Below are positions 1 to 64,000 of a DNA stretch of 64,000 nucleotides, piece by piece. The translations under genes were made by a program, and so were the position numbers. Source of the stretch: Aquisalimonas lutea (lineage in GTDB: Bacteria; Pseudomonadota; Gammaproteobacteria; Nitrococcales; Aquisalimonadaceae); contig NZ_JAUFPK010000001.1 of NCBI RefSeq assembly GCF_030409225.1, forward strand, positions 1,586,733-1,650,732, given 5' to 3'. The stretch's first letter is position 1; every line of letters starts with the position of its first letter. The notes beneath the pieces are model-generated. The model was not told where the DNA came from, made no database searches, and saw nothing but the letters and a program-made list of their open reading frames with translations.

Positions 1-1
1 C

Positions 2-625
2 GACGCCGACATCGCCCGGGATCACCTGGAGGCGCTGCTGGCCCCGGCGGTGAACCGCAGCTTCAACCGCATCACCGTCGACGGCGACACCTCGACCAAC
101 GATGCCTGCGTGCTGGCGGCCACCGGGGCGAGCGGCGTTGCCGTCCCGGCCGGCTCCGGGGACGCCGAGCGCTTCCGGGACGCCCTCGACAGCCTTTGCC
201 GGGAGCTCGCCCAGGCCATCGTCCGGGACGGCGAAGGGGCCACGCGGTTCATCACCATTGCGGTCCACGAGGCGCGGGACGAGCGCGAGGCGGAGGCCGT
301 CGCCTTTACCGTCGCCCAGTCGCCGCTGGTGAAGACCGCGTTCTTCGCCGGCGATCCCAACTGGGGGCGCATCCTCGCGGCCATCGGTCGCGCGGGGATC
401 GACGACATGGACGTCGACCGGGTGGCCATCTGGCTGGACGACCTTTGCATCGCCCGGGACGGCGGCCGTGCGCCGGACTACCGCGAGGAGGCGGCGGCGG
501 CGCGCATGGCCCGGGAGGAGGTGACCGTGACAGTGGAGCTGGGGCGCGGCGAGGCAGCGGCCACGGTGTGGACCTGCGATTTCTCCTACGAGTACGTCCG
601 CATCAATGCGGAATACCGGACGTGA
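2..625 (+). CDS. argJ: Arginine biosynthesis bifunctional protein ArgJ (C-terminal part; truncated by window edge)
   Basis: Only the last ~207 codons are present; the frame is open from base 2 and enters from outside the window. The fragment matches the C-terminal (beta) half of ArgJ, which transfers acetyl from N-acetylornithine to glutamate and, in bifunctional forms, also acetylates glutamate from acetyl-CoA. Visible family landmarks are the STNDAC segment near the left edge, the NWGRILAAIGRAG segment and the conserved C-terminal end NAEYRT. The self-cleavage Thr lies outside the window. The stop is one base from the ATG of the next gene, so the two are probably co-transcribed, as in the common gammaproteobacterial argJ-mutT arrangement. 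Confidence 0.95.
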   Translation, partial: DADIARDHLEALLAPAVNRSFNRITVDGDTSTNDACVLAATGASGVAVPAGSGDAERFRDALDSLCRELAQAIVRDGEGATRFITIAVHEARDEREAEAVAFTVAQSPLVKTAFFAGDPNWGRILAAIGRAGIDDMDVDRVAIWLDDLCIARDGGRAPDYREEAAAARMAREEVTVTVELGRGEAAATVWTCDFSYEYVRINAEYRT

Positions 626-626
626 C

Positions 627-1595
627 ATGACCGGCTGCGTGCACGTGGCCGTGGGGGTGATCCGTCAGCCCGACGGCCGGGTCCTCGTGGCCCGCCGCGC
701 GGAGCACCGTCACCAGGGGGGGCGCTGGGAGTTTCCCGGCGGCAAGCTGGAGCCGGGCGAGGAGGTCCGGGCCGGGCTGGCCCGGGAGCTCGACGAGGAG
801 CTCGGCATCCGCCCCCTGGAGATGCGCCCCCTGATCCGCATCCCCTGGCACTACCCGGACCAGACCGTGCTGCTGGATACCTGGGAGGTGCGCCGGTTCC
901 AGGGCACGCCCCACGGGCGGGAGGACCAGCCCCTGCGCTGGGTGGACCCGCGGGACCTGCCCCGGTATCGCTTTCCCGATGCCAACGGTGCCATCGTCGC
1001 CGCGGCCATGCTTCCGGAAACCTACCTGGTTACTCCGGATACCACGGCGGAGCAGGCATCCGCCTTTCTGGACCATCTGCGGCAATGCATGGCGGCCGGT
1101 GCGCGCCTGGTCCAGCTGCGGGTGCCCGGTGTCTCCGAGCCGGTGCGGCGCCGCCTGGCGACGGACGCCGTCGCCCTGGCCCGGGAGTACGGCAGTCGCC
1201 TGCTGATCAACGGCGACGTAGCGCTCGCCAGGCAGCTGGGCGCGGGCGTGCACCTGCCGGCCGCCCATCTCGACGACCTGGGCGAGCGGCCGCTGCCCGC
1301 GGGCCATCTGGTCGCCGCCTCCTGCCATGACGAACGGGAGCTGGCGCGTGCCGTGGCCCTGGATGTGGACTTCGCCGTGCTCGGGCCGGTGCGGCCGACG
1401 CCCAGCCACCCGGAGCGCGCCCCGCTCGGCGATGACGGCTTCCGCCGGCTGATCGCCGACGTGCCCGTGCCGGTCTACGCCCTCGGCGGCCTGGGGCCGG
1501 AAGACCTGCCGCAGCTGCGCGAGTGCCGGGCCCAGGGCGTGGCAGCCATCCGCGGGCTGTGGCAGAGCCGGTCGGCCCGCCCGGACCCCGCCTAG
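627..1595 (+). CDS. Nudix hydrolase (MutT-like) fused to thiamine-phosphate-synthase-like domain
   Basis: 322 aa. The N-terminal ~130 residues are a MutT-type Nudix domain with a complete Nudix box (G-x5-E-x7-RE-x2-EE-x-G, beginning GGKLEPGEE), expected to hydrolyse damaged nucleotides such as 8-oxo-dGTP. Residues ~140-315 resemble ThiE/TenI: LVTPD, LVQLR, LLINGDVALARQLGAGVHLP, VLGPVRPT and YALGGL correspond to the TIM-barrel motifs. The Lys expected after QLR and after GPVxxT is not present, so thiamine phosphate synthase activity is doubtful. ATG 627 follows the argJ stop by one base; an in-frame ATG at 606 would overlap argJ by 20 bases and is less likely. The TAG stop sits in the loop of a short GC hairpin (1587-1601). 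Confidence 0.88.
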   Translation: MTGCVHVAVGVIRQPDGRVLVARRAEHRHQGGRWEFPGGKLEPGEEVRAGLARELDEELGIRPLEMRPLIRIPWHYPDQTVLLDTWEVRRFQGTPHGREDQPLRWVDPRDLPRYRFPDANGAIVAAAMLPETYLVTPDTTAEQASAFLDHLRQCMAAGARLVQLRVPGVSEPVRRRLATDAVALAREYGSRLLINGDVALARQLGAGVHLPAAHLDDLGERPLPAGHLVAASCHDERELARAVALDVDFAVLGPVRPTPSHPERAPLGDDGFRRLIADVPVPVYALGGLGPEDLPQLRECRAQGVAAIRGLWQSRSARPDPA

Positions 1596-1646
1596 GGCGG
1601 GCCGCCCGCTCCGCCGCGTGCGACCCGTCCGGGCACAACGCCGGCG

Positions 1647-1856
1647 CTACTCGTTGGCGGACTCGTCCCCGGTATCCAGCTCGTCCAGGAACTCCTCGGG
1701 GACCTCCACGCCGGGAATGCGGTTCTCCTCCTGCAGCCAGCCGCCCAGGTCGATGGTCTGGCAGCGCTCGCTGCAGAACGGGCGCCAGTGGGCCTCCGGA
1801 GAGTCCCAGTTCACCAGGGTGCGGCAGACGGGGCAGGGAACGTTACGGTCGGTCAT
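1647..1856 (-). CDS. yacG: DNA gyrase inhibitor YacG (zinc-binding)
   Basis: 69 aa, the usual family size. Four cysteines in the pattern C8-x2-C11 ... C28-x3-C32 form the treble-clef zinc site (CPVC and FCSERC); WRPFCSERC followed by DLGGWL is the family signature, and the tail is acidic (EEFLDELD). YacG binds the GyrB C-terminal region and blocks DNA binding by gyrase. It lies 18 bases after zapD in the same orientation and ends the pilB-pilC-pilD-coaE-zapD-yacG run, the standard order in gammaproteobacteria. It converges with the Nudix fusion gene. Confidence 0.95.
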
Positions 1857-1874
1857 GACAAACGGCCCGATGAC

Positions 1875-2666
1875 TCAGAGAACGCACAGCTGGAGGACGA
1901 AGTTGACGTCCTCATCCGCCTGGTGCGGGCGGTCGGCGGTGGTGACCTGCTCCATGAAACGCACGGTGATGAACATCTTGGTGCCGCTGATCTCCGGGAA
2001 GCGGCGGCTGTCCAGCGGCAGGTCCACCCGCACCAGCTGGTAGGACGTGCTCTTGTCCAGGTTGCGCTGATAGATGCCGTTGCGCGCGCAGCACTCGCGG
2101 GGAATGGCGCTGTCACGCAGCAGCTCGAGGACCGTCTCGGTGGCATCCCGGACGGTGTCGATACTGCTGAACCATGCTTCCAGGTCCTGCTGCCGGGCTT
2201 CCGCCGGGCGGGACAGCCAGCGGTGGTAGCGGGGCATGTCGAAGGCGCAGGTGCCGCCGGCGATGCCGCTGCGCTGCATGATGTTGGACAGCAGGTCGTC
2301 CTGCCGCAGCAGCGATCCCAGTTGCCCCGTGTGACCGCCGAGCCGCTCGGTGAGGGTGCGGCAACGGTCCAGTACATGATGCAGCCGGTCGGTATCCACG
2401 CCCGGGCGCTCCTCCAGGCGCCGGAGCATGCTCGTGACCCGCTCGAGCTCCTTGATGAGCTCTGTCTTGAGATCCCCACGGCCGAAGATGTCCAGGATCT
2501 CGCCCAGCGTGCTGACTGCCAGGCGGCTGTGCCAGGGGGTCTCGCCGGACACGGCGAACCGGGCCTGGGCGAACAGGTGCTCCAGGCGCATGAGCGTGCG
2601 AATCCGTTCGTTCAGCGGTTGCTCGAAGGTGACCGAGCTATTGCCACTGGCTTGTTCTTCAAGCAT
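1875..2666 (-). CDS. zapD: Cell division protein ZapD (FtsZ-associated)
   Basis: 263 aa starting MLEEQASG, slightly longer than E. coli ZapD. Family features are the N-terminal FEQPLNERIRTLMRLEHLF helix, the central FDMPRYHRWL segment and the C-terminal beta-rich region ending in DVNFVLQLCVL. ZapD crosslinks FtsZ filaments at the division ring. The ATG at 2666 shares one base with the coaE stop (TGATG), indicating translational coupling; the frame stays open further upstream but that part lies inside coaE and is spurious. Confidence 0.95.
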   Translation of the reverse strand: MLEEQASGNSSVTFEQPLNERIRTLMRLEHLFAQARFAVSGETPWHSRLAVSTLGEILDIFGRGDLKTELIKELERVTSMLRRLEERPGVDTDRLHHVLDRCRTLTERLGGHTGQLGSLLRQDDLLSNIMQRSGIAGGTCAFDMPRYHRWLSRPAEARQQDLEAWFSSIDTVRDATETVLELLRDSAIPRECCARNGIYQRNLDKSTSYQLVRVDLPLDSRRFPEISGTKMFITVRFMEQVTTADRPHQADEDVNFVLQLCVL

Positions 2667-3298
2667 CAACCCTCCGCGGCCCCGTCGCTGCCGTCGTACT
2701 CGGCGGCCAGGGCCAGATAGTCCTGGTGCAGGCGACGGACGCGCTGGTGCAGCGCCTCCCGGTCGCCGGTATTGTCGATGATATCGTCGGCGTGCTGCAG
2801 CCGGTTGCGGCGCGACGACTGCGCGGCCAGAATCGCCTCCGCCTGCTCCGGCGTGCTGCCGTCGCGCTGGATCAGGCGCTCGCGCTGCACCGCCTCGGGT
2901 ACGTCCACCACCAGTACGCGATGGACGCGCTGAAGCAGGTCGCCTTCCACCAGCAGCGGCACCGAAAGGATGACATAGGGCCCGTCCGCCGCGGCGATTT
3001 CCGCTTCCATCCATTCACGGATGCGCGGGTGGAGTATCGCCTCCAGGCGTTCACGGGCCGCGGTATCGGTGAATGCCTTCTCGCGCAGGCGCCCGCGGTC
3101 GAGGACGCCGTCGGCGGTCAGGATGTCCTCGCCGAAGGCCGCAGCGAGCTCGCCCAGTGCCGGCTGGCCGCGTTCCACCACGCGCCGGGCGACGACATCG
3201 GCGTCGACCACGGGGACGCCCAGCTCGGCGAACAGGCCGGAGACCGTTGTCTTGCCGCTGGCGATACCACCGGTGAGACCGACAACCAGCAAATGCAT
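2666..3298 (-). CDS. coaE: Dephospho-CoA kinase
   Basis: 210 aa. CoaE phosphorylates the 3'-hydroxyl of dephospho-CoA with ATP, the last step of CoA synthesis. The P-loop GGIASGKT is at residues 10-17; DADVVARRVVE and HPRIREWM (substrate/lid region) and VPLLVEGDL are typical. The gene follows pilD by 22 bases and overlaps zapD by one base, so it is part of the pil-coaE-zapD-yacG transcript. Confidence 0.97.
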   Translation of the reverse strand: MHLLVVGLTGGIASGKTTVSGLFAELGVPVVDADVVARRVVERGQPALGELAAAFGEDILTADGVLDRGRLREKAFTDTAARERLEAILHPRIREWMEAEIAAADGPYVILSVPLLVEGDLLQRVHRVLVVDVPEAVQRERLIQRDGSTPEQAEAILAAQSSRRNRLQHADDIIDNTGDREALHQRVRRLHQDYLALAAEYDGSDGAAEG

Positions 3299-3320
3299 TC
3301 CCTCCCGGGCGTCGCGCGCG

Positions 3321-4199
3321 TCAGCCGCCCAGGCCGGCCCAGCGCAAGTACCCCGCTATGATGTCATCCCGCCACAGTAAGGTAAGCCAGCCCGCCGCGG
3401 CAAGGTACGGACCGAACGGAATGGGCAACTGCCGGTCCCGCCCCAGTGCCGCGATCATTACGATCCCCGTGACGGCACCGACCAGCGACGACAGGAGAAC
3501 GACCACCGGGAGCGCCTGCCAGCCCAGCCATGCGCCCAGCAGGGCCAGCAGCTTGAAGTCCCCGTAGCCCATGCCTTCCTTGCCGGTGACCCAGCGGAAG
3601 ACGTGGAACACCAGCCACAGGGACAGGTAGCCGGCCATGGCCCCGATGACCGCGTCGGCGACGCCGGTGAACAGGCCGGCCAGGCTGATGCCCAGGCCGA
3701 GCCACAGCACCGGCAGTGTGATGGCATCCGGCAGCAGGTGATGGTCCAGATCGATGCCGGACAGCGCGATCAGGGTCCAGGTGAGCACCAGCGCGGCGAC
3801 GAGCTCGGGGCCCCAGCCGAAGTGCCAGGCGGTTGCCGCCGAGAGCAGGCCGGTGGCCAGCTCGACGGCGGGGTAGCGGAGACTGATGGCGGTGCCGCAG
3901 CCGCGGCAGCGCCCGCGCAGGAGGATCCAGCTGACCACCGGAATGTTCTCCCACGGGCGGATCGATCGGCCGCAGCTCGGGCAGCGGGAGCCGGGCGCGA
4001 CGAGGTCGAAGCGCTCCTTGGCGGCCCCATCGCCGGGATCCAGGTCGAGGATCTCGCGGGCCTGCTGTTGCCAGCCCCGCTCCAGCATGACCGGCACGCG
4101 CAGGATGACCACGTTGACGAAGCTTCCGACGGCGAGACCCAGCAGGAAGATCGCGGCGATCAGCAGGCCGGGCTGCTGCAGGGCGTCCAGTAGCGTCAT
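3321..4199 (-). CDS. pilD: Type IV prepilin leader peptidase / N-methyltransferase PilD
   Basis: 292 aa inner-membrane aspartic protease (A24 family) that cleaves class III prepilin leaders and N-methylates the new N-terminus. The cytoplasmic zinc motif is intact (CPSC at 73-76 and CRGC at 98-101). The two catalytic aspartates are in GIDLDHHLLPD (around 150-152) and the GYGD motif (211-214). About seven to eight hydrophobic segments follow. Likely clients in this window are the minor pilins at 35.1-42.5 kb. The gene follows pilC by 27 bases. Confidence 0.97.
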   Translation of the reverse strand: MTLLDALQQPGLLIAAIFLLGLAVGSFVNVVILRVPVMLERGWQQQAREILDLDPGDGAAKERFDLVAPGSRCPSCGRSIRPWENIPVVSWILLRGRCRGCGTAISLRYPAVELATGLLSAATAWHFGWGPELVAALVLTWTLIALSGIDLDHHLLPDAITLPVLWLGLGISLAGLFTGVADAVIGAMAGYLSLWLVFHVFRWVTGKEGMGYGDFKLLALLGAWLGWQALPVVVLLSSLVGAVTGIVMIAALGRDRQLPIPFGPYLAAAGWLTLLWRDDIIAGYLRWAGLGG

Positions 4200-4226
4200 G
4201 GGCGGTCCGCTTCCCCTGCCACGGGG

Positions 4227-5453
4227 TCAGATCACCTGACCCATCTGGAAGATGGGCAGGTACATGGCGATGACCAGTCCGCCCACGAGCACGCCGAGAA
4301 CGGCCATGATCAACGGCTCCAGCAGGCTGCTGAGGCTGTCGATCTGGTTGTCCACCTCTTCCTCGTAGAAGTCCGCGACCTTGGACAGCATGGTGTCCAG
4401 CGAGCCGGATTCCTCGCCGATGGCGGCCATCTGCACCACCATGTGCGGGAACAGGTTGGACAGGCGCATGGTGACGTTGAGCTGCTGCCCGGAGGCCACC
4501 TGGTCCTTCATCTCCAGGATCCGGTCCTCGTAGACCGAGTTGCCGCAGGCGCCGGAGACGGACTCCAGGGCCTCCACCAGGGGCACGCCGGCGGCGAACA
4601 TGGTCGACAGCGTGCGGCCGAAGCGCGCCGTCGCGGCCTTGTCCAGGATGGGGCCGACAATGGGCAGGCGCAGCAGCATGCGGTCGATGAACCGTCGGAA
4701 CCGTCGCGATCGTCGGTGCACCATGACGAAGGCCACCACCGCGCCGATGATCCCGCCGAAGATCACGTACCAGTACTGCTGGAAGACTTCCGACAGCGTG
4801 ATCACGAACTGCGTGAACACGGGCAGGTCGGCGCCGAAGCCCTGGAACATGCTCTGGAACTCCGGCACCACGAAGATCAGCAGGATCGCCGTGACGATGA
4901 ACGCCACCACGATGACCGCGGCGGGGTAGAACATCGCCTTGCGGATCTTCTTCTTGATCGACTCCGTCTTCTCCAGGTACGTCGCCAGCTTGTCCAGCAG
5001 GGTGTCCAGCACGCCCGCCGACTCGCCGGCCTCCACCAGGTTGCAGAACAGGTCGTTGAAGTACCGGGGATGCTTCGCCAGCGCCTCGCTCAGGTTGGTG
5101 CCGCCTTCCACGTCGCCCTTGATGCTGCCGATGAGCTCGCGCATGGACGGGTTCTGGTGGCCGGAGGCCATGATGTCCAGGCCCTGTACCAGCGGCACGC
5201 CGGCATTCATCATGGTGGCCAGCTGGCGGCTGAACACGGCGATATCGCCGGCCTCGATCTTCTTCTTGCGCTGGCCCAGGCTGGCCAGGGCCGACTTCCG
5301 GCGCACGCTCTTGGGCTGGATGCCCAGCCGGCGCAGCTCCGCCTTCATCATGGTGACGTTGGCGGCCTTGTTCTCGCCCTTGACCCGCTCGCCGCGCTTG
5401 TCGGTTCCTTCCCAGACGAACGTCGCCTGCTGGTTCGCCGCTTTCTGTGCCAT
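4227..5453 (-). CDS. pilC: Type IV pilus inner-membrane platform protein PilC
   Basis: 408 aa, with two tandem T2SSF domains (about residues 75-200 and 280-400) and three strong membrane segments, one after the first domain (ILLIFVVPEF region) and one at the C-terminus (AVLGVLVGGLVIAMYLPIFQM). PilC couples the cytoplasmic motors PilB/PilT to pilin polymerisation. It lies five bases after pilB. Length and motifs are normal. Confidence 0.97.
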   Translation of the reverse strand: MAQKAANQQATFVWEGTDKRGERVKGENKAANVTMMKAELRRLGIQPKSVRRKSALASLGQRKKKIEAGDIAVFSRQLATMMNAGVPLVQGLDIMASGHQNPSMRELIGSIKGDVEGGTNLSEALAKHPRYFNDLFCNLVEAGESAGVLDTLLDKLATYLEKTESIKKKIRKAMFYPAAVIVVAFIVTAILLIFVVPEFQSMFQGFGADLPVFTQFVITLSEVFQQYWYVIFGGIIGAVVAFVMVHRRSRRFRRFIDRMLLRLPIVGPILDKAATARFGRTLSTMFAAGVPLVEALESVSGACGNSVYEDRILEMKDQVASGQQLNVTMRLSNLFPHMVVQMAAIGEESGSLDTMLSKVADFYEEEVDNQIDSLSSLLEPLIMAVLGVLVGGLVIAMYLPIFQMGQVI

Positions 5454-5458
5454 CGTCT

Positions 5459-7183
5459 CTAGTCCTTGGTGACGCGGTTGATCTCGTCGAGGCTGGTGAC
5501 GCCCTGCCTGACCTTGCCCAGACCGGAGCGGCGCAGGTCGTCAATGCCTTCCTTCGCAGCCTGGTCCTCCAGCTGCATGGCGTTGCCTCCCTCCATGATG
5601 ATCCGGCCCATCGCCTCGGACACGGGCATGACCTGGTAGATCCCCACGCGCCCCTTGTAGCCCTGGGTGCACTGGTCGCAGCCCACCGGTGCGTAGACGG
5701 TGAGATCCTTGAGATCCTCCTCGGTGAAGCCCTCCTCGCGCAGGGTCTCCGCCGGGATGTCCACCGGCTGCTTGCAGCTGCTGCACAGCCGCCGTGCCAG
5801 CCGCTGGGCGATGATCAGGTGCACCGACGAGGCGATGTTGTACGACGGCACCCCCATGTTCATGAGGCGGGTGAGCGTCTGCGGCGCGTCGTTGGTGTGC
5901 AGCGTCGACAGCACCAGGTGACCGGTCTGGGCCGCCTTGACCGCGATCTCGGCGGTCTCCAGGTCGCGGATCTCGCCGACCATGACGATGTCCGGATCCT
6001 GGCGCAGGAAGGCGCGCAGCGCCGTGGCGAAGGTCAGCCCCGCCTTGGGGTTCATGTTGACCTGGTTGATCCCCGGCAGGTTGATCTCCACCGGATCCTC
6101 GACCGTGGAGATGTTGCGGTCGTCGGTGTTGAGGATGTTCAGCGCCGTGTACAGGGACACGGTCTTGCCGCTGCCGGTGGGGCCGGTGACCAGCACCATG
6201 CCGTAGGGCTTGTTGATGGCGCTGAGGAAGCGGTCCTTCTGCTCGGGCTCGTAGCCGAGCTTGTCGATCCCCAGCATGGCGCTGTCGGGATCGAGAATAC
6301 GCAGCACGATCTTCTCGCCGAACAGGGTCGGGCAGCTGCTGACACGGAAGTCGATGGTCCGGTTGCGGGACAGGCTCATCTTGATGCGCCCGTCCTGGGG
6401 TACCCGGCGCTCGGCGATGTCCATGCGGGACATGACCTTGAGGCGCGCCGAGATCCGCGGTGCCAGGCCCAGCGGGGGGCTGGCGACGGTCTGCAGCATG
6501 CCGTCCTGGCGGAAGCGCACGCGGTACTTCTTCTCGTAGGGCTCGAAGTGGACGTCCGAGGCGCCCTTGTTGATGGCGTCAACGAGCACCTTGTTGACGA
6601 AGCGCACCACGGGAGCATCGTCGGCATCGGCCTCGCTGGCGTCGGTGGACGAGTCGTCCTCGTCGCCCGCCGTGACCTGGACGTTGTCGAGATCGCCGTC
6701 CAGGTCGTCGTCGGTCATGCCGAAGTTCTTGTCGGCCGCTTCCAGGGCCTTGTCGATACTCCGCTGGAGCTTGTCGTACTCCACCAGCACCGGCTCGGTG
6801 TTCAGGCCGGTATGGAACTTGAACTCGTCCAGGGCTTCCAGGTTGGTGGCGTCGGTGATCGCCACGAACAGACGCTTGCCGCGCTTGAGCAGCGGCAGGG
6901 CCTGGTGGTGCCGGATGAGCTTGTCCTTGACCAGCTTCACCGCGTCGGTGTCCAGGTCCATGGCGTCCAGGTCCATGAGCGGAACGCCGAACTCGGCGGC
7001 CGCCGCGTGGGCCAGGTCGCGGGCGCTTACCAGGCGCTGCTCCACCAGGTGGGCGGCCAGGGATTCCCGCGCCTTGCGTGCGGACTCCACCGCCGTGCGG
7101 GCATCTTCTTCGTTGAGCAGCCCGTCCCGGACCAGCCGGCCGGGGAGGCCACTCAGCTTGATGGAAGGATTTGCGGTTGCCAT
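5459..7183 (-). CDS. pilB: Type IV pilus assembly ATPase PilB
   Basis: 574 aa hexameric ATPase powering pilus extension. The N-terminal GSPII_E domain (~60-150) is followed by an acidic linker (about 155-190: DDDLDGDLD, DEDDSSTDASEADADD). The ATPase core carries Walker A GPTGSGKT (334-341), an Asp box (EDPVE), Walker B DIVMVGEIRD (398-407) and a His box (GHLVLSTLHTND, 421-432). Two CxxC pairs near residue 470-505 (CSSC, CDQC) form the usual zinc site. First gene of the pilB-yacG run; an upstream sigma-70-like promoter is visible at 7374-7402. Confidence 0.97.
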   Translation of the reverse strand: MATANPSIKLSGLPGRLVRDGLLNEEDARTAVESARKARESLAAHLVEQRLVSARDLAHAAAAEFGVPLMDLDAMDLDTDAVKLVKDKLIRHHQALPLLKRGKRLFVAITDATNLEALDEFKFHTGLNTEPVLVEYDKLQRSIDKALEAADKNFGMTDDDLDGDLDNVQVTAGDEDDSSTDASEADADDAPVVRFVNKVLVDAINKGASDVHFEPYEKKYRVRFRQDGMLQTVASPPLGLAPRISARLKVMSRMDIAERRVPQDGRIKMSLSRNRTIDFRVSSCPTLFGEKIVLRILDPDSAMLGIDKLGYEPEQKDRFLSAINKPYGMVLVTGPTGSGKTVSLYTALNILNTDDRNISTVEDPVEINLPGINQVNMNPKAGLTFATALRAFLRQDPDIVMVGEIRDLETAEIAVKAAQTGHLVLSTLHTNDAPQTLTRLMNMGVPSYNIASSVHLIIAQRLARRLCSSCKQPVDIPAETLREEGFTEEDLKDLTVYAPVGCDQCTQGYKGRVGIYQVMPVSEAMGRIIMEGGNAMQLEDQAAKEGIDDLRRSGLGKVRQGVTSLDEINRVTKD

Positions 7184-7373
7184 GGGTCAGGAGACAGCAT
7201 CGTCCGTTTGCATGTGGCTTTGCCCCGGGCCCGGGAACGGGCTCGTGGTCCGGGCGGCCGCGTACGGACACCGGGCCGCTGTGCAGCGCATGGCATCGAA
7301 GCCTTCGGGGTGCGCCGGGATCCCTGGCGCCGGAACGTGCCTGTTGTTGTTCGCGTCCATTACCTGCCCCCGG

Positions 7374-7402
7374 ACTATAAAGGATGCCCGCTACGATGAA
7401 AA
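7374..7402 (-). promoter_or_regulatory. Candidate sigma-70 promoter for pilB
   Basis: On the minus strand TTTTCA (7402-7397), a 17-base spacer and TATAGT (7379-7374) match the -35/-10 pattern at 4/6 and 5/6 positions. It lies about 190 bases upstream of the pilB ATG, leaving a long leader in which I see no further signal. The match is by eye. Confidence 0.45.
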
Positions 7403-7476
7403 ACCTAGCAGTTACAAGGGCCGGCGGATGCGACACAGTTCCGGTTTGTCGATGTTGCAGTCGACGACGCCGTGCA

Positions 7477-7509
7477 GCGGTCCGCCGTGCCGGTTGCACG
7501 ACGGACCGC
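7477..7509 (-). terminator. Stem-loop downstream of acetoacetyl-CoA synthetase
   Basis: A 14-base arm (7477-7490), a 5-base loop and a complementary arm (7496-7509) with one mismatch lie eight bases beyond the synthetase stop. There is no U-tract on the minus strand, so it may be a transcript-end stabiliser or weak terminator. The intergenic stretch 7184-7517 otherwise holds only the pilB promoter candidate. Confidence 0.5.
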
Positions 7510-7517
7510 GGCGCGGC

Positions 7518-9500
<1,983 letters not shown>

Positions 9501-9579
9501 TGTCTTGCCTCCTCCTCGGTAGGGCGGGCTCTCCGGGGCGCGCGCGGCGGTGCCGGCGCGCCGCCGCTTGCCGCCTCGT

Positions 9580-10362
9580 CTACTGCATGTGCCAGCCGTG
9601 ACTGACCACCACCGACTGCCCGGTCAGGGCGTTGGACGGGAATGCGGCCAGGTGGACGGCCAGTTCCGTGACGTCCTCCAGGGTGGTGAATTCCTGGTCC
9701 ACGGTCTGCTTGAGCATCACGTCGCGGATCACCTCGTCCTCCGAGATGCCCAGCTCCCGGGCCTGCTCGGGGATCTGCTTATCCACCAGCGGTGTGCGCA
9801 CGAATCCCGGGCAGATGAGGTTGCTGCGCACGCCGTGGGCGGCGCCCTCCTTGGCCACGGAGCGGCACAGCCCGGCCAGGGCGTGCTTGGCGGCCACGTA
9901 GGGCGCCTTCAGGGGCGAGGCCTCCTTGGAGTGCACGGAGCCCATGTAGATGACGCAGCCGCCGTCGCCCTGGGCGTACATCCGCTGCAGCGCCGCGCGC
10001 GTCACCAGGAAGGCGCCGTCCAGGTGCACCGAGACCACCCGGCGCCAGTCGGCGAAATCCAGCTGGTCGATGGGGTCGATGTGCTGGATGCCGGCGTTCG
10101 CCACCAGCACGTCCAGCCGGCCCCAGTGGTCGCAGACGCGGGCGACGCCGGCATTCACCGCCGCCTCGTCGGTGACGTCCATGGCCACGGCGATGGCCTC
10201 GCCGCCGGCCCCGGTGATCGCGTCCACGGCCTCGGCCGCGGTGTCGGTGGACAGGTCGGCCACCGCCACGCGGGCACCCTCGCGGGCATAACCCTCGGCG
10301 ATGGCCCGACCGATGCCGCGTCCGGCCCCCGTGATGAGGGCTACCTGATCCTTCATGCGCAT
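9580..10362 (-). CDS. bdhA: 3-hydroxybutyrate dehydrogenase (SDR family)
   Basis: 260 aa classical short-chain dehydrogenase oxidising D-3-hydroxybutyrate to acetoacetate with NAD+. The nucleotide motif TGAGRGIG is near residue 11, the structural NAG is VANAGIQH (GIQH is typical of hydroxybutyrate dehydrogenases) and the catalytic Tyr/Lys are in PYVAAKHAL. The family hallmarks VDKQIPEQA and the end GWHMQ are both present. A second in-frame ATG two codons later is an alternative start. It sits between the TRAP large subunit gene and acetoacetyl-CoA synthetase. Confidence 0.93.
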
Positions 10363-10414
10363 GCCTGTCTCTCCTTCGTTCGTGGTGCGGGCGTCCGGCC
10401 CGTGTCGACGGCGG

Positions 10415-11740
10415 TCACCGCAGGAGCATCTCCGGCAGCCCCATGATCAGCCCGGGGAAGATGGCCAGCAGGACGCACGTGAACACGATGATGGCGCAGA
10501 ACGGGATGACCGCCTTGTACAGGTCCAGTGTCTCCACGCCCTCCGGCGCCACGCCCTTGAGGTAGAACAGGGCGTAGCCGAACGGCGGCGTGAGGAACGA
10601 CGTCTGCAGGATGACCGCGTTCATGACGACGAACCACAGCAGGTCGTAGCCCATGGAATCGACGATGGGCAGCATCACCGGGAAGCTCAGAAGCACGATC
10701 CCCGTCCAGTCCAGGAACATGCCGAGGATGAATACCAGGAACAGCATCAGCACCAGGATGCCGATCTCGCCGCCCGGAGCCGCCATCATCACGTTCTGCA
10801 CGAACTCCATGCCGCCGCCGCGGGAGAACACCCCGGTGAATGCGGTGGCGCCGACGATGACGAACATCACCATGGTGGTGGTCTTGCTCGCCTCGATAAA
10901 GGTGTTGAAGACCGTACGCACCGAGCGATCACCGAAAATCAGGAACAGGACGAAGGCGAGCAGGGCACCGATGGCCGAGGCCTCGGTGGCCGTGGCAATG
11001 CCCAGGAACAGCGCCCCGAGCACGCCCAGGATGAGGGCCATGGGTGGCGCCACGTACTTGACCAGCATCCAGACCAGTTGACCCACGCTGGTTTCGGCGC
11101 GCTCCTCGGCCTCGACGGGCGGACCCATCTCCGGCCGGAACCAGCACAGGACCAGCACGTAGAGACCGTACAGGGCGCCGAGGATGAGCCCCGGGATCAG
11201 GGCGCCGGCGAACAGCTCGCCCACCGACACCGGGGAGTAGCTGGCCATGAGCACCAGCATGATGCTCGGCGGGATCAGGATGCCGAGGCTGCCGCTGGCC
11301 ATGATGACCCCGGCGCTGAGCTGCTTGTTGTAGCCGTACTTGAGCATCGGCGCCAGCGCGATCATCCCCATGACGGCGATGGACGCGCCGACGATGCCGG
11401 TGGTGGCGGCCAGCAGGACGGACACCACCACCACGGTGAGCGCCAGCCCGCCGCGGACGCGGCCGAACAGCAGGCGCATGGCCTCGAACATGCGCTCGGT
11501 GACCCCGGAGTCGTTGAGGAACCGCGCCATGAGAATGAACAGCGGGATGGCCACCAGGATGTAGTTGTCCATGGTGCTGCCGAAGATGTTGGCGATGATG
11601 CTGCCGAATACCTCCGGGCCGGGGCCGAAGTAGGCGCCGACCACGGCGACGCCGCCGAGGACGAACGCCAGCGGATGCCCCATGAAGAGGCCGATCAGCA
11701 GGCCTCCGAACATGAGCAGCGTGAGCATGAGAGGACTCAT
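10415..11740 (-). CDS. dctM: TRAP transporter large permease subunit (DctM)
   Basis: 441 aa, about 12 hydrophobic segments, DctM/SiaM type. Typical motifs are [38 protein letters not shown] and [14 protein letters not shown]. It forms the sodium-driven translocation channel with DctQ. It follows dctQ by three bases. Because the operon continues into 3-hydroxybutyrate dehydrogenase and acetoacetyl-CoA synthetase, the likely substrate is 3-hydroxybutyrate and/or acetoacetate (inference from context). Confidence 0.93.
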
Positions 11741-11743
11741 GGG

Positions 11744-12241
11744 CTAGGCCTCCTCGCGCAGCGTATTGATCGCGCGCAGTACCAGGGCGACTGCCTGCAG
11801 CAGCAGTAATACGCCCGTGATGACGAGCACGGCCTTCACCGGGTAGACGGGCAGGGCGACCATGCCGTAGGTGGTCTCGCCCTGGCGCCACGAGCGGGCC
11901 GCATAGGCCCAGCTGTAGTCCAGGTAGACCCAGATGAAGGGTGCGAAGAAAAATGCGTAACCGAGCAGATCCAGGATGGCCTGTCCCTTGCGGGAGAGCA
12001 TCTGCTTGAGGACATCCACCTCGACGTGCGCCCGCCGGAAGAGCCCGTAGGCGGCAAGCAGCATGAAGTGGACCCCGTAGACCTGCTTGGTGACGTCGAA
12101 TGCCCAGTCGCTGGGGCGTCCGAAAAAGAACCGCATGGCCACGTCGTAGATGACGATCAGTGCGATGACCGCGATCAGCGGGGCCACGATGCGGCCGAAC
12201 CAGTCGTTCAGCCAGTCGATGATATCGGCGATGGTGTTCAT
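11744..12241 (-). CDS. dctQ: TRAP transporter small permease subunit (DctQ)
   Basis: 165 aa with four hydrophobic segments (about 18-38, 50-67, 88-108, 132-155), the normal DctQ topology. Start chosen at MNTIADIIDW; the frame extends upstream but only through non-coding GC-rich sequence. FRRAHVEVDVL matches the conserved DctQ loop. It is separated from dctP by 140 bases that contain a long hairpin. Confidence 0.9.
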   Translation of the reverse strand: MNTIADIIDWLNDWFGRIVAPLIAVIALIVIYDVAMRFFFGRPSDWAFDVTKQVYGVHFMLLAAYGLFRRAHVEVDVLKQMLSRKGQAILDLLGYAFFFAPFIWVYLDYSWAYAARSWRQGETTYGMVALPVYPVKAVLVITGVLLLLQAVALVLRAINTLREEA

Positions 12242-12332
12242 GAGCCGTGCACTCCCGGTGCCTGGATCGTCGCAGCGAGATCCCGGCGTCGCAGTGGTGT
12301 CCCGGCCTCGGTCGTGCCGGGGCAAGCGAAGC

Positions 12333-12364
12333 GAGCCGGGTCGCCCGCACGGGCGGCCCGGCTC
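12333..12364 (-). promoter_or_regulatory. Intercistronic stem-loop between dctP and dctQ
   Basis: A 15-bp stem (7-bp inner and 8-bp outer part with one mismatch; arms 12333-12347 and 12350-12364) with a very short loop lies 18 bases past the dctP stop. No U-tract follows. Such structures commonly protect the upstream mRNA and lower downstream expression, giving more binding protein than permease. An equivalent lies in the second TRAP operon at 49546-49578. Confidence 0.6.
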
Positions 12365-12381
12365 CCTGGGCTACGCCGGTG

Positions 12382-13491
12382 TTACATGCACTCTTCGATC
12401 CGCTCCAGCGACGGCAGATCCTCGATGGTGCGGCTCAGGTTGAACGGCACCGAGATGTCACGCCAGGCGGCATACTCCTTGAGGTAGCTGATCTGGGAGT
12501 GATACACCCGCGCGTGCTGCTCGTTCTCGCAGGCGCCCTCGACGATGACCTCGTTGGCCACCTGCTGGATCTCCTTGAGATCCTCCTCGCTCATCTGCGA
12601 GATCTCGACGCCGGCGTCCTTGAAGGCCTGGGTGCCTTCAGTGGAGCGCCGCTCCGACCAGGCGATGGACCAGGCCATGGTGGACTCGGCGGCCACCTTG
12701 AGCTGCTCCTGGGTCTGCTCGTCGAGCGCGTCCCAGGCCTCCTTGTTGATCATGACGCCGAACACGCTGGCGGACTGGTGCCAGCCCGGCACGGCCCAGT
12801 GGTTGGTGACCTCGTGGAAGCCGGCCTTGTAGTCCACGCCCGGGGTGGAGAACTCGGCGCCGTCGACCACGCCCCGCTCCAGGGCCTGGTAGATCTCGCC
12901 GCCGGACAGGGTGACCTGGGAGCCACCCAGGCGCTCCAGCACACGGCCCTGGTCCCGGCCGGACAGGCGCAGGCGCAGGCCTTCCAGGTCGGCGATGGAG
13001 TCGATGGGCTCGCTGCCCCGGAAGCCGGACTCGTTGTTGGTGATGCCGTAGGGCAGGTAGACCATGCCGTAGTCGCCGTAGATCTCCTGGTAGAGCTCGA
13101 AGCCGCCCCACTCGAAGATCCAGTTGAGGTAGTCGGTGGCGTTGAACAGCATGGTATGGGTGGCCAGCGGCGAGAACGCCGGGGAGCGGCCCGCCCAGTA
13201 GCCCGGCCAGTCGCCGGCGGCGTCGATGCTGCCGGACTGGGTGGCGTCGAACACTTCCGGCCCGGGCATCAGGGTGCCCCCGGCGCGGAAATCGATCTCG
13301 ATGCTGTCGCCGGCGATGCGGTGAACGGTATCCACCCAGCGGCGGTCGATCTCGATGAGCTCCAGGGAGTCCGGCCAGGTAGTGGTCATGGTCCACTCGG
13401 TGGTCTCCTGGGCGTGCACCGTGGTGCCCAGGGTGCCGAGGGCGAGGGCGGCGGTCAGGCCGCCGGTGGCGATTCGGGTCAAGTGTTTCAT
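12382..13491 (-). CDS. dctP: TRAP transporter substrate-binding protein (DctP)
   Basis: 369 aa. Start at MKHLTRIATGG, preceded by AGGAGGAG six bases upstream (strong Shine-Dalgarno); the open frame further upstream is not used. A Sec signal peptide ends at VHA|Q around residue 27. The mature protein is acidic and has DctP-family features (AGGTLMPGPEVFDATQSGSIDA, LRLRLSGRDQGRVLERLGG and GGEIYQALERGVVDGAEF). The arginine-containing LR...G segment normally contacts a carboxylate. First gene of the operon behind a sigma-54 promoter. Confidence 0.93.
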   Translation of the reverse strand: MKHLTRIATGGLTAALALGTLGTTVHAQETTEWTMTTTWPDSLELIEIDRRWVDTVHRIAGDSIEIDFRAGGTLMPGPEVFDATQSGSIDAAGDWPGYWAGRSPAFSPLATHTMLFNATDYLNWIFEWGGFELYQEIYGDYGMVYLPYGITNNESGFRGSEPIDSIADLEGLRLRLSGRDQGRVLERLGGSQVTLSGGEIYQALERGVVDGAEFSTPGVDYKAGFHEVTNHWAVPGWHQSASVFGVMINKEAWDALDEQTQEQLKVAAESTMAWSIAWSERRSTEGTQAFKDAGVEISQMSEEDLKEIQQVANEVIVEGACENEQHARVYHSQISYLKEYAAWRDISVPFNLSRTIEDLPSLERIEECM

Positions 13492-13590
13492 GGTTCTCCT
13501 CCTGGGTTTTTCTCGTGCCGGCAGCCAGTGCACCGGTTGCCGGGAACGGGTCGCTCGCGTTGCGCAATGACGCGACGCGTGCCTGGGTCT

Positions 13591-13606
13591 AGCAGCCTCC
13601 GTGCCA
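13591..13606 (-). promoter_or_regulatory. Sigma-54 (-24/-12) promoter for dctPQM-bdhA-aacS
   Basis: Minus strand reads TGGCACG-GAGG-CTGCT. The -24 heptamer is a perfect consensus; the -12 element differs from TTGCT at one base; the GG and GC are exactly ten bases apart. It lies about 100 bases upstream of dctP, next to the gene for a sigma-54 activator. This is the strongest regulatory site in the window. Confidence 0.85.
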
Positions 13607-13647
13607 GGTTCCTCCATGGTGAATTATCTGCCTGAGGCACAGGGCTT

Positions 13648-13665
13648 TTTCCGCGCAGGCGGAAA
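13648..13665. promoter_or_regulatory. Candidate enhancer palindrome 1 upstream of the sigma-54 promoter
   Basis: TTTCCGC-N4-GCGGAAA is a perfect 18-base palindrome, centred about 50 bases upstream of the -24/-12 element. It is a plausible binding site for the adjacent Fis-type activator. Confidence 0.5.
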
Positions 13666-13693
13666 TGGCTTCGCTGCGCTGACGGTAAGCTTT

Positions 13694-13709
13694 GTCCGAA
13701 AATCCGGAC
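13694..13709. promoter_or_regulatory. Candidate enhancer palindrome 2
   Basis: GTCCG-N6-CGGAC, centred 45 bases further upstream than palindrome 1. The two share the CCG...CGG core, as expected for paired activator sites, but the similarity is short. Confidence 0.35.
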
Positions 13710-13749
13710 GGTATTGCTATGGAGCGCAAGAAATTGTATGGAATTCCGG

Positions 13750-15185
<1,436 letters not shown>

Positions 15186-15189
<4 letters not shown>

Positions 15190-17225
15190 GAACCGCCTCG
15201 CGTTTCGTCCTGATCGAAGATGTCGCTGGGCGCCTGCATGAAGTAGCCCTGGATATAGTCTACCCCGGAGGCCCAGAGCACCGAGAGGACCGAGGCGTCC
15301 TGCACCAGGGCCGCGATGGTGCGTATGCCGTTGGCGCGCGCGTGACCGGTCAGTGCCTGGACCTCGGCGCGCCGGGCGCTATCGGAACCCACGACATCGG
15401 TCAGGCGCGGCGACAGCTTGATGTAGGACAGCGGCAGCTGCTGCAGCAGATCGTTGGGGTCCGCTGCGGCCCCGTAGTGCTCCAGCGCCAGGGCGCACCC
15501 CAGGGAGCGCAGCGCCTCCGCCAGCCGGCGCGTCTCCGCCAGGCGCGCGGCGGCGGCTTCCTGGGTGAGCTGGAAGACCAGCCGGTCGCCGGGGACGCCG
15601 TGCTGCTGCAGCTGGTCGGCCAGCCAGCGCGGGAAGCGTTCGTCGGACACGGTCTCCGGGAACAGCTTCAGGAACAGGACCGGGCGGTGGTCGCGCCGGG
15701 CCTGGCTGGCCAGGACCTCCAGGCTGTGACGGATGATCCACTGGTCCAGCTGCGGTGTCAGGCCGAGACGCGCGGCGGCGGGGAGGAACTCCTGCGGCAG
15801 CAGCTCGCCGCCGTGCTCGTCGAGCATGCGGATAAAGGCCTCGTACAGCGATACAGGGTTGCCGCTGAGGCTGGCCAGGGGCTGGTAGACCAGGCGGAAC
15901 CGGCCCTGATCCAGGGCACCGCGGAACGCCGCGTCCGCGCCGGGATCGCGGACTGCGGCGGTATCCTCGGGCGCCGCCGCGCCCGCCCGGTCCGGGCCGT
16001 CGCCCGCCTGCCGGGCGCGCTCCAGCGCGGCGTCGGCGCTGGCGAGATCCGGCCGGAGCAGGGTCAGTCCGATGCGCGCCCGGGTGGGCGGGCTCTGCTG
16101 GTCCAGGGCATCCTGCAGACGCGCCGTCAGGGCCTGGAGCTCGCCGTCGCCGAGCCCGTAGAGCAGGGCCGCATAATCCCCTTCGTCCAGGCGGGTGGCG
16201 ACGGCTGTCGCCGGCAGCAGATGCTGCAGCCGGCGCGCCAGGGCAACCATCAGGGCTCGCCGGGTGCGGTGGTCGGCCTCGGCGGCGCCGTCGGCCGGCC
16301 AGGCCCGCAGATGAAGGAGGGTCGTGCGCTGCTCGCCGCCCCGGGTCAGGGCCAGCGCCTGGCGCAACTCGTCGAGGAAATGGCCGTTGCTGTCGAGCCC
16401 GGTTTCCGGATCGCGGCGGGCCAGGTAGCGGGCACCGGACTGGAGGCCCGTGACGCGCTCCAGACGGCTGCGAACGATGGCGTACAGGTCCTCCGTGGCC
16501 ACCGGCAGCCCGACCACGCCGTCGATGCCCGCCCGGGCCGCCAGCCCGTCGAAGCGACGCTTGTCGCCGGCGGTGACGATCAGCGCCGGAATACCGTAGT
16601 GACGCACATCCTGGCGGACCACCTGGAGCAGCTCGCCGGCGTCCACGGAGGCCAGGTCGCCGGAGACCAGGAGAATGTCCGGGCGAACCGACTCCAGCCG
16701 GGCGAGCAGCTCCTGCGGCCGGTCCAGGAAATGCGGCTCCAGGTCGTCACCCGCCAGCGGGGCCGCCGCCGCGGCAAGCTCGCCGCCCTCGTCGACCACC
16801 AGCAGGCGGGCGGCGGCGTCCGTGGTGCCGCCGCGCATCTGGTGCAGCCGGTGGGCCAGTACGGACGGGTTGAACGGGCGGGTCAGCCACGCGTCGGCGC
16901 CCGCCCGTACGGCGCGCAGGCGCCCGGGGAGTGCGTCGTTGCGGCCGATGACCACGAGCAGCGGCGGTACCCCGGCGTCGGCGCCCAGGTCCTGCTTGCG
17001 TACCGGGAGACCGTCGGCATCGTCCGCGAGGAATCCCTCGTCCAGGATGACGGCCCCGGGGGGTGTCGCCCGCGCGGCATTGCGCAGGACATCCAGGCTG
17101 ACCACGGAGCGGGTCCGGAAACCGAAATCCCGCAGCATCCGTGCCAGGCGGTCCGCCATGTCGGCGTCCCGGAAGGTGACCAGGACCGGTGCGTCCGTGC
17201 CGGGAGCGGTTGTCCGTGCTGCCAT
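15186..17225 (-). CDS. Degenerate EAL-domain protein with two receiver-like domains and a GGDEF-like domain (FimX-like)
   Basis: 679 aa from ATG 17225, which has an AGGGGT Shine-Dalgarno; TTG 17243 is an alternative. Residues ~10-130 and ~135-260 look like two receiver-type folds, ~270-410 a GGDEF-like fold without GGDEF, and ~425-670 an EAL fold. Catalytic EAL residues are lost: YEAFIRM replaces EALxR, FLKLFPE replaces the VNxS segment, EHYGAA replaces DDFGTG, KLS replaces KLD and ALVQ replaces EGVE, while IQGYFMQAP remains. This is the pattern of c-di-GMP receptors such as FimX rather than phosphodiesterases. It is translationally coupled to the sigma-54 activator gene. Confidence 0.85.
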
Positions 17226-17417
17226 TGATACCCCTGGGTCCAAGCCGGCGACGATGGGGCCAGCATACCGGAGCGCTCCTGCCGCCGGAACACCGCGCCG
17301 CGGCGCGGTGCGGGGCCCGCTTGTCGTGACGGCGCCATTCGCGACCCGGACTGCTGTGTCGCGGGTTCAGGGCAGGTATCCTTGGCGCGAATCGTCCGGA
17401 CATGTACAGGAGGTCCC

Positions 17418-17849
17418 ATGAGCGAGCTGCGGCCGTTTCACATCGCGTTCCCGGTCCACGACCTGGAGCAGGCGCGCACGTTCTACGGCGGCCTGATGCA
17501 GTGCCCGGAAGGGCGCAGCTCGGATCACTGGATCGATTTCGATCTGTACGGGCATCAGATCGTCGCCCACTACAAGGAGTCGGCGCGCGAGCATGCAGCC
17601 GAAGCGCATCACAATGCCGTGGACGGACACGACGTCCCGGTGCCGCATTTCGGCGTGGTGCTGTCCATGGACCAGTGGAAGGCCCTGCGGGATCGCCTGG
17701 TTGCCGCGGAGGTCACTTTCGTGATCGAGCCGTACGTCCGGTTCGAGGGCCAGCCGGGGGAGCAGGCAACCATGTTCCTGCTGGACCCGTCGGGCAACGC
17801 TCTGGAGTTCAAGGCCTTCAATGACCTCTCGCAGCTGTTCGCGACGTAG
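17418..17849 (+). CDS. VOC/glyoxalase-fold family protein
   Basis: 143 aa, one vicinal-oxygen-chelate module pair. The start [11 protein letters not shown] follows an ACAGGAGGTCCC ribosome-binding site. [19 protein letters not shown] is the typical first strand-helix, [14 protein letters not shown] starts the second half and [15 protein letters not shown] supplies the last metal-ligand Glu. The likely metal ligands are the first-strand His, the PHFG His and the LEF Glu. Substrate unknown; related proteins are dioxygenases or lyases. Stands alone and converges with the GAF-GGDEF gene. Confidence 0.82.
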
Positions 17850-17938
17850 CCGGTCCACGCGCTGGCACGCAGGTACGCCAGATCCTGCCGGACCTACGGG
17901 TCCCCGAGGTGGCGTTGCCGGCCTTCATCGTGAACGAC

Positions 17939-19471
17939 CTACCGTCCTGTGCGCCGCCGCTTCTTGACGGCGTACATCGCCTCGTCGGCGCGCGCCAGGA
18001 TGCGGTCGGCGTCCGATTCGTGCGCGTCGCAGGTGATCACCCCGACGCTCGGCCCGCCGTAGTCGAGCGTGACGGCGGGGAGCTCGAACGCGCCCGTGGT
18101 GGCCCGGGCGATGCGATCGGCAAGCTGCGAGCGCTCGCGCTCGGCCGTGCACGGGTCGCCGGCTGTTGCAACGAGCACGAATTCGTCGCCGCCGTAGCGG
18201 GAAACCAGGTCGCCGGTGCGCATGCTGTCGAGGAGCCGGCCGCCCAGGGCCTTGAGGAACTGGTCGCCCGCCTCGTGGCCGTGGTGGTCATTGATTGCCT
18301 TGAAATCGTCCAGGTCGACGAAGGCGACGTGGACCGCCTCCTTCGACCGGGCGGCCCGGGCCAGCATGCGGCCCAGCTCCTCGACCAGGTAGCGGCGATT
18401 CGGCAGCCCGGTCAACGGGTCGTGCAGGGCGTGCTGGCTGAGCTCCCGGTTGGCTTCGTGCAGCCGCCGCAGATACGCTAGGCGTTCCGCCAGCAGCGAC
18501 AGATAGCTGGAGCAGTTGCCGAGGACCCGGGCCTCGCTGTTCGTGAGAGGGGTTGCCTCGTCCGCGAACAACAGGATACCCGCCTGCAGGCCGTCCTCCG
18601 TGGCCACGGTGACCACCCGGGTGCTGCCGTCCGTGGTGAGGCCCGCCGCGGCGCGAAGCTGCCTGACGGCGGGGTTGTCCGGGTCGAGAGGCAGGAGGTG
18701 CCCGTGCACGCCCGGGTCATTGTCGGCGTGCGTGATCTCCGGGGTGCGGAGAACGCCGCTGATGGCGTCGAGGAGCCCGGCGTGGCTGCTCCACGCCGGC
18801 TCCCGCGAGGCGTCGTCCAGCTGGAAGGGGACCGCATGCTTCGAGTGACCGCGCTCACCCAGGAGCTGCGCGGTCTCGGTGAGCACCGGTTGCAGCTCCC
18901 GGGCGTTGAGGCACAGGTCACCGATGCGTGACAGAAGGGACATCTCGGCGGCGATGCCTTCGGCGGCCTCGGCGCGCTGCCGGCTTCGCTGCGCCTGCGC
19001 CTCGCGGTCAACCTGATGGGCGATGAGCTCCGAGAAGAGTTTCAGGACGTCCCGCAGCTCGGGGTCATTGACGCTGATGGATTCCTGGCTGGCGCCGCAC
19101 AGGGTACCGAACAGCGCGCCGCTTTCCGTGAGGACCGGCGTGCTGACGTACGTCTGCAGGCCGAGCTCGGCCGCGGCCGAGGAGTCGGCCCACCGCCTGG
19201 GCACGTCGTCGGCCGCGAGGCATCCCTCCTCGAGGGCGCGCCGGCACAATGTGTCGTGCCAGGGGACGTCCGCTCCTTCGCGGATCTGCAGGGCGCCGTG
19301 ATTCGTGACGAACAGGATGTGCTGGATGCCTTCGTCCTGATCGATGGTCGTGAGATAGGTCGATTCCAGCTGGGTGATGCGCTGCAGCAGCACCAGCATC
19401 GGCCGTACCATGCCCTCCAGGGTGCTCGCCCGGGAAACCGATGTTGCGAGGGTTCGTAGTTGCGCGTCCAT
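17939..19471 (-). CDS. GAF-domain diguanylate cyclase
   Basis: 510 aa, no membrane segments. An N-terminal GAF-like domain (about 15-155; TLCRRALEEG, TYVSTPVL, GTLCGAS) is followed by a coiled linker, a second divergent GAF-like region (~185-320) and a GGDEF domain (~350-505). The catalytic YGGDEF is intact, DPLTGLPNRR is present, and RTGD five residues before GGDEF is a canonical inhibitory I-site. So it should make c-di-GMP and be product-inhibited. Converges with the VOC gene; upstream DNA is AT-rich for this genome. Confidence 0.92.
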   Translation of the reverse strand: MDAQLRTLATSVSRASTLEGMVRPMLVLLQRITQLESTYLTTIDQDEGIQHILFVTNHGALQIREGADVPWHDTLCRRALEEGCLAADDVPRRWADSSAAAELGLQTYVSTPVLTESGALFGTLCGASQESISVNDPELRDVLKLFSELIAHQVDREAQAQRSRQRAEAAEGIAAEMSLLSRIGDLCLNARELQPVLTETAQLLGERGHSKHAVPFQLDDASREPAWSSHAGLLDAISGVLRTPEITHADNDPGVHGHLLPLDPDNPAVRQLRAAAGLTTDGSTRVVTVATEDGLQAGILLFADEATPLTNSEARVLGNCSSYLSLLAERLAYLRRLHEANRELSQHALHDPLTGLPNRRYLVEELGRMLARAARSKEAVHVAFVDLDDFKAINDHHGHEAGDQFLKALGGRLLDSMRTGDLVSRYGGDEFVLVATAGDPCTAERERSQLADRIARATTGAFELPAVTLDYGGPSVGVITCDAHESDADRILARADEAMYAVKKRRRTGR

Positions 19472-19809
19472 CGCCTAGTCGCGGCTCCGTTGTGGAACAG
19501 AGAATACCGCGTTGCTGGAGTGATTCATGGCCCGAAAAACCTCAGCGTTGCGTGGGTGTCAGTAATCGGAATCGAAATTATTAAGAATGGAGATCACGTG
19601 CCGCCATTCAAAATAACCCGGAAGGAATACGATGCCCGAAGGAGTCCTTGCTCGTACCTCCAGTGGACGGGCCGCCGGCCTCACTTTGGACATGGGTTCG
19701 CCGGTGGGCGTAGGATCGGTGAGAGGAAAATGACTGTACAACGGATGTAGAATTCCTATACAGCGGAACGCATTCGGGTCGCGCCCGTTGAGCCGCAACG
19801 ACGACGGAA
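19472..19809. other. Divergent intergenic region between two c-di-GMP genes
   Basis: 338 bases without a convincing gene. It is notably AT-richer than its surroundings (for example 19565-19635), as expected for divergent promoters. Weak -10-like hexamers face both ways (TAGAAT at 19751 and TATACA at 19759 for the plus-strand gene), but none has a good -35. I see no palindrome or terminator. Confidence 0.4.
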
Positions 19810-21981
19810 ATGGGCACGCCTGTGCGTCAGTGGAGTAATCCGTTGGACATTACCAGAAGTGTCAATCGGTCTTCCGGCAGCGAGGGATTGTACTTTTCCG
19901 CTGATTCGCTCCTGCAGGCCGCATTTCTCGCCGGGAACAATCCTGTTTTTCTGGTCGAGATGGGCACGCGGAGAATTCTCGCGTGCGCGGGCACGGCTGC
20001 CCAGGTCTTCGGCTACCAGCCGGACGATCTCGTGGGGCGGGACACGCGGGTGCTGCATGTCGACGATGCCGCGTACGAGGAATTCGGGCGGGCCAGCGAA
20101 GCGATCCTGACCGACAAGTCGGACAGCTATCACGGCTATGCCCGCATGCGCCGCCGTGACGGGACCGTCTTCCCCAGCGAGCACCTGGTTCGCGTGATCC
20201 GTGACGACCAGGGCCGGCCCCATGCGGCGGTGAGTATCGTGCGCGATCTGACCCACGCGGCAAGCCGGCCTGCGGACGGCCTTTCCCCCCTGCAGGGGGA
20301 GGCGGGGTTCCATGCGCTCAGGGACCGTCTCCCCGGTGCGGTGTACCAGCGCGTGCAGACCCCCGATGGTACCAACCGCTTCACGTTCCTGGCGGGATCC
20401 CTCTTCCGCGATCATGGGCTGGATCCGGACAAGGTCCGTGCCGATCCGGAGGAGTTCTACGGGCGCATCGTGCCCCCGGATCGCGAGGTCCTGGAGGCGG
20501 AGCTGGCCCGGGGGCAGGCGTCCCTGGCCCCCGTCGAGTGCGAGGTGCGCATGCGCACGCCCGCCGGCCAGCAGGTCTCGCTGCGGATCCTTTCGCAGCC
20601 GAGTGCCCTGGATGACGGCTCCATTGCCTGGGACGGGTTCGCGCTGGACGTCACTGCCGAGCGCAATGCCGAGGAGCAGTTCCACCACCTTGCCACCCAC
20701 GATGCGCTGACCGGGCTGCACAACCGGGCCCAGTTCCTGCAGGATCTCCAGCGTGCAGTGGACAATGCCGGCCGCCACGGCGAGCGCCTGGCCGTGGTCA
20801 CCATCGGTGTGCAGGCGATGATGCAGATCAACGCCATTCACGGTCTCTGGCGCGGTGACGAGCTTCTCCGGCGGGTCGGGGATCGCCTGGCGCAATGCGT
20901 GCCCGTCGGCGACGCGGTTGCGCGCGGGCACGGCGACGTGTTCTTCGCCGTGCTGGCGCTGGTCGGCGACCAGGATGCGGGCCACGCACTCGATCGCCTG
21001 ATCCATGCCTTCGACGAGCCTTTCCAGCTGGACGACGGCTCGGTCATTGCCGTTTCCGCACGCATCGGCCTGGCCGCGTACCCGGAAGACGCCGAGGACG
21101 CCGCCGGGCTCCTGAACGCCTCGACCATTGCGTTCGATCGCTCCCGCCACGGGAGCGAGGTCTGCTACGAGTTCTACGCCGAGGAGCTGGGGCGGCATCT
21201 GCGGGAGCGCATGGGCCGCGAGCGCGCCCTTGCCGAGGCCATCGACGCCGGCGAGCTAATCCCGTACTACCAGCCCCAGGTGTCCCTGGCCGACGATTCC
21301 CTGGTCGGCCTGGAAGCCCTGGTGCGCTGGCGCAGGGCCGACGGCACGCTGGTCTCCCCCGCGGACTTCATTCCACTGGCCGAGGAATCCGGGCTGATCT
21401 TCCGGATCGATATCGCCGTCATGAAGGCCGTCGTCGCGCAGATCGCGGCCTGGCAGGATGCCGGCTACGAGGTCCCTGCCGTCGCCGTCAACTGCTCCGC
21501 CCGGCAGTTCCGGGATGCGGGGCTTGTCGAGGTCTACCGCGAAGCCATCGAGAACAGCGGTATCGACCCCTCGTCGCTGGTCATCGAGATCACCGAGAGC
21601 AGCCTCCTGGACGATTTCCAGGCGGCCGAGACCACCATGACCGCCCTGACCGGCCTGGGCATCCGGTTGTCCATCGACGATTTCGGGACGGGATTCTCGT
21701 CGCTGAACTACGTCGCCCGCCTGCCGTTCCATGCCCTCAAGATCGATCGCAGCTTCATCGCCGGGCTGGGCACTGATTCACGCCAGAGCGCCATCAGCGA
21801 GCTCCTGGTGCACATGGGCGCCACCCTCGGTCTCAACGTCATCGCCGAAGGCGTGGAAGAGGAGGCCCAGGCGGCGCATCTGCGTCAGCTGGGTTGCCCG
21901 GCGGCCCAGGGCTTCCTCTACGCCAGGCCCTTGCCGGCGGATGCCGTGTCCACGTGGCTGTCCCGGACCGCCGCTTCCTGA
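19810..21981 (+). CDS. PAS-PAS-GGDEF(degenerate)-EAL c-di-GMP phosphodiesterase
   Basis: 723 aa. Two PAS domains (~35-150 and ~170-290) precede a GGDEF fold in which the signature is changed to GHGDVF, so cyclase activity is unlikely. The EAL domain (~465-715) is complete: LEALVRW, VNCSARQF, EITESSLLDD, IDDFGTGFSSL, LKIDRSF, EGVE and QGFLYARPL. It should therefore hydrolyse c-di-GMP, possibly with the degenerate GGDEF as a GTP sensor. ATG 19810 has a weak GACGG signal; TTG 19843 after GGAG is an alternative start. Confidence 0.93.
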   Translation: MGTPVRQWSNPLDITRSVNRSSGSEGLYFSADSLLQAAFLAGNNPVFLVEMGTRRILACAGTAAQVFGYQPDDLVGRDTRVLHVDDAAYEEFGRASEAILTDKSDSYHGYARMRRRDGTVFPSEHLVRVIRDDQGRPHAAVSIVRDLTHAASRPADGLSPLQGEAGFHALRDRLPGAVYQRVQTPDGTNRFTFLAGSLFRDHGLDPDKVRADPEEFYGRIVPPDREVLEAELARGQASLAPVECEVRMRTPAGQQVSLRILSQPSALDDGSIAWDGFALDVTAERNAEEQFHHLATHDALTGLHNRAQFLQDLQRAVDNAGRHGERLAVVTIGVQAMMQINAIHGLWRGDELLRRVGDRLAQCVPVGDAVARGHGDVFFAVLALVGDQDAGHALDRLIHAFDEPFQLDDGSVIAVSARIGLAAYPEDAEDAAGLLNASTIAFDRSRHGSEVCYEFYAEELGRHLRERMGRERALAEAIDAGELIPYYQPQVSLADDSLVGLEALVRWRRADGTLVSPADFIPLAEESGLIFRIDIAVMKAVVAQIAAWQDAGYEVPAVAVNCSARQFRDAGLVEVYREAIENSGIDPSSLVIEITESSLLDDFQAAETTMTALTGLGIRLSIDDFGTGFSSLNYVARLPFHALKIDRSFIAGLGTDSRQSAISELLVHMGATLGLNVIAEGVEEEAQAAHLRQLGCPAAQGFLYARPLPADAVSTWLSRTAAS

Positions 21982-22147
21982 TGGCGCCGGTTTCCGGTCC
22001 CTACCGAACGGACGTTCTGTGAATCCGTACACGGACGGGGCTGCGTTCGGCGGATACAGTAGCGGGCGAACGTCGGGGCTGCGATGACGCCGTTGCACGG
22101 GTCCGTGCAAGCCCCGACACGGACCTCCCAGAACCGACCCGGAGAGC

Positions 22148-23185
22148 ATGCCGAGCGAAAGTTTCCAAACCGCACGCCGCCGGCATGCCCTGGTCGCACT
22201 GCTTGTCTTCACGATTCCCGCCAGCGCCCTGTTCCTGGCGCTGAATATCCACCAGGGTCTCGTGCTGTTGCCGCTCGGCAACCTCGCCCTCGGGCTTACG
22301 TCCGTGGGGTTGCTGCTGGCCAGTCGTCGCGGTCTGCCCCTCGTGCCCATTGCGACGGCGTATCTCCTGGCGCTCGTGGCGATGTTCCTGCTGGTCATGC
22401 TGCGCCCGGACGTTCATCCCAACGGCCATGTCTACATCACCTGCATTCCCGTCATCAGCTATATCCTGCTCGGCCCCGATCGCGGCTTGTGGCTAACGGT
22501 CGCATCGCTGATTGCCGGGGTTGCCGCGTACCTGGCAGGTGCCGGGGCACGACCGGAACTCATGCAGCCGGTGACGTTGCTGAACGCCGCAACGGTCATC
22601 CTGGGGATCTTCATCGTCTGCCACTTCTGGTCGCGCAGCCAGGCCGACGCAAATATGCTGCTCGCCGCCCGTTCCGAGACCGATCCCCTGACCGGGCTCG
22701 GCAACCGCAACGCGCTCGACCGGGCGTTCGGGAAGGAAAAGGCCCGCTGGGAGCGATCAGGCCATGCCGTATCGATCATTCTTCTCGATCTCGATCATTT
22801 CAAGCGCATCAATGACCACTACGGGCACGAGGCGGGTGACTCCATCCTGGTGGAGCTGGCAAGGCTCATGATGGCCCGGCTGCGACCGACGGATGCCGCG
22901 TTCCGCATCGGCGGCGAGGAGTTTCTCGTCGTTCTCCCGGATACCGATGCCGCCGGCGCGGCCACGCTCGCCGAGAATCTGCGGGTGCTGGTTGCCTCGA
23001 AGGCCATGCGAGTCGCCGGCGCAGAGGTCAATGTGACGTTCTCCGCCGGTATCGCCGAGCTGGGCCGCGACGGCACGGAATGGGCGCAACTGTATCGCTG
23101 CGCCGACGACCGGCTGTACGCGTGCAAGGCGGGAGGGAGAAACCGCATCCGTAGCGTTACGGCGGAGCCGCCGCGTACGGAGTAG
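22148..23185 (+). CDS. Membrane-anchored diguanylate cyclase
   Basis: 345 aa. The first ~165 residues contain five to six hydrophobic segments and no recognisable sensory motif. A GGDEF domain follows (~178-335) with DPLTGLGNRNALD, LDLDHFKRINDHYGHEAGD, intact RIGGEEF and an RPTD I-site five residues before it, so it should be an active, product-inhibited cyclase. The start follows CCGGAGAGC. It lies 166 bases downstream of the EAL phosphodiesterase in the same direction; the interval shows no clear terminator, so co-transcription is possible. Confidence 0.92.
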   Translation: MPSESFQTARRRHALVALLVFTIPASALFLALNIHQGLVLLPLGNLALGLTSVGLLLASRRGLPLVPIATAYLLALVAMFLLVMLRPDVHPNGHVYITCIPVISYILLGPDRGLWLTVASLIAGVAAYLAGAGARPELMQPVTLLNAATVILGIFIVCHFWSRSQADANMLLAARSETDPLTGLGNRNALDRAFGKEKARWERSGHAVSIILLDLDHFKRINDHYGHEAGDSILVELARLMMARLRPTDAAFRIGGEEFLVVLPDTDAAGAATLAENLRVLVASKAMRVAGAEVNVTFSAGIAELGRDGTEWAQLYRCADDRLYACKAGGRNRIRSVTAEPPRTE

Positions 23186-23228
23186 CCGTTCCCGGAGCAT
23201 CAGGCGTGCTCGGCGGCGGGAGCCGCCC

Positions 23229-23267
23229 GGAAACAGAAACAGCGGCCCCGGAACCCGGCGGCCGCTG
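23229..23267 (-). terminator. Terminator-like hairpin downstream of tRNA-Pro
   Basis: On the minus strand an 8-bp stem (arms 23260-23267 and 23240-23247, CAGCGGCC/GGCCGCTG) is followed by the T-rich run TTTCTGTTTCC. It starts 17 bases after the tRNA 3' end. Confidence 0.6.
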
Positions 23268-23283
23268 CTCATGCTCGCTGAAA

Positions 23284-23360
23284 TGGTCGGGGTGGCAGGA
23301 TTTGAACCTACGACCCCTGCCTCCCGAAGGCAGTGCTCTACCAGACTGAGCTACACCCCG
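23284..23360 (-). tRNA. tRNA-Pro (anticodon CGG)
   Basis: A complete 77-base cloverleaf with genomically encoded CCA. The acceptor stem is CGGGGTG/CACCCCG, D-stem GCTC/GAGC, anticodon stem CTGCC/GGCAG around loop TTCGGGA (anticodon CGG, reading CCG) and T-arm GTAGG-TTCAAAT-CCTGC. CCG is a heavily used proline codon in such GC-rich genomes. Confidence 0.97.
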
Positions 23361-23380
23361 TTGGAACCCGCTCGCGGGAG

Positions 23381-24376
23381 CTAGTGATCCCGCTCGACGC
23401 TGAATCGGGCCAGTGCTTCCATCGATCTCCGGTACGGCGACTCGGGCAGGCACCCGAGGCTATCGATGGCTTTCTGCGCTGCCTCATCTGCGAGGGCGCG
23501 AGTATAGGTGATCGCGCCGGTGGTTTCAATCGCGTCGAGAATGGTGTCGATGTCGTCCCGGCCGCCGTTCTCGATGGCGTGGCGGATGCTCTCCGCCTGC
23601 TCTGGGGTCCCGCGCCGCATGGCGTGGATCAGCGGCATGGTGGGCTTGCCCTCGGCCAGATCGTCGCCGATGTTCTTGCCCGTGGCGTCGGCATCGCCGG
23701 TGTAGTCCAGGGCATCGTCCACGAGCTGGAAGGCAGTGCCCAGTTGCCGGCCGTACTCGGCGAGATCCCGGCTGACGTCGTCCGGCTGCCCGGCGAGAAT
23801 GGCCCCCAGCTGCGTGGCCGCCTCGAACAGCGTGGCCGTCTTGCAGTAGATGACGTGCAGGTAGTTCTCTTCGGTGGTGTCCGGGTCGTGGATATTGAGC
23901 AGCTGCATGACCTCGCCCTGGGCGATGGTGCTGGTGGTCCGGGCCATGACGTCCATGACCGCCATGCTGCCGACGCTGACCATCATCTCGAAGGCCCGGG
24001 AATACAGGAAGTCGCCGACCAGCACGCTGGCCTGGTTGCCCCAGAGCTCGTTCGCGGTGGCCTGGCCGCGGCGCTTCTCCGAGGCATCCACGACGTCGTC
24101 GTGGAGCAGGGTGGCGGTGTGGATGAACTCCACCACGGCGGCGAGCTCGCGGTGATCGGCACCCTCATAGCCGCACGCGCGCGCGGACAGCAGCACCTGC
24201 AGCGGACGCAGGCGCTTGCCGCCGCTGTTGATGATATAGGCGCCGAGCTGGTTGATGAGCACCACGTCCGAGCGCAGACGCTCCTGGATCAGGGCATCCA
24301 CGGCCGACATGTCCTCCGCGAGAAGGGTGCGGATGTCGTCGATGGTAACCGCCTGCGAAGGGGACACAGCGTGCAT
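23381..24376 (-). CDS. ispB: Octaprenyl diphosphate synthase (polyprenyl synthetase)
   Basis: 331 aa trans-prenyltransferase that makes the side chain of ubiquinone. The first Asp-rich motif is LLHDDVVDASEKRRG and the second QLVDDALDYTGD; GGKRLRPLQVLLS and GNQASVLVGDFLYSRAF are family signatures. It is divergent from rplU-rpmA-obgE, the conserved gammaproteobacterial arrangement. A TTGACA-N17-TACTGT promoter lies at 24430-24458. Confidence 0.95.
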   Translation of the reverse strand: MHAVSPSQAVTIDDIRTLLAEDMSAVDALIQERLRSDVVLINQLGAYIINSGGKRLRPLQVLLSARACGYEGADHRELAAVVEFIHTATLLHDDVVDASEKRRGQATANELWGNQASVLVGDFLYSRAFEMMVSVGSMAVMDVMARTTSTIAQGEVMQLLNIHDPDTTEENYLHVIYCKTATLFEAATQLGAILAGQPDDVSRDLAEYGRQLGTAFQLVDDALDYTGDADATGKNIGDDLAEGKPTMPLIHAMRRGTPEQAESIRHAIENGGRDDIDTILDAIETTGAITYTRALADEAAQKAIDSLGCLPESPYRRSMEALARFSVERDH

Positions 24377-24429
24377 CTTCCGGAAACTGGCCTGTTGAGC
24401 CGCGCCGGACCGCCCGGCAGCGGAGTGTT

Positions 24430-24458
24430 ACAGTAGGTGCGGCCCCCGGGGGTGTCAA
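24430..24458 (-). promoter_or_regulatory. Candidate sigma-70 promoter for ispB
   Basis: Minus strand: perfect TTGACA (24458-24453), 17-base spacer, TACTGT (24435-24430, 3/6). It lies 54 bases upstream of the ispB start. Confidence 0.55.
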
Positions 24459-24488
24459 GAAACGCGATCACGGAACGCGCCGCCGCGT

Positions 24489-24517
24489 TTGACCTGCGGC
24501 CGCCATGTCGCTATGAT
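24489..24517 (+). promoter_or_regulatory. Sigma-70 promoter for rplU-rpmA
   Basis: TTGACC, 17-base spacer, TATGAT: 5/6 matches in each hexamer with optimal spacing, 60 bases upstream of rplU. It is divergent from the ispB promoter and about 30 bases from it. Confidence 0.75.
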
Positions 24518-24576
24518 CTCGCGTCTTCTCAAGAGCGTTTCTTTGCAGTAATCAAGCGACGGAGACTAAACGGACC

Positions 24577-24891
24577 ATGTACGCCGTGATCAAGACCGGA
24601 GGCAAGCAGTATCGCGTCTCCGAAGGGGATATCCTTCGCGTCGAGAAGCTGGACGCCGAAGCGGGTTCGTCCATCGAGTTCGACCAGGTGCTGCTGGTCT
24701 CCGACGGTGACGACGTGAAGATCGGCGCACCGGTGCTCGAGGGCGGCAAGGTCCAGGCCGAAGTCACCGACGCGGGCAAGGGCGAGAAGGTGCGGATCGT
24801 CAAGTTCAAGCGCCGCCAGAACTACCGGCGCATGAAGGGGCACCGCCAGCCCTACACCGAGGTGAAGATCACCGGGATCTCGGCAGGCTGA
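24577..24891 (+). CDS. rplU: 50S ribosomal protein L21
   Basis: 104 aa, normal length. [18 protein letters not shown] at the N-terminus and [22 protein letters not shown] at the C-terminus are the L21 signatures. First gene of the rplU-rpmA pair; rpmA follows after 16 bases. Confidence 0.99.
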
Positions 24892-24907
24892 ATTCCAGGA
24901 GCAGGTT

Positions 24908-25165
24908 ATGGCACACAAGAAGGCAGGCGGCAGTACCCGTAACGGGCGCGACTCCGAGTCAAAGCGCCTTGGCGTCAAGCGCTTCGGCGGGCAGGAAGTG
25001 ATCCCCGGCAACATCCTGGTGCGCCAGCGCGGCACGCATTTCCACGCGGGCGAGGGCGTCGGGATCGGTCGTGATCACACGCTGTTCGCCAAGGTCGGCG
25101 GGCAGGTGGTGTTCGAGCGCAAGGGCGCGCGCAACCGCAAGTACGTGAGCGTGCGCAGCCACTGA
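24908..25165 (+). CDS. rpmA: 50S ribosomal protein L27
   Basis: 85 aa. It begins [20 protein letters not shown], the invariant N-terminus that reaches the peptidyl transferase centre, and contains [34 protein letters not shown] ribosome-binding site precedes it. A rho-independent terminator follows. Confidence 0.99.
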
Positions 25166-25183
25166 TCGGCACCAATGCGCTGA

Positions 25184-27447
<2,264 letters not shown>

Positions 27448-27464
27448 GCCTCCCGGGGGCAACG

Positions 27465-27495
27465 AAAAAACCGCCGCTTCCGGGGGAAGCGGCGG
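27465..27495 (-). terminator. Rho-independent terminator of rpsT (also between convergent proB)
   Basis: An 11-bp perfect stem CCGCCGCTTCC/GGAAGCGGCGG with a 3-base loop; on the minus strand it runs directly into six Ts. It is an intrinsic terminator for rpsT and may also stop proB read-through. Confidence 0.93.
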
Positions 27496-27522
27496 CAGGG
27501 AATCCGTCGGTGGCGCTGGCTG

Positions 27523-27786
27523 TCAGCCGAGAGCGCGGATGCGCGCGTTCAGGCGGCTCTTGTGCCGCGCGGCCTTGTTCTTGTGCACGATGCCCTTGGT
27601 GGCCATGCGGTCGATGAGCGGCACCGCCGTCTTGTAGGCCTCTTCCGCACGCTGCTTGTCCCCGGCCTTGACGGCCTTGAGGACGTTCTTGATCTGCGTG
27701 CGCATCATCGTCCGACGCGACTTGTTGTGAATGCGGTTCACGTCGTTCTGACGGGCACGTTTCCGTGCTTGCGGCGTGTTGGCCAA
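27523..27786 (-). CDS. rpsT: 30S ribosomal protein S20 (TTG start)
   Basis: 87 aa: [15 protein letters not shown], then [17 protein letters not shown] and a basic C-terminus ([19 protein letters not shown]), normal for S20. The start codon is TTG, seven bases after AGGAG. E. coli rpsT also starts at UUG, where the weak start is part of autogenous control, so the choice appears conserved. Divergent from murJ. Confidence 0.97.
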
Positions 27787-27831
27787 GGTTCAGCTCCTGA
27801 CGATGTTCATCACGTTCCGGAAAGGCCCGGT

Positions 27832-27860
27832 AATATGCGGATTTCGACCGCTCGTGTCAA
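27832..27860 (-). promoter_or_regulatory. Candidate sigma-70 promoter for rpsT
   Basis: Minus strand: perfect TTGACA (27860-27855), 17-base spacer, CATATT (27837-27832, 4/6), 46 bases upstream of the TTG start. Confidence 0.6.
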
Positions 27861-27867
27861 GCGGAGC

Positions 27868-27895
27868 TTGGCCCGCGGTCCTGGCCTGCTATGAT
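27868..27895 (+). promoter_or_regulatory. Candidate sigma-70 promoter for murJ
   Basis: TTGGCC, 16-base spacer, TATGAT (4/6 and 5/6), about 40 bases upstream of murJ and back to back with the rpsT promoter. Confidence 0.5.
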
Positions 27896-27936
27896 GCGCG
27901 GTTTTCGGGGGTACTCTGGCCCGGGAGCGGGATCTG

Positions 27937-29538
27937 ATGGCGCGGGTTGACGGCGACGAGCGGGCGGACGGCGCGAAGGCCGGAGGCAGGAGCCTGTTCC
28001 GCTCGACGGCGGTATTCGGCGGCCTGACCATGATCTCCCGGGTCCTGGGGCTGGCGCGGGACGTGGTGCTGGCGTCCGTGTTCGGTTCCAGCGCCGCCAC
28101 GGACGCCTTCTTCGTGGCGTTCAAGATCCCCAACTTCATGCGCCGCCTGTTCGCCGAGGGCGCATTCTCCCACGCCTTCGTGCCGGTGCTCTCGGAGTAC
28201 CGCACCGAGCGCGACGAGCCGGCGGTGCGCGCCCTGGTCGGCCGGGCGTCCGGGGTACTGCTGGCGATCCTGCTGGTGCTCACCGTGGCGGCGGTGCTGG
28301 GCGCCGAGTACCTGGTCATGGTGTTCGCGCCGGGCTTTACCGACGAGCCCGAGACCTTCCGCATGGCCGCGGACATGCTGCGCATTACCTTCCCCTATCT
28401 GCTGTTCATCTCCCTGGTGGCCTGCGCCCAGGGGGTGCTCAACACCTACGGGCGGTTCGGGCCGCCGGCATTCGCCCCGGTGCTGCTGAACCTGGTGCTC
28501 ATCGCCAGCGCCTGGTGGTGGACCGCCTGGTTCGACGAGCCCATCCGCGCCCTGGCCTGGGGCGTGTTTATCGCCGGCATCGCCCAGCTGCTGCTGATGC
28601 TGCCCTATCTCCGGGCCGTGGGCATGCTGACCCTGCCGCGGCCGAGCTGGCGCGACTCCGGCGTGCGCCGCATCATGCGGCTGATGCTGCCGGCGATCTT
28701 CGGCTCGTCGGTGGCCCAGATCAACCTGCTGGTGGATACCATTCTCGCCTCGTTCCTGATGACGGGCAGCGTGAGCTGGCTGTACTACTCGGACCGGCTC
28801 ATGGAGTTCCCGCTGGGGGTGTTCGGGGTGGCCCTGGGAACGGTGATCCTGCCGCGGCTGTCCGGGGAGCACGCGGCCCGCACCCCGGAGCAGTTCTCGC
28901 GCACGCTGGACTGGGCGCTGCGCTGGGCCATGCTGATCGCCGTCCCGGCCACCGTGGGCCTGGTGGTGATGGCGGGGCCGATCCTGGCGACGTTGTTCCA
29001 GCACGGCGCGTTCACCCCGTCCGACGTGCGCGCGGCATCGCTGAGTGTTATCGCCTACGCGCTGGGCCTGCACGGTTTCATCCTGGTGAAGGTGCTGTCG
29101 CCGGGCTATTTCGCGCGCCAGGACATGCGCACGCCGGTACAGTGCGCAGCCGCCAGCATGGTCTGTAACATGGTGCTCAGCACCACTGCCGTGTGGCTGC
29201 TCATCGGCACCGGTGTCGGTCATGCGGCCCTGGCGCTGGCCACCGGCATCGCGGCGAGCATCAATGCCGCGCTGCTTTTCGCGGGCCTGCGCCGGCGCGG
29301 CATCTATACGCCGGGCGCCGGCTGGTGGGCGCTGCTGGCACGGATCGGCGCCGCCGCGGGCATCATGGGCGGTGTCCTGTGGTTCGCGGTGGCGGACCTG
29401 CCGGCGTGGATCGACGGCACGGTGCCCGAGCGCGCGGGCGCCCTGGCCGGGTGGCTGCTCCTGGGCATGGTGCTCTACGCCGGCGTCCTGCTGCTGCTGG
29501 GGCTGCGGCCGCGCACGCTCCGGGAGCCGGCGGCGTGA
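27937..29538 (+). CDS. murJ: Lipid II flippase MurJ (MviN)
   Basis: 533 aa with about 14 hydrophobic segments, MOP superfamily. The N-terminus SLFRSTAVFGGLTMISRVLGLARDVVLA and KIPNFMRRLFAEGAFSHAFVPVLSEY are MurJ signatures; the functional arginines in SRVLGLARD and the R of NFMRRL are present. It flips lipid II for peptidoglycan synthesis. It begins the murJ-ribF-ileS-lspA cluster. Confidence 0.97.
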   Translation: MARVDGDERADGAKAGGRSLFRSTAVFGGLTMISRVLGLARDVVLASVFGSSAATDAFFVAFKIPNFMRRLFAEGAFSHAFVPVLSEYRTERDEPAVRALVGRASGVLLAILLVLTVAAVLGAEYLVMVFAPGFTDEPETFRMAADMLRITFPYLLFISLVACAQGVLNTYGRFGPPAFAPVLLNLVLIASAWWWTAWFDEPIRALAWGVFIAGIAQLLLMLPYLRAVGMLTLPRPSWRDSGVRRIMRLMLPAIFGSSVAQINLLVDTILASFLMTGSVSWLYYSDRLMEFPLGVFGVALGTVILPRLSGEHAARTPEQFSRTLDWALRWAMLIAVPATVGLVVMAGPILATLFQHGAFTPSDVRAASLSVIAYALGLHGFILVKVLSPGYFARQDMRTPVQCAAASMVCNMVLSTTAVWLLIGTGVGHAALALATGIAASINAALLFAGLRRRGIYTPGAGWWALLARIGAAAGIMGGVLWFAVADLPAWIDGTVPERAGALAGWLLLGMVLYAGVLLLLGLRPRTLREPAA

Positions 29539-29557
29539 TCCCGGCAAGCGAGGCGTC

Positions 29558-30481
29558 ATGGAACTGATCCGCGGACCCTACAACCTGGCGCCCCGGCACC
29601 GGGGGTGCGTTGCCACCATCGGCAACTTCGACGGCGTGCACCTGGGCCATCAGGCGATCCTGCGCCGTCTGCGCGAGGCCGGGGACCGGCTCGGTCTGCC
29701 GACGCTGGTCATGAGCTTCGAGCCGCACCCGCTGGAGGTCTTCCGCCCCGGGGAAGCCCCCGCCCGCATCACGCCGCTGCGGGACAAGGCCCGGGCGCTG
29801 GCGGCGGCGGGGGTCGACCGGTTCCTGTGCATGCCGTTCCGGCCCGGCCTGGCGGCCATGACGCCGCAGGCGTTCATCGATGAGCTGCTGATCGGGCGGC
29901 TGGGCGTGCATTTTCTCATCGTCGGCGACGACTTCCGTTTCGGGCGCAATCGCTCCGGGGATTTCGACACCCTGCGCGAGGCCAGCGCGACCCGCGGTTT
30001 CGAGCTGGAGCGCACGCCCACCTACCAGGTGGACGGCGCCCGGGTCAGCAGCACCCGGGTGCGGCAGGCCCTGGCCGCCGGCGACCTGGCCGGGGCCGAG
30101 CGGCTGCTGGGGCACCCGTACACGCTGTCCGGGCGTGTGGTGCACGGTGACCGCATCGGGCGCGAGCTGGGCTTCCCCACGGCCAACATCCGGCTGCGCC
30201 GGCGGCCGACCATGGACGCGATCCTGGTGGCCGATGTCGACCTTGGCGACGGCCCGCGCCCCGGCATCGCCAGCATGGGAACGCGCCCGTCCGTGGGCGG
30301 CAGGAAGGCCTTGCTGGAGGTGTACCTGCTGGACTACAGCGGCAGCCTCTACGGCCGGCACCTGCAGGTTACGTTCCGGCACTGGCTGCGCGGGCAGGAG
30401 CACTACGACTCCCTGGACGCACTGCGCGGCCAGATCGCCCGGGACGTGGAAGCCGCGCGGGCCTGGTACGGCCTTTCATAG
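29558..30481 (+). CDS. ribF: Bifunctional riboflavin kinase / FAD synthetase RibF
   Basis: 307 aa from MELIRGPYNL. The FAD synthetase domain (~15-180) has TIGNFDGVHLGHQ and VGDDFRFGRNRSGDF; the riboflavin kinase domain (~183-305) has VVHGDRIGRELGFPTANI and SMGTRPSVGG. It converts riboflavin to FMN and FAD. It lies 19 bases after murJ. Confidence 0.96.
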   Translation: MELIRGPYNLAPRHRGCVATIGNFDGVHLGHQAILRRLREAGDRLGLPTLVMSFEPHPLEVFRPGEAPARITPLRDKARALAAAGVDRFLCMPFRPGLAAMTPQAFIDELLIGRLGVHFLIVGDDFRFGRNRSGDFDTLREASATRGFELERTPTYQVDGARVSSTRVRQALAAGDLAGAERLLGHPYTLSGRVVHGDRIGRELGFPTANIRLRRRPTMDAILVADVDLGDGPRPGIASMGTRPSVGGRKALLEVYLLDYSGSLYGRHLQVTFRHWLRGQEHYDSLDALRGQIARDVEAARAWYGLS

Positions 30482-30588
30482 CGTTGCGTGCAGGGAACGG
30501 ATTCCTCACGGCGCGGCGGCGCGATCTGGTACACTTTTCGGTTCATGTGCGCCCTTGAATCAACGACGGCACAGGCATTCCGGAGCGA

Positions 30589-33429
30589 GTGGTGAGCGAC
30601 TACAAACACACCCTGAACCTGCCCAGTACCGATTTCCCCATGCGCGGCAACCTGGCCAAGCGCGAGCCGGAGATGCTGCAGCGGTGGGAATCCATGGATC
30701 TCTACAGCCATATCCGCGAGGCGCGGGCCGGGCGGGATACGTTCATCCTGCATGACGGCCCTCCGTACGCTAACGGCGAGATCCATATCGGCCATGCCGT
30801 CAACAAGATCCTCAAGGACGTCATCGTCAAGAGCCGCACGCTGGACGGCTACGACGCGCCGTACGTGCCGGGCTGGGACTGCCACGGCCTGCCCATCGAG
30901 CTCAAGGTCGAGCACGACATCGGCAAGGCCGGCGAGGACGTCAGCCTGCGGGAGTTCCGTGATGCCTGCCGGGCCTTCGCGCTGCGCCAGGTGGACACCC
31001 AGCGCCAGGACTTCAAGCGCCTGGGCGTGCTGGGTGACTGGGAGCGGCCGTACCTGACCATGGACTACCGCACCGAGGCCAACATTCTCCGCGCTCTGGG
31101 GCGGATCATGGCGCGGGGCCACATGGACCGCGGCTTCAAGCCCGTGCACTGGTGTGCCGACTGCGGCTCCGCCCTGGCCGAGGCCGAGGTGGAGTACCAC
31201 GACCACACCTCGCCCGCCATCGACGTCCGCTACGCCGTGGTGGACCGGGATGATTTCGCCCGCCGCACGGAGATCGACGCCGCGGTGATCGCCGGCGTGC
31301 GCGTGTCCGTGCCCATCTGGACCACCACGCCCTGGACGCTGCCCGCCAGTCGTGCGGTCACCCTGCATCCCGAGCTGGACTACCGGCTGCTGCTGGTGGA
31401 GCACGAGGGCGAGCGCGAGGTCCTGCTGCTGGTGGACGGCGCCGAGGAAGAGGCGCTCGCCCGCTACGGCATGGCGGAGGTCGACGAGCTGGCCCGGGTG
31501 TCCGGCACGGCCCTGGAAGGGGCCCGGCTGCAGCATCCGTTCCTGGAGCAGGTGGTCCCGGTGACGCTGGGCGAGCACGTCACCACCGAGAGCGGCACGG
31601 GTGCCGTGCACACCGCACCCGGGCACGGCCAGGAAGACTACGTGGTGGGGCAGGCATACGGCCTGGAGGTGGCCAACCCGGTGGGCGACGACGGCCGCTT
31701 CCTCCCCGATACCCCGCATTTCGCCGGCCAGTTCGCCTTCGATGCCAACCGCAGCATCGTCGACCTGCTCCACGAGCGCGGCGCGCTGCTGGCGCACGTG
31801 CAGTACCGGCACAGCTACCCGTGCTGCTGGCGCCACAAGACGCCCATCCTGTTCCGGGCCACGCCCCAGTGGTTCATCAACCTGGAGCGGGCGGGGCTGC
31901 GGGAGAAGGCCCTGGGCGCGATCAGCGAGGTGCAGTGGATGCCCGCCTGGGGCGAGGCGCGCATCGACGGCATGGTGCGCAACCGGCCGGACTGGTGCAT
32001 CTCCCGCCAGCGCAACTGGGGCGTGCCCATCGCGCTGTTCGTGGACAAGCGCACCGGCGAGCCCCACCCGGACACGCCGAAGCTGCTGGAGCAGGTGGCG
32101 CAGCGCATGGAGGCCGACGGCATCGACGCCTGGTACGACATCGAGCCGCAGGAGCTGCTCGGCGGCGAGGCCGGGCAGTACGAGAAGGTGCGGGATATCC
32201 TGGACGTGTGGTTCGACTCCGGCGTGACCCACGCCACCGTCCTGGAGGGCGACGAGCGCTTCCGCGTGCCGGCGGATCTGTACCTGGAGGGCTCCGACCA
32301 GCACCGCGGCTGGTTCCAGTCGTCGCTGCTCACCTCGGTAGCCATGCGCGATGCGGCGCCGTACCGGGGCGTGCTGACCCACGGCTTCACCGTGGACGCC
32401 GAGGGGCGCAAGATGTCCAAGTCCATGGGCAACGTCATCGCGCCCCAGGAAGTGATGAGCAAGCTGGGCGCCGACGTGCTGCGGCTGTGGGTGACCTCCG
32501 CCGATTACAGCGGCGAGCTGGCGGTGTCCGACGACATCCTCAAGCGCACCGCCGATGCCTATCGCCGGATCCGCAACACCGCCCGCTTCCTGCTGGGCAA
32601 TCTCGCCGGCTTCGATCCCGCGCGGGACCAGGTGGCCCCGGAGCGCATGCTGGCCTTCGACCGCTGGGCCGTGGACCGGGCGCTGCAGGCCCAGGACGAG
32701 ATCGTCCGCTGCTACGACCGCTACGAGTTCCACCGGATCTACCACCGCATCCACAATTTCTGTGCCGTGGACATGGGCAGCCTGTACCTGGACGTCACCA
32801 AGGACCGGCAGTACACGACCCCCGCCGACAGCCTGGCGCGGCGGTCCTGCCAGACGGCCATGTACCACATCCTCGAGGCCCTGGTGCGCTGGATCGCACC
32901 CATCCTGAGCTTTACCGCGGACGAGATCTGGCAGCACCTCCCCGGCGAGCGGGACGTCACGGTGTTCACCGCCGAGTGGTACCACCGCCTCGTGCCGCTG
33001 GACGGCGCCGACGGCTTCGATCGCGGGTTCTGGGACCAGGTGACCGCGGTCCGCGAGGCCGTGGCCCGGGAGCTGGAAGCCCTGCGCGCGGACAACCATA
33101 TCGGCGCGTCCCTGGACGCCGAGGTGGACCTCTACTGCCAACCGGCGCTGCTGGAGCGGCTGCAGCAGCTGGGCGACGAGCTGCGCTTCCTGCTCATCAC
33201 CTCCGAGGCACGCCTGCACCCGGCGGCGGAGATGCCGGCCGGTGCCGCTCGCGCCGGCCTCGACGACGACGGCGAGCTGGGGATCCGGGCAGTGCGGTCA
33301 CCGCACGAGAAGTGCGCGCGCTGCTGGCATCGCCGGCCGGATGTCGGTGACCACGCCGGGCACCCCGAGCTGTGCGGGCGTTGCGTTGCCAACGTGGACG
33401 CCGACGGCGAAGTGCGCAGCGTCGCCTGA
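30589..33429 (+). CDS. ileS: Isoleucyl-tRNA synthetase
   Basis: 946 aa class I synthetase. The HIGH motif is in [24 protein letters not shown] is in [10 protein letters not shown], the editing domain (CP1) includes [12 protein letters not shown] and [12 protein letters not shown], and the C-terminal zinc site is CARCWHR...CGRC. It starts at GTG (30589, or the next GTG at 30592), within GAGCGA context and 107 bases after ribF. lspA follows after five bases. Confidence 0.98.
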
Positions 33430-33434
33430 ACGTC

Positions 33435-33917
33435 ATGGGTGTACGCCTGCCCCTGTGGAGTGCCATCGCCATCGGCGTCGTGGTGGTGGATCAGCTCTCC
33501 AAGCTTGCCGCCCAGGCGTTCCTCGGCTATCACGAGCCCGTGGGGCTGCTGCCCGTTCTCAACCTCACCCTCAGCTACAACCCCGGGGCGGCGTTCAGCC
33601 TGCTGGGCAAGGCCGGCGGCTGGCAGCGCTGGCTGTTCATGGCGTTCGCCCTGGCGGTCAGCGTGTTCCTGGTTGCCTGGCTGCGGCGCCTGCCGCCCGG
33701 CGAGCGCTGGCAGACGTGGGGGCTGGCGCTGATCCTCGGCGGTGCGGTGGGCAATGTCATCGACCGCGTGGCCTACGGTCACGTGGTCGATTTCATCCAC
33801 GTCTACTGGCGCGACTGGCACTACCCCATCTTCAATGTCGCCGATTCCGCCATCACCGTGGGGGTCGTGGTCGTGCTCATCCATGCGTTCTTCCTGGACG
33901 GCCGGAGAACAGCGTAG
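33435..33917 (+). CDS. lspA: Lipoprotein signal peptidase (signal peptidase II)
   Basis: 160 aa from MGVRLPLWSAI; the open frame upstream lies inside ileS. Four hydrophobic segments. LspA removes signal peptides from prolipoproteins. The catalytic aspartates are in GNVIDRV and FNVADSAIT, and VVDQLSK plus YNPGAAFSLL are conserved. Potential clients here include the lipoproteins at 53.3, 58.9 and 63.3 kb. Confidence 0.97.
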   Translation: MGVRLPLWSAIAIGVVVVDQLSKLAAQAFLGYHEPVGLLPVLNLTLSYNPGAAFSLLGKAGGWQRWLFMAFALAVSVFLVAWLRRLPPGERWQTWGLALILGGAVGNVIDRVAYGHVVDFIHVYWRDWHYPIFNVADSAITVGVVVVLIHAFFLDGRRTA

Positions 33918-33948
33918 CCGGCCTCGCCGTGACGCCGGCGGCCGGGAC

Positions 33949-33972
33949 TGTGGGAGGGGCTTCAGCCCCGAC
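33949..33972 (+). repeat. REP-like palindromic element (copy 1)
   Basis: TGTGGGAGGGGCTTCAGCCCCGAC: a short lead followed by the imperfect hairpin GGGGCTTCAGCCCC, the form of bacterial REP sequences (GTAGGAGCGGCTTCAGCCGCGAC type). It lies 31 bases after lspA. An inverted second copy lies beyond ispH at 35061-35083. Confidence 0.75.
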
Positions 33973-34016
33973 GGCAGCTGATGCTCGCCGGTCCCTGCCG
34001 CACTGTATCCGTCGTT

Positions 34017-34045
34017 TTGGTCAGCCACCGCGCCCGGGATACAAT
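34017..34045 (+). promoter_or_regulatory. Candidate sigma-70 promoter for ispH
   Basis: TTGGTC, 17-base spacer, TACAAT (3/6 and 5/6) upstream of ispH. It implies that ispH is not only read through from lspA. Confidence 0.5.
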
Positions 34046-34079
34046 GCCACTCTCACTTGACCATCGGATGGACACCCGC

Positions 34080-35051
34080 ATGCCACGCATTCTGCTCGCC
34101 AACCCCCGCGGCTTCTGCGCCGGGGTCGACCGCGCCATCATCATCGTCGAGCGCGCGCTGGAGAACTTCGGGGCGCCCATCTACGTGCGCCACGAGGTGG
34201 TGCACAACAAGCGCGTGGTGGACGGCCTGCGGGACAAGGGCGCGGTGTTCGTGGAGCAGCTCCACGAGGTGCCCGACGGCGCCACGGTGATCTTCTCCGC
34301 CCACGGCGTGCCCCAGTCCGTGCGCGATGAGGCCGCCGAGCGCGGCCTGCGCGTGTTCGATGCCACCTGCCCGCTGGTGACCAAGGTCCATCTGGAAGTG
34401 GAGAAGCACGCCCGCGCGGGCCGTGAGGTCGTGCTCATCGGCCACGACGGCCATCCCGAGGTGGAAGGCACCATGGGCCAGTACATCGGCGAGGGCGCGG
34501 AGCAGGGCGGCATCTACCTGGTGGAGACGGTGGCCGACGTGGCGCGGTTGCAGGTCAAGAATCCGGACGACCTGGCCTTCGTCAGCCAGACCACGCTGTC
34601 CACCGACGACACCGCGGCCATCATCGAGGCGCTGCAGGCGCGGTTCCCGGCGGTGCAGGGCCCGCGCAAGGACGATATCTGCTACGCCACCCAGAACCGC
34701 CAGGATGCGGTGAAGGAGATGGCCGCCGAGGCGGACATGCTCATCGTCGTCGGCGCCCGCAACTCGTCCAATTCCACCCGGCTGCGCGAGCTGGGCGAGC
34801 GCATGGGGATCCCCGCCTACCAGATCGATTCCGCCGAGGACCTCCGCGAGGAATGGATTCGCGGCCACGAGCTCATCGGCCTCACCGCCGGTGCCTCCGC
34901 CCCGGAAGAGCTGGTCCACGAGGTCATCCAGCGGCTCAAGGGCTGGGGCGTGGACGACCCCCGCGAGCTGAAGGGGCAGGCCGAGAACGTGGTCTTCTCC
35001 CTGCCGCGGGATCTGGTGCGCGCCGGCAAGGCGAGTGCCGCCCAGGGCTGA
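34080..35051 (+). CDS. ispH: 4-hydroxy-3-methylbut-2-enyl diphosphate reductase IspH (LytB)
   Basis: 323 aa Fe-S enzyme for the last step of the MEP isoprenoid pathway. Cluster ligands are Cys13 (GFCAGVDRA), Cys97 (DATCP) and Cys201 ([11 protein letters not shown]). The substrate histidines ([30 protein letters not shown]) and the Glu of HPEVEG are present. The start is ATG 34080 (MPRILLAN); ATG 34068 would add four residues. The gene is bracketed by inverted REP-like elements. Confidence 0.97.
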
Positions 35052-35060
35052 CCGCCTGCC

Positions 35061-35083
35061 GGTCGGGGCTGAAGCCTCTCCCG
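35061..35083 (-). repeat. REP-like palindromic element (copy 2, inverted)
   Basis: Minus strand reads GGGAGAGGCTTCAGCCCCGACC, matching copy 1 at 33949-33972 with few differences but in the opposite orientation. It lies ten bases after ispH and marks the edge of the lower-GC pilin operon. Confidence 0.7.
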
Positions 35084-35141
35084 CGGCTTTCCGCCAGCAG
35101 GGTTCTATGTGTCCCCGTCCCAATTCCCGTTCGGATCGCCC

Positions 35142-35702
35142 TCAGGGACAGGAGAGGAGTTCGCCTGGCCGCGCCGGCCGGAATCGCCCCGTCTGCGGCA
35201 CGACAATGCCCCGGAGAGGCCCCCGGCGCCGCCCGCAGATTGTAAATCGCCCCGTGTACCCCGGTGTCATGCCTTGGGCGTTGAATCGGACGCGGTTCCG
35301 GATGTTGTTGTTGGTGACTATTACGAGACCGTCTTCGGGCCCGGTGCTGCGATGCAGGATTCTTCCCCCGCCGGAGTCACACCGCGAGTCTCCATCGCTG
35401 TCCTGGCAATTGTTCAGTCCCTGGGGATCTTCGAAGATGATCCACCCGCGGTTCCAGCGTCCAGAGCTGGCGCACGCCCGTTGAGTTCTGCTGCGGCAGG
35501 AGACGACCGGGATGTTGTTCTCGAGGGCGTGATGACGGGCGAGATTCAGGCTCGTGATTAGTTGATGATTTGCGGCGTAAGCTGCGTGTGATTCGATCAA
35601 CCTCCCGAAGCCGGGCACGGCAAAGAAGACCGTGATTGCGATCAGGGCGAGCACGATCATGGCTTCGACAAGCGTAAATCCCGAGCGTGGGTATCCGCTC
35701 AT
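35142..35702 (-). CDS. GspH/FimT-type minor pseudopilin
   Basis: 186 aa. A class III leader MSGYPRSG|FTLVEAMIVLALI with Glu at +5 would be cut by PilD after Gly8. The rest matches the GspH/FimT fold (NHQLITSLNLARHHALENN, then a beta-rich region with paired cysteines and the closing GRFTICGRR motif). It has a clean AGGAGG site before its ATG. It is the last gene of the minor-pilin operon, 74 bases after pilE; an additional GspH-type pilin at this end is unusual since the first gene is of the same type. Confidence 0.85.
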   Translation of the reverse strand: MSGYPRSGFTLVEAMIVLALIAITVFFAVPGFGRLIESHAAYAANHQLITSLNLARHHALENNIPVVSCRSRTQRACASSGRWNRGWIIFEDPQGLNNCQDSDGDSRCDSGGGRILHRSTGPEDGLVIVTNNNIRNRVRFNAQGMTPGYTGRFTICGRRRGPLRGIVVPQTGRFRPARPGELLSCP

Positions 35703-35776
35703 GATCCTCCTCCGTGAGTGCTTGCGCGGGAGCTATCCTTGCTCCAGCGTGCCTGTCGTTGCTACTGCGACTTAGG

Positions 35777-36202
35777 TTACCAACAGTCTTCGACAGTTCC
35801 ACCAGTGGCGCTTTTCTGGCCCGTTTCGTCCAGCCGCAGTGTTCCGCAACTGTCGCTGCTCTGTGGCCCCGCAGGCTGCGCTTCCAGAACGAAAGAGCCG
35901 GAATTGATGCTGTTGAACCCGAAATTGTAATACGCGGTACCGCCGTCTCGCGGTAGCTGGGTAAAGGGGAGGGACGGAGCGGAGCCGCCTGATGTGTCGT
36001 ACCGGTTCTGTGCCGTTCGTCTGCGCTCCATGAACTGGGCGAGCTCGGTCAGGGCTGCAGTCGCATCCGCCCGGCGCGAGTTCTCGACAAATACGGAGTA
36101 CGCGGGAATCGCGATGGATGCGAGGATCCCAATAACGGCAACCGTGATCATGAGCTCAATGAGCGTGAAGCCGCCGGCAGTTTTACGTTGTGCTGGTCTC
36201 AT
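35777..36202 (-). CDS. pilE: Type IV minor pilin PilE
   Basis: 141 aa. Leader MRPAQRKTAGG|FTLIELMITVAVIGILASIAIPAY with Glu+5. RRADATAALTELAQFMERRRTAQNRYDT is the usual PilE alpha-beta loop, and a C-terminal Cys pair (DSCGTL ... VEDCW) forms the D-region. In the Pseudomonas fimU-pilVWXY1-pilE operon PilE connects the priming complex to the major pilin. It lies 125 bases after pilY1, across a long hairpin. Confidence 0.9.
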   Translation of the reverse strand: MRPAQRKTAGGFTLIELMITVAVIGILASIAIPAYSVFVENSRRADATAALTELAQFMERRRTAQNRYDTSGGSAPSLPFTQLPRDGGTAYYNFGFNSINSGSFVLEAQPAGPQSSDSCGTLRLDETGQKSATGGTVEDCW

Positions 36203-36266
36203 TTCTGGTTCCCGCTGATGATTGCGTCTCTCTGGGCATTTACCGGGCTATCGGCTAGCAGTCCTG

Positions 36267-36314
36267 CCGGTGTGAATCGTGGTTCCTCGGTGGCCGATAC
36301 ACGATCCACACCGG
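36267..36314 (-). promoter_or_regulatory. Stem-loop between pilY1 and pilE
   Basis: 15-base arms (36267-36281 and 36300-36314) pair with one mismatch; an inner TCGG/CCGA stem lies in the loop. No U-tract. It may lower read-through from pilY1 or stabilise the mRNA upstream. Confidence 0.5.
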
Positions 36315-36327
36315 CGAGGATATTGTG

Positions 36328-39300
36328 CTAGTAGCCCAGTAGCAGCTCTCGCCAGGACTGCCGTCCAATGGGCTGGCGACCCCCCGTTTCCCGTTGTGCC
36401 TCGGGCGGGCCATCAGGCTGGGAAGTGACACTCACATCGCCGCCGTCGCCGTCGGAGGTGAATGACGGTGGTGTCTGGAAGTTGTCCGACCCTTGACCTG
36501 ATCCCGTGGCATCTCCGTTCTCGCCGTCCAAGAAGTCTTCCTCGTTGATCTCTCCGTCACCATTGACGTCATAGACGCTGTACTCGAGGCGGGCGCCGGA
36601 GAAAGGATTCAGGTCCATACGCCAGCTCTGACCTCCGACGCTGCAAGGATTGTCGGAAGGTATCACCGTTGTAACGACCAGGCGGCCCCGACGGAGCTGG
36701 GGATTGAAGATAACGCGCTCCCCCAGGTTGTTGCCGTCGTAGACGAGATCGAGGAACCATCCCTCATCGTTGCTCGCGACCTGGTTCTCGGAGACGATTC
36801 GATAGCGCGTCCCGCTTTGGACGAGCTGCTCAACGATGGTCTGCTCCGTCAGGCTGTTTCGATCCACGGTTCCTCCAGACTCATCCTTGACTCCGTACAG
36901 TGTCTCCACTCTGGGGTCTGCTCCCGATGTCGTGTCCTCTTCCTCGATGTACTTGCCGGTGCCGAACAGGACGTAGACGTCGCCTCTTTCGTCCAACGTA
37001 ACTTCAGGCTCCGTCGTGATCGGCTGGCGTTCGCCGCTGGCGCTTTCGGCCTCGAACAGGGGCAGATTATTGTTGCCCTGGTTGTACGCAACGGACCAGT
37101 CGGGATTGTTCGCCGAGTCATCCGATACGTCGAACTTCCACATCCGGCCGTGCAGATCGCCGGCGTAAATGGTGTCGATGTTGCCGTTGCCGTTCAGATC
37201 GGCGATAAAGGGCGCGGCCATGCCGTTGGGATCGGCCGCGCTCCCGGCATCGTCGGGCTCCAGAACCTGGTAGTCGGTGGGATCCTCCAGGTTGACGATA
37301 TACAGCTTGGCCTGATGGCTGTCGCTGTTGTAGCCGTTGCCGAACACCGCGACCCAGTCGCCATTCTCCATGCGGCCGAGCTTCGGCTGGCCAATGGTCC
37401 TACCCATGTCCTCGTGAGAGAACTCCCAGAGCACGTCGTCGGGCCCCATGTCGTTCGGATTGGTCACGTCCAGGGCAAAGACGCTGTTTCCGCCGTGTCC
37501 TGTCGCACCCAGGAGGATCGTGCTCCAGCTACTGTTCGTGAACGCATCGCCCGCGTTGGGGGATGCGTTCACGTAGTACTGGTGATCGTAATCCTGATCC
37601 GTGAGCTGATTCAGATTGTCGAAGACACCCCCGGGCACGTACGAAAACACCTCCTGGCCGGTATCCGCGTCGAAGCCATGGAGCATGCCGTCGTTGGCGC
37701 CGACATACAGCATGGGCCGCCGGGATTCGTTGCCGTTGCGGAACGAGAAATAAGTGTCACCACCCTCGTCATCCGCCAGCGTCGAGTAGCCGTAGTCCTG
37801 GGCGCCGACGAACAACGGGTTGGAGTCGACGATGTCACCGAGTAGGGAGTTCCGTACCCGGAAATCACCCGCCGACTGACCTTCCTCGGATTGGTCGCCG
37901 GCCAGATAGGCGAGCCGCTCCTCACCCCGACCGTCCGTGCCGCCATTGGGATCCTGGTTCAGCGCGTCCTGCTGCCCGGTAGAGAGATCGTTCCATTCGG
38001 TAAAGTCGATGCCGTTCTCGAAAACGGTGTCACCGGACGTGTTCACGCTGAGAATATTCCGGTCCGATCCATCTATCAGCTCACCGGCTTCCCAGAGCTC
38101 TTCGCCGACCGTGCCGTCCTCGTTGAGCTCGTATGCGAGGAGCTCACCGGTCCAGTCACCGCTGTCGAAACGCGCCTGGTAGGCCTTGGTGTCGGCATCC
38201 AGGGAGGTGGAGTTCGTCGTCGCGGACGACGACGTACTGGTGCGCGCGGAGATATTGCCCAGCGCCTTGCGCAACCCCTCGATCACCTGCTGGGGCGTGC
38301 GCGCCGAGACGTAGGTGCCACGGGCGTTCCAGGCCGCGTGCCAGAGATCGTCGATCTTCTCGGGCGCCTCGTCGCCGACGTTTGTCGGATTACCCCAGTC
38401 ATCACCGTCGTCCAGTTCAGGGTTCGGCCAGCCGTCATCATCCGTGTCTTCCAGGATGCCCTCGACACCGAATGCGACGGTGAACGTGTTCATGTGCTGG
38501 TGCGTGGCGTCGTCGAACTCGTCCGGAGGCACCTCGTTGGGGAGATTGCTCAGGTCGCGGTTGTAATATTCCTTGGCCACGTCCGCGAGCGTGTTGCTGT
38601 GCCCGTCGCCGTCTTCGTCACCGACGCCCCCGAACGACTGGTTCCAGTATCCGTCACTGAAGAGCACCGTGAAGTTCTTCTGGCACGCTTCGACGATCGG
38701 GTCCCGTGTGCCGCTTCGATTGCCGTCGTAGTATTCGCCAACGTTCTCCAGAGCTTGCCGCAGTGGCGTGCCCTCATTCGGTTGATCGAATGCGTAGAGC
38801 TCTTCGCGAAGCTGTTGGTCGTGCGTGCTGAAATCGCCCTGGCTTTCTTCCGGGACCTCCACGAAAAGCTCGTGATCATTGTTCAGTACGCTCAGCCCGT
38901 AGCGGTACCCGGGCGAGGTCTCGATGACATCGGCGATCGCGTTCTTCGCCACGAACATGCGCCGACGATGATACTGATACCAGTTGGCGATGTTCTGTTT
39001 CAGCGTCTCGGCCTGGGTGCCCGTGATGCTGGTCAGGGTCTCCGTCGACGTCTCAAGGTCGTCGCCGTTATAGGAAGACGTGATGCGCTCCCTGCGGACG
39101 GTATCCCCGTCAACTTCGTGCCGAATCCGCGTATCCCAAAGATCGACCTCGCCGTTGGCGGAATCGGTCATGTTCTCGTTCGTGCCGCGCCGGGGCCGGT
39201 CGCCCGAGTACCCCTTGTCGTCGATCCACTCGTACCAGACGAACCCGTCGAGGTCGCGCTCGTTGCCGCTTTCCGCAGGGTTGGAGCGCGCGCTGTCGAA

Positions 39301-39810
39301 GTCTGCATCGTCGTGCCCAGGCCACGGCTGGTAGTTGAAGCCCGGATCGAACCAGGTAACGTTCAGGGATGACGAACGGGTGCGCCAGTCACGCTCGACG
39401 AAACTGTCGCCGCACGTCCTTGCATTGCCGTTGCCGCTCCATTGCGTGCAATTGTTGCCGTAGACGTTGTCCGAGTTCTCGAACAGATAGATGTAGGAAT
39501 AGTTTCGGTTGTTGTAATGCGCCTCCCATCTGCCGGTGGTGATCTTGTCGTTGTCGCAATCCCAGTTGCCTGACGCGTCCGGTGCATCCGGGTCGTAGGC
39601 GCAGTAGTGCCAGTACGGCGTCATCAGCATCTCGAAATCCATGGATCCCGAATCATCGAGCTCGAAGAACACGTTTGGCGCGACCCGGTTGTTCACCGTG
39701 AGCGGTACATCGGACAGATTCAGGTCAGCGTAGGCCGGTGAGGCCACCATGGCGAACAGAACCGCTGCGGTGACCGGCTTGCGATGGCGAAAGATGGTTT
39801 CCATGAACAT
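36328..39810 (-). CDS. pilY1: Type IV pilus tip-associated adhesin PilY1
   Basis: 1160 aa. A signal peptide ends near VASPAYA|D (residue 28). A von Willebrand A-like region starts with the metal-site motif DDSGSMD (52-58) and continues to about residue 530. The C-terminal half is the PilY1 beta-propeller (YVGANDGMLHGFDADTG, LGATGHGGNSVFALDV, AGDLHGRMWKFDV, FGTGKYIEEED). An EF-hand/dockerin-like loop DVNGDGEINEED sits at 1081-1092, followed by an acidic, low-complexity tail. The protein is strongly acidic. PilY1 primes pilus assembly and mediates adhesion and surface sensing. The start at ATG 39810 follows GAGGGAAAAAG. Confidence 0.94.
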   Translation of the reverse strand: MFMETIFRHRKPVTAAVLFAMVASPAYADLNLSDVPLTVNNRVAPNVFFELDDSGSMDFEMLMTPYWHYCAYDPDAPDASGNWDCDNDKITTGRWEAHYNNRNYSYIYLFENSDNVYGNNCTQWSGNGNARTCGDSFVERDWRTRSSSLNVTWFDPGFNYQPWPGHDDADFDSARSNPAESGNERDLDGFVWYEWIDDKGYSGDRPRRGTNENMTDSANGEVDLWDTRIRHEVDGDTVRRERITSSYNGDDLETSTETLTSITGTQAETLKQNIANWYQYHRRRMFVAKNAIADVIETSPGYRYGLSVLNNDHELFVEVPEESQGDFSTHDQQLREELYAFDQPNEGTPLRQALENVGEYYDGNRSGTRDPIVEACQKNFTVLFSDGYWNQSFGGVGDEDGDGHSNTLADVAKEYYNRDLSNLPNEVPPDEFDDATHQHMNTFTVAFGVEGILEDTDDDGWPNPELDDGDDWGNPTNVGDEAPEKIDDLWHAAWNARGTYVSARTPQQVIEGLRKALGNISARTSTSSSATTNSTSLDADTKAYQARFDSGDWTGELLAYELNEDGTVGEELWEAGELIDGSDRNILSVNTSGDTVFENGIDFTEWNDLSTGQQDALNQDPNGGTDGRGEERLAYLAGDQSEEGQSAGDFRVRNSLLGDIVDSNPLFVGAQDYGYSTLADDEGGDTYFSFRNGNESRRPMLYVGANDGMLHGFDADTGQEVFSYVPGGVFDNLNQLTDQDYDHQYYVNASPNAGDAFTNSSWSTILLGATGHGGNSVFALDVTNPNDMGPDDVLWEFSHEDMGRTIGQPKLGRMENGDWVAVFGNGYNSDSHQAKLYIVNLEDPTDYQVLEPDDAGSAADPNGMAAPFIADLNGNGNIDTIYAGDLHGRMWKFDVSDDSANNPDWSVAYNQGNNNLPLFEAESASGERQPITTEPEVTLDERGDVYVLFGTGKYIEEEDTTSGADPRVETLYGVKDESGGTVDRNSLTEQTIVEQLVQSGTRYRIVSENQVASNDEGWFLDLVYDGNNLGERVIFNPQLRRGRLVVTTVIPSDNPCSVGGQSWRMDLNPFSGARLEYSVYDVNGDGEINEEDFLDGENGDATGSGQGSDNFQTPPSFTSDGDGGDVSVTSQPDGPPEAQRETGGRQPIGRQSWRELLLGY

Positions 39811-39822
39811 GTTCTTTTTCCC

Positions 39823-40365
39823 TCAGCAAGTGGGCCGAAATGTGCTCTGCAGGATCGACCGTGTGTTCTCGTTGCCACCGACGCCCAGCGCCGTTACGCG
39901 GAACGCTCTTGGAAGGCCGCCCCCGGGCGCCCCTGCTTCCGCCGAGCTGCCGGCACACCGCACTCTCGGAAGCTCTTCGATGAAGTAGTGGGGCTGCTCG
40001 CTGATGCCGTGGAGGTCGGTTCCTTGATATTCCCGGCTGTTGGCATCAGAAAAGGCCGAATCGTCTTGCCAGTCCGGTGGTCGCGTGCTCGAGCTGCTGA
40101 AATGGTAGAGGCCATCACTGCCGTCGAAGTCACCGGTCGGCGGCAGATTGTTGTCCAAGAACTCCTCTGCGTCGCGCAACGCTGCCTCGGCGGCCTGCAT
40201 CGCGACGTTCGTATCGCGCGTATTCGCTGCCATGCGTTCCTGCATGGTGGTCGACTGCATCCCTGCGACACCGATCAGCGTCAGGACCATCAGGAGAATC
40301 AGACTGACGATCAGGATGGCGCCGTCTTGGTTGCCCGTATTGGCGAGTCGGCTTCCCGTGGCCAT
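39823..40365 (-). CDS. pilX: Type IV pilus minor pilin PilX
   Basis: 180 aa. The N-terminus NQDGAILIVSLILLMVLTLIGVAGMQSTTMQERMAAN is the PilX_N signature; after the Gly there is no Glu+5, normal for PilX. NTRDTNVAMQAAEAALRDAEEFL continues the helix. A C-terminal Cys and a Cys near 136 could pair. Located between pilW and pilY1 as in other gammaproteobacteria. Confidence 0.9.
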   Translation of the reverse strand: MATGSRLANTGNQDGAILIVSLILLMVLTLIGVAGMQSTTMQERMAANTRDTNVAMQAAEAALRDAEEFLDNNLPPTGDFDGSDGLYHFSSSSTRPPDWQDDSAFSDANSREYQGTDLHGISEQPHYFIEELPRVRCAGSSAEAGAPGGGLPRAFRVTALGVGGNENTRSILQSTFRPTC

Positions 40366-40410
40366 GTGCCTACCCCAAGTGCGTAAAGATCTGTTGAGCG
40401 TTCCGCGGCG

Positions 40411-41478
40411 TCACGGCGCGCGATTCCGCAGCGTCGCGGTGGTTTCGAATACCCGATACAGACGCTGATCCGGTGCGGAAAATGTCCCCCCGTCGTAGTT
40501 GAGAGATACGGGGTCATCCGCCAGGAAATCCCGCTGGGAGTAGGTGAGGAACTCCGCGCGGGCGCTCATGACGTTTTCCCAGTCCGAGACGCTACCGGCG
40601 TCGCGGAAGGCGTTGATGCTTCTGTCGCCGTTGGTGTCGACGCCGTAGCGCAGCTGCATGTCCCGGATGCCGGGGACGAGCTCTTCAGCATCGCCGTCGG
40701 CTACCTTGCGGAAAAGCCCCGGTCCGTCGATACCGTCACCGATGAAATAGATAATGGTCTCCATGCGGTGCAGCTCGGCGCCCTGGCCGAACTGCTCCTC
40801 TTCGGGGTCGCTGCTGCCGCCCCAGCTGGACTCCGCGTTACCTGGGTCGCCGCTGGCAGAATGAACGACGTTGACTTCACTGCCGCCGCCTGTTGTCTGG
40901 AGGTTTGTTATCTGGAAAACACGCGATTTCGAGCAATCGGAGACCATCACGATGTCGTTCTGGCAAAGGCCGCTGACGCGGTCGGTGTCATCAGGACAGG
41001 CGTCATCCTCGACCCCGGTCACTTCGGCGAAAAGCTGGGCACTGTTGTTGTTTTTGGTAATTCTCACCGGGCTGCCGGCCATCCGGCGGATGATGACCAC
41101 ATCAGTCCCTTCCTCGATATCGGTATCGACGACATTCAGCCGGGAAGGAAGCGACGCGCCGACGTCGTCGAAACCTTCGATGCCTACATCGAAATCCCAG
41201 AGAGTTGAACTGCTGTTATTCAGCGTGCTGTCCACCGGCGCATCCTGCATGCAACCCGCATACCCCGCCATGCGCAGGTCGCGGGCCAGGAACGCCATGG
41301 CGAACCGGCCATTTTCTTGGATGCGTGAGGAAGCCTCCTGAACCCGATAGCTTTGCCGGCTGCTATTGAATATCTGTAGCACGCCCGCAAGGAGTATCAG
41401 GCTGATCGTGATGCCGACCATGATCTCCACCAGGCTGAAGCCTGACTGGCGGCTGCGAACGCTCTGTACCGTCGTCAT
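40411..41478 (-). CDS. pilW: Type IV pilus minor pilin PilW
   Basis: 355 aa from MTTVQSVRSRQSG|FSLVEIMVGITISLILLAGVLQIF, with a clean PilD site. RMAGYAGCMQ and GIRDMQLRYGVDTNGD are conserved PilW segments. The ATG overlaps the pilV stop (ATGA), so the frame upstream is not used. PilW forms the priming complex with PilV, PilX and PilY1. Confidence 0.92.
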   Translation of the reverse strand: MTTVQSVRSRQSGFSLVEIMVGITISLILLAGVLQIFNSSRQSYRVQEASSRIQENGRFAMAFLARDLRMAGYAGCMQDAPVDSTLNNSSSTLWDFDVGIEGFDDVGASLPSRLNVVDTDIEEGTDVVIIRRMAGSPVRITKNNNSAQLFAEVTGVEDDACPDDTDRVSGLCQNDIVMVSDCSKSRVFQITNLQTTGGGSEVNVVHSASGDPGNAESSWGGSSDPEEEQFGQGAELHRMETIIYFIGDGIDGPGLFRKVADGDAEELVPGIRDMQLRYGVDTNGDRSINAFRDAGSVSDWENVMSARAEFLTYSQRDFLADDPVSLNYDGGTFSAPDQRLYRVFETTATLRNRAP

Positions 41479-41924
41479 AGTCTCGTGTCCGTGCGGAACT
41501 GGATGGTGTTGTCGCCGCTTTCGTCCGCTACCCGCTCGTCCCACTGGATTACGATTTCCACAGTGTTATCGCTACCGAGATCGATGCCCCCCTGGCCGGC
41601 CGGCAGCACGTCGTCGAGGCGGTCTTTCCATGCTGTGAGGTCCTGGGCGGCAATGGACCCTCCGCCAGGGGCGCTATCGCCCAGCCCCGTCTCGTAGTCG
41701 CCGTTCAGCGCCGAGTCACGGTTGGCGCGCATCCGGTCGGCGATATCGTTGGCCAGCATGGTTGCCTGTGATCGGTAGTAGGCGTCCTGGTTGTTCTTCG
41801 TACCGGCCAGTTGCAGGCTGGCGAGCCCGAGCAGGCCGATGGAAAGGATGATTACGGCAATCAGTACTTCGATCAGCGAAAATCCCGACTGACCTGACTT
41901 CGTTGCGTGATTTGACAAGTCCAT
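41475..41924 (-). CDS. pilV: Type IV pilus modification/minor pilin PilV
   Basis: 149 aa from MDLSNHATKSGQSG|FSLIEVLIAVIILSIGLLGLASLQL, with Glu+5. NNQDAYYRSQATMLANDIADRMRANRD is the conserved PilV helix. An ATG at 41939 would add five residues; neither start has a convincing ribosome-binding site, so coupling to fimT is possible. The stop overlaps pilW. Confidence 0.9.
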   Translation of the reverse strand: MDLSNHATKSGQSGFSLIEVLIAVIILSIGLLGLASLQLAGTKNNQDAYYRSQATMLANDIADRMRANRDSALNGDYETGLGDSAPGGGSIAAQDLTAWKDRLDDVLPAGQGGIDLGSDNTVEIVIQWDERVADESGDNTIQFRTDTRL

Positions 41925-41946
41925 CAATGAACACCGCATGCAATAG

Positions 41947-42453
41947 TCATGGGGAGGGGCAGTTCGCGTCCCGTTCCGGGTTGCAGGAACGAACGCGGCC
42001 TGTCCTGGATATCTCGATATACCGCTCTCGGCGCGGATCGGCAGAACTACCGATGAAAATCCGGAATTGTTCGTCGCTGTTTCCGTCCAGCATTCCGGAG
42101 GGGTTGTAGACGACCTGTCCCGGTGCATTGGCAATCTCGACGGATGGTTCCGCCGGATCCTGTTGTCGGATCGTGCTGGAGTCCCCGGTATCGACCACCC
42201 GCCAGCCGCACTGCCAGTCCTGACGGCCCTGGCTACAGCTGGCGGTGCGAGTTGTCAGGCTCACAGGGCGTCCCCGGCTAAGCGCCTCGCTCCGTGCCGC
42301 GCTGAGGCCCACGATCAGGTCGTTGGTCGCCGTCGAGATGCGACTGCTGTCGATGGTCGACCGAAAGCTCGGCACGGCAACCGTTGCGACAATCACCGCG
42401 AGAGCGATCGTGATCATGAGCTCGATCAGTGTGAAAGCGCGTTCTTTTTGCAT
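41947..42453 (-). CDS. fimT: FimT/FimU-type minor pseudopilin (Ala at -1)
   Basis: 168 aa, first gene of the minor-pilin operon. Leader MQKERA|FTLIELMITIALAVIVATVAVP with Glu+5. The residue before the cleavage point is Ala, whereas every other pilin of the operon with a standard leader has Gly. DLIVGLSAARSEALSRGRPVSL and the GWRVV and GRVRSCNPE segments match the GspH/FimT family. SD AAGAG precedes the ATG closely. Divergent from the universal stress gene. Confidence 0.88.
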   Translation of the reverse strand: MQKERAFTLIELMITIALAVIVATVAVPSFRSTIDSSRISTATNDLIVGLSAARSEALSRGRPVSLTTRTASCSQGRQDWQCGWRVVDTGDSSTIRQQDPAEPSVEIANAPGQVVYNPSGMLDGNSDEQFRIFIGSSADPRRERYIEISRTGRVRSCNPERDANCPSP

Positions 42454-42617
42454 GGCTCTTGTATAGCGTCGGCCCCGGCCGCCTGACCAGCCCGGAGGCG
42501 ACGGGCTGCTCGTGTGTCCCGATGAGCGGCACGGAGCGGGCAGAGTTAATCTGGGTCAACGCAGCGCCGGTGTTTTCTGTTCCATAATGAAACCATCGTT
42601 ACCAGGAGGAAGACGGC

Positions 42618-43556
42618 ATGACCGACGCAATCAGGACCCTGCTCGTTCCCGTGGACGGCTCCAGGCACGCGGCCGCGGCGGCGCGCTACGCGGACGGGCT
42701 CGCCCGTGCGCTGGGCGCGCGCGTGGTGTTGCTGCACGCGTTCCCAGAATCCGCCCGGGCGCTGCTCGAACGCCTGGGCAACACTGCCGAGCAGGCCGTG
42801 GTCGCCCGTCTGTCCACCGAGGACTTCGATCGCATGCGCAAGGACAGCGCGGCCCGGGCATACGCCAATGCCCGCAGCGAGCTGCCGCAGGATGCCGTCG
42901 CCATGGACGAGGAGCTCATCGACGGGGACCCGGCCGAGGCGGTGGCGGCGTACGCGCGCTCGGCCGATGCACCGGCCATCGTCACGGGCTGGCGCGGGCT
43001 CGGGCGGGTGCGGGAGTTCCTGGTGGGCAGTGTCAGCGAGGGGATTCTCCAGCGCGCCGAATGCCCCGTTACCGTCGTCAGCGATGACGACGTCGTCGCC
43101 CCGCGGACCTACGTGGTTCCGGTGGACGGCTCCGAGGCGTCCCTGGCGGCGGCCGCGCATGCAGGCAGGCTGGCCCGGGCCACGGGTATGCCCGTGCATC
43201 TGCTGCACGTGTTCCCGAACACACCCCACGAGATCCCCGGGGTCGCGGGGAGCATGGCGGAGCTGGCCGGGGTCGGGCCGTTCGCCGACGAGAGCTTCCA
43301 GGAGCTCGGGCGGGAATCGGCGGAGCGCGCGTTCGCCCGGGCGCGCAAGAAAATCGGCGACGCCGGCGTCGAGATCACGGATGTCCGCCGCGGCGGCGAT
43401 GCGGCCACCGCGATCACCGCCTACAGCCGCGAGGTGGCCCCGGCGGAGGTCGTCATGGGCCGGCGCGGGCTGTCCCGGGTCGAGCGCTTCCTGGTCGGCA
43501 GCGTCAGCCGGCGCGTGGTCCACGGCGCCTACGGCCCGGTGACCGTCGTTCACTGA
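42618..43556 (+). CDS. Tandem-domain universal stress protein
   Basis: 312 aa with two UspA domains (~1-150 and ~160-312). Both carry an intact ATP-binding G-x2-G-x9-G-S motif (GWRGLGRVREFLVGS and GRRGLSRVERFLVGS). Each domain starts with a PVDGS segment. Such proteins bind ATP and promote survival under stress; the exact output is unknown. A strong GGAGGAAGACGGC site precedes the ATG. Single-gene unit. Confidence 0.93.
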   Translation: MTDAIRTLLVPVDGSRHAAAAARYADGLARALGARVVLLHAFPESARALLERLGNTAEQAVVARLSTEDFDRMRKDSAARAYANARSELPQDAVAMDEELIDGDPAEAVAAYARSADAPAIVTGWRGLGRVREFLVGSVSEGILQRAECPVTVVSDDDVVAPRTYVVPVDGSEASLAAAAHAGRLARATGMPVHLLHVFPNTPHEIPGVAGSMAELAGVGPFADESFQELGRESAERAFARARKKIGDAGVEITDVRRGGDAATAITAYSREVAPAEVVMGRRGLSRVERFLVGSVSRRVVHGAYGPVTVVH

Positions 43557-43587
43557 GGCCGGTAGACACGCCGCGGGCCGGACGCGC

Positions 43588-44760
43588 CTAGAAGATGTTC
43601 GAGCGCTCGTACTGCACCGGCCAGGTCACGTTCTCCGCCCTGAGCGCGGCCGCGGAGCGCAACGGCCAGACCGGGTCGGCGAGCAGGGCGCGCCCCAGGA
43701 CCACCAGGTCCGCCTGGCCGTTGGCGACCACCGACTCGGCCAGGTCGGCGCCGTGGATCAGCCCCACGGCGGCGGTGGGCATGCCCGTGGCCTCGCGGAT
43801 GCGCTGCGCGAACGGCACCTGGTAGCCGGGGTGGATGGGGATCTGCTGGCGCGGGTCATTGCCGCCGGAGGAGCAGTCCACCAGGTCCACCTCGCCGCGC
43901 TCGCGCAGGATGCCCACCAGCCGGATGGACTGCTCCAGGTCCCAGCCGCCGTCCACCCAGTCGCTGACCGACAGCCGCAGGAACAGCGGCAGCTCGGCGG
44001 GCCATTCCCGCCGCACCGCTTCCAGGGACTCCAGCAGGAAGCGGATGCGGTTGTCGAAGCTGCCGCCGTAGTCGTCCGTGCGCTCGTTGCTCAGCGGCGA
44101 GAGGAACTGGTGCAGCAGGTAGCCGTGGGCGGCATGCAGCTCCAGCAGCTTGAAGCCCGCCTCCCGGGCACGCCGCACGGACGCCTGCAGCGTATCCAGC
44201 TCGGCGGCGATATCATCGCCGGACAGCGGCGTCGGCACGGGCCAGCCGGCGGCGTAGGGCTTGTCCGAGGCGGAGACCACCTCCCAGCCGCCCTCGGCCA
44301 CGGGAATGGGCTGCGTGCCCTCCCACGGGCGGCCCACGGAGGCCTTGCGCCCGGCATGGCCGAGCTGGATCGCCGGCACCGCGCCCTGCGCCTCGACAAA
44401 GCCGGCGATACGCGCCAGCCGGTCGCGCTGCTCGTCGTTCCACAGGCCCAGGCAGTAGTGGGTGATGCGCCCGCGCGGCTCCACGTGGACCGCCTCCGTG
44501 GACACGATGCCGGCACCGCCCACCGCGCGGGCGCCCAGGTGGACAAGGTGCCAGTCGTTGGTCAGCCCGTCCTGCCCGGAGTACTGGCACATGGGCGAGA
44601 GCATGATGCGGTTGCGGCTGGTCACCGAGCGGAAGCTCGTCGGCCGGAACAGGTGCGGGTGCGGGTCGCGCTTGAGGATGCGGCGGGCGTTCTCGCCGCT
44701 GGTGCGCGAGTCGGCGACGTCCTGCCGGCTGCTGCTGTCGTTGCGCTCGGAATCGCTCAT
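43588..44760 (-). CDS. NADH:flavin oxidoreductase / old yellow enzyme, YqjM type
   Basis: 390 aa from MSDSERNDSS. FMN-dependent TIM barrel reducing activated C=C (or nitro) bonds. YqjM-subfamily landmarks are the flavin-tuning Cys58 in MLSPMCQYS, IQLGHAGRKAS, the substrate pair in ELHAAHGYLLHQFLSP, and NERTDDYGGSFDNRIRF. About 30 Ser/Asp/Arg-rich residues precede the barrel. It is the last gene of the LysR-linked catabolic operon and overlaps the membrane-protein gene (ATGA). Confidence 0.92.
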   Translation of the reverse strand: MSDSERNDSSSRQDVADSRTSGENARRILKRDPHPHLFRPTSFRSVTSRNRIMLSPMCQYSGQDGLTNDWHLVHLGARAVGGAGIVSTEAVHVEPRGRITHYCLGLWNDEQRDRLARIAGFVEAQGAVPAIQLGHAGRKASVGRPWEGTQPIPVAEGGWEVVSASDKPYAAGWPVPTPLSGDDIAAELDTLQASVRRAREAGFKLLELHAAHGYLLHQFLSPLSNERTDDYGGSFDNRIRFLLESLEAVRREWPAELPLFLRLSVSDWVDGGWDLEQSIRLVGILRERGEVDLVDCSSGGNDPRQQIPIHPGYQVPFAQRIREATGMPTAAVGLIHGADLAESVVANGQADLVVLGRALLADPVWPLRSAAALRAENVTWPVQYERSNIF

Positions 44761-45557
44761 GACTGATGCCCTCGGGTAGCGTGCATGCGTTGGTGCAGGT
44801 GGATCAGCGCGAACATGGCGGCGCTGAGGCCCAGGGATGCGGCCAGCGCCGCGAAGAACGCACCCAGCCCGCCCAGGGTCTCGGCGGTGAGGCCGGCGGT
44901 GGCGGCGAAGGCGATGAGGCTGAACATGCCGCGCTGGGCCGTGGCGATGGTGGCCCGCGCGGTGGCCACGCCGAAGCGCTGCTGGAGGGTCAGGGCGATG
45001 GTGATGAAGCCCACGGGAAAGCCGGTGAGCGTGCCGGACACCAGCGGCCCGAAGCCGGTGGCCACCGTGGTGGCCACCCCGACCAGCACGCCGGCGAGCA
45101 CGCCCCGGAAGATCAGGTCCGGCCAGCGGTTGGGCGCCGCGGCCCGGGTCGGCGGCAGGCGCAGGTAGCGGTCCAGCCCCATGGCCAGCCCGAAGACCCC
45201 CGCGTAGACCAGCAGCGCGGTCCCCACGCCGCCCGGAATGCGGCTGAACACCAGCGCGCTGGCCATCCAGCCGAGAATGGACAGGAGAATGCTGCTGATG
45301 GCCCCCAGCCGCGCGGCCGCCAGCACATAGCACATGGTGAACACCAGGGTGGCGGTGAGCGCGTGCAGCGCCGATACCGCCGCCTCGGCGACGAACGCCG
45401 GCGACTGCTCCCGGCCCAGGAAGAAGAACGCCGGCGCGAGCACGATGGGCGTGCCCGCGATGATGCCGCCGAGGCGCGGCCCCAGGTGGCCCACGCTGAG
45501 CGTGACGCCGATGACGACCACCGCGGTGGCCAGCATCTTGACGGCGATCGCCTCCAT
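44757..45557 (-). CDS. Membrane protein with an internal duplication, unknown function
   Basis: 266 aa, about eight hydrophobic segments. I do not recognise the family. The two halves resemble each other: GHLGPRLGGIIAGTPIVLAPAFFFLG (about 23-48) aligns with TGFGPLVSGTLTGFPVGFITIAL (about 165-190), and each is followed by an Ala-rich helix (FVAEAAVSALHALTATLVF versus VATARATIATAQRGMFSLIAF). This suggests an ancient inverted or tandem repeat, as in small transporters. It overlaps the amidase stop and the OYE start (TGATG and ATGA), so it is fixed in this operon and may export or import a pathway compound. Confidence 0.8.
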   Translation of the reverse strand: MEAIAVKMLATAVVVIGVTLSVGHLGPRLGGIIAGTPIVLAPAFFFLGREQSPAFVAEAAVSALHALTATLVFTMCYVLAAARLGAISSILLSILGWMASALVFSRIPGGVGTALLVYAGVFGLAMGLDRYLRLPPTRAAAPNRWPDLIFRGVLAGVLVGVATTVATGFGPLVSGTLTGFPVGFITIALTLQQRFGVATARATIATAQRGMFSLIAFAATAGLTAETLGGLGAFFAALAASLGLSAAMFALIHLHQRMHATRGHQS

Positions 45558-46906
45558 CAGGCTCCGCTGCCCGCTACCAGCGCCTCCACGCCCGCGGCCC
45601 GCCGCAGCAGCTCCCGGTCGCCGTTGCGCGGCCCGAGCAGCATGCAGCCCACGGGCAGGGCGCCGGGCTCATGGCAGGGCAGGGAGATGCCGCACAGGTC
45701 CAGCAGGTTGCCAACCGTGGGGTTGCGCAGCGCCAGCAGGTTCAGCCGGGCGTAGTCCTCGTCCCGCTCCAGCTCGCTGAGCAGCGGCGGCACGATGGGC
45801 ACCGTGGGCATGACCAGGGCGTCGTAGTCGGCCAGCAGCGTGTCGACGCGCGCCATCATGCGCTGGCGGCGCTGCAGGAGTTCCAGGTAGTCGGCGGCGG
45901 TCATTCCTGCGCCACGCTCCATGCGGCTGCGCACCCGGGGGTCGTAGTCGTCGCCCCGGGTCTCGAGCCAGCCGCGGTGGACATGGTAGGACTCGGCGGC
46001 GGTGAACCCCCCGCCCTCCAGGAGGTCCGGGATGTCCCCCAGGACGGCGGCCTCGACGTCCTCCACCACGGCACCGGCATCCCGGAGCCGCCGCAGGGCG
46101 CGGTCGAATGCCGCCGCGACGTGCTCGTCCATGTCGTCCCGGACGTAGGTGGTGGGCACCGCCAGCCGCAGCCCGTGCACCGGGCGCGGTGTCAGCGGGG
46201 CCGACGGGCCGGCGCTCATGACCGCATCGAGCCGGGCGCAGCAGTCCACCGTGGGCGCGATGGGCCCCACGGTATCCAGGGTGGTGGACAGCGGGAACAC
46301 CCCGTCCCGCGGCACGCGCTTCTGGGTCGGCTTGAATCCCACCAGCCCGCAGAACGCCGCCGGGATGCGTACCGAGCCGCCGGTGTCGGTACCGATGCCG
46401 GCGGCGGCCATGCCCCGGGCGACGGCCACGGCCGAGCCGGACGACGACCCGCCGGGAATGCGGCCGGGGGCCAGGGGATTGTCCGGCGTGCCGAAGTGCG
46501 GGTTCAGGCCCACGCCCGAATAGGCGAACTCGGTCATGTTGGTGTGCCCGGTCAGCACCGCGCCCGCCTTGCGCAGGCGCTGCACCGCCGCGGCGTCGGC
46601 GGACGCCGGCGGGGCGTCGCGGAGCAGCCGGGAGCCGGCGTGGGTGATCGCCCCGGCGACATCGAACAGGGCCTTCAGCGCCACCGGCAGGCCCGCCAGG
46701 GGCGGCCGCGGGGCGCCGGCGGCGCGCAGGCCGTCCACGGTGTGTGCCTGGGCCCGGGCCGTGGTAGGGAACAGCGCCGTGTACACGGAGCCGTCATCCG
46801 CGGCACCGATGCGTTCCAGGGCGCTCCCCAGCAGCGCTTCCGCCGTGGTCTCGCCGTTGTCCAGGCGGGCGAGGGTGGTGCCGAGGGAGGGCGGTGATGC
46901 GTTCAT
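45557..46906 (-). CDS. Amidase-signature hydrolase
   Basis: 449 aa. The Ser-cisSer-Lys triad is visible: Lys78 (GLPVALKALFD), Ser154 (PGGSSSGSA) and Ser178 (TDTGGSVRIPA), with the expected 24-residue spacing between the serines. It resembles AtzF/allophanate-hydrolase-type and other small-amide amidases, but the C-terminus is short and gives no substrate clue. It lies ten bases after the DUF2848 gene and is coupled to the membrane protein. Confidence 0.92.
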   Translation of the reverse strand: MNASPPSLGTTLARLDNGETTAEALLGSALERIGAADDGSVYTALFPTTARAQAHTVDGLRAAGAPRPPLAGLPVALKALFDVAGAITHAGSRLLRDAPPASADAAAVQRLRKAGAVLTGHTNMTEFAYSGVGLNPHFGTPDNPLAPGRIPGGSSSGSAVAVARGMAAAGIGTDTGGSVRIPAAFCGLVGFKPTQKRVPRDGVFPLSTTLDTVGPIAPTVDCCARLDAVMSAGPSAPLTPRPVHGLRLAVPTTYVRDDMDEHVAAAFDRALRRLRDAGAVVEDVEAAVLGDIPDLLEGGGFTAAESYHVHRGWLETRGDDYDPRVRSRMERGAGMTAADYLELLQRRQRMMARVDTLLADYDALVMPTVPIVPPLLSELERDEDYARLNLLALRNPTVGNLLDLCGISLPCHEPGALPVGCMLLGPRNGDRELLRRAAGVEALVAGSGA

Positions 46907-46916
46907 GGAGGTCCTC

Positions 46917-47591
46917 TCAGGCCACGATGGGCAGGGTCTCGATGCGGTAGCCGTGCTCGATGCGCCGCTCCCGGACCGGGTCGACCAGCGCCATGTCGAA
47001 CCGCTCCGCCGGGCGCACGCCGCCGCTCACCGGCAGCGTTCCGCAGAGCATGGCCTGGCCGGGCGCCAGCGCGCCGTCGCTGCGGCCCAGGCGCTGGAGC
47101 AGGTCCCCCGGGGGCAGCAGACCGGCCACGGAGCCTTCCTGGTAGGCCTCGCGCCTGCCGTCGATGGTAGCCCAGGAGGCCAGGCGCAGCTCGTCCCAGT
47201 GGTCGAGGGCGTCGGCGAGCCGCCACAGCTGCGGCGCCACGGGCTTGGGGCAGACCTGCTTGGAGTGGGCCACCGACCACGCCTCGGCGTCGCGGTCCGT
47301 GTGATCGGACGCCACGCCGAGCATGGTTCCCCGGTCGGTGCCCAGCAGGAATACCTCGACCTCGCCGCTGCTGGCCTCGCCCAGGACCTGGACGTCCTCG
47401 TCGGTGGTCAGCCGGTCGGCGCTGACGCGGTAGAACAGCGGCGTCGCCGACGGCGGCGTCACGCCCAGCGCCTGCAGCTCGTCGATGTGCTCCCGGATGG
47501 CAGCGGCGTCGCGGCCGGCCCACCCGGCCACGATGAGCTCGTTCACGGTCACCGTGATGCGGTCACCGGAGTCCAGTACGAAATCCGTCAT
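46917..47591 (-). CDS. DUF2848 family protein
   Basis: 224 aa from MTDFVLDSGD; a start four codons upstream (47603) is possible. Resembles the DUF2848 family, recognisable by VASDHTDRDAEAW, HSKQVCPKPVAP and the GSVAGLL/GQAMLCGTL segments. These proteins may be fumarylacetoacetate-hydrolase-like (HxD and CGT features), and they often sit beside TRAP transporters and amidases. No biochemical role is established as far as I know. It lies between the TRAP large permease and the amidase. Confidence 0.8.
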   Translation of the reverse strand: MTDFVLDSGDRITVTVNELIVAGWAGRDAAAIREHIDELQALGVTPPSATPLFYRVSADRLTTDEDVQVLGEASSGEVEVFLLGTDRGTMLGVASDHTDRDAEAWSVAHSKQVCPKPVAPQLWRLADALDHWDELRLASWATIDGRREAYQEGSVAGLLPPGDLLQRLGRSDGALAPGQAMLCGTLPVSGGVRPAERFDMALVDPVRERRIEHGYRIETLPIVA

Positions 47592-47622
47592 TGCATACTC
47601 CACGAATCGTTGTCGGTCCCCG

Positions 47623-48906
47623 TCAGTGCAGGACGGAGGGCAGGAACAGGGCCAGCTCCGGCAGCGCCACCAGGATCATCGCCATGAGCAGCATGATCAG
47701 CACGTAGGGCACGGCGCCGGCCATGACCTCGTTGAGCGAGCCCCGGCCGCGCACGCCCTGGACGACGTACAGGTTGAGCCCCACCGGCGGCGTGATCAGG
47801 GCCATCTCCACCAGCAGGATCAGCAGGACGCCGAACCACACCGGATCGAACCCGAGGCCGATGATTACCGGGGCCACGATGGGGATGGTGATCACCATCA
47901 GCGACAGCGTCTCCACGAAGAAGCCCAGCACCAGGTAGAGGGCGATCACCAGGAACAGCGTGCCGTAGGCCCCCAGTCCGGCGGCGTCCAGGAAGGCGCT
48001 GAGCTCGCGCGTCACCCCTGCCGAGGCCAGAACGAAGTTGAGGAAGTACGACGCGGTGATGATCAGCATGATCATGCCGGTGGTGCGCATGGTGCCGTCG
48101 ATGGCGTCGATGACCACCCGCAGCGTAAGCTGCCGCAGGCCGGCGGCGATGAGCAGGGCGCCGAGCACGCCCACCGACGCCGCCTCCGTGGGCGTCGCCA
48201 GGCCCGCGTAGATGGAGCCCACCACCACGACGAACAGCGCCAGCACCGGGATCAGGCTGGTCAGCCCCGAGATCCGCCGCTGCCAGCCGTGGTGCCGGCT
48301 GGGGCCGCCGAGCGCCGGGAAGCCCCAGCACAGCAGGGCCGTGCCGACGATGAACAGCAGCGCCAGCAACAGCCCCGGCACCAGGCCGGCGGCGAACAGC
48401 CGGGGAATGGATGTCTCGGTGAGAAAGCCGTAGACGATCAGGTTGATCGACGGCGGGATCATGATCCCCAGGGTGCCGCCGGCGGCGATGGAGCCGGCGA
48501 ACAGGCGGTCGTCGTAGCCCAGGGTGCGCGCCTGGGGCATGGCCACGGTGCCCACCGTGGCCGCCGTGGCCACGCTGGAGCCGGAGGTCGCCGAGAACAG
48601 CGTGGCGGTGCCGATGTTGGCGTGCAGCAGCCCGCCCGGGAGCCAGGACAGCCACGCCTCCAGGGCCTCGTAGGTGCGCCGCGCCACGCCGGTGCGCATG
48701 AGGATCTCGCCGAGCAGGATGAACAACGGGATGGCGATGAGCAGGAAGCTGTCCGAGGCCGACCAGAGCACGTCGCCCAGGGCGCGATGCAGCGGGAAGC
48801 GGGAGTAGAACTCGTCCAGGAACAGCGCCAGGGCGATGAGCGCCGCCGCCACCGGAATGCTCAGCGCCAGCAGGACCAGCAGAACCAGCAGAGCGACCCC
48901 GATCAT
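47623..48906 (-). CDS. dctM: TRAP transporter large permease subunit (second operon)
   Basis: 427 aa from MIGVALLVLLVLL. About 12 membrane segments. IPLFILLGEILMRTG, ATSGSSVATAATVGTVAMP, GTLGIMIPPSINLIVYG and TPPVGLNLYVVQGV are DctM motifs. The start overlaps the dctQ stop (ATGA). It is clearly divergent from the permease at 10.4 kb, so it probably carries a different substrate. Confidence 0.93.
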   Translation of the reverse strand: MIGVALLVLLVLLALSIPVAAALIALALFLDEFYSRFPLHRALGDVLWSASDSFLLIAIPLFILLGEILMRTGVARRTYEALEAWLSWLPGGLLHANIGTATLFSATSGSSVATAATVGTVAMPQARTLGYDDRLFAGSIAAGGTLGIMIPPSINLIVYGFLTETSIPRLFAAGLVPGLLLALLFIVGTALLCWGFPALGGPSRHHGWQRRISGLTSLIPVLALFVVVVGSIYAGLATPTEAASVGVLGALLIAAGLRQLTLRVVIDAIDGTMRTTGMIMLIITASYFLNFVLASAGVTRELSAFLDAAGLGAYGTLFLVIALYLVLGFFVETLSLMVITIPIVAPVIIGLGFDPVWFGVLLILLVEMALITPPVGLNLYVVQGVRGRGSLNEVMAGAVPYVLIMLLMAMILVALPELALFLPSVLH

Positions 48907-49499
48907 TGGTCCTCCTCCCCGGTCGGCGCGGCGGTCTGCTCCTCCAGGGTGGCGCTGCCCGCCACGCGCTGGACGGAGCGCGGATCCGCCGCGACAAGCG
49001 CCACGATCACGCGCAGCAGCAGCACGGTCACTGCGGCGGCGAACCAGGCCAGCCCGACCGCCCACAGCCCCTGGGGGATCCATAGCGGCGTGGCCAGCGG
49101 GGTGTTGGCCCGGGAGCCGCCGGCGAACGATGACCAGGCCACGTCCGCGGCGGCGCCGACCACCAGGACGCAGAACAGGCCCAGGGTCGCCAGGGCAACG
49201 GCGTCCAGCACCGCCCGGACGGTGAGCGGCATCTGCATGTAGACCACGTCGATGCGGATATGGGCCTTGCGGAACAGGGAGTACGCGAACGCCCAGCTGG
49301 CGCTGATGGCGAGAACGTAGCCGCTCAGCTCGGTGGCGGCCGCGGTGGAGCGGCCCAGGAGCTGGCGCGAGAGGATCTCCACGATCACCAGGGCGACCGT
49401 CGCCAGGATCAGCACCCCGCCGGCGCGGGCCAGCCAGTGGGAGCCGGTGTCCATGTAGGCCAGCAGGCGATCGAGGAATGCGGCCGTTCGATCAAGCAT
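48903..49499 (-). CDS. dctQ: TRAP transporter small permease subunit (second operon)
   Basis: 198 aa from MLDRTAAFLDRLL; the open frame upstream is GC-rich noise. Four membrane segments, with LFRKAHIRIDVVY as the conserved DctQ loop. The long loop between segments 3 and 4 (AGGSRANTPLATPLWIPQGL) is typical of longer DctQ proteins. A 14-bp hairpin separates it from dctP. Confidence 0.9.
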   Translation of the reverse strand: MLDRTAAFLDRLLAYMDTGSHWLARAGGVLILATVALVIVEILSRQLLGRSTAAATELSGYVLAISASWAFAYSLFRKAHIRIDVVYMQMPLTVRAVLDAVALATLGLFCVLVVGAAADVAWSSFAGGSRANTPLATPLWIPQGLWAVGLAWFAAAVTVLLLRVIVALVAADPRSVQRVAGSATLEEQTAAPTGEEDQ

Positions 49500-49545
49500 G
49501 GGAGGACCCTTGCTGTCGGAGGAATGGCCCGTAGGCATACGGCAA

Positions 49546-49578
49546 CCGGCCGTACCGCGCACCCCGCGGTACGGCCGG
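49546..49578 (-). promoter_or_regulatory. Perfect intercistronic stem-loop between dctP and dctQ (second operon)
   Basis: A perfect 14-bp inverted repeat (CCGGCCGTACCGCG and its complement) with a 5-base loop, 13 bases past the dctP stop; no U-tract. Same position as the hairpin in the hydroxybutyrate TRAP operon. Confidence 0.7.
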
Positions 49579-49591
49579 ACTCGGCGCGGCG

Positions 49592-50656
49592 CTAGTTCGC
49601 CTCGGCGGTGACGCCGGTCACCTCGCCGATGGTGTCGTTCCAGCGCTCGACCCACTCGCTGTCGACACGGCTGGCCCAAGCAGGCAGGACCTCGGCCTCC
49701 AGCCGCTGCCGGGCGTACTCGAAGTCCTCCTGCGTGGCCTCGACGTGGACCATGTCGCCGGGCTCACCCCGGGTGCACTCGCCGTCACCGGTCAGGCAGG
49801 CGATGCCTTCCTCGGTTTCCGGCACGGCGTTCTCCCAGACCGGATCCTCGTAGTTGGTCGCGATCTCGTCGAGCAGCCACTGCTGCGTGGTCTCGTCCAG
49901 GGAGTCCCACTTGTCGCCGTTCATGGCGGTGACCACGTGGTCCCAGCCGCCCACGGGCAGCGGATACAGATGGGTGGAGACCTCATGCCAGCCCGAGCTG
50001 TAGCCGGACAGCGAGCCGGTCACCGCGCAGTCCACGACGCCCCGGTCCAGGGCGCCCGGGACCTCGCTGAAGTCCAGGGTCACGCCCTCGGCGCCCAGTG
50101 CCTCCAGGAACTCGGCGGTGGTACGGCCGCTGGCGCGGATGGACTTGCCTTCCAGGTCCTGCAGGCCGCTGATCTCGGCGTTGCAGAACACCATCTGCGA
50201 CGGGTAGGGCACCACGGCCAGCAGCTTGGCGCCGTCGAAGCGCTCCGCCATGATGTCCTCCAGCACGGGCCGGTAGGCCTCCGCGACTTCCCGGGCCTCC
50301 TCGACGGTGGGCGCGATCATGGGGATGTCCAGCCCGCCCAGCTCGGGCGCGTCCTGGACGGTGTAGTCGGCCACCGTGGAGCCGACGTCGAACACGCCGC
50401 GGCCGAGCAGGCTGAAGACCTCGCCGCCGCCCAGGCCCATCTGGTCGAAGGTGGAGACTTCGGTGCTGATCCGGCCGTCGGAGGCCTCCGGCACGTGCTC
50501 GCCCCAGAAGGGCTTCTCGAAGTTCTGGAACAGCGACAGGCTGCTCCAGCTGCCCACGTAGGCGATCTCGGTGCTCTGCAGATCCTGGGCCTGGGCTGCA
50601 CCCGTGGCGACGATGACACCCATGCAGGCGACGCTTAGCAGACGGTTTGTTGTCAT
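49592..50656 (-). CDS. dctP: TRAP transporter substrate-binding protein (second operon)
   Basis: 354 aa from MTTNRLLSVACMG; signal peptide to about AQA|Q (residue 23). DctP-type: FDQMGLGGGEVFSLLGRGVFDVGS, LEGKSIRASGRTTAEFLEALGAEGV (ligand Arg region), VPGALDRGVVDCAVTGSLSG. Two cysteines (ACLTGDGEC) form a possible disulfide near the C-terminus. Acidic. It defines the imported compound, which I cannot infer beyond an organic anion. Confidence 0.92.
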   Translation of the reverse strand: MTTNRLLSVACMGVIVATGAAQAQDLQSTEIAYVGSWSSLSLFQNFEKPFWGEHVPEASDGRISTEVSTFDQMGLGGGEVFSLLGRGVFDVGSTVADYTVQDAPELGGLDIPMIAPTVEEAREVAEAYRPVLEDIMAERFDGAKLLAVVPYPSQMVFCNAEISGLQDLEGKSIRASGRTTAEFLEALGAEGVTLDFSEVPGALDRGVVDCAVTGSLSGYSSGWHEVSTHLYPLPVGGWDHVVTAMNGDKWDSLDETTQQWLLDEIATNYEDPVWENAVPETEEGIACLTGDGECTRGEPGDMVHVEATQEDFEYARQRLEAEVLPAWASRVDSEWVERWNDTIGEVTGVTAEAN

Positions 50657-50732
50657 GGTTTCGGTCCTCCGGCGAATGCGCGGGTTCAAGGGTCGGTCCT
50701 TACGTCGATGTGCCACTCCAGTGCGACACGTG

Positions 50733-51542
50733 CTAGAGCAGAGCAAGCTGCGAGTCGCGCCAGTCCGTGAGCAGCATGTGGCCCGGGCTGTGGGTGATGG
50801 CGAACGCCACCCCGGAGCGCTCCAGCGCGCGCTGGGGCGTGACGCCGCAGGCCCAGAATACCGGCAGTTCGTCGTCGTCCACGGTCACCGGATCGCCGTA
50901 GTCCGGCGCGTCCAGGCTGTCGATGCCGAGGGCGGCTGGGTCGCCCAGGTGCAGCGGCGCGCCGTGGGCAAGCGGATAGCGCGTGGTGATCTGCACGGCG
51001 CGTATGGCGTCGGCCGGGCGCAGCGGTCGCATGGACATGACCATGGCGCCGCCGAACGGCCCGGCGGGGACCAGCGGCACGGTGGTGTCGTACATGGCCA
51101 CGTTGCGCTGCTGCTCGACGTGGCGCAGGCGGATGCCGTCGGCCATGAGCGCATGCTCGAAGGTGAAGGAGCAGCCCAGGGCGAAAGCCACCAGGTTGTC
51201 CCGCCACAGATCGACGATGTCCGTGACCTCGTCCGTGCAGTGCCCTTCCCGGAAGACCCGGTAGCGGGGGATGTCGCAGGCGATGTCCAGGTCCTCGCCG
51301 AGGACGGGAAGGCGCCGGTCGCCGGGCTCGCCGACGGCCAGGACCGGGCAGGGGCGCGGATTCGCCTGGCAGAACCGCAGGAAGGCGCCGGCATCCGCCT
51401 CCGGCAGGAGCACCAGGTTCGCCTGCACGAACCCCTGCGCCAGGCCCGCCGTCGGTCCCGTCCATGCCCCGCTGCGTGCCGCGCGCCGTACGGCGGCACC
51501 GTCGAGCAGATCGTGACTTGCTGCGCTCTCGCCCATGGTCAT
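50733..51542 (-). CDS. UPF0317/DUF1445 family protein (putative hydro-lyase)
   Basis: 269 aa from ATG 51542 ([11 protein letters not shown]); ATG 51536 is two codons inside, and an upstream ATG at 51593 lacks a ribosome-binding site. Signatures are [84 protein letters not shown] and [16 protein letters not shown]. The family (Pfam PF07286) is annotated as hydro-lyase or D-glutamate cyclase-related; activity here is unknown. First structural gene after lysR. Confidence 0.88.
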
Positions 51543-51666
51543 CCCGATCCCGGTCTCTGTTACATACAGGTTTAGGCGAGATGACTGATTCATTCAAATT
51601 GTGATTATTGATTGAAGCTGATAGGTATTTCCGATTGATCATCCCGTCGACAGCCCGGGCGGGCCT
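51543..51666 (-). promoter_or_regulatory. AT-rich control region upstream of the catabolic operon
   Basis: The 124 bases between lysR and the DUF1445 gene are sharply AT-rich (51585-51645). They contain TTCAA-N14-TTGAA (51593-51616) and related TCAAT/ATTGA repeats, compatible with a LysR-type binding site. Only a weak promoter (TTGAAT-N17-TAAACC) is visible. A regulated promoter here would separate the operon from lysR itself. Confidence 0.45.
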
Positions 51667-52548
51667 TTACGGGTGCTCCGAGGCCACGCGGACGGCCAGA
51701 TCGGCCACTGCCCGGGTGATGGTATCCCCGGGGGAGATGGCATAGGAGACGGTGAACCGCAGCTCCGGCAGCACCCCTTCGGCCTCGAAGGTGCGCAGGC
51801 TCCCGGACGCCAGCTCGTTGCCGATGATGCGCGGGGGCAGGGGGCTGATGCCGATGCCGTCCACGGTCATGCGGATGATGGTGGCCAGGGAGGAGCTGGC
51901 ATGGATGCGCAGCCCCGGGCTGGTGCCGCGCACGAGCTGCTGGACCGCGATGTGCGGCTTGCTCAGGCGCGGGTAGGTGATGATGGGCCACCGGGTCAGG
52001 GCGTCCAGGTGCACGGGTTCCGGCGGCAGCGGCAGGCGCGGGCTGGCGACCCACGACAGCGGGTAGCGGCACAGCTCGGCGTTGACGATGTCCGGGTGGT
52101 TCACCGGCCCCATGAGAAAGGCGATATCGATGTCGTGGCCGGTGAGCTTGTCGGTGAGATTGAGCGAGCTGTCCACGTCCAGCTCCAGGGTGACGCCGGG
52201 GTAGGCTTCGTTGAGCCGCTCCAGCAGGTGCGGCAGCCAGGTGTAGACGATGGTCTCCACCACGCCCAGGCGGATGGTGCCCTGCATCGCGTGCGGATCG
52301 GCCACCGTGTGCAGCAGCTCGGAGCGCATCTCCAGCAGCCGCTCGGCGTACTCCAGCGTGTCCCGGCCCTTGGCGGTGAGCGCGACCCGCCGGCCGGCGC
52401 GCTCGAACAGCCGCACGCCCAGCTCCTCCTCGAGGTTGCTGATGCGGGCGGATACCGAGGGCTGCGAGGTGTAGAGATGCTTCGCCGCGGCGCGGAAGCT
52501 GCCCAGGCGGGCGATCCACACCAGCGTTTCCAGGGAGCGGAAGTCCAT
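51667..52548 (-). CDS. LysR-family transcriptional regulator
   Basis: 293 aa. N-terminal winged helix (LGSFRAAAKHLYTSQPSVSARISNLEEELGVRLFER) and a C-terminal two-lobe effector domain (~90-290). It is encoded immediately upstream of and in the same direction as the DUF1445/TRAP operon, and back to back with the cytosine deaminase gene, so it is the likely regulator of one or both. Confidence 0.92.
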   Translation of the reverse strand: MDFRSLETLVWIARLGSFRAAAKHLYTSQPSVSARISNLEEELGVRLFERAGRRVALTAKGRDTLEYAERLLEMRSELLHTVADPHAMQGTIRLGVVETIVYTWLPHLLERLNEAYPGVTLELDVDSSLNLTDKLTGHDIDIAFLMGPVNHPDIVNAELCRYPLSWVASPRLPLPPEPVHLDALTRWPIITYPRLSKPHIAVQQLVRGTSPGLRIHASSSLATIIRMTVDGIGISPLPPRIIGNELASGSLRTFEAEGVLPELRFTVSYAISPGDTITRAVADLAVRVASEHP

Positions 52549-52593
52549 GCGATGTCCTGACCTCGGTTGTACCGGGCAGCCAGGCTAGCGCCT

Positions 52594-52614
52594 GCGGTGG
52601 CGAACCGCCACCGC
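52594..52614. promoter_or_regulatory. Inverted repeat in the lysR / cytosine deaminase divergent region
   Basis: GCGGTGGCG-AAC-CGCCACCGC, perfect 9-bp arms. It may be an operator or a hairpin. The -10-like TATACT for the deaminase gene is at 52694-52699, without a convincing -35. Confidence 0.35.
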
Positions 52615-52727
52615 CGTCGGACGTCGGCGCGGCCGCGGGAGCCGGGCCCGCCGGGTGCGGCTCCGTTCGCTGCGGCGCGGTGCCGCCGCAGGATATACTC
52701 GGGCGGGTACCGGCACGAGGAGGCCCC

Positions 52728-53192
52728 ATGGACGCATTCATGCAGGCGGCACTGGACGAGGCGCAGCGCGGCCTCGACGAAGGCGGCATACCCATCGGCT
52801 CCGTGCTCGTCCACCGAGGCCGGATCATCGGCCGGGGGCACAACCGCCGCCAGCAGCGCGGGAGCGTGGTGCTCCACGGCGAAATGGACGCCCTGGAGAA
52901 CGCCGGCCGGCTGCCGGCCGGCGTCTATCGCCAGAGCGTGCTCTACACGACGCTGTCGCCGTGCGCCATGTGCAGCGGTGCGATCCTCCTGTACGGCATC
53001 CCGCGCGTGGTGGTCGGCGAGAACACCACCTTCCGCGGCGAGGAGGCGTTGCTGCGCAGCCGGGGCGTCACGGTGGATGTGCTCGATGTGGCCGAGTGCG
53101 TCCGAATGATGCGCACCTTCATCGAGCGATCCCCCGCCGTGTGGAACGAGGACATCGGGGTCCCGGGTAGCCCGGGCGCGGGCACCGGCTGA
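52728..53192 (+). CDS. Yeast-type cytosine deaminase (zinc-dependent)
   Basis: 154 aa from MDAFMQAALDEA, after GAGGAGGCCCC. Zinc site His50-x-Glu52 (HGEMD) and Cys79/Cys82 (PCAMC). It follows fungal FCY1 along almost its whole length: GGIPIG, GRGHN, RGSVVLHGEMDALENAGRL, LYTTLSPCAMCSGAILLYGIPRVVVGENTTF and ERSPAVWNEDIG all have direct counterparts, including the C-terminal WxEDIG gate. It is therefore likely to deaminate cytosine or a similar heterocycle rather than tRNA or guanine. Divergent from the LysR gene. Confidence 0.88.
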   Translation: MDAFMQAALDEAQRGLDEGGIPIGSVLVHRGRIIGRGHNRRQQRGSVVLHGEMDALENAGRLPAGVYRQSVLYTTLSPCAMCSGAILLYGIPRVVVGENTTFRGEEALLRSRGVTVDVLDVAECVRMMRTFIERSPAVWNEDIGVPGSPGAGTG

Positions 53193-53321
53193 CCGGCACC
53201 GGCCTGGCCGGTGCGCGCCGGAACCGCCCATGGGAAAGCGGGCGGGAATGGTTTTCAATGGCACGATGGCGACCGGGCCTCGGGCCCGGTCCTGTAACCG
53301 GCAACCCGCGGAATCGACACC

Positions 53322-54071
53322 ATGGTGGTATCGCCCCGGCTCCTTCTCCTCTGCGTAGCCGCTGTCGCGATCGCGTGTACGGCGCCGGGTTGCCGCGCGC
53401 CGGGCAATCCGGAGGCCGGCGGCCCCCCGGTGCCGTTCAAGGCACGGGGCAACGAGCCCGGCTGGCTGCTGACCATCACGGACGACCGCATGCGCCTCGA
53501 GTATGCGTACGGAACCAAGCAGGCACACGCGCCGCGTCCGGATCCGGTGGGCACGCCGGACGGCTATCGCTACGTCGCCGCCGCGGGAGAGCACGAGTTG
53601 CACGTCCGCATCCGGAACCGTCTGTGCACGGACAGCATGTCGGGCATGTACTACCCGGCCGCGGTGACGGTCCGGGTCGACGGCGAAACGCTCTCCGGCT
53701 GTGGTGGTGATCCGGCCGATCTCCTGACCGGCGGGACCTGGGTGGTCGAGGATCTTGCCGGCCGGGGCGTGATCGATGCCTCCCGCATGACGCTGCGCTT
53801 CCGGCCGGACGGCCGGCTGGGCGGCCGCGCTTCCTGCAACCGCTACACCGCCTCGTACGTGCTGACCGGCGAGCTGGATATCGACGCCGTGACCAGCACC
53901 GACGAGAGCTGCGCACCCGCCCTCATGAACCAGGAGCAGCTCTTCCTGCGCCTGCTGCGCAACGTGCGCCGGTTCGCGATCACCGACACGGGCGCCCTGC
54001 GCCTGGTGACGACGGACGGGCAGGCAATCACCGCGCGTCGTCGCGCATCGCTTAGCACTCCGGAAACGTGA
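53322..54071 (+). CDS. Lipoprotein with COG3650-like and META/HslJ domains
   Basis: 249 aa. The signal sequence MVVSPRLLLLCVAAVAIAC ends in a lipobox-like AIAC (or APGC shortly after). Residues ~38-130 start with FKARGNEPGW, typical of the membrane-bound domain found beside META domains. Residues ~135-245 are a META/HslJ-like domain (TWVVEDLAGRGV, RFRPDGRLGGRASCNRYTASY). Usually an outer-membrane-associated protein of unclear function. Single gene. Confidence 0.82.
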   Translation: MVVSPRLLLLCVAAVAIACTAPGCRAPGNPEAGGPPVPFKARGNEPGWLLTITDDRMRLEYAYGTKQAHAPRPDPVGTPDGYRYVAAAGEHELHVRIRNRLCTDSMSGMYYPAAVTVRVDGETLSGCGGDPADLLTGGTWVVEDLAGRGVIDASRMTLRFRPDGRLGGRASCNRYTASYVLTGELDIDAVTSTDESCAPALMNQEQLFLRLLRNVRRFAITDTGALRLVTTDGQAITARRRASLSTPET

Positions 54072-54112
54072 TCACGCGCCGAGTTGAACTCTCCGGTTCC
54101 GCATTCCCGGAT

Positions 54113-54141
54113 TTGACATAGTGTAGACGCGACACTAACTT
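54113..54141 (+). promoter_or_regulatory. nrtR-nadA promoter with embedded NrtR-type operator
   Basis: Perfect TTGACA (54113-54118), 17-base spacer, TAACTT (54136-54141). The spacer holds the palindrome TAGTGT-N7-ACACTA (54119-54137), which overlaps the -10. An operator between the hexamers would give steric autorepression. Confidence 0.7.
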
Positions 54142-54171
54142 TGTTTGACGGTTTGCTTACAGGAGGTCCCC

Positions 54172-54828
54172 GTGACGGAGCGGCAACTGACCGGGCTGGC
54201 GACGGACGTGGTGGTGTTCACCATCTCGGAGCACCGCCTGCGGGTTCTGCTGGTCAGCCGCAGCCGGGATCCGTATGCGGGCTGCTGGTCGCTGCCCGGG
54301 GGCATGGTGCCCATCGACGAGGGGCTGGAGGAGTGCGCCAGCCGCATGCTCCGGGAGAAGACCGGCGTGCACGGCGTCTACCTGGAGCAGCTCTACAGCT
54401 TCGGCGAGCCGGAGCGGGACCCGCGCGGCCGGGTGGTGTCGGTGTCGTACTACGCGCTGGTACCGCCGGGCCGGCTGCAGGGGGTCGCGCTCAACGGCGA
54501 CACCCTGGGGTGGTGGCCGGTGGACCAGCTGCCGGAGCTGGCATTCGATCACGACGCCATCGTGCGCATGGCGCACCAACGTCTCGCGGCCAAGCTGGAG
54601 TACTCGACCATCGCCCTGCAGTTCATGGGTGAGCGGTTCACGCTGAGCGAGCTGCAGTCGGTCTACGAGACCATTCTCGGCGAGCCGCTGGACAAGCGGA
54701 ATTTCCGCAAGCGGGTGCGGAACCTGCCCTGTATCGAGGATACCGGGGAACGGTTCCGCGCCGGCAAGCACCGGCCGGCGCGCCTGTTCCGGGTCACCCG
54801 GCCGCACCGGGTGGAGATCATCAAGTAG
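54172..54828 (+). CDS. nrtR: NrtR, Nudix-related transcriptional regulator of NAD synthesis
   Basis: 218 aa from GTG 54172, which follows ACAGGAGGTCCCC. An N-terminal Nudix fold (~1-140) has a degenerate box: GGMVPIDE...RMLREKTG instead of RExxEExG. So it is probably non-hydrolytic and senses ADP-ribose-type ligands. A C-terminal winged helix follows (~145-215: [27 protein letters not shown]), the hallmark of NrtR. nadA lies immediately downstream, supporting the role. Confidence 0.92.
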
Positions 54829-54857
54829 CAGCGGCCTGCGGGCCGGAGGTGATGAGC

Positions 54858-55937
54858 ATGAGCAAGGTAGAGGCGGTCCGTGCCGAGGCCCCGGTGCAGT
54901 TCTTCCGGGAGCAGCCGTTCACGGCCAGCGAGACGCTGGACGCCGGTGAGCGCGAGCAGCTCATGGACCGCATCCGCAACCAGCTGCGGGCGCAGGACGC
55001 GGTCCTCGTGGCGCACTACTACACCGCGCCGGACCTGCAGATCCTGGCCGACGAGACCGGGGGCATCGTCTCCGACTCCCTGGAGATGGCCCGCTTCGGC
55101 TACGAGCACCCGGGCAGCACGGTGGTCGTGGCGGGGGTGCGGTTCATGGGCGAGACGGCCAAGATCCTCAGCCCCGAGAAGCGCGTCCTCATGCCGGAGC
55201 TCGAGGCCACCTGCTCCCTGGACGAGGGCTGCCCGCCGGATGAGTTCGCGGCGTTCTGCGACGAGCATCCGGACCGCACCGTGGTGGTCTACGCCAACAC
55301 CAGCGCCGCGGTGAAGGCGCGGGCGGACTGGGTGGTGACCTCCAGCATTGCGCTGGATGTGGTGCGCCACCTCCACGAGCGCGGCGAGAAGATCCTCTGG
55401 GCACCGGACAAGCACCTGGGCGCCTACGTCCAGCAGCAGACCGGCGCCGACATGCTGCTCTGGGACGGCGCCTGCATCGTCCACGAGGAGTTCAAGGCCA
55501 TCGAGCTGGACAAGCTGCGGGCGCAGCACCCGGAGGCGAAGGTGCTGGTGCACCCGGAATCGCCCGCCGGGGTCATCGCCCAGGCGGACGTGGTGGGCTC
55601 CACCTCGCAGCTGCTCAAGGCGGTGCAGACGCTCGACGCGGACACCTTCGTGGTGGCCACGGATGCGGGCCTGTTCCACAAGATGCACGAGGCGGCCCCG
55701 GGCAAGACCCTGCTCAAGGCGCCCACGGCGGGCCGCAGTGCCACCTGCACCAGCTGCGCGCACTGCCCGTGGATGGCCATGAACGGCCTGCGCAGCCTAG
55801 CCCATGCCCTGGATGCGGGGGCCAACGAGATCCACGTCGATCCCGGCGTGGCCGAGCAGGCTCTGGTGTCCCTGGGCCGCATGCTCGAGTTCGGGCGCAA
55901 CCGCAGCCGGGCCGTCGAGGGCGCCGGCGACGCCTGA
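54858..55937 (+). CDS. nadA: Quinolinate synthase A
   Basis: 359 aa from ATG 54858, eight bases after GGAGG; ATG 54852 and GTG 54849 are too close to the ribosome-binding site. NadA condenses iminoaspartate with DHAP to quinolinate using a [4Fe-4S] cluster. Ligand cysteines are around 119 (EATCSL), 206 (DGACIVH) and 297-303 ([10 protein letters not shown]). [11 protein letters not shown] and HPESP are conserved. Co-transcribed with nrtR and ended by an intrinsic terminator. Confidence 0.96.
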
Positions 55938-55959
55938 TCGCCGCGTTTGCGCCGAGAAG

Positions 55960-55986
55960 GAGCCACCCGCAAGGGTGGCTCTTTTT
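55960..55986 (+). terminator. Rho-independent terminator of nrtR-nadA
   Basis: GAGCCACCC-GCAA-GGGTGGCTC followed by TTTTT, 22 bases after the nadA stop. Confidence 0.95.
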
Positions 55987-56080
55987 GATGCAAGCCCCCA
56001 CGAATGACCGGTGGCACTGCCCTGTATCCGCTGTTCCCTCCCTTCCCTGCCATCTCCCGCGAGAGCGGCCTTCCATTGCG

Positions 56081-56110
56081 TTGTATAACTTATGTATAGA
56101 AAACGGTATC
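56081..56110 (+). promoter_or_regulatory. TGTATA direct repeats upstream of the methyltransferase/DUF1295 pair
   Basis: TGTATA at 56082-56087 and 56093-56098 are spaced exactly 11 bases apart, with GTATC at 56106 as a weaker third unit. The block is AT-rich within GC-rich surroundings and lies about 45 bases before the gene, so it probably spans the promoter. Confidence 0.5.
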
Positions 56111-56151
56111 ATCACCGCGTTACTGATCGTGTGGCTTAAGGGGAGCCTTCC

Positions 56152-57204
56152 ATGGAACAACTCCTGGCTCTGGTGGAGCAGGGGCGCGTGCCGGACGGCC
56201 TGGTGCGGGCGGGTATCCGGCGCCTTTTGAAGCAGCGCCTGGCCGGCGAGAGCGGCGACGTCGAGCAGCGCCGGGAGCGGCTTCACGAGCTCATGGCGCA
56301 CATGGACGCCAGCCCGGTGGCGCTGGCTACCGACACGGCCAATGAGCAGCACTACGAGCTGCCGGCGGCCTTCTTCCGGGAGGTGCTCGGGACGCATCTG
56401 AAGTACTCCTGCGGCCTGTGGCCGGAAGGTGTACACGAACTGGACGAGGCCGAGGCGGCCATGCTGGCGGTCACCTGTGAACGCGCGGACCTGGCGGACG
56501 GCCAGAACGTGCTGGAGCTGGGCTGCGGCTGGGGCGCGCTGTCGCTGTGGATGGCCGAGCACTACCCCGGCAGCACCATTACCGCCGTGTCCAACTCCGC
56601 CTCCCAGCGCGCGTTCATCGAGGCCCGCCGGGACGCCCGCGGGCTCGACAACCTCACCGTGGTCACGGCGGACATGAACCGCTTCACCACGGAGGACGCG
56701 TTCGACCGGGTGGTGTCCCTGGAGATGTTCGAGCACATGCGCAACTGGGGCGAGCTGCTGCGGCGCATCCACGGCTGGCTGCGTCCCGGCGGCAAGCTGT
56801 TCGTCCACGTGTTCTGCCACCGCGAGGTGGCCTACGTGTTCGAGACCGGCGGCGCGGCCGACTGGATGGGACGGCACTTCTTCACCGACGGCCTGATGCC
56901 GGCGGATGCGCTGCCCCTGTACTACCAGCGGGACCTGCGGCTGCTGCGTCACTGGCGGGTCAACGGCCGCCACTACGAGCGCACCTGCAACGCCTGGCTG
57001 GCGCGCATGGACGCCGCGCGCGGGCGCATCCAGCCGTTGTTCGCCGAGACGTATGGTGCCGAAGGGGTCACCCGCTGGATCAACCGCTGGCGGATCTTCT
57101 TCATGGCCTGCGCGGAGCTGTTCGGCTACCGCGGGGGCGACGAGTGGTTCGTCAGCCACTATCTCATGGAGCGCCCGCCGGGGCGCGCGACCGCTTGCGA
57201 GTGA
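56152..57204 (+). CDS. SAM-dependent methyltransferase, cyclopropane-fatty-acid-synthase family
   Basis: 350 aa. Motif I is [50 protein letters not shown] and [16 protein letters not shown] follow the CFA-synthase-like fold. The N-terminal ~85 residues include [14 protein letters not shown] and LKYSCGLWP, typical of this subfamily, which also contains methyltransferases acting on unsaturated lipid chains. Its partner is the DUF1295 membrane protein 15 bases downstream. Substrate not established. Confidence 0.88.
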
Positions 57205-57219
57205 CACGGAGACAGCGTG

Positions 57220-58020
57220 ATGCAGGATACGGGGCTTGTGGTACTGCTCGGGCTGACCAGTAGCCTGCTGCTGATGGTGCTGGTCTGGATCGCGAGCCTG
57301 GTGCGCCGGGACGCCAGCCTCGTCGACCGCTTCTGGGGCGCGGGCTTCGTGCTTCTGGCGTGGGTGTACTGGTTCGCTGCCGGGGCGCCGGCGGCCGGGC
57401 TGCTCATGGTGCTGCCGGTTACCCTCTGGGGGCTGCGGCTGTCCGCGTACCTGACCTGGCGGAACTGGGGCCACGGCGAGGACTATCGCTACCGCGAGAT
57501 GCGGGCGCACCACGGACGGCGTTTCCCCTGGGTGAGCCTGTGGACGGTGTTCGTGCTCCAGGGGATGATCATGTGGGTGGTGGCCATGCCCCTGGTGTAC
57601 GGGACGCGCGTGCCGTCGGCGGACGTCCTTGTCTGGCCGCTGGCCGCCGCCGGCCTGGCGCTGTGGTTGGCGGGCCTGACCTGGGAGGCGGTTGCCGACG
57701 CCCAGCTGGCGCGCTTCAAGGCCGATCCCGCCAACCGCGGCAGGGTCATGGACCGGGGACTGTGGCGCTACAGCCGGCATCCCAACTACTTCGGCGAGGC
57801 CGTTCTCTGGTGGGGGTTCGCCCTGATCGCGGCCGCCGCCGGCGGCTGGTGGACCATGCTCAGCGCCGCGCTGATGACCTTCCTGCTGGCGCGGGTCTCC
57901 GGCGTGACGCTGCTGGAGAGGAAGCTCACCGATACCCGTCCCGCGTACCGGGACTACGTCGCGCGCACCAATGCGCTGGTCCCGGGGCCGCCCCGCGAGC
58001 CGTCCTCCGGCAATCGGTGA
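57220..58020 (+). CDS. DUF1295 / steroid 5-alpha-reductase-like membrane protein
   Basis: 266 aa from ATG 57220 (GTG 57217 is adjacent). About six to seven membrane segments. The C-terminal signature WRYSRHPNYFGEAVLWWG and DASLVDRFWGAGF are typical of DUF1295, related to ICMT and steroid reductases. Such proteins use NADPH or SAM on lipid-like substrates. It recurs beside CFA-like methyltransferases, suggesting two steps in one lipid modification. Confidence 0.88.
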   Translation: MQDTGLVVLLGLTSSLLLMVLVWIASLVRRDASLVDRFWGAGFVLLAWVYWFAAGAPAAGLLMVLPVTLWGLRLSAYLTWRNWGHGEDYRYREMRAHHGRRFPWVSLWTVFVLQGMIMWVVAMPLVYGTRVPSADVLVWPLAAAGLALWLAGLTWEAVADAQLARFKADPANRGRVMDRGLWRYSRHPNYFGEAVLWWGFALIAAAAGGWWTMLSAALMTFLLARVSGVTLLERKLTDTRPAYRDYVARTNALVPGPPREPSSGNR

Positions 58021-58146
58021 CGGTATGCCGGTTCCGTGGAATATGCGACGAAGGTATGAAGATAGGTGTTTTCATTCTTTTTGTGACTTAGAAGCAAGCG
58101 GTAAGGTACTTGGCAGTCACAGGGAAGCCACCCGGTGAGGAGAGCC

Positions 58147-58878
58147 ATGAGCAACTGCCAAGCCACCGTCGCACCCCTGCCGAGAGGGCAGGCGCTGGAT
58201 CTGGACGCGATCAACGCCGAGCTGGACCGCGCCAGCGCCGAGGACCGCGTCCGCTGGGGCCTGGAGCAGTTCGGCCAGCGCATCGTGCTGTCCTCAAGCT
58301 TCGGTGCCCAGGCGGCCGTATCCCTGCACATGGTCACGCGGCAGCGTCCGGATATCCCGGTGATCCTGGTGGATACCGGCTACCTGTTCCCGGAGACCTA
58401 CCGCTTCGTGGACGAGCTCACCGAGCGGCTGGGGCTGAACCTGCGCGTCTACCGCGCCGAGCTCAGTCCCGCCTGGCAGGAGGCGCGCTACGGCAAGCTC
58501 TGGGAGCAGGGGCTGGACGGCCTCGAGCAGTACAACCGCATGAACAAGGTCGAGCCCATGCAGCGCGCCCTGCGCGAGCTGCGCGCCGACGCCTGGTTCG
58601 CCGGCCTGCGCCGCCAGCAGGCGACCACCCGGGAGCAGCTGGACCCGGTGGTGGAGCAGAACGGGCGCTACAAGGTTCACCCGCTGATCGACTGGACCGA
58701 TCGCGACATCTACCGCTACCTCACCGCCCACGATCTGCCCTACCACCCGTTGTGGCACCAGGGCTATGTCTCCATCGGCGACGTCCACACGACGCGGCGG
58801 CTGGATGACGGCATGACCGAGGAGGAGACACGCTTCTTCGGCCTCAAGCGCGAGTGCGGCCTGCACGAGCACGTCTGA
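58147..58878 (+). CDS. cysH: Phosphoadenosine phosphosulfate (PAPS) reductase
   Basis: 243 aa from MSNCQATV after GAGGAGAGCC. PP-loop [38 protein letters not shown] and the C-terminal catalytic ECGLHEHV (Cys237) are present. The CC...CxxC cluster ligands of APS reductases are missing, so it should be the thioredoxin-dependent PAPS enzyme of assimilatory sulfate reduction. Its stop lies inside a 22-base palindrome shared with the next, convergent gene. Confidence 0.94.
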
Positions 58879-58896
58879 CGCGCGGCCGCGCGTCAG
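58875..58896. terminator. Perfect 22-base palindrome spanning both convergent stop codons
   Basis: CTGACGCGCG-GC-CGCGCGTCAG includes the cysH TGA (58876-58878) and the TGA of the LEA-like gene (58893-58895, minus strand). It can form the same hairpin in both transcripts and so could end both; it lacks a U-tract. Confidence 0.5.
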
Positions 58897-59372
58897 TCCA
58901 CGAGCAGCTCCAGCGACCCCTCGCGGCTGAACGCCTGGCTGCCGCGCAGGAAGCGGCCGTAGGCGACCTCCCCGGTCAGCGTGTAGTCGAAGGTTCTGCG
59001 CCCGCTGTAGACCATGCGCATCAGCCCCGGAAGGCTGCCCAGCAGCTGCGTCCGCGCCTCCAGGTCCACCGTGGTGGTGTCCTCCGCGGCCAGCGTGAAC
59101 GCGCTGGTGGACTGCCCCTCGGCGAGGTCCAGGCCGCCGAGCTGCAGCCCGTAGCGGATCTCGCGCACCCGCAGCGAGTGGGGATTGGGATTGTCCACCG
59201 CCAGGGTGAGGCGGAACCGCTGCTCGCTGACACCCAGCTCCAGGACGGTGACCCGGTCCACCCGGAACTCGGGCTCTTCCAGCGGGCGTTCCAGCAGGCT
59301 GCATGCATTCAGCAGCGTGATGGCGAGGGTCATTGCCGCGATGAGCAGGCAATTGCGGCGGAGACGGGGCAT
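58893..59372 (-). CDS. LEA type-2 (LEA14/WHy-like) lipoprotein
   Basis: 159 aa. Signal peptide with lipobox LLNAC (Cys24). The rest is a beta-sandwich of the LEA14/WHy kind: LTLAVDNPNPHSLRVREIRYGLQLGG is the diagnostic segment. Function is unclear; water-stress-related proteins of this fold occur in many bacteria. It converges with cysH and is divergent from the MipA/OmpV gene. Confidence 0.85.
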   Translation of the reverse strand: MPRLRRNCLLIAAMTLAITLLNACSLLERPLEEPEFRVDRVTVLELGVSEQRFRLTLAVDNPNPHSLRVREIRYGLQLGGLDLAEGQSTSAFTLAAEDTTTVDLEARTQLLGSLPGLMRMVYSGRRTFDYTLTGEVAYGRFLRGSQAFSREGSLELLVD

Positions 59373-59466
59373 GGTGCCTTCCTCGTGGGGATGCGAAATG
59401 ACGACGGCTCGGGTAGCCTTGGCCGGGAATCTCGGCGAGGCTTCAGGACAAGGAGGATAGCACGTG

Positions 59467-60237
59467 ATGGCAGCAGGCTATGGAAGGCCGACCCGCCTCC
59501 GGGTGGCCGGAATGGTATTGGCGGCATTGATGCTGTTCTGCGCTTTTCCGGTGGCGGCGCAGCAGCCTTCCGGCTGGTCGCTGGGCCTCGGTGCCATTGT
59601 CTCGGGGGGACGCTATGGCGACGCGGACACCGAGGTGACGCCGGTGCCGGTACTGGGCTACGAGGGCGAGCGGTTCTTTCTGCGCGGACCCGCCGCCGGG
59701 CTGCGACTGCCCCGCGTCGGCGGTGTGCGCAGCGCACTGGTCCTGCGGGCCCGCATGCAGAGCTTCGACGCGAACGACGACCCGGTGCTCGAGGGCATGG
59801 AGACCCGGCGCCGCACCGCCGAAGGCGGGCTGCGCGTCGGCGCCGGCAAACGGTGGCTCCGGGGGCACGTCGGTATCTACCAGGAGCTTCTCGGGCGCCA
59901 TCACGGACAGGTCCTGGAAGCCCGTCTGCAAGCGCCTTTACCCGCGGGGAACTGGTTGATCGTCCCGTCGGTGGGCGTGGACTGGCAGAGCGCCGAGACC
60001 GCGGACTACTACTACGGTGTCCGGGACGACGAGGCAAGGGGCGGCCGCCCGGCCTATGCGCCGGGTGCGTCAGTCAACCGGGTCCTCGGGCTGGGCCTGC
60101 GCTATCGCGGCGGCGAGCGGTTCCGTTTCGTGCTGCGGGTGCAACGGGAGTTCTTCGACAGCAGCCTGCGCGCGAGCCCCATCGTCGACAGGGACGGCCG
60201 ATGGTCGGGATTCGCCGGCATCAGCTGGCGCCTGTGA
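59467..60237 (+). CDS. MipA/OmpV family outer-membrane protein
   Basis: 256 aa from ATG 59467 (GTG 59464 possible), after AAGGAGGATAGCAC. Signal peptide ends at VAAQ (about residue 32). GWSLGLGAIVSGGRYGDADTEVTPVPVLGYEGERFFLRG and the ending FAGISWRL are MipA/OmpV features, with alternating residues expected of a small beta-barrel. MipA scaffolds murein synthesis in E. coli, whereas OmpV proteins are osmoregulated, so the exact role is open. Confidence 0.88.
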   Translation: MAAGYGRPTRLRVAGMVLAALMLFCAFPVAAQQPSGWSLGLGAIVSGGRYGDADTEVTPVPVLGYEGERFFLRGPAAGLRLPRVGGVRSALVLRARMQSFDANDDPVLEGMETRRRTAEGGLRVGAGKRWLRGHVGIYQELLGRHHGQVLEARLQAPLPAGNWLIVPSVGVDWQSAETADYYYGVRDDEARGGRPAYAPGASVNRVLGLGLRYRGGERFRFVLRVQREFFDSSLRASPIVDRDGRWSGFAGISWRL

Positions 60238-60251
60238 ATGCCGCTCGGAAC

Positions 60252-60277
60252 AAAAAAAAGGCAGGGATAACCCTGCC
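60252..60277 (-). terminator. Rho-independent terminator on the minus strand
   Basis: GGCAGGG-TTAT-CCCTGCC followed by eight Ts on the minus strand. It is nearly 190 bases past the end of the ATP-grasp gene, and so ends either a long 3' UTR or a separate small RNA. It may also stop the plus-strand MipA transcript. Confidence 0.85.
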
Positions 60278-60463
60278 TTAACGCGCTCAGACCCCTTGGA
60301 GGTGGAGTCAAACTGGCGACCCCTGTGCGGCCGTTCCCTCGGCCGGAATCGCCTGGAGGAGTGACAACGCAGATCACCTGAACTTGGTTGCAGATTACAA
60401 TGTTACTCCGCGGGCTGCTGCGGCGCAGTTCACAAAAAGGGCGATCGGGCGTTCCGTGATTCC

Positions 60464-61411
60464 CTATTCGGGATCGGAGAACATCTCCCGGGCCAGCGCT
60501 GCGCGGACCTCCGGGTTGTGGGGCAGCCTCTCCATGGCCTCGATGCGCCGCAGGCGGTGGAGGAGGCTGGCGCGATTGGCCAGCTGAATGCTCAGGCCCG
60601 GCCGTGCGTTGAGCTCCAGCATCATGGGCCCCTGGTGGTAGTCCAGCACCACGTCGACGCCCAGGTAGCCGAGCTGCGCCAGCGAGTAGCAGCGCGCCGC
60701 CAGGGTGAGGAGGTCGTGCCAGTCGGGGATGCGCACCCCGGCGATGGGCGCGCCGGTATCCGGATGCCGCGTGACCGGCCGGTCCAGGCACACCGCCGTG
60801 GTGGTCTCCCCGGTAGCGATGTCCAGCCCGGCGCCGAGCGCGCCCTGGTGGAGGTTGGCCTTGCCGTCCGAGCGCCGGGTGGGCAGGCGCACCATGGCCA
60901 TGACCGGAATGCCCCGGAAGACGACGGTGCGGATGTCGGGCACGCCCCCGTGAGCGATATGGTCGAACATGGGGTCGAACTCGACGCGCTGCTCGAGGAT
61001 GGCCCGGTCCGGCTGCCCGCCGAGGCTGTACATGCCGCTGAGGATGTTGGCGATGTGATGGCCGATCTCGTCCTCGGTGATCAGCGTGCCGTTGGCGCGG
61101 CGATAGCGCCCGTACTGGCTGCCGGCGATGACCAGGATGCCGGTGCCGCCGCTGCCGTGGGCCGGCTTGATGACGAAGTCGTCGCGGCCGGCCAGCAGCT
61201 CCGGCAGCCGGCGGATCTGGCGCTGGATCTCGATGACGCAGTACAGCGCCGGGACGCGGATGCCCGCCTCCTCGGCGAGCTGCTTGCTGCGCAGCTTGTC
61301 GTCCACCAGCGGATAGTGCCGCCGGTTGTTGTACTCCATGATGTACTCGGCGTTACGCCGGTTCATGGTGAGCACGCCGGCATCCCGGATGCGGCGGATC
61401 AGGCCGATCAT
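60464..61411 (-). CDS. Alpha-L-glutamate-ligase-like (RimK-related) ATP-grasp protein
   Basis: 315 aa from MIGLIRRIRD, overlapping the UUP1 gene (ATGA). ATP-grasp features are DDFVIKPAHGSGGTGILVI, DIRTVVFRGIPVMAMVRLPT and the metal-binding LELNARPGLSIQLANR. RimK-like ligases add amino acids to acceptor proteins or peptides; the acceptor here is unknown. The pair with a UUP1/7TM protein is recurrent in gammaproteobacteria, often with a retropepsin-like protease gene that I do not see here. Confidence 0.88.
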   Translation of the reverse strand: MIGLIRRIRDAGVLTMNRRNAEYIMEYNNRRHYPLVDDKLRSKQLAEEAGIRVPALYCVIEIQRQIRRLPELLAGRDDFVIKPAHGSGGTGILVIAGSQYGRYRRANGTLITEDEIGHHIANILSGMYSLGGQPDRAILEQRVEFDPMFDHIAHGGVPDIRTVVFRGIPVMAMVRLPTRRSDGKANLHQGALGAGLDIATGETTTAVCLDRPVTRHPDTGAPIAGVRIPDWHDLLTLAARCYSLAQLGYLGVDVVLDYHQGPMMLELNARPGLSIQLANRASLLHRLRRIEAMERLPHNPEVRAALAREMFSDPE

Positions 61412-62952
61412 GCCTGGTCCTTGCGGTCGCGGAAGAACATGCGGAAGCGCCACAGCTCCGTGAGCCGGTAGCCGGAGTAGCGCCCCATCAGCAGGATGAC
61501 GGCGAGCACCAGCAGCAGGGATTCCGGGAACACGAACACCAGGTGGGCCAGGGGCTCGTAGTTCATCAGCAGGTAGCCGAGAACCGCCACCAGCAGGCTG
61601 CCCAGGCCCTGGGTGATGGCCGTGCGCGGGCCGTTCTCCTCCCATACCACGGACATGCGCTCGATGGTCATGGCCAGGATCACCATCGGGAACAGCGCCA
61701 CGGACAGGCCGCGCTCCAGCCCCAGGTGGTGGCTGAGAATGCTCAGCGCCATGATCAGCAGCACCACGACCACCAGGACCGCTGCCAGCCGCGGCACCAG
61801 GAGCAGCTTCAGCCGCTCCAGGTAGAAGCGGAACGCCAGGCCCAGGGCGACCACGGTGGAGAACAGCGCGATCCCCCAGAGCAGCTGGGTCTCGCGGAAG
61901 GCCAGGGCGATGAGCACCGGCATGAACGTGCCGAATGTGCTGATGCCCACCACGTTGCGCACCAGCACCACGACCAGCGCACCCAGGGGAACCAGCATCA
62001 GGGTATGGTAGACGTTCTGGATGTCCACGGGCAGGGCGAACAGCGAGAAGTCCAGCACCCGCGAGCCCATGTGCTCGGCGCGCTGCTGGGCGACCTGGAC
62101 CACCGCCCGGAAGGTGCGCGACGCGGAGAAGCCGATGTCGGCGACGCGGCCGCCGCTGACCTCCACCAGGGGCGCTTCGCCCCGGTACCAGACCAGCATC
62201 TCCTCGTCGTAGCCGCGCTGGCCCGTCTGCGGGTCGAACGGGATCCAGGACGAGCCGTCGTGGACCTCCAGGTAGGGCTCCAGCTCGCCCCGGCGCATGC
62301 CGTCCTGGAGGTGCAGGACGTGCGCGGTGCGGGCGGGTATGCGCGCCCCGGCGAGGATGTGGATCACGTTCTCGATGTGTGCCCGCTCGCCGTCGATGCC
62401 GCTGCGCAGCACCTGCACGTGCTCGTCGGGGTTGTCGGAGTAGTAGCGCAGCAGCAGCCGCCGGGCGAACGAGGCGATGTCCGCGGACTCCTGGCGGACC
62501 TCTTCCAGCACGGTGAACGCCGCGGACCCGTACGGCTCGGCGTAATCGGGCACGGGCGGGAAGGCCGGTTGCGCGCCCGCAATGGCCTCCGGGGCTTCAT
62601 CCGGGGCATCGGCGACCTGGAGCCGATAGTACAGGGTCTGCTGGCCGTCCACGCGGCGTGCGGTCCACAGGGCCCGGCGGTTGACGGCGTCGCTCTCCCG
62701 GGCCAGGCCGAAGCGTCCGGAGACGAAATCCTCGCCGAGCACGTTCAGCCCGGACGGGTCGCGGGGGATCATGAATGCGACCTGGGTCGGTCCGCCGTCG
62801 GTCTGCAGGGCGAGCCGGGCCTCGACCGTCCAGATGCCTGTCTCTTCCTCGGGGGTCAGGGGGAGGCCCAGGTTCGCCACCTTGTGCCACATCAGCAGGC
62901 CGGCGATGCCGACCAGCGTAAAGGCGACAATCTTCAGGTGCAGGTTCTTCAA
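61408..62952 (-). CDS. UUP1 / 7TM inactive-transglutaminase membrane protein
   Basis: 514 aa. An N-terminal anchor (about 8-25) is followed by a periplasmic domain to about residue 310 and then seven membrane segments (310-490). The periplasmic part has a transglutaminase-like stretch (AGARIPARTAHVL ... WIPFDPQTG), in which the catalytic Cys and His are replaced, hence inactive. The C-terminus is a cytosolic basic tail (RFRMFFRDRKDQ). Coupled to the ATP-grasp gene; likely a membrane sensor or scaffold for it. Confidence 0.85.
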   Translation of the reverse strand: MKNLHLKIVAFTLVGIAGLLMWHKVANLGLPLTPEEETGIWTVEARLALQTDGGPTQVAFMIPRDPSGLNVLGEDFVSGRFGLARESDAVNRRALWTARRVDGQQTLYYRLQVADAPDEAPEAIAGAQPAFPPVPDYAEPYGSAAFTVLEEVRQESADIASFARRLLLRYYSDNPDEHVQVLRSGIDGERAHIENVIHILAGARIPARTAHVLHLQDGMRRGELEPYLEVHDGSSWIPFDPQTGQRGYDEEMLVWYRGEAPLVEVSGGRVADIGFSASRTFRAVVQVAQQRAEHMGSRVLDFSLFALPVDIQNVYHTLMLVPLGALVVVLVRNVVGISTFGTFMPVLIALAFRETQLLWGIALFSTVVALGLAFRFYLERLKLLLVPRLAAVLVVVVLLIMALSILSHHLGLERGLSVALFPMVILAMTIERMSVVWEENGPRTAITQGLGSLLVAVLGYLLMNYEPLAHLVFVFPESLLLVLAVILLMGRYSGYRLTELWRFRMFFRDRKDQA

Positions 62953-63252
62953 CGTCTTCTTCCTGTTGTGCCGCCGGATTCAGGTCACGGCAGAGCGTGA
63001 TGCCTACACCGGGTTCCGTTCCGCTGGAACCCACGATACGGGACGCATGCTTGTCTCTACAGGCGCAACACAAGGCGGGGACACCCAACGCCCGTGGGAC
63101 TACCAACCTTCATGAAAGGTTAGTAAAGCAGCGGGAGTCTGCGGAGAGGGGGGTGGCAGGTCAAGGCGTCGCTCACAGGAGACAGCCCAGCGCCGTCGCC
63201 CGTAGCGGCCCGGGCCCGGGCGGCTTGCCCGGGCCCGGAAGGCAAGGGCGGA
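62953..63252. other. Intergenic region upstream of the UUP1 gene
   Basis: No gene is convincing in these 300 bases. The only structure is the GC hairpin at 63210-63238 next to the small lipoprotein. AT-richer sequence near 63100-63130 (AAAGGTTAGTAAAG) may hold a promoter, but I cannot name its hexamers. Confidence 0.4.
63210..63238 (-). terminator. Perfect 12-bp GC hairpin after the small lipoprotein gene
   Basis: CCGGGCCCGGGC and its complement with a 5-base loop, 15 bases past the stop at 63253. All G/C stem, no U-tract on the minus strand. Confidence 0.5.
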
Positions 63253-63423
63253 CTAGAAGTTGCTTTCGCCCCCGTTACCGCCGCTGCCGCCGAGGCCGTC
63301 CTGGTTGTTGTCGATGTTCTCCTGCATCTGCTCCATTTCCTCCTCGTCGACGGGCTCGCAGGCCGTCAGGGTGAGCATGCCGGCGGTGAGCACGATCGCG
63401 AACAATACGAACAGGCGTTTCAT
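63253..63423 (-). CDS. Small acidic lipoprotein, unknown
   Basis: 56 aa from MKRLFVLFAIVLTAGMLTLTAC, preceded by AGGAGGTCATC. The lipobox is LTAC (Cys22). The mature ~35 residues are acidic (EPVDEEEMEQMQENIDNNQDG) and end in a Gly-rich GGSGGNGGESNF. I know no family. It is too short for confident assignment but has a good ribosome-binding site, signal peptide and downstream hairpin. Confidence 0.75.
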   Translation of the reverse strand: MKRLFVLFAIVLTAGMLTLTACEPVDEEEMEQMQENIDNNQDGLGGSGGNGGESNF

Positions 63424-63637
63424 GATGACCTCCTGGCTGACTGGATCGGTGGGCACTTGCCCATCAGCCAGGACGATGGCAGGAACCGTGCCAGGGGCCG
63501 CGCTGTCCTATGACACGGCCTCGGGCGGTTGGTGATGCCTTGGGCCGGGGGTGGTGTGCCGACTCGTGTGGCACAATGGCACATGTGTCCGGCTGGCATG
63601 CCGCACGAGGCAGCAACAGCACAGCGGGGAGTCAGCG

Positions 63638-64000
63638 ATGCTCGACGCGATACGCAGCTTCTTTACCGATCACCTGGCCGGCGTCGACGCCGATGGCACC
63701 GAGGCCAGCGAGGAACGCCGCCTGCAGCTCGCCACGGCGGCGCTGCTGATCGAGGTGACCCGGGTGGAGCGCCGCGAGGATCCGGACGAGGCGGCAGCCG
63801 TGGAAGAGGCGGTGCGCCGGAAGTTCGACCTGGATCCCACGGAGACCGACGAGCTCCTGCGCCTGGCCCGGGAGGAGGTGGAGCGCTCCGTTTCCTATTA
63901 CGAGTTCACCTCGCTCATCCACGAGCATTTCGACCTGGCGCGCAAGGCGCGGGTGGTCGAGCTCATGTGGCGCGTGGCCGCCGCCGACGGCGACGTGGAC
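63638..64000 (+). CDS. TerB-like (tellurite-resistance family) protein, N-terminal part
   Basis: 121 codons, running off the right edge. It starts MLDAIRSFFTDHL. LQLATAALLIEVTRVERREDPDEAAAVEEAVRRKFDL and YYEFTSLIHEHFDLARKARVVELMWRVAAADGDVD match the helical TerB fold with its acidic metal-binding segments. These proteins are about 150 aa, so most of the gene is present. The family's role is unclear in most bacteria. Confidence 0.85.
   Translation, partial: MLDAIRSFFTDHLAGVDADGTEASEERRLQLATAALLIEVTRVERREDPDEAAAVEEAVRRKFDLDPTETDELLRLAREEVERSVSYYEFTSLIHEHFDLARKARVVELMWRVAAADGDVD

Follow-up and report, generated by a model that had tools for sequence, protein, structure and literature searches.

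A recurrent DUF1445-TRAP-DUF2848-amidase gene cluster of Aquisalimonas lutea, probably related to bacterial 5-oxoproline operons

The 64,000-nucleotide stretch of the Aquisalimonas lutea genome analysed here (the window, to whose positions all coordinates refer) contains a putative operon in which a TRAP transporter is joined with members of two DUF families, an amidase, a membrane protein and an ene-reductase. What small molecule might such a set of genes serve to import and degrade?

Gene content and recurrence of the cluster

The cluster comprises lysR and eight further genes, all nine on the minus strand. The first gene encodes a LysR-type regulator (51667..52548; Pfam LysR_substrate 2e-37, HTH_1 6e-23), and the second a DUF1445 protein (50733..51593) that matches PF07286 D-Glu_cyclase (2e-61) and NCBIfam PRK05463 "putative hydro-lyase" (389 bits, cut-off 324); its solved relatives, 3db9 and 2pif, are both named only UPF0317. 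All three TRAP components recognised by Pfam lie in the one operon: the solute-binding protein DctP (49592..50656; 9e-19; its ATG start at 50656 was picked by inspection), the small permease DctQ (48903..49538; 3e-16; start uncertain) and the large permease DctM (47623..48906; 1e-86, and 327 bits against a TIGR00786 cut-off of 268.45). DUF2848, a predicted FAH-fold metalloenzyme (46917..47591; Pfam 5e-79), is followed by an amidase-signature amidase of the PRK07056 subfamily (45557..46906; Pfam 8e-94; 599 bits, cut-off 447), whose triad Lys78-Ser154-Ser178 was assigned by inspection from what we take to be the Lys-Ser-Ser motif of this family. The last two genes encode a membrane protein with two similar halves (44757..45557) and a NamA/YqjM-like ene-reductase of the Old Yellow Enzyme (OYE) family (43588..44760; Pfam Oxidored_FMN 7e-61; 329.5 bits with the NamA model, below its cut-off of 431). 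According to the sequence and the lists of possible starts, dctQ and dctM overlap by 4 nt (ATGA), the amidase and membrane protein genes by 1 nt (TGATG), and the membrane protein and OYE genes by 4 nt (ATGA). A preliminary description of this DNA had reported these eight genes on the strand of lysR, their overlaps and their families; all are confirmed, except that the membrane protein belongs to no Pfam family.

That description also called the membrane protein duplicated. Its halves do align (BLAST E 1.2e-5, an optimistic value with filters and composition correction off), and their local score of 63 compares with a mean of 38.2 (sd 7.1) for shuffled sequences, the best of 500 shuffles reaching 69; internal duplication is thus likely but not certain. 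The protein resembles PRK09272.1-3 weakly (E 2e-4; 21 bits, far below the cut-off of 101), GlpM is matched by three of 16 members (best E 0.04), and a fold search with its model (pLDDT 80.7) gave no match at E 0.001.

The cluster is a real, recurrent bacterial gene unit whose gene order exceeds chance. Among 37 fetched loci that carry both DUF1445 and DUF2848, 30 have the order DUF1445-dctP-dctQ-dctM-DUF2848 and 26 have DUF2848 followed by an amidase gene (DctM-DUF2848-amidase); lysR stands ahead of the cluster in most relatives, and six loci (L038, L039, L041, L123, L184 and L185) contain all nine genes. The core is present in all 13 of the nearest genome_contigs loci (L029-L041, from the Marinobacter and Halomonas groups), and in ten of these pxp genes continue the cluster. 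The order is shared by many genera, so the possibility raised earlier that the genes are linked only in this genome fails; as to a known pathway already holding all the parts, no such published pathway was found in the literature searched for DUF2848. Other arrangements occur. Five of the 37 loci (L043, an 11 kb contig, L088, L164, L191 and L193) have neither a same-strand amidase gene nor a 5-oxoprolinase gene in the stretch, and in G139 a DUF1445-DUF2848 pair lies beside dehydrogenase, MFS carrier and CoA-transferase genes, with no TRAP or amidase gene labelled. DUF1445 is absent from 56 of 80 genome_contigs DUF2848 loci, which are the best 80 of at least 556 confirmed relatives and not an even sample. 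Labels in these neighbourhoods are best BLAST matches with at least 40% query cover (45% for loci L023-L108), so an unlabelled gene, such as the membrane protein gene in L181 or the amidase gene in L030, may simply have been missed.

Where the functional unit ends is less uniform. It is possible, if on the unlikely side, that it stops at the amidase and that the OYE and membrane protein genes are passengers, which would be compatible with any proposed substrate. OYE is missing in nine and the membrane protein in two of the 13 nearest loci, and in Thioclava and Paracoccus the amidase gene is the last of the cluster; however, the start-stop overlaps tie these three genes together, the amidase-membrane protein-OYE order is the same in six other loci, and OYE adjoins DUF1445 in the distant lineage Bosea (L048). 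Within the best 80 of at least 556 DUF2848 relatives, a same-strand OYE gene is found in five of 24 loci with DUF1445 versus none of the 56 others.

5-Oxoprolinase genes as companions

The neighbours of DUF1445 point to a class of substrate. In a draw made evenly within a phylum, a 5-oxoprolinase gene lies within the stretch in 23 of 42 DUF1445 loci versus none of 13 DUF2848 loci without DUF1445; the remaining 19 DUF1445 loci have no such gene nearby, four of the 42 stretches being much shortened by contig ends or cut. The best 80 of at least 556 DUF2848 relatives give 13 of 24 loci with DUF1445 versus 2 of 56 without it, although P-values for this association ignore the relatedness of the loci. 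In relatives the cluster is often followed by pxp genes, which encode ATP-dependent 5-oxoprolinase, or includes a gene of the fused OplAH type, and DUF1445 accompanies 5-oxoprolinase genes even in loci without DUF2848. The order is LysR-DUF1445-TRAP-OplAH-DUF2848 in Sulfitobacter (stretch L118, which ends inside DUF2848) and LysR-DUF1445-DctP-DctQ-DctM-DctP-oxoprolinase on an Acidovorax plasmid, where DUF1445 is 60% identical to that of the window.

The first DctP of this Acidovorax plasmid matches 2pfz (E 9e-94) and 2pfy (2e-72), presumably Bordetella DctP7 and DctP6, respectively. Both Bordetella proteins have been solved with 5-oxoproline, for which DctP7 has a KD of 0.3 uM, according to an excerpt of the source (PMC13274462). 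The window DctP is a distant relative of 2pfz (E 2e-13) and falls in a separate deep clade in a tree that excluded fragments under 250 aa, so it does not belong to the DctP6/DctP7 type with proven binding, and direct kinship with these binders was rejected. Within its own clade, the transporter directly precedes PxpABC in L187 and OplAH in L186, both loci without DUF2848. Comparison of loci thus shows joint use, in many genomes, of DUF1445 genes and this DctP clade with genes of the 5-oxoprolinase families (PxpABC or OplAH).

A Pfam scan found no 5-oxoprolinase gene (pxpABC or oplAH) inside the window cluster, and a genome search found neither PxpA nor PxpC; one fused OplAH-type gene lies about 0.4 Mb away. 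This family is present in 20 of the 20 genomes searched in the order, the window's own included, so the distant gene is permissive rather than specific evidence and may be unconnected with the operon; the idea that it proves a complete pathway is weakened accordingly. We therefore regard the cluster as related to operons for 5-oxoproline utilisation, probably with a similar substrate, and not as one of them.

On balance we lean toward an operon that would, under LysR control, take up and degrade a small lactam acid with a five-membered ring, of the same class as 5-oxoproline (pyroglutamate), because 5-oxoprolinase genes so often accompany DUF1445. The preliminary description had suggested uptake and opening of a small N-heterocycle or imide-like acid. 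This is partly borne out, a catabolic unit for an N-heterocyclic acid being probable, and oxoproline, one of several ligands it listed, is the one that the comparative evidence favours. A short, directly testable ligand list follows from the lactam-acid reading.

DUF2848 and a possible pathway

The AlphaFold model of DUF2848 (pLDDT 95.0) finds an FAH-type (fumarylacetoacetate hydrolase) enzyme as its best Foldseek match (E 1.6e-10; TM 0.53-0.67 over the query among the best 50 rows), and hhalign aligns the family with FAH domains at E 1.3e-4 and a probability of 53.7%; the protein matches no FAH-family Pfam model. Invariant residues in 49 sequences are H38, E41, E80, E82, D99 and R103 (numbering from window positions 46917-47600). 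In the same hhalign alignment (probability 53.7%) E80, E82 and D99 fall in the E-x-E and aspartate columns, which in FAH enzymes are the metal ligands, and H38-x-x-E41, outside that alignment, looks by eye like the FAH H-x-x-E pair. DUF2848 is thus predicted to fold like an FAH enzyme and to retain the metal-ligand pattern, and such a metal-dependent enzyme would be expected to bind a 2-oxo acid. It shares the predicted fold, the E-x-E...D pattern, R103 and G187-T188 with fumarylpyruvate hydrolase, FAHD1 and 2-keto-3-deoxy-D-arabinonate dehydratase, but sequence similarity to this superfamily is barely detectable. This supplies an unnamed family with a predicted fold, residues that probably form its active site, and a pathway context. 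The earlier view of DUF1445 and DUF2848 as unassigned lyase or hydrolase steps is sharpened to this fold for the one and frequent companionship with 5-oxoprolinase genes for the other.

In the lactam-acid pathway that we propose, the TRAP transporter would import the acid, and a 5-oxoprolinase, here possibly the distant fused OplAH, would turn the 5-oxoproline form into glutamate. DUF1445 might handle another ring form, such as the D-isomer or a hydrated form; OYE might reduce an unsaturated form of the ring; and the two-domain membrane protein could be an auxiliary transporter or exporter. A second hydrolytic branch may consist of DUF2848 and the amidase, which together would release ammonia from the amide of an open-chain 2-oxo acid (2-oxoglutaramate, for example); the chemistry drawn for this branch is doubtful. 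In an excerpt of PMC9806585, 2-oxoglutaramate is in equilibrium with 2-hydroxy-5-oxoproline and mainly in the ring form. In a bolder and still less likely version, DUF2848 and the amidase make up a two-step module that needs no ATP and deals with hydrated or oxidised derivatives of 5-oxoproline: DUF2848 would open 2-hydroxy-5-oxoproline or hydrate a dehydro form, and the amidase would act as a bacterial omega-amidase yielding 2-oxoglutarate and ammonia. TRAP clusters would connect this pool with 5-oxoproline through DUF1445 and OYE, by dehydration and subsequent reduction; where HpaB is present instead, the module would complete the breakdown of a hydroxylated pyrrole-type acid.

5-Oxoproline itself has no C=C bond for OYE and no need for an amidase, which counts against this reading. 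Two cluster enzymes with unassigned roles may act on the ring by an undescribed route.

Related systems and other substrates

Bacterial use of 5-oxoproline has seldom been examined, according to an excerpt of PMC13274462. The pxpABC genes are grouped with an uptake gene in the Bacillus ycs/pxp operon (PMC10448178, in part) and in Corynebacterium pxpTABC (PMC13274462, in part). As presumably in the window, a DUF1445 gene or a dedicated importer is grouped there with enzymes that open lactams; the PF07286 profile matches in B. subtilis, whose YcsI we assume to belong to DUF1445. The window differs in its TRAP import, DUF2848, amidase, membrane protein and OYE, as well as in the missing PxpA and PxpC matches. 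The Bordetella dctP6/dctP7 TRAP system for 5-oxoproline lies near a eukaryotic-type 5-oxoprolinase (excerpt of PMC13274462); TRAP import is common to both, and the Acidovorax cluster with such DctPs has a DUF1445 like the window's, but the window DctP is of another clade and its cluster is without an oxoprolinase.

A third kind of relative, in Burkholderiales and Bradyrhizobium, combines an HpaB-type monooxygenase, flavin reductase and cupin with the DUF2848-amidase pair, and in L027 the amidase is of the same PRK07056 subfamily; such clusters have branched-chain-type ABC import and an oxygenase where the window has TRAP and DUF1445. A search for a pyrrole-2-carboxylate pathway as their context gave nothing useful, the mention in PMC6165268 being only a reference-list entry. 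Among the best 80 of at least 556 DUF2848 relatives, the 56 loci without DUF1445 include 42 with a same-strand amidase gene, 21 with an HpaB-type flavin monooxygenase, and two each with TRAP and 5-oxoprolinase genes. This pattern suggests that the operon could degrade another N-heterocyclic or amide acid (for example an imide, an acid of the hydantoin type, or a hydroxylated acid with a pyrrole or pyridine ring), the relatives' 5-oxoprolinase neighbours being an adjoining separate pathway. An unsaturated amide would suit OYE and the amidase better than 5-oxoproline, and the failure to find PxpA and PxpC agrees with it. We nevertheless think this rather unlikely, given that DUF1445 tracks 5-oxoprolinase genes without DUF2848 and that transporters of the window's DctP clade directly precede PxpABC or OplAH.

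Mammalian D-glutamate cyclase consists of DUF1445 and DUF4392, the latter part homologous to racemases (excerpt of PMC5339696), so that a domain of this enzyme is here linked to bacterial 5-oxoprolinase genes in the even phylum sample. DUF1445 and DUF4392 genes flank 5-oxoprolinase genes in L177, L178 and a Pseudoalteromonas plasmid. A DUF1445-TRAP operon for salvage of D-glutamate or 5-oxo-D-proline, in which DUF1445 would convert D-glutamate to its lactam and back while the other genes supply later steps, is improbable, however: the racemase homology falls on DUF4392, which is labelled in only two of the 42 evenly drawn DUF1445 loci and had no match in the window's genome, nor in the control genomes. 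A plain C4-dicarboxylate TRAP operon was set aside as too general, since the partners are often oxoprolinases.

Pyrimidine or cytosine degradation was rejected because the divergent deaminase gene on the plus strand, which the preliminary description had counted as a member of the system, lacks a regular link to the cluster in other genomes: it is not the best label of a single ORF in the 86 loci L023-L108. The yeast-type cytosine deaminase it encodes (best match 1uaq, E 4e-44) looks like a chance neighbour, and its single match in the 55 loci L157-L211 (43%, in L157) lies about 6.7 kb from DUF1445.

Gene content and recurrence of the cluster

The nine minus-strand genes at window 43588-52548 (lysR, DUF1445, dctP, dctQ, dctM, DUF2848, amidase, membrane protein and OYE, in that order) and the divergent cytosine deaminase gene beside them have the positions and families given in the preliminary description, as borne out by the sequence and by Pfam/NCBIfam models, and the membrane protein has no Pfam family. 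The three gene overlaps claimed there are seen directly in the sequence. The two halves of the membrane protein are indeed similar to each other, but the top score among 500 shuffles exceeded the real score; the claimed duplication is likely rather than certain. The deaminase (52680-53192, + strand) is of the yeast type, its nearest solved relatives being yeast cytosine deaminases (1uaq, E = 4e-44); this is presumably unusual compared with the CodA type of bacteria.

Comparison of neighborhoods across genomes, which had been proposed as a check, found the gene order repeatedly elsewhere. Eighty loci were taken from genome_contigs by alignment with DUF2848 (the best 80 of at least 556 confirmed relatives), and their ORFs were labeled by BLAST against the window proteins and proteins from annotated plasmid clusters. 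Among these best 80, an amidase gene shares the strand of DUF2848 in 60 and is on the other strand in two, and DUF1445 is present in 24. All 24 loci with DUF1445 carry TRAP genes, 13 a 5-oxoprolinase gene, 11 the membrane protein gene and five a same-strand OYE gene; in the 56 without DUF1445 the corresponding counts are two, two, zero and zero, and 21 of them carry an HpaB-type monooxygenase gene. The order DUF1445-DctP-DctQ-DctM-DUF2848 occurs in 30 of the 37 labeled loci that have both DUF genes, and DctM-DUF2848-amidase in 26. In annotated Thioclava and Paracoccus plasmids, the genes from lysR through amidase are arranged as in the window. Genome G304, from the same family, has the complete nine-gene set, and G312, from the same order, has eight genes, all but OYE. 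DUF1445 was not found in the four other searched genomes of the genus (one 82% complete); the island is thus patchy, which suggests horizontal gain or loss.

Association of DUF1445 with 5-oxoprolinase genes

Six of seven annotated plasmid loci inspected for DUF1445 have a 5-oxoprolinase gene: Azospirillum (DUF1445-SBP-PxpB-PxpC, with PxpA after), Sulfitobacter (LysR-DUF1445-TRAP-OplAH-DUF2848), Pseudoalteromonas (DUF1445-PxpA-DUF4392), Agrobacterium (PxpA ∼6 kb from DUF1445), Acidovorax (LysR-DUF1445-DctP-DctQ-DctM-DctP-oxoprolinase) and Rhizobium (an OplAH-like ORF found by scan; its incomplete annotation table has no 5-oxoprolinase). None was seen in the Terrarubrum locus. Mammalian D-glutamate cyclase has two domains, DUF1445 and DUF4392; these also occur as separate genes flanking 5-oxoprolinase genes (L177, 6.1-9.3 kb; L178, 6.6-9.2 kb; L119).

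In an even sample of 299 genomes spread over the phylum, DUF2848 is present in 21 and DUF1445 in 43. Nineteen of the 21 DUF2848 genomes also have DUF1445 (3.0 expected), as do 12 of 14 DUF2848 genera (2.6 expected), relatedness not being removed from either figure. Of the 44 DUF1445 places in this sample, 42 gave stretches for analysis (all except that of the window itself and one member of a pair in genome G043), and 13 DUF2848 genes without a nearby DUF1445 gave comparison stretches. Pxp or OplAH genes are present in 23 of the 42 and none of the 13, and therefore DUF1445 goes together with both kinds of 5-oxoprolinase; TRAP genes are present in 18 and none, respectively, and all 13 comparison stretches have an amidase gene.

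A search of the window's genome did not find PxpA or PxpC. It has one fused OplAH-type gene (1204 aa) ∼0.4 Mb from the cluster, ahead of a flavin reductase gene. Among OplAH proteins from the fetched loci, ten (nine of which come from DUF1445 loci) share 55-60% identity with the product of this fused gene, and an eleventh shares 34%. Since the family is present in all 20 searched genomes of the order, the window's own included, the gene seems to be one common to the order at large. Among 14 genomes picked for carrying DUF1445, PxpA is present in 11 and fused OplAH in the other three (G000, G304 and G247); given the OplAH background in the order, this pattern is weak support.

Transporter specificity and possible chemistry

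The first of the two DctP proteins in the Acidovorax locus has matches to 2pfz (E = 9e-94), 6wgm (1e-82) and 2pfy (2e-72); we take 2pfz and 2pfy to be Bordetella DctP7 and DctP6, respectively. Both Bordetella proteins are reported to bind 5-oxoproline (PMC13274462). A tree of 57 DctP proteins has two deep groups, with the Acidovorax proteins in one and the window DctP in the other; the window protein is distant from 2pfz (E = 2e-13) and its best match is 7nr2. The best, if indirect, indication that a 5-oxoproline-like acid may be the cargo of the window's transporter type, too, comes from two loci with DctP of its group (L187 and L186), where the transporter genes are directly followed by PxpABC or OplAH and DUF2848 is absent.

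The confident AlphaFold model of DUF2848 (mean pLDDT 95.0) gave a best Foldseek E of 1.6e-10, and most of the 50 matches listed are named fumarylacetoacetate hydrolase (FAH) family, fumarylpyruvate hydrolase, FAHD1 or HpcE; the rest presumably belong to the same superfamily, except 3rr6, which is listed as uncharacterised. A sequence profile search reached FAH chains only at E 0.7-1.8, no better than an amylase (0.86). Comparing its profile with that of 17 FAH domains yielded E = 1.3e-4 (probability 53.7%) and aligned E80, E82, D99 and R103, which are invariant in 49 DUF2848 sequences, with the FAH E-x-E, aspartate (glutamate in the first FAH row) and arginine columns. Judged by eye, the spacing of H38-x-x-E41 is close to that of the FAH H-x-x-E pair. 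FAH enzymes act on 2-oxo acids, so by analogy the DUF2848 substrate would carry a 2-oxo-acid group.

Pairing of such an enzyme with an amide hydrolase would fit 2-oxoglutaramate as substrate. Its ring form, 2-hydroxy-5-oxoproline, is described as thermodynamically favored (PMC9806585) and is a lactam acid close to 5-oxoproline. Against this proposal, ten of the 37 loci with both DUF genes have no labeled same-strand amidase (L030, L042, L043, L050, L079, L088, L118, L164, L191 and L193; the L118 and L043 stretches are shortened), and one of these, L164 of genome G139 (5568-10786, - strand), has dehydrogenase-DUF1445-DUF2848-MFS-CoA transferase III without labeled TRAP or amidase genes. Because of this setting, the DUF1445-DUF2848 pair can serve another acid.

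A literature search found no paper mentioning DUF2848, and the five it found mentioning DUF1445 are, by title or abstract, not about a pathway; the main text of PMC13274462 nowhere mentions hydro-lyase, DUF or amidase. We rate the window cluster as a catabolic island of the 5-oxoproline type that includes a hitherto undescribed branch of FAH-fold enzyme and amidase. The cluster is not classed as a 5-oxoproline operon because it differs in both defining features tested: it has no 5-oxoprolinase genes, and its DctP is not of the proven DctP6/DctP7 type.

Other DUF2848 settings and the rest of the window

HpaB-type monooxygenase, flavin reductase, cupin, amidase, branched-chain-type ABC transporter and DUF2848 genes form a repeated cluster in Burkholderiales and Bradyrhizobium (L027, L028 and 21 of L029-L108, the best 80 of at least 556), with gene content varying among copies. 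The window amidase is PRK07056 (NCBIfam), as is the one HpaB-cluster amidase checked (L027). In part of L074-L107 (Bradyrhizobium and Tardiphaga), amidase-DUF2848 precedes a pair of genes of the 2OG-Fe(II) oxygenase type, one of which belongs to the Oxygenase-NA family.

Elsewhere in the window, a NUDIX protein with an NrtR winged-helix domain (54145-54828, + strand) is encoded directly ahead of the NadA gene (54849-55937, + strand) and is probably an NAD regulator beside its own target. G+C content dips to ∼0.61 at 36001-42000, compared with 0.66-0.70 on both sides, and the one ORF scanned at the edge of this stretch (41947-42453) encodes a GspH/N-methylation pilin-type protein.
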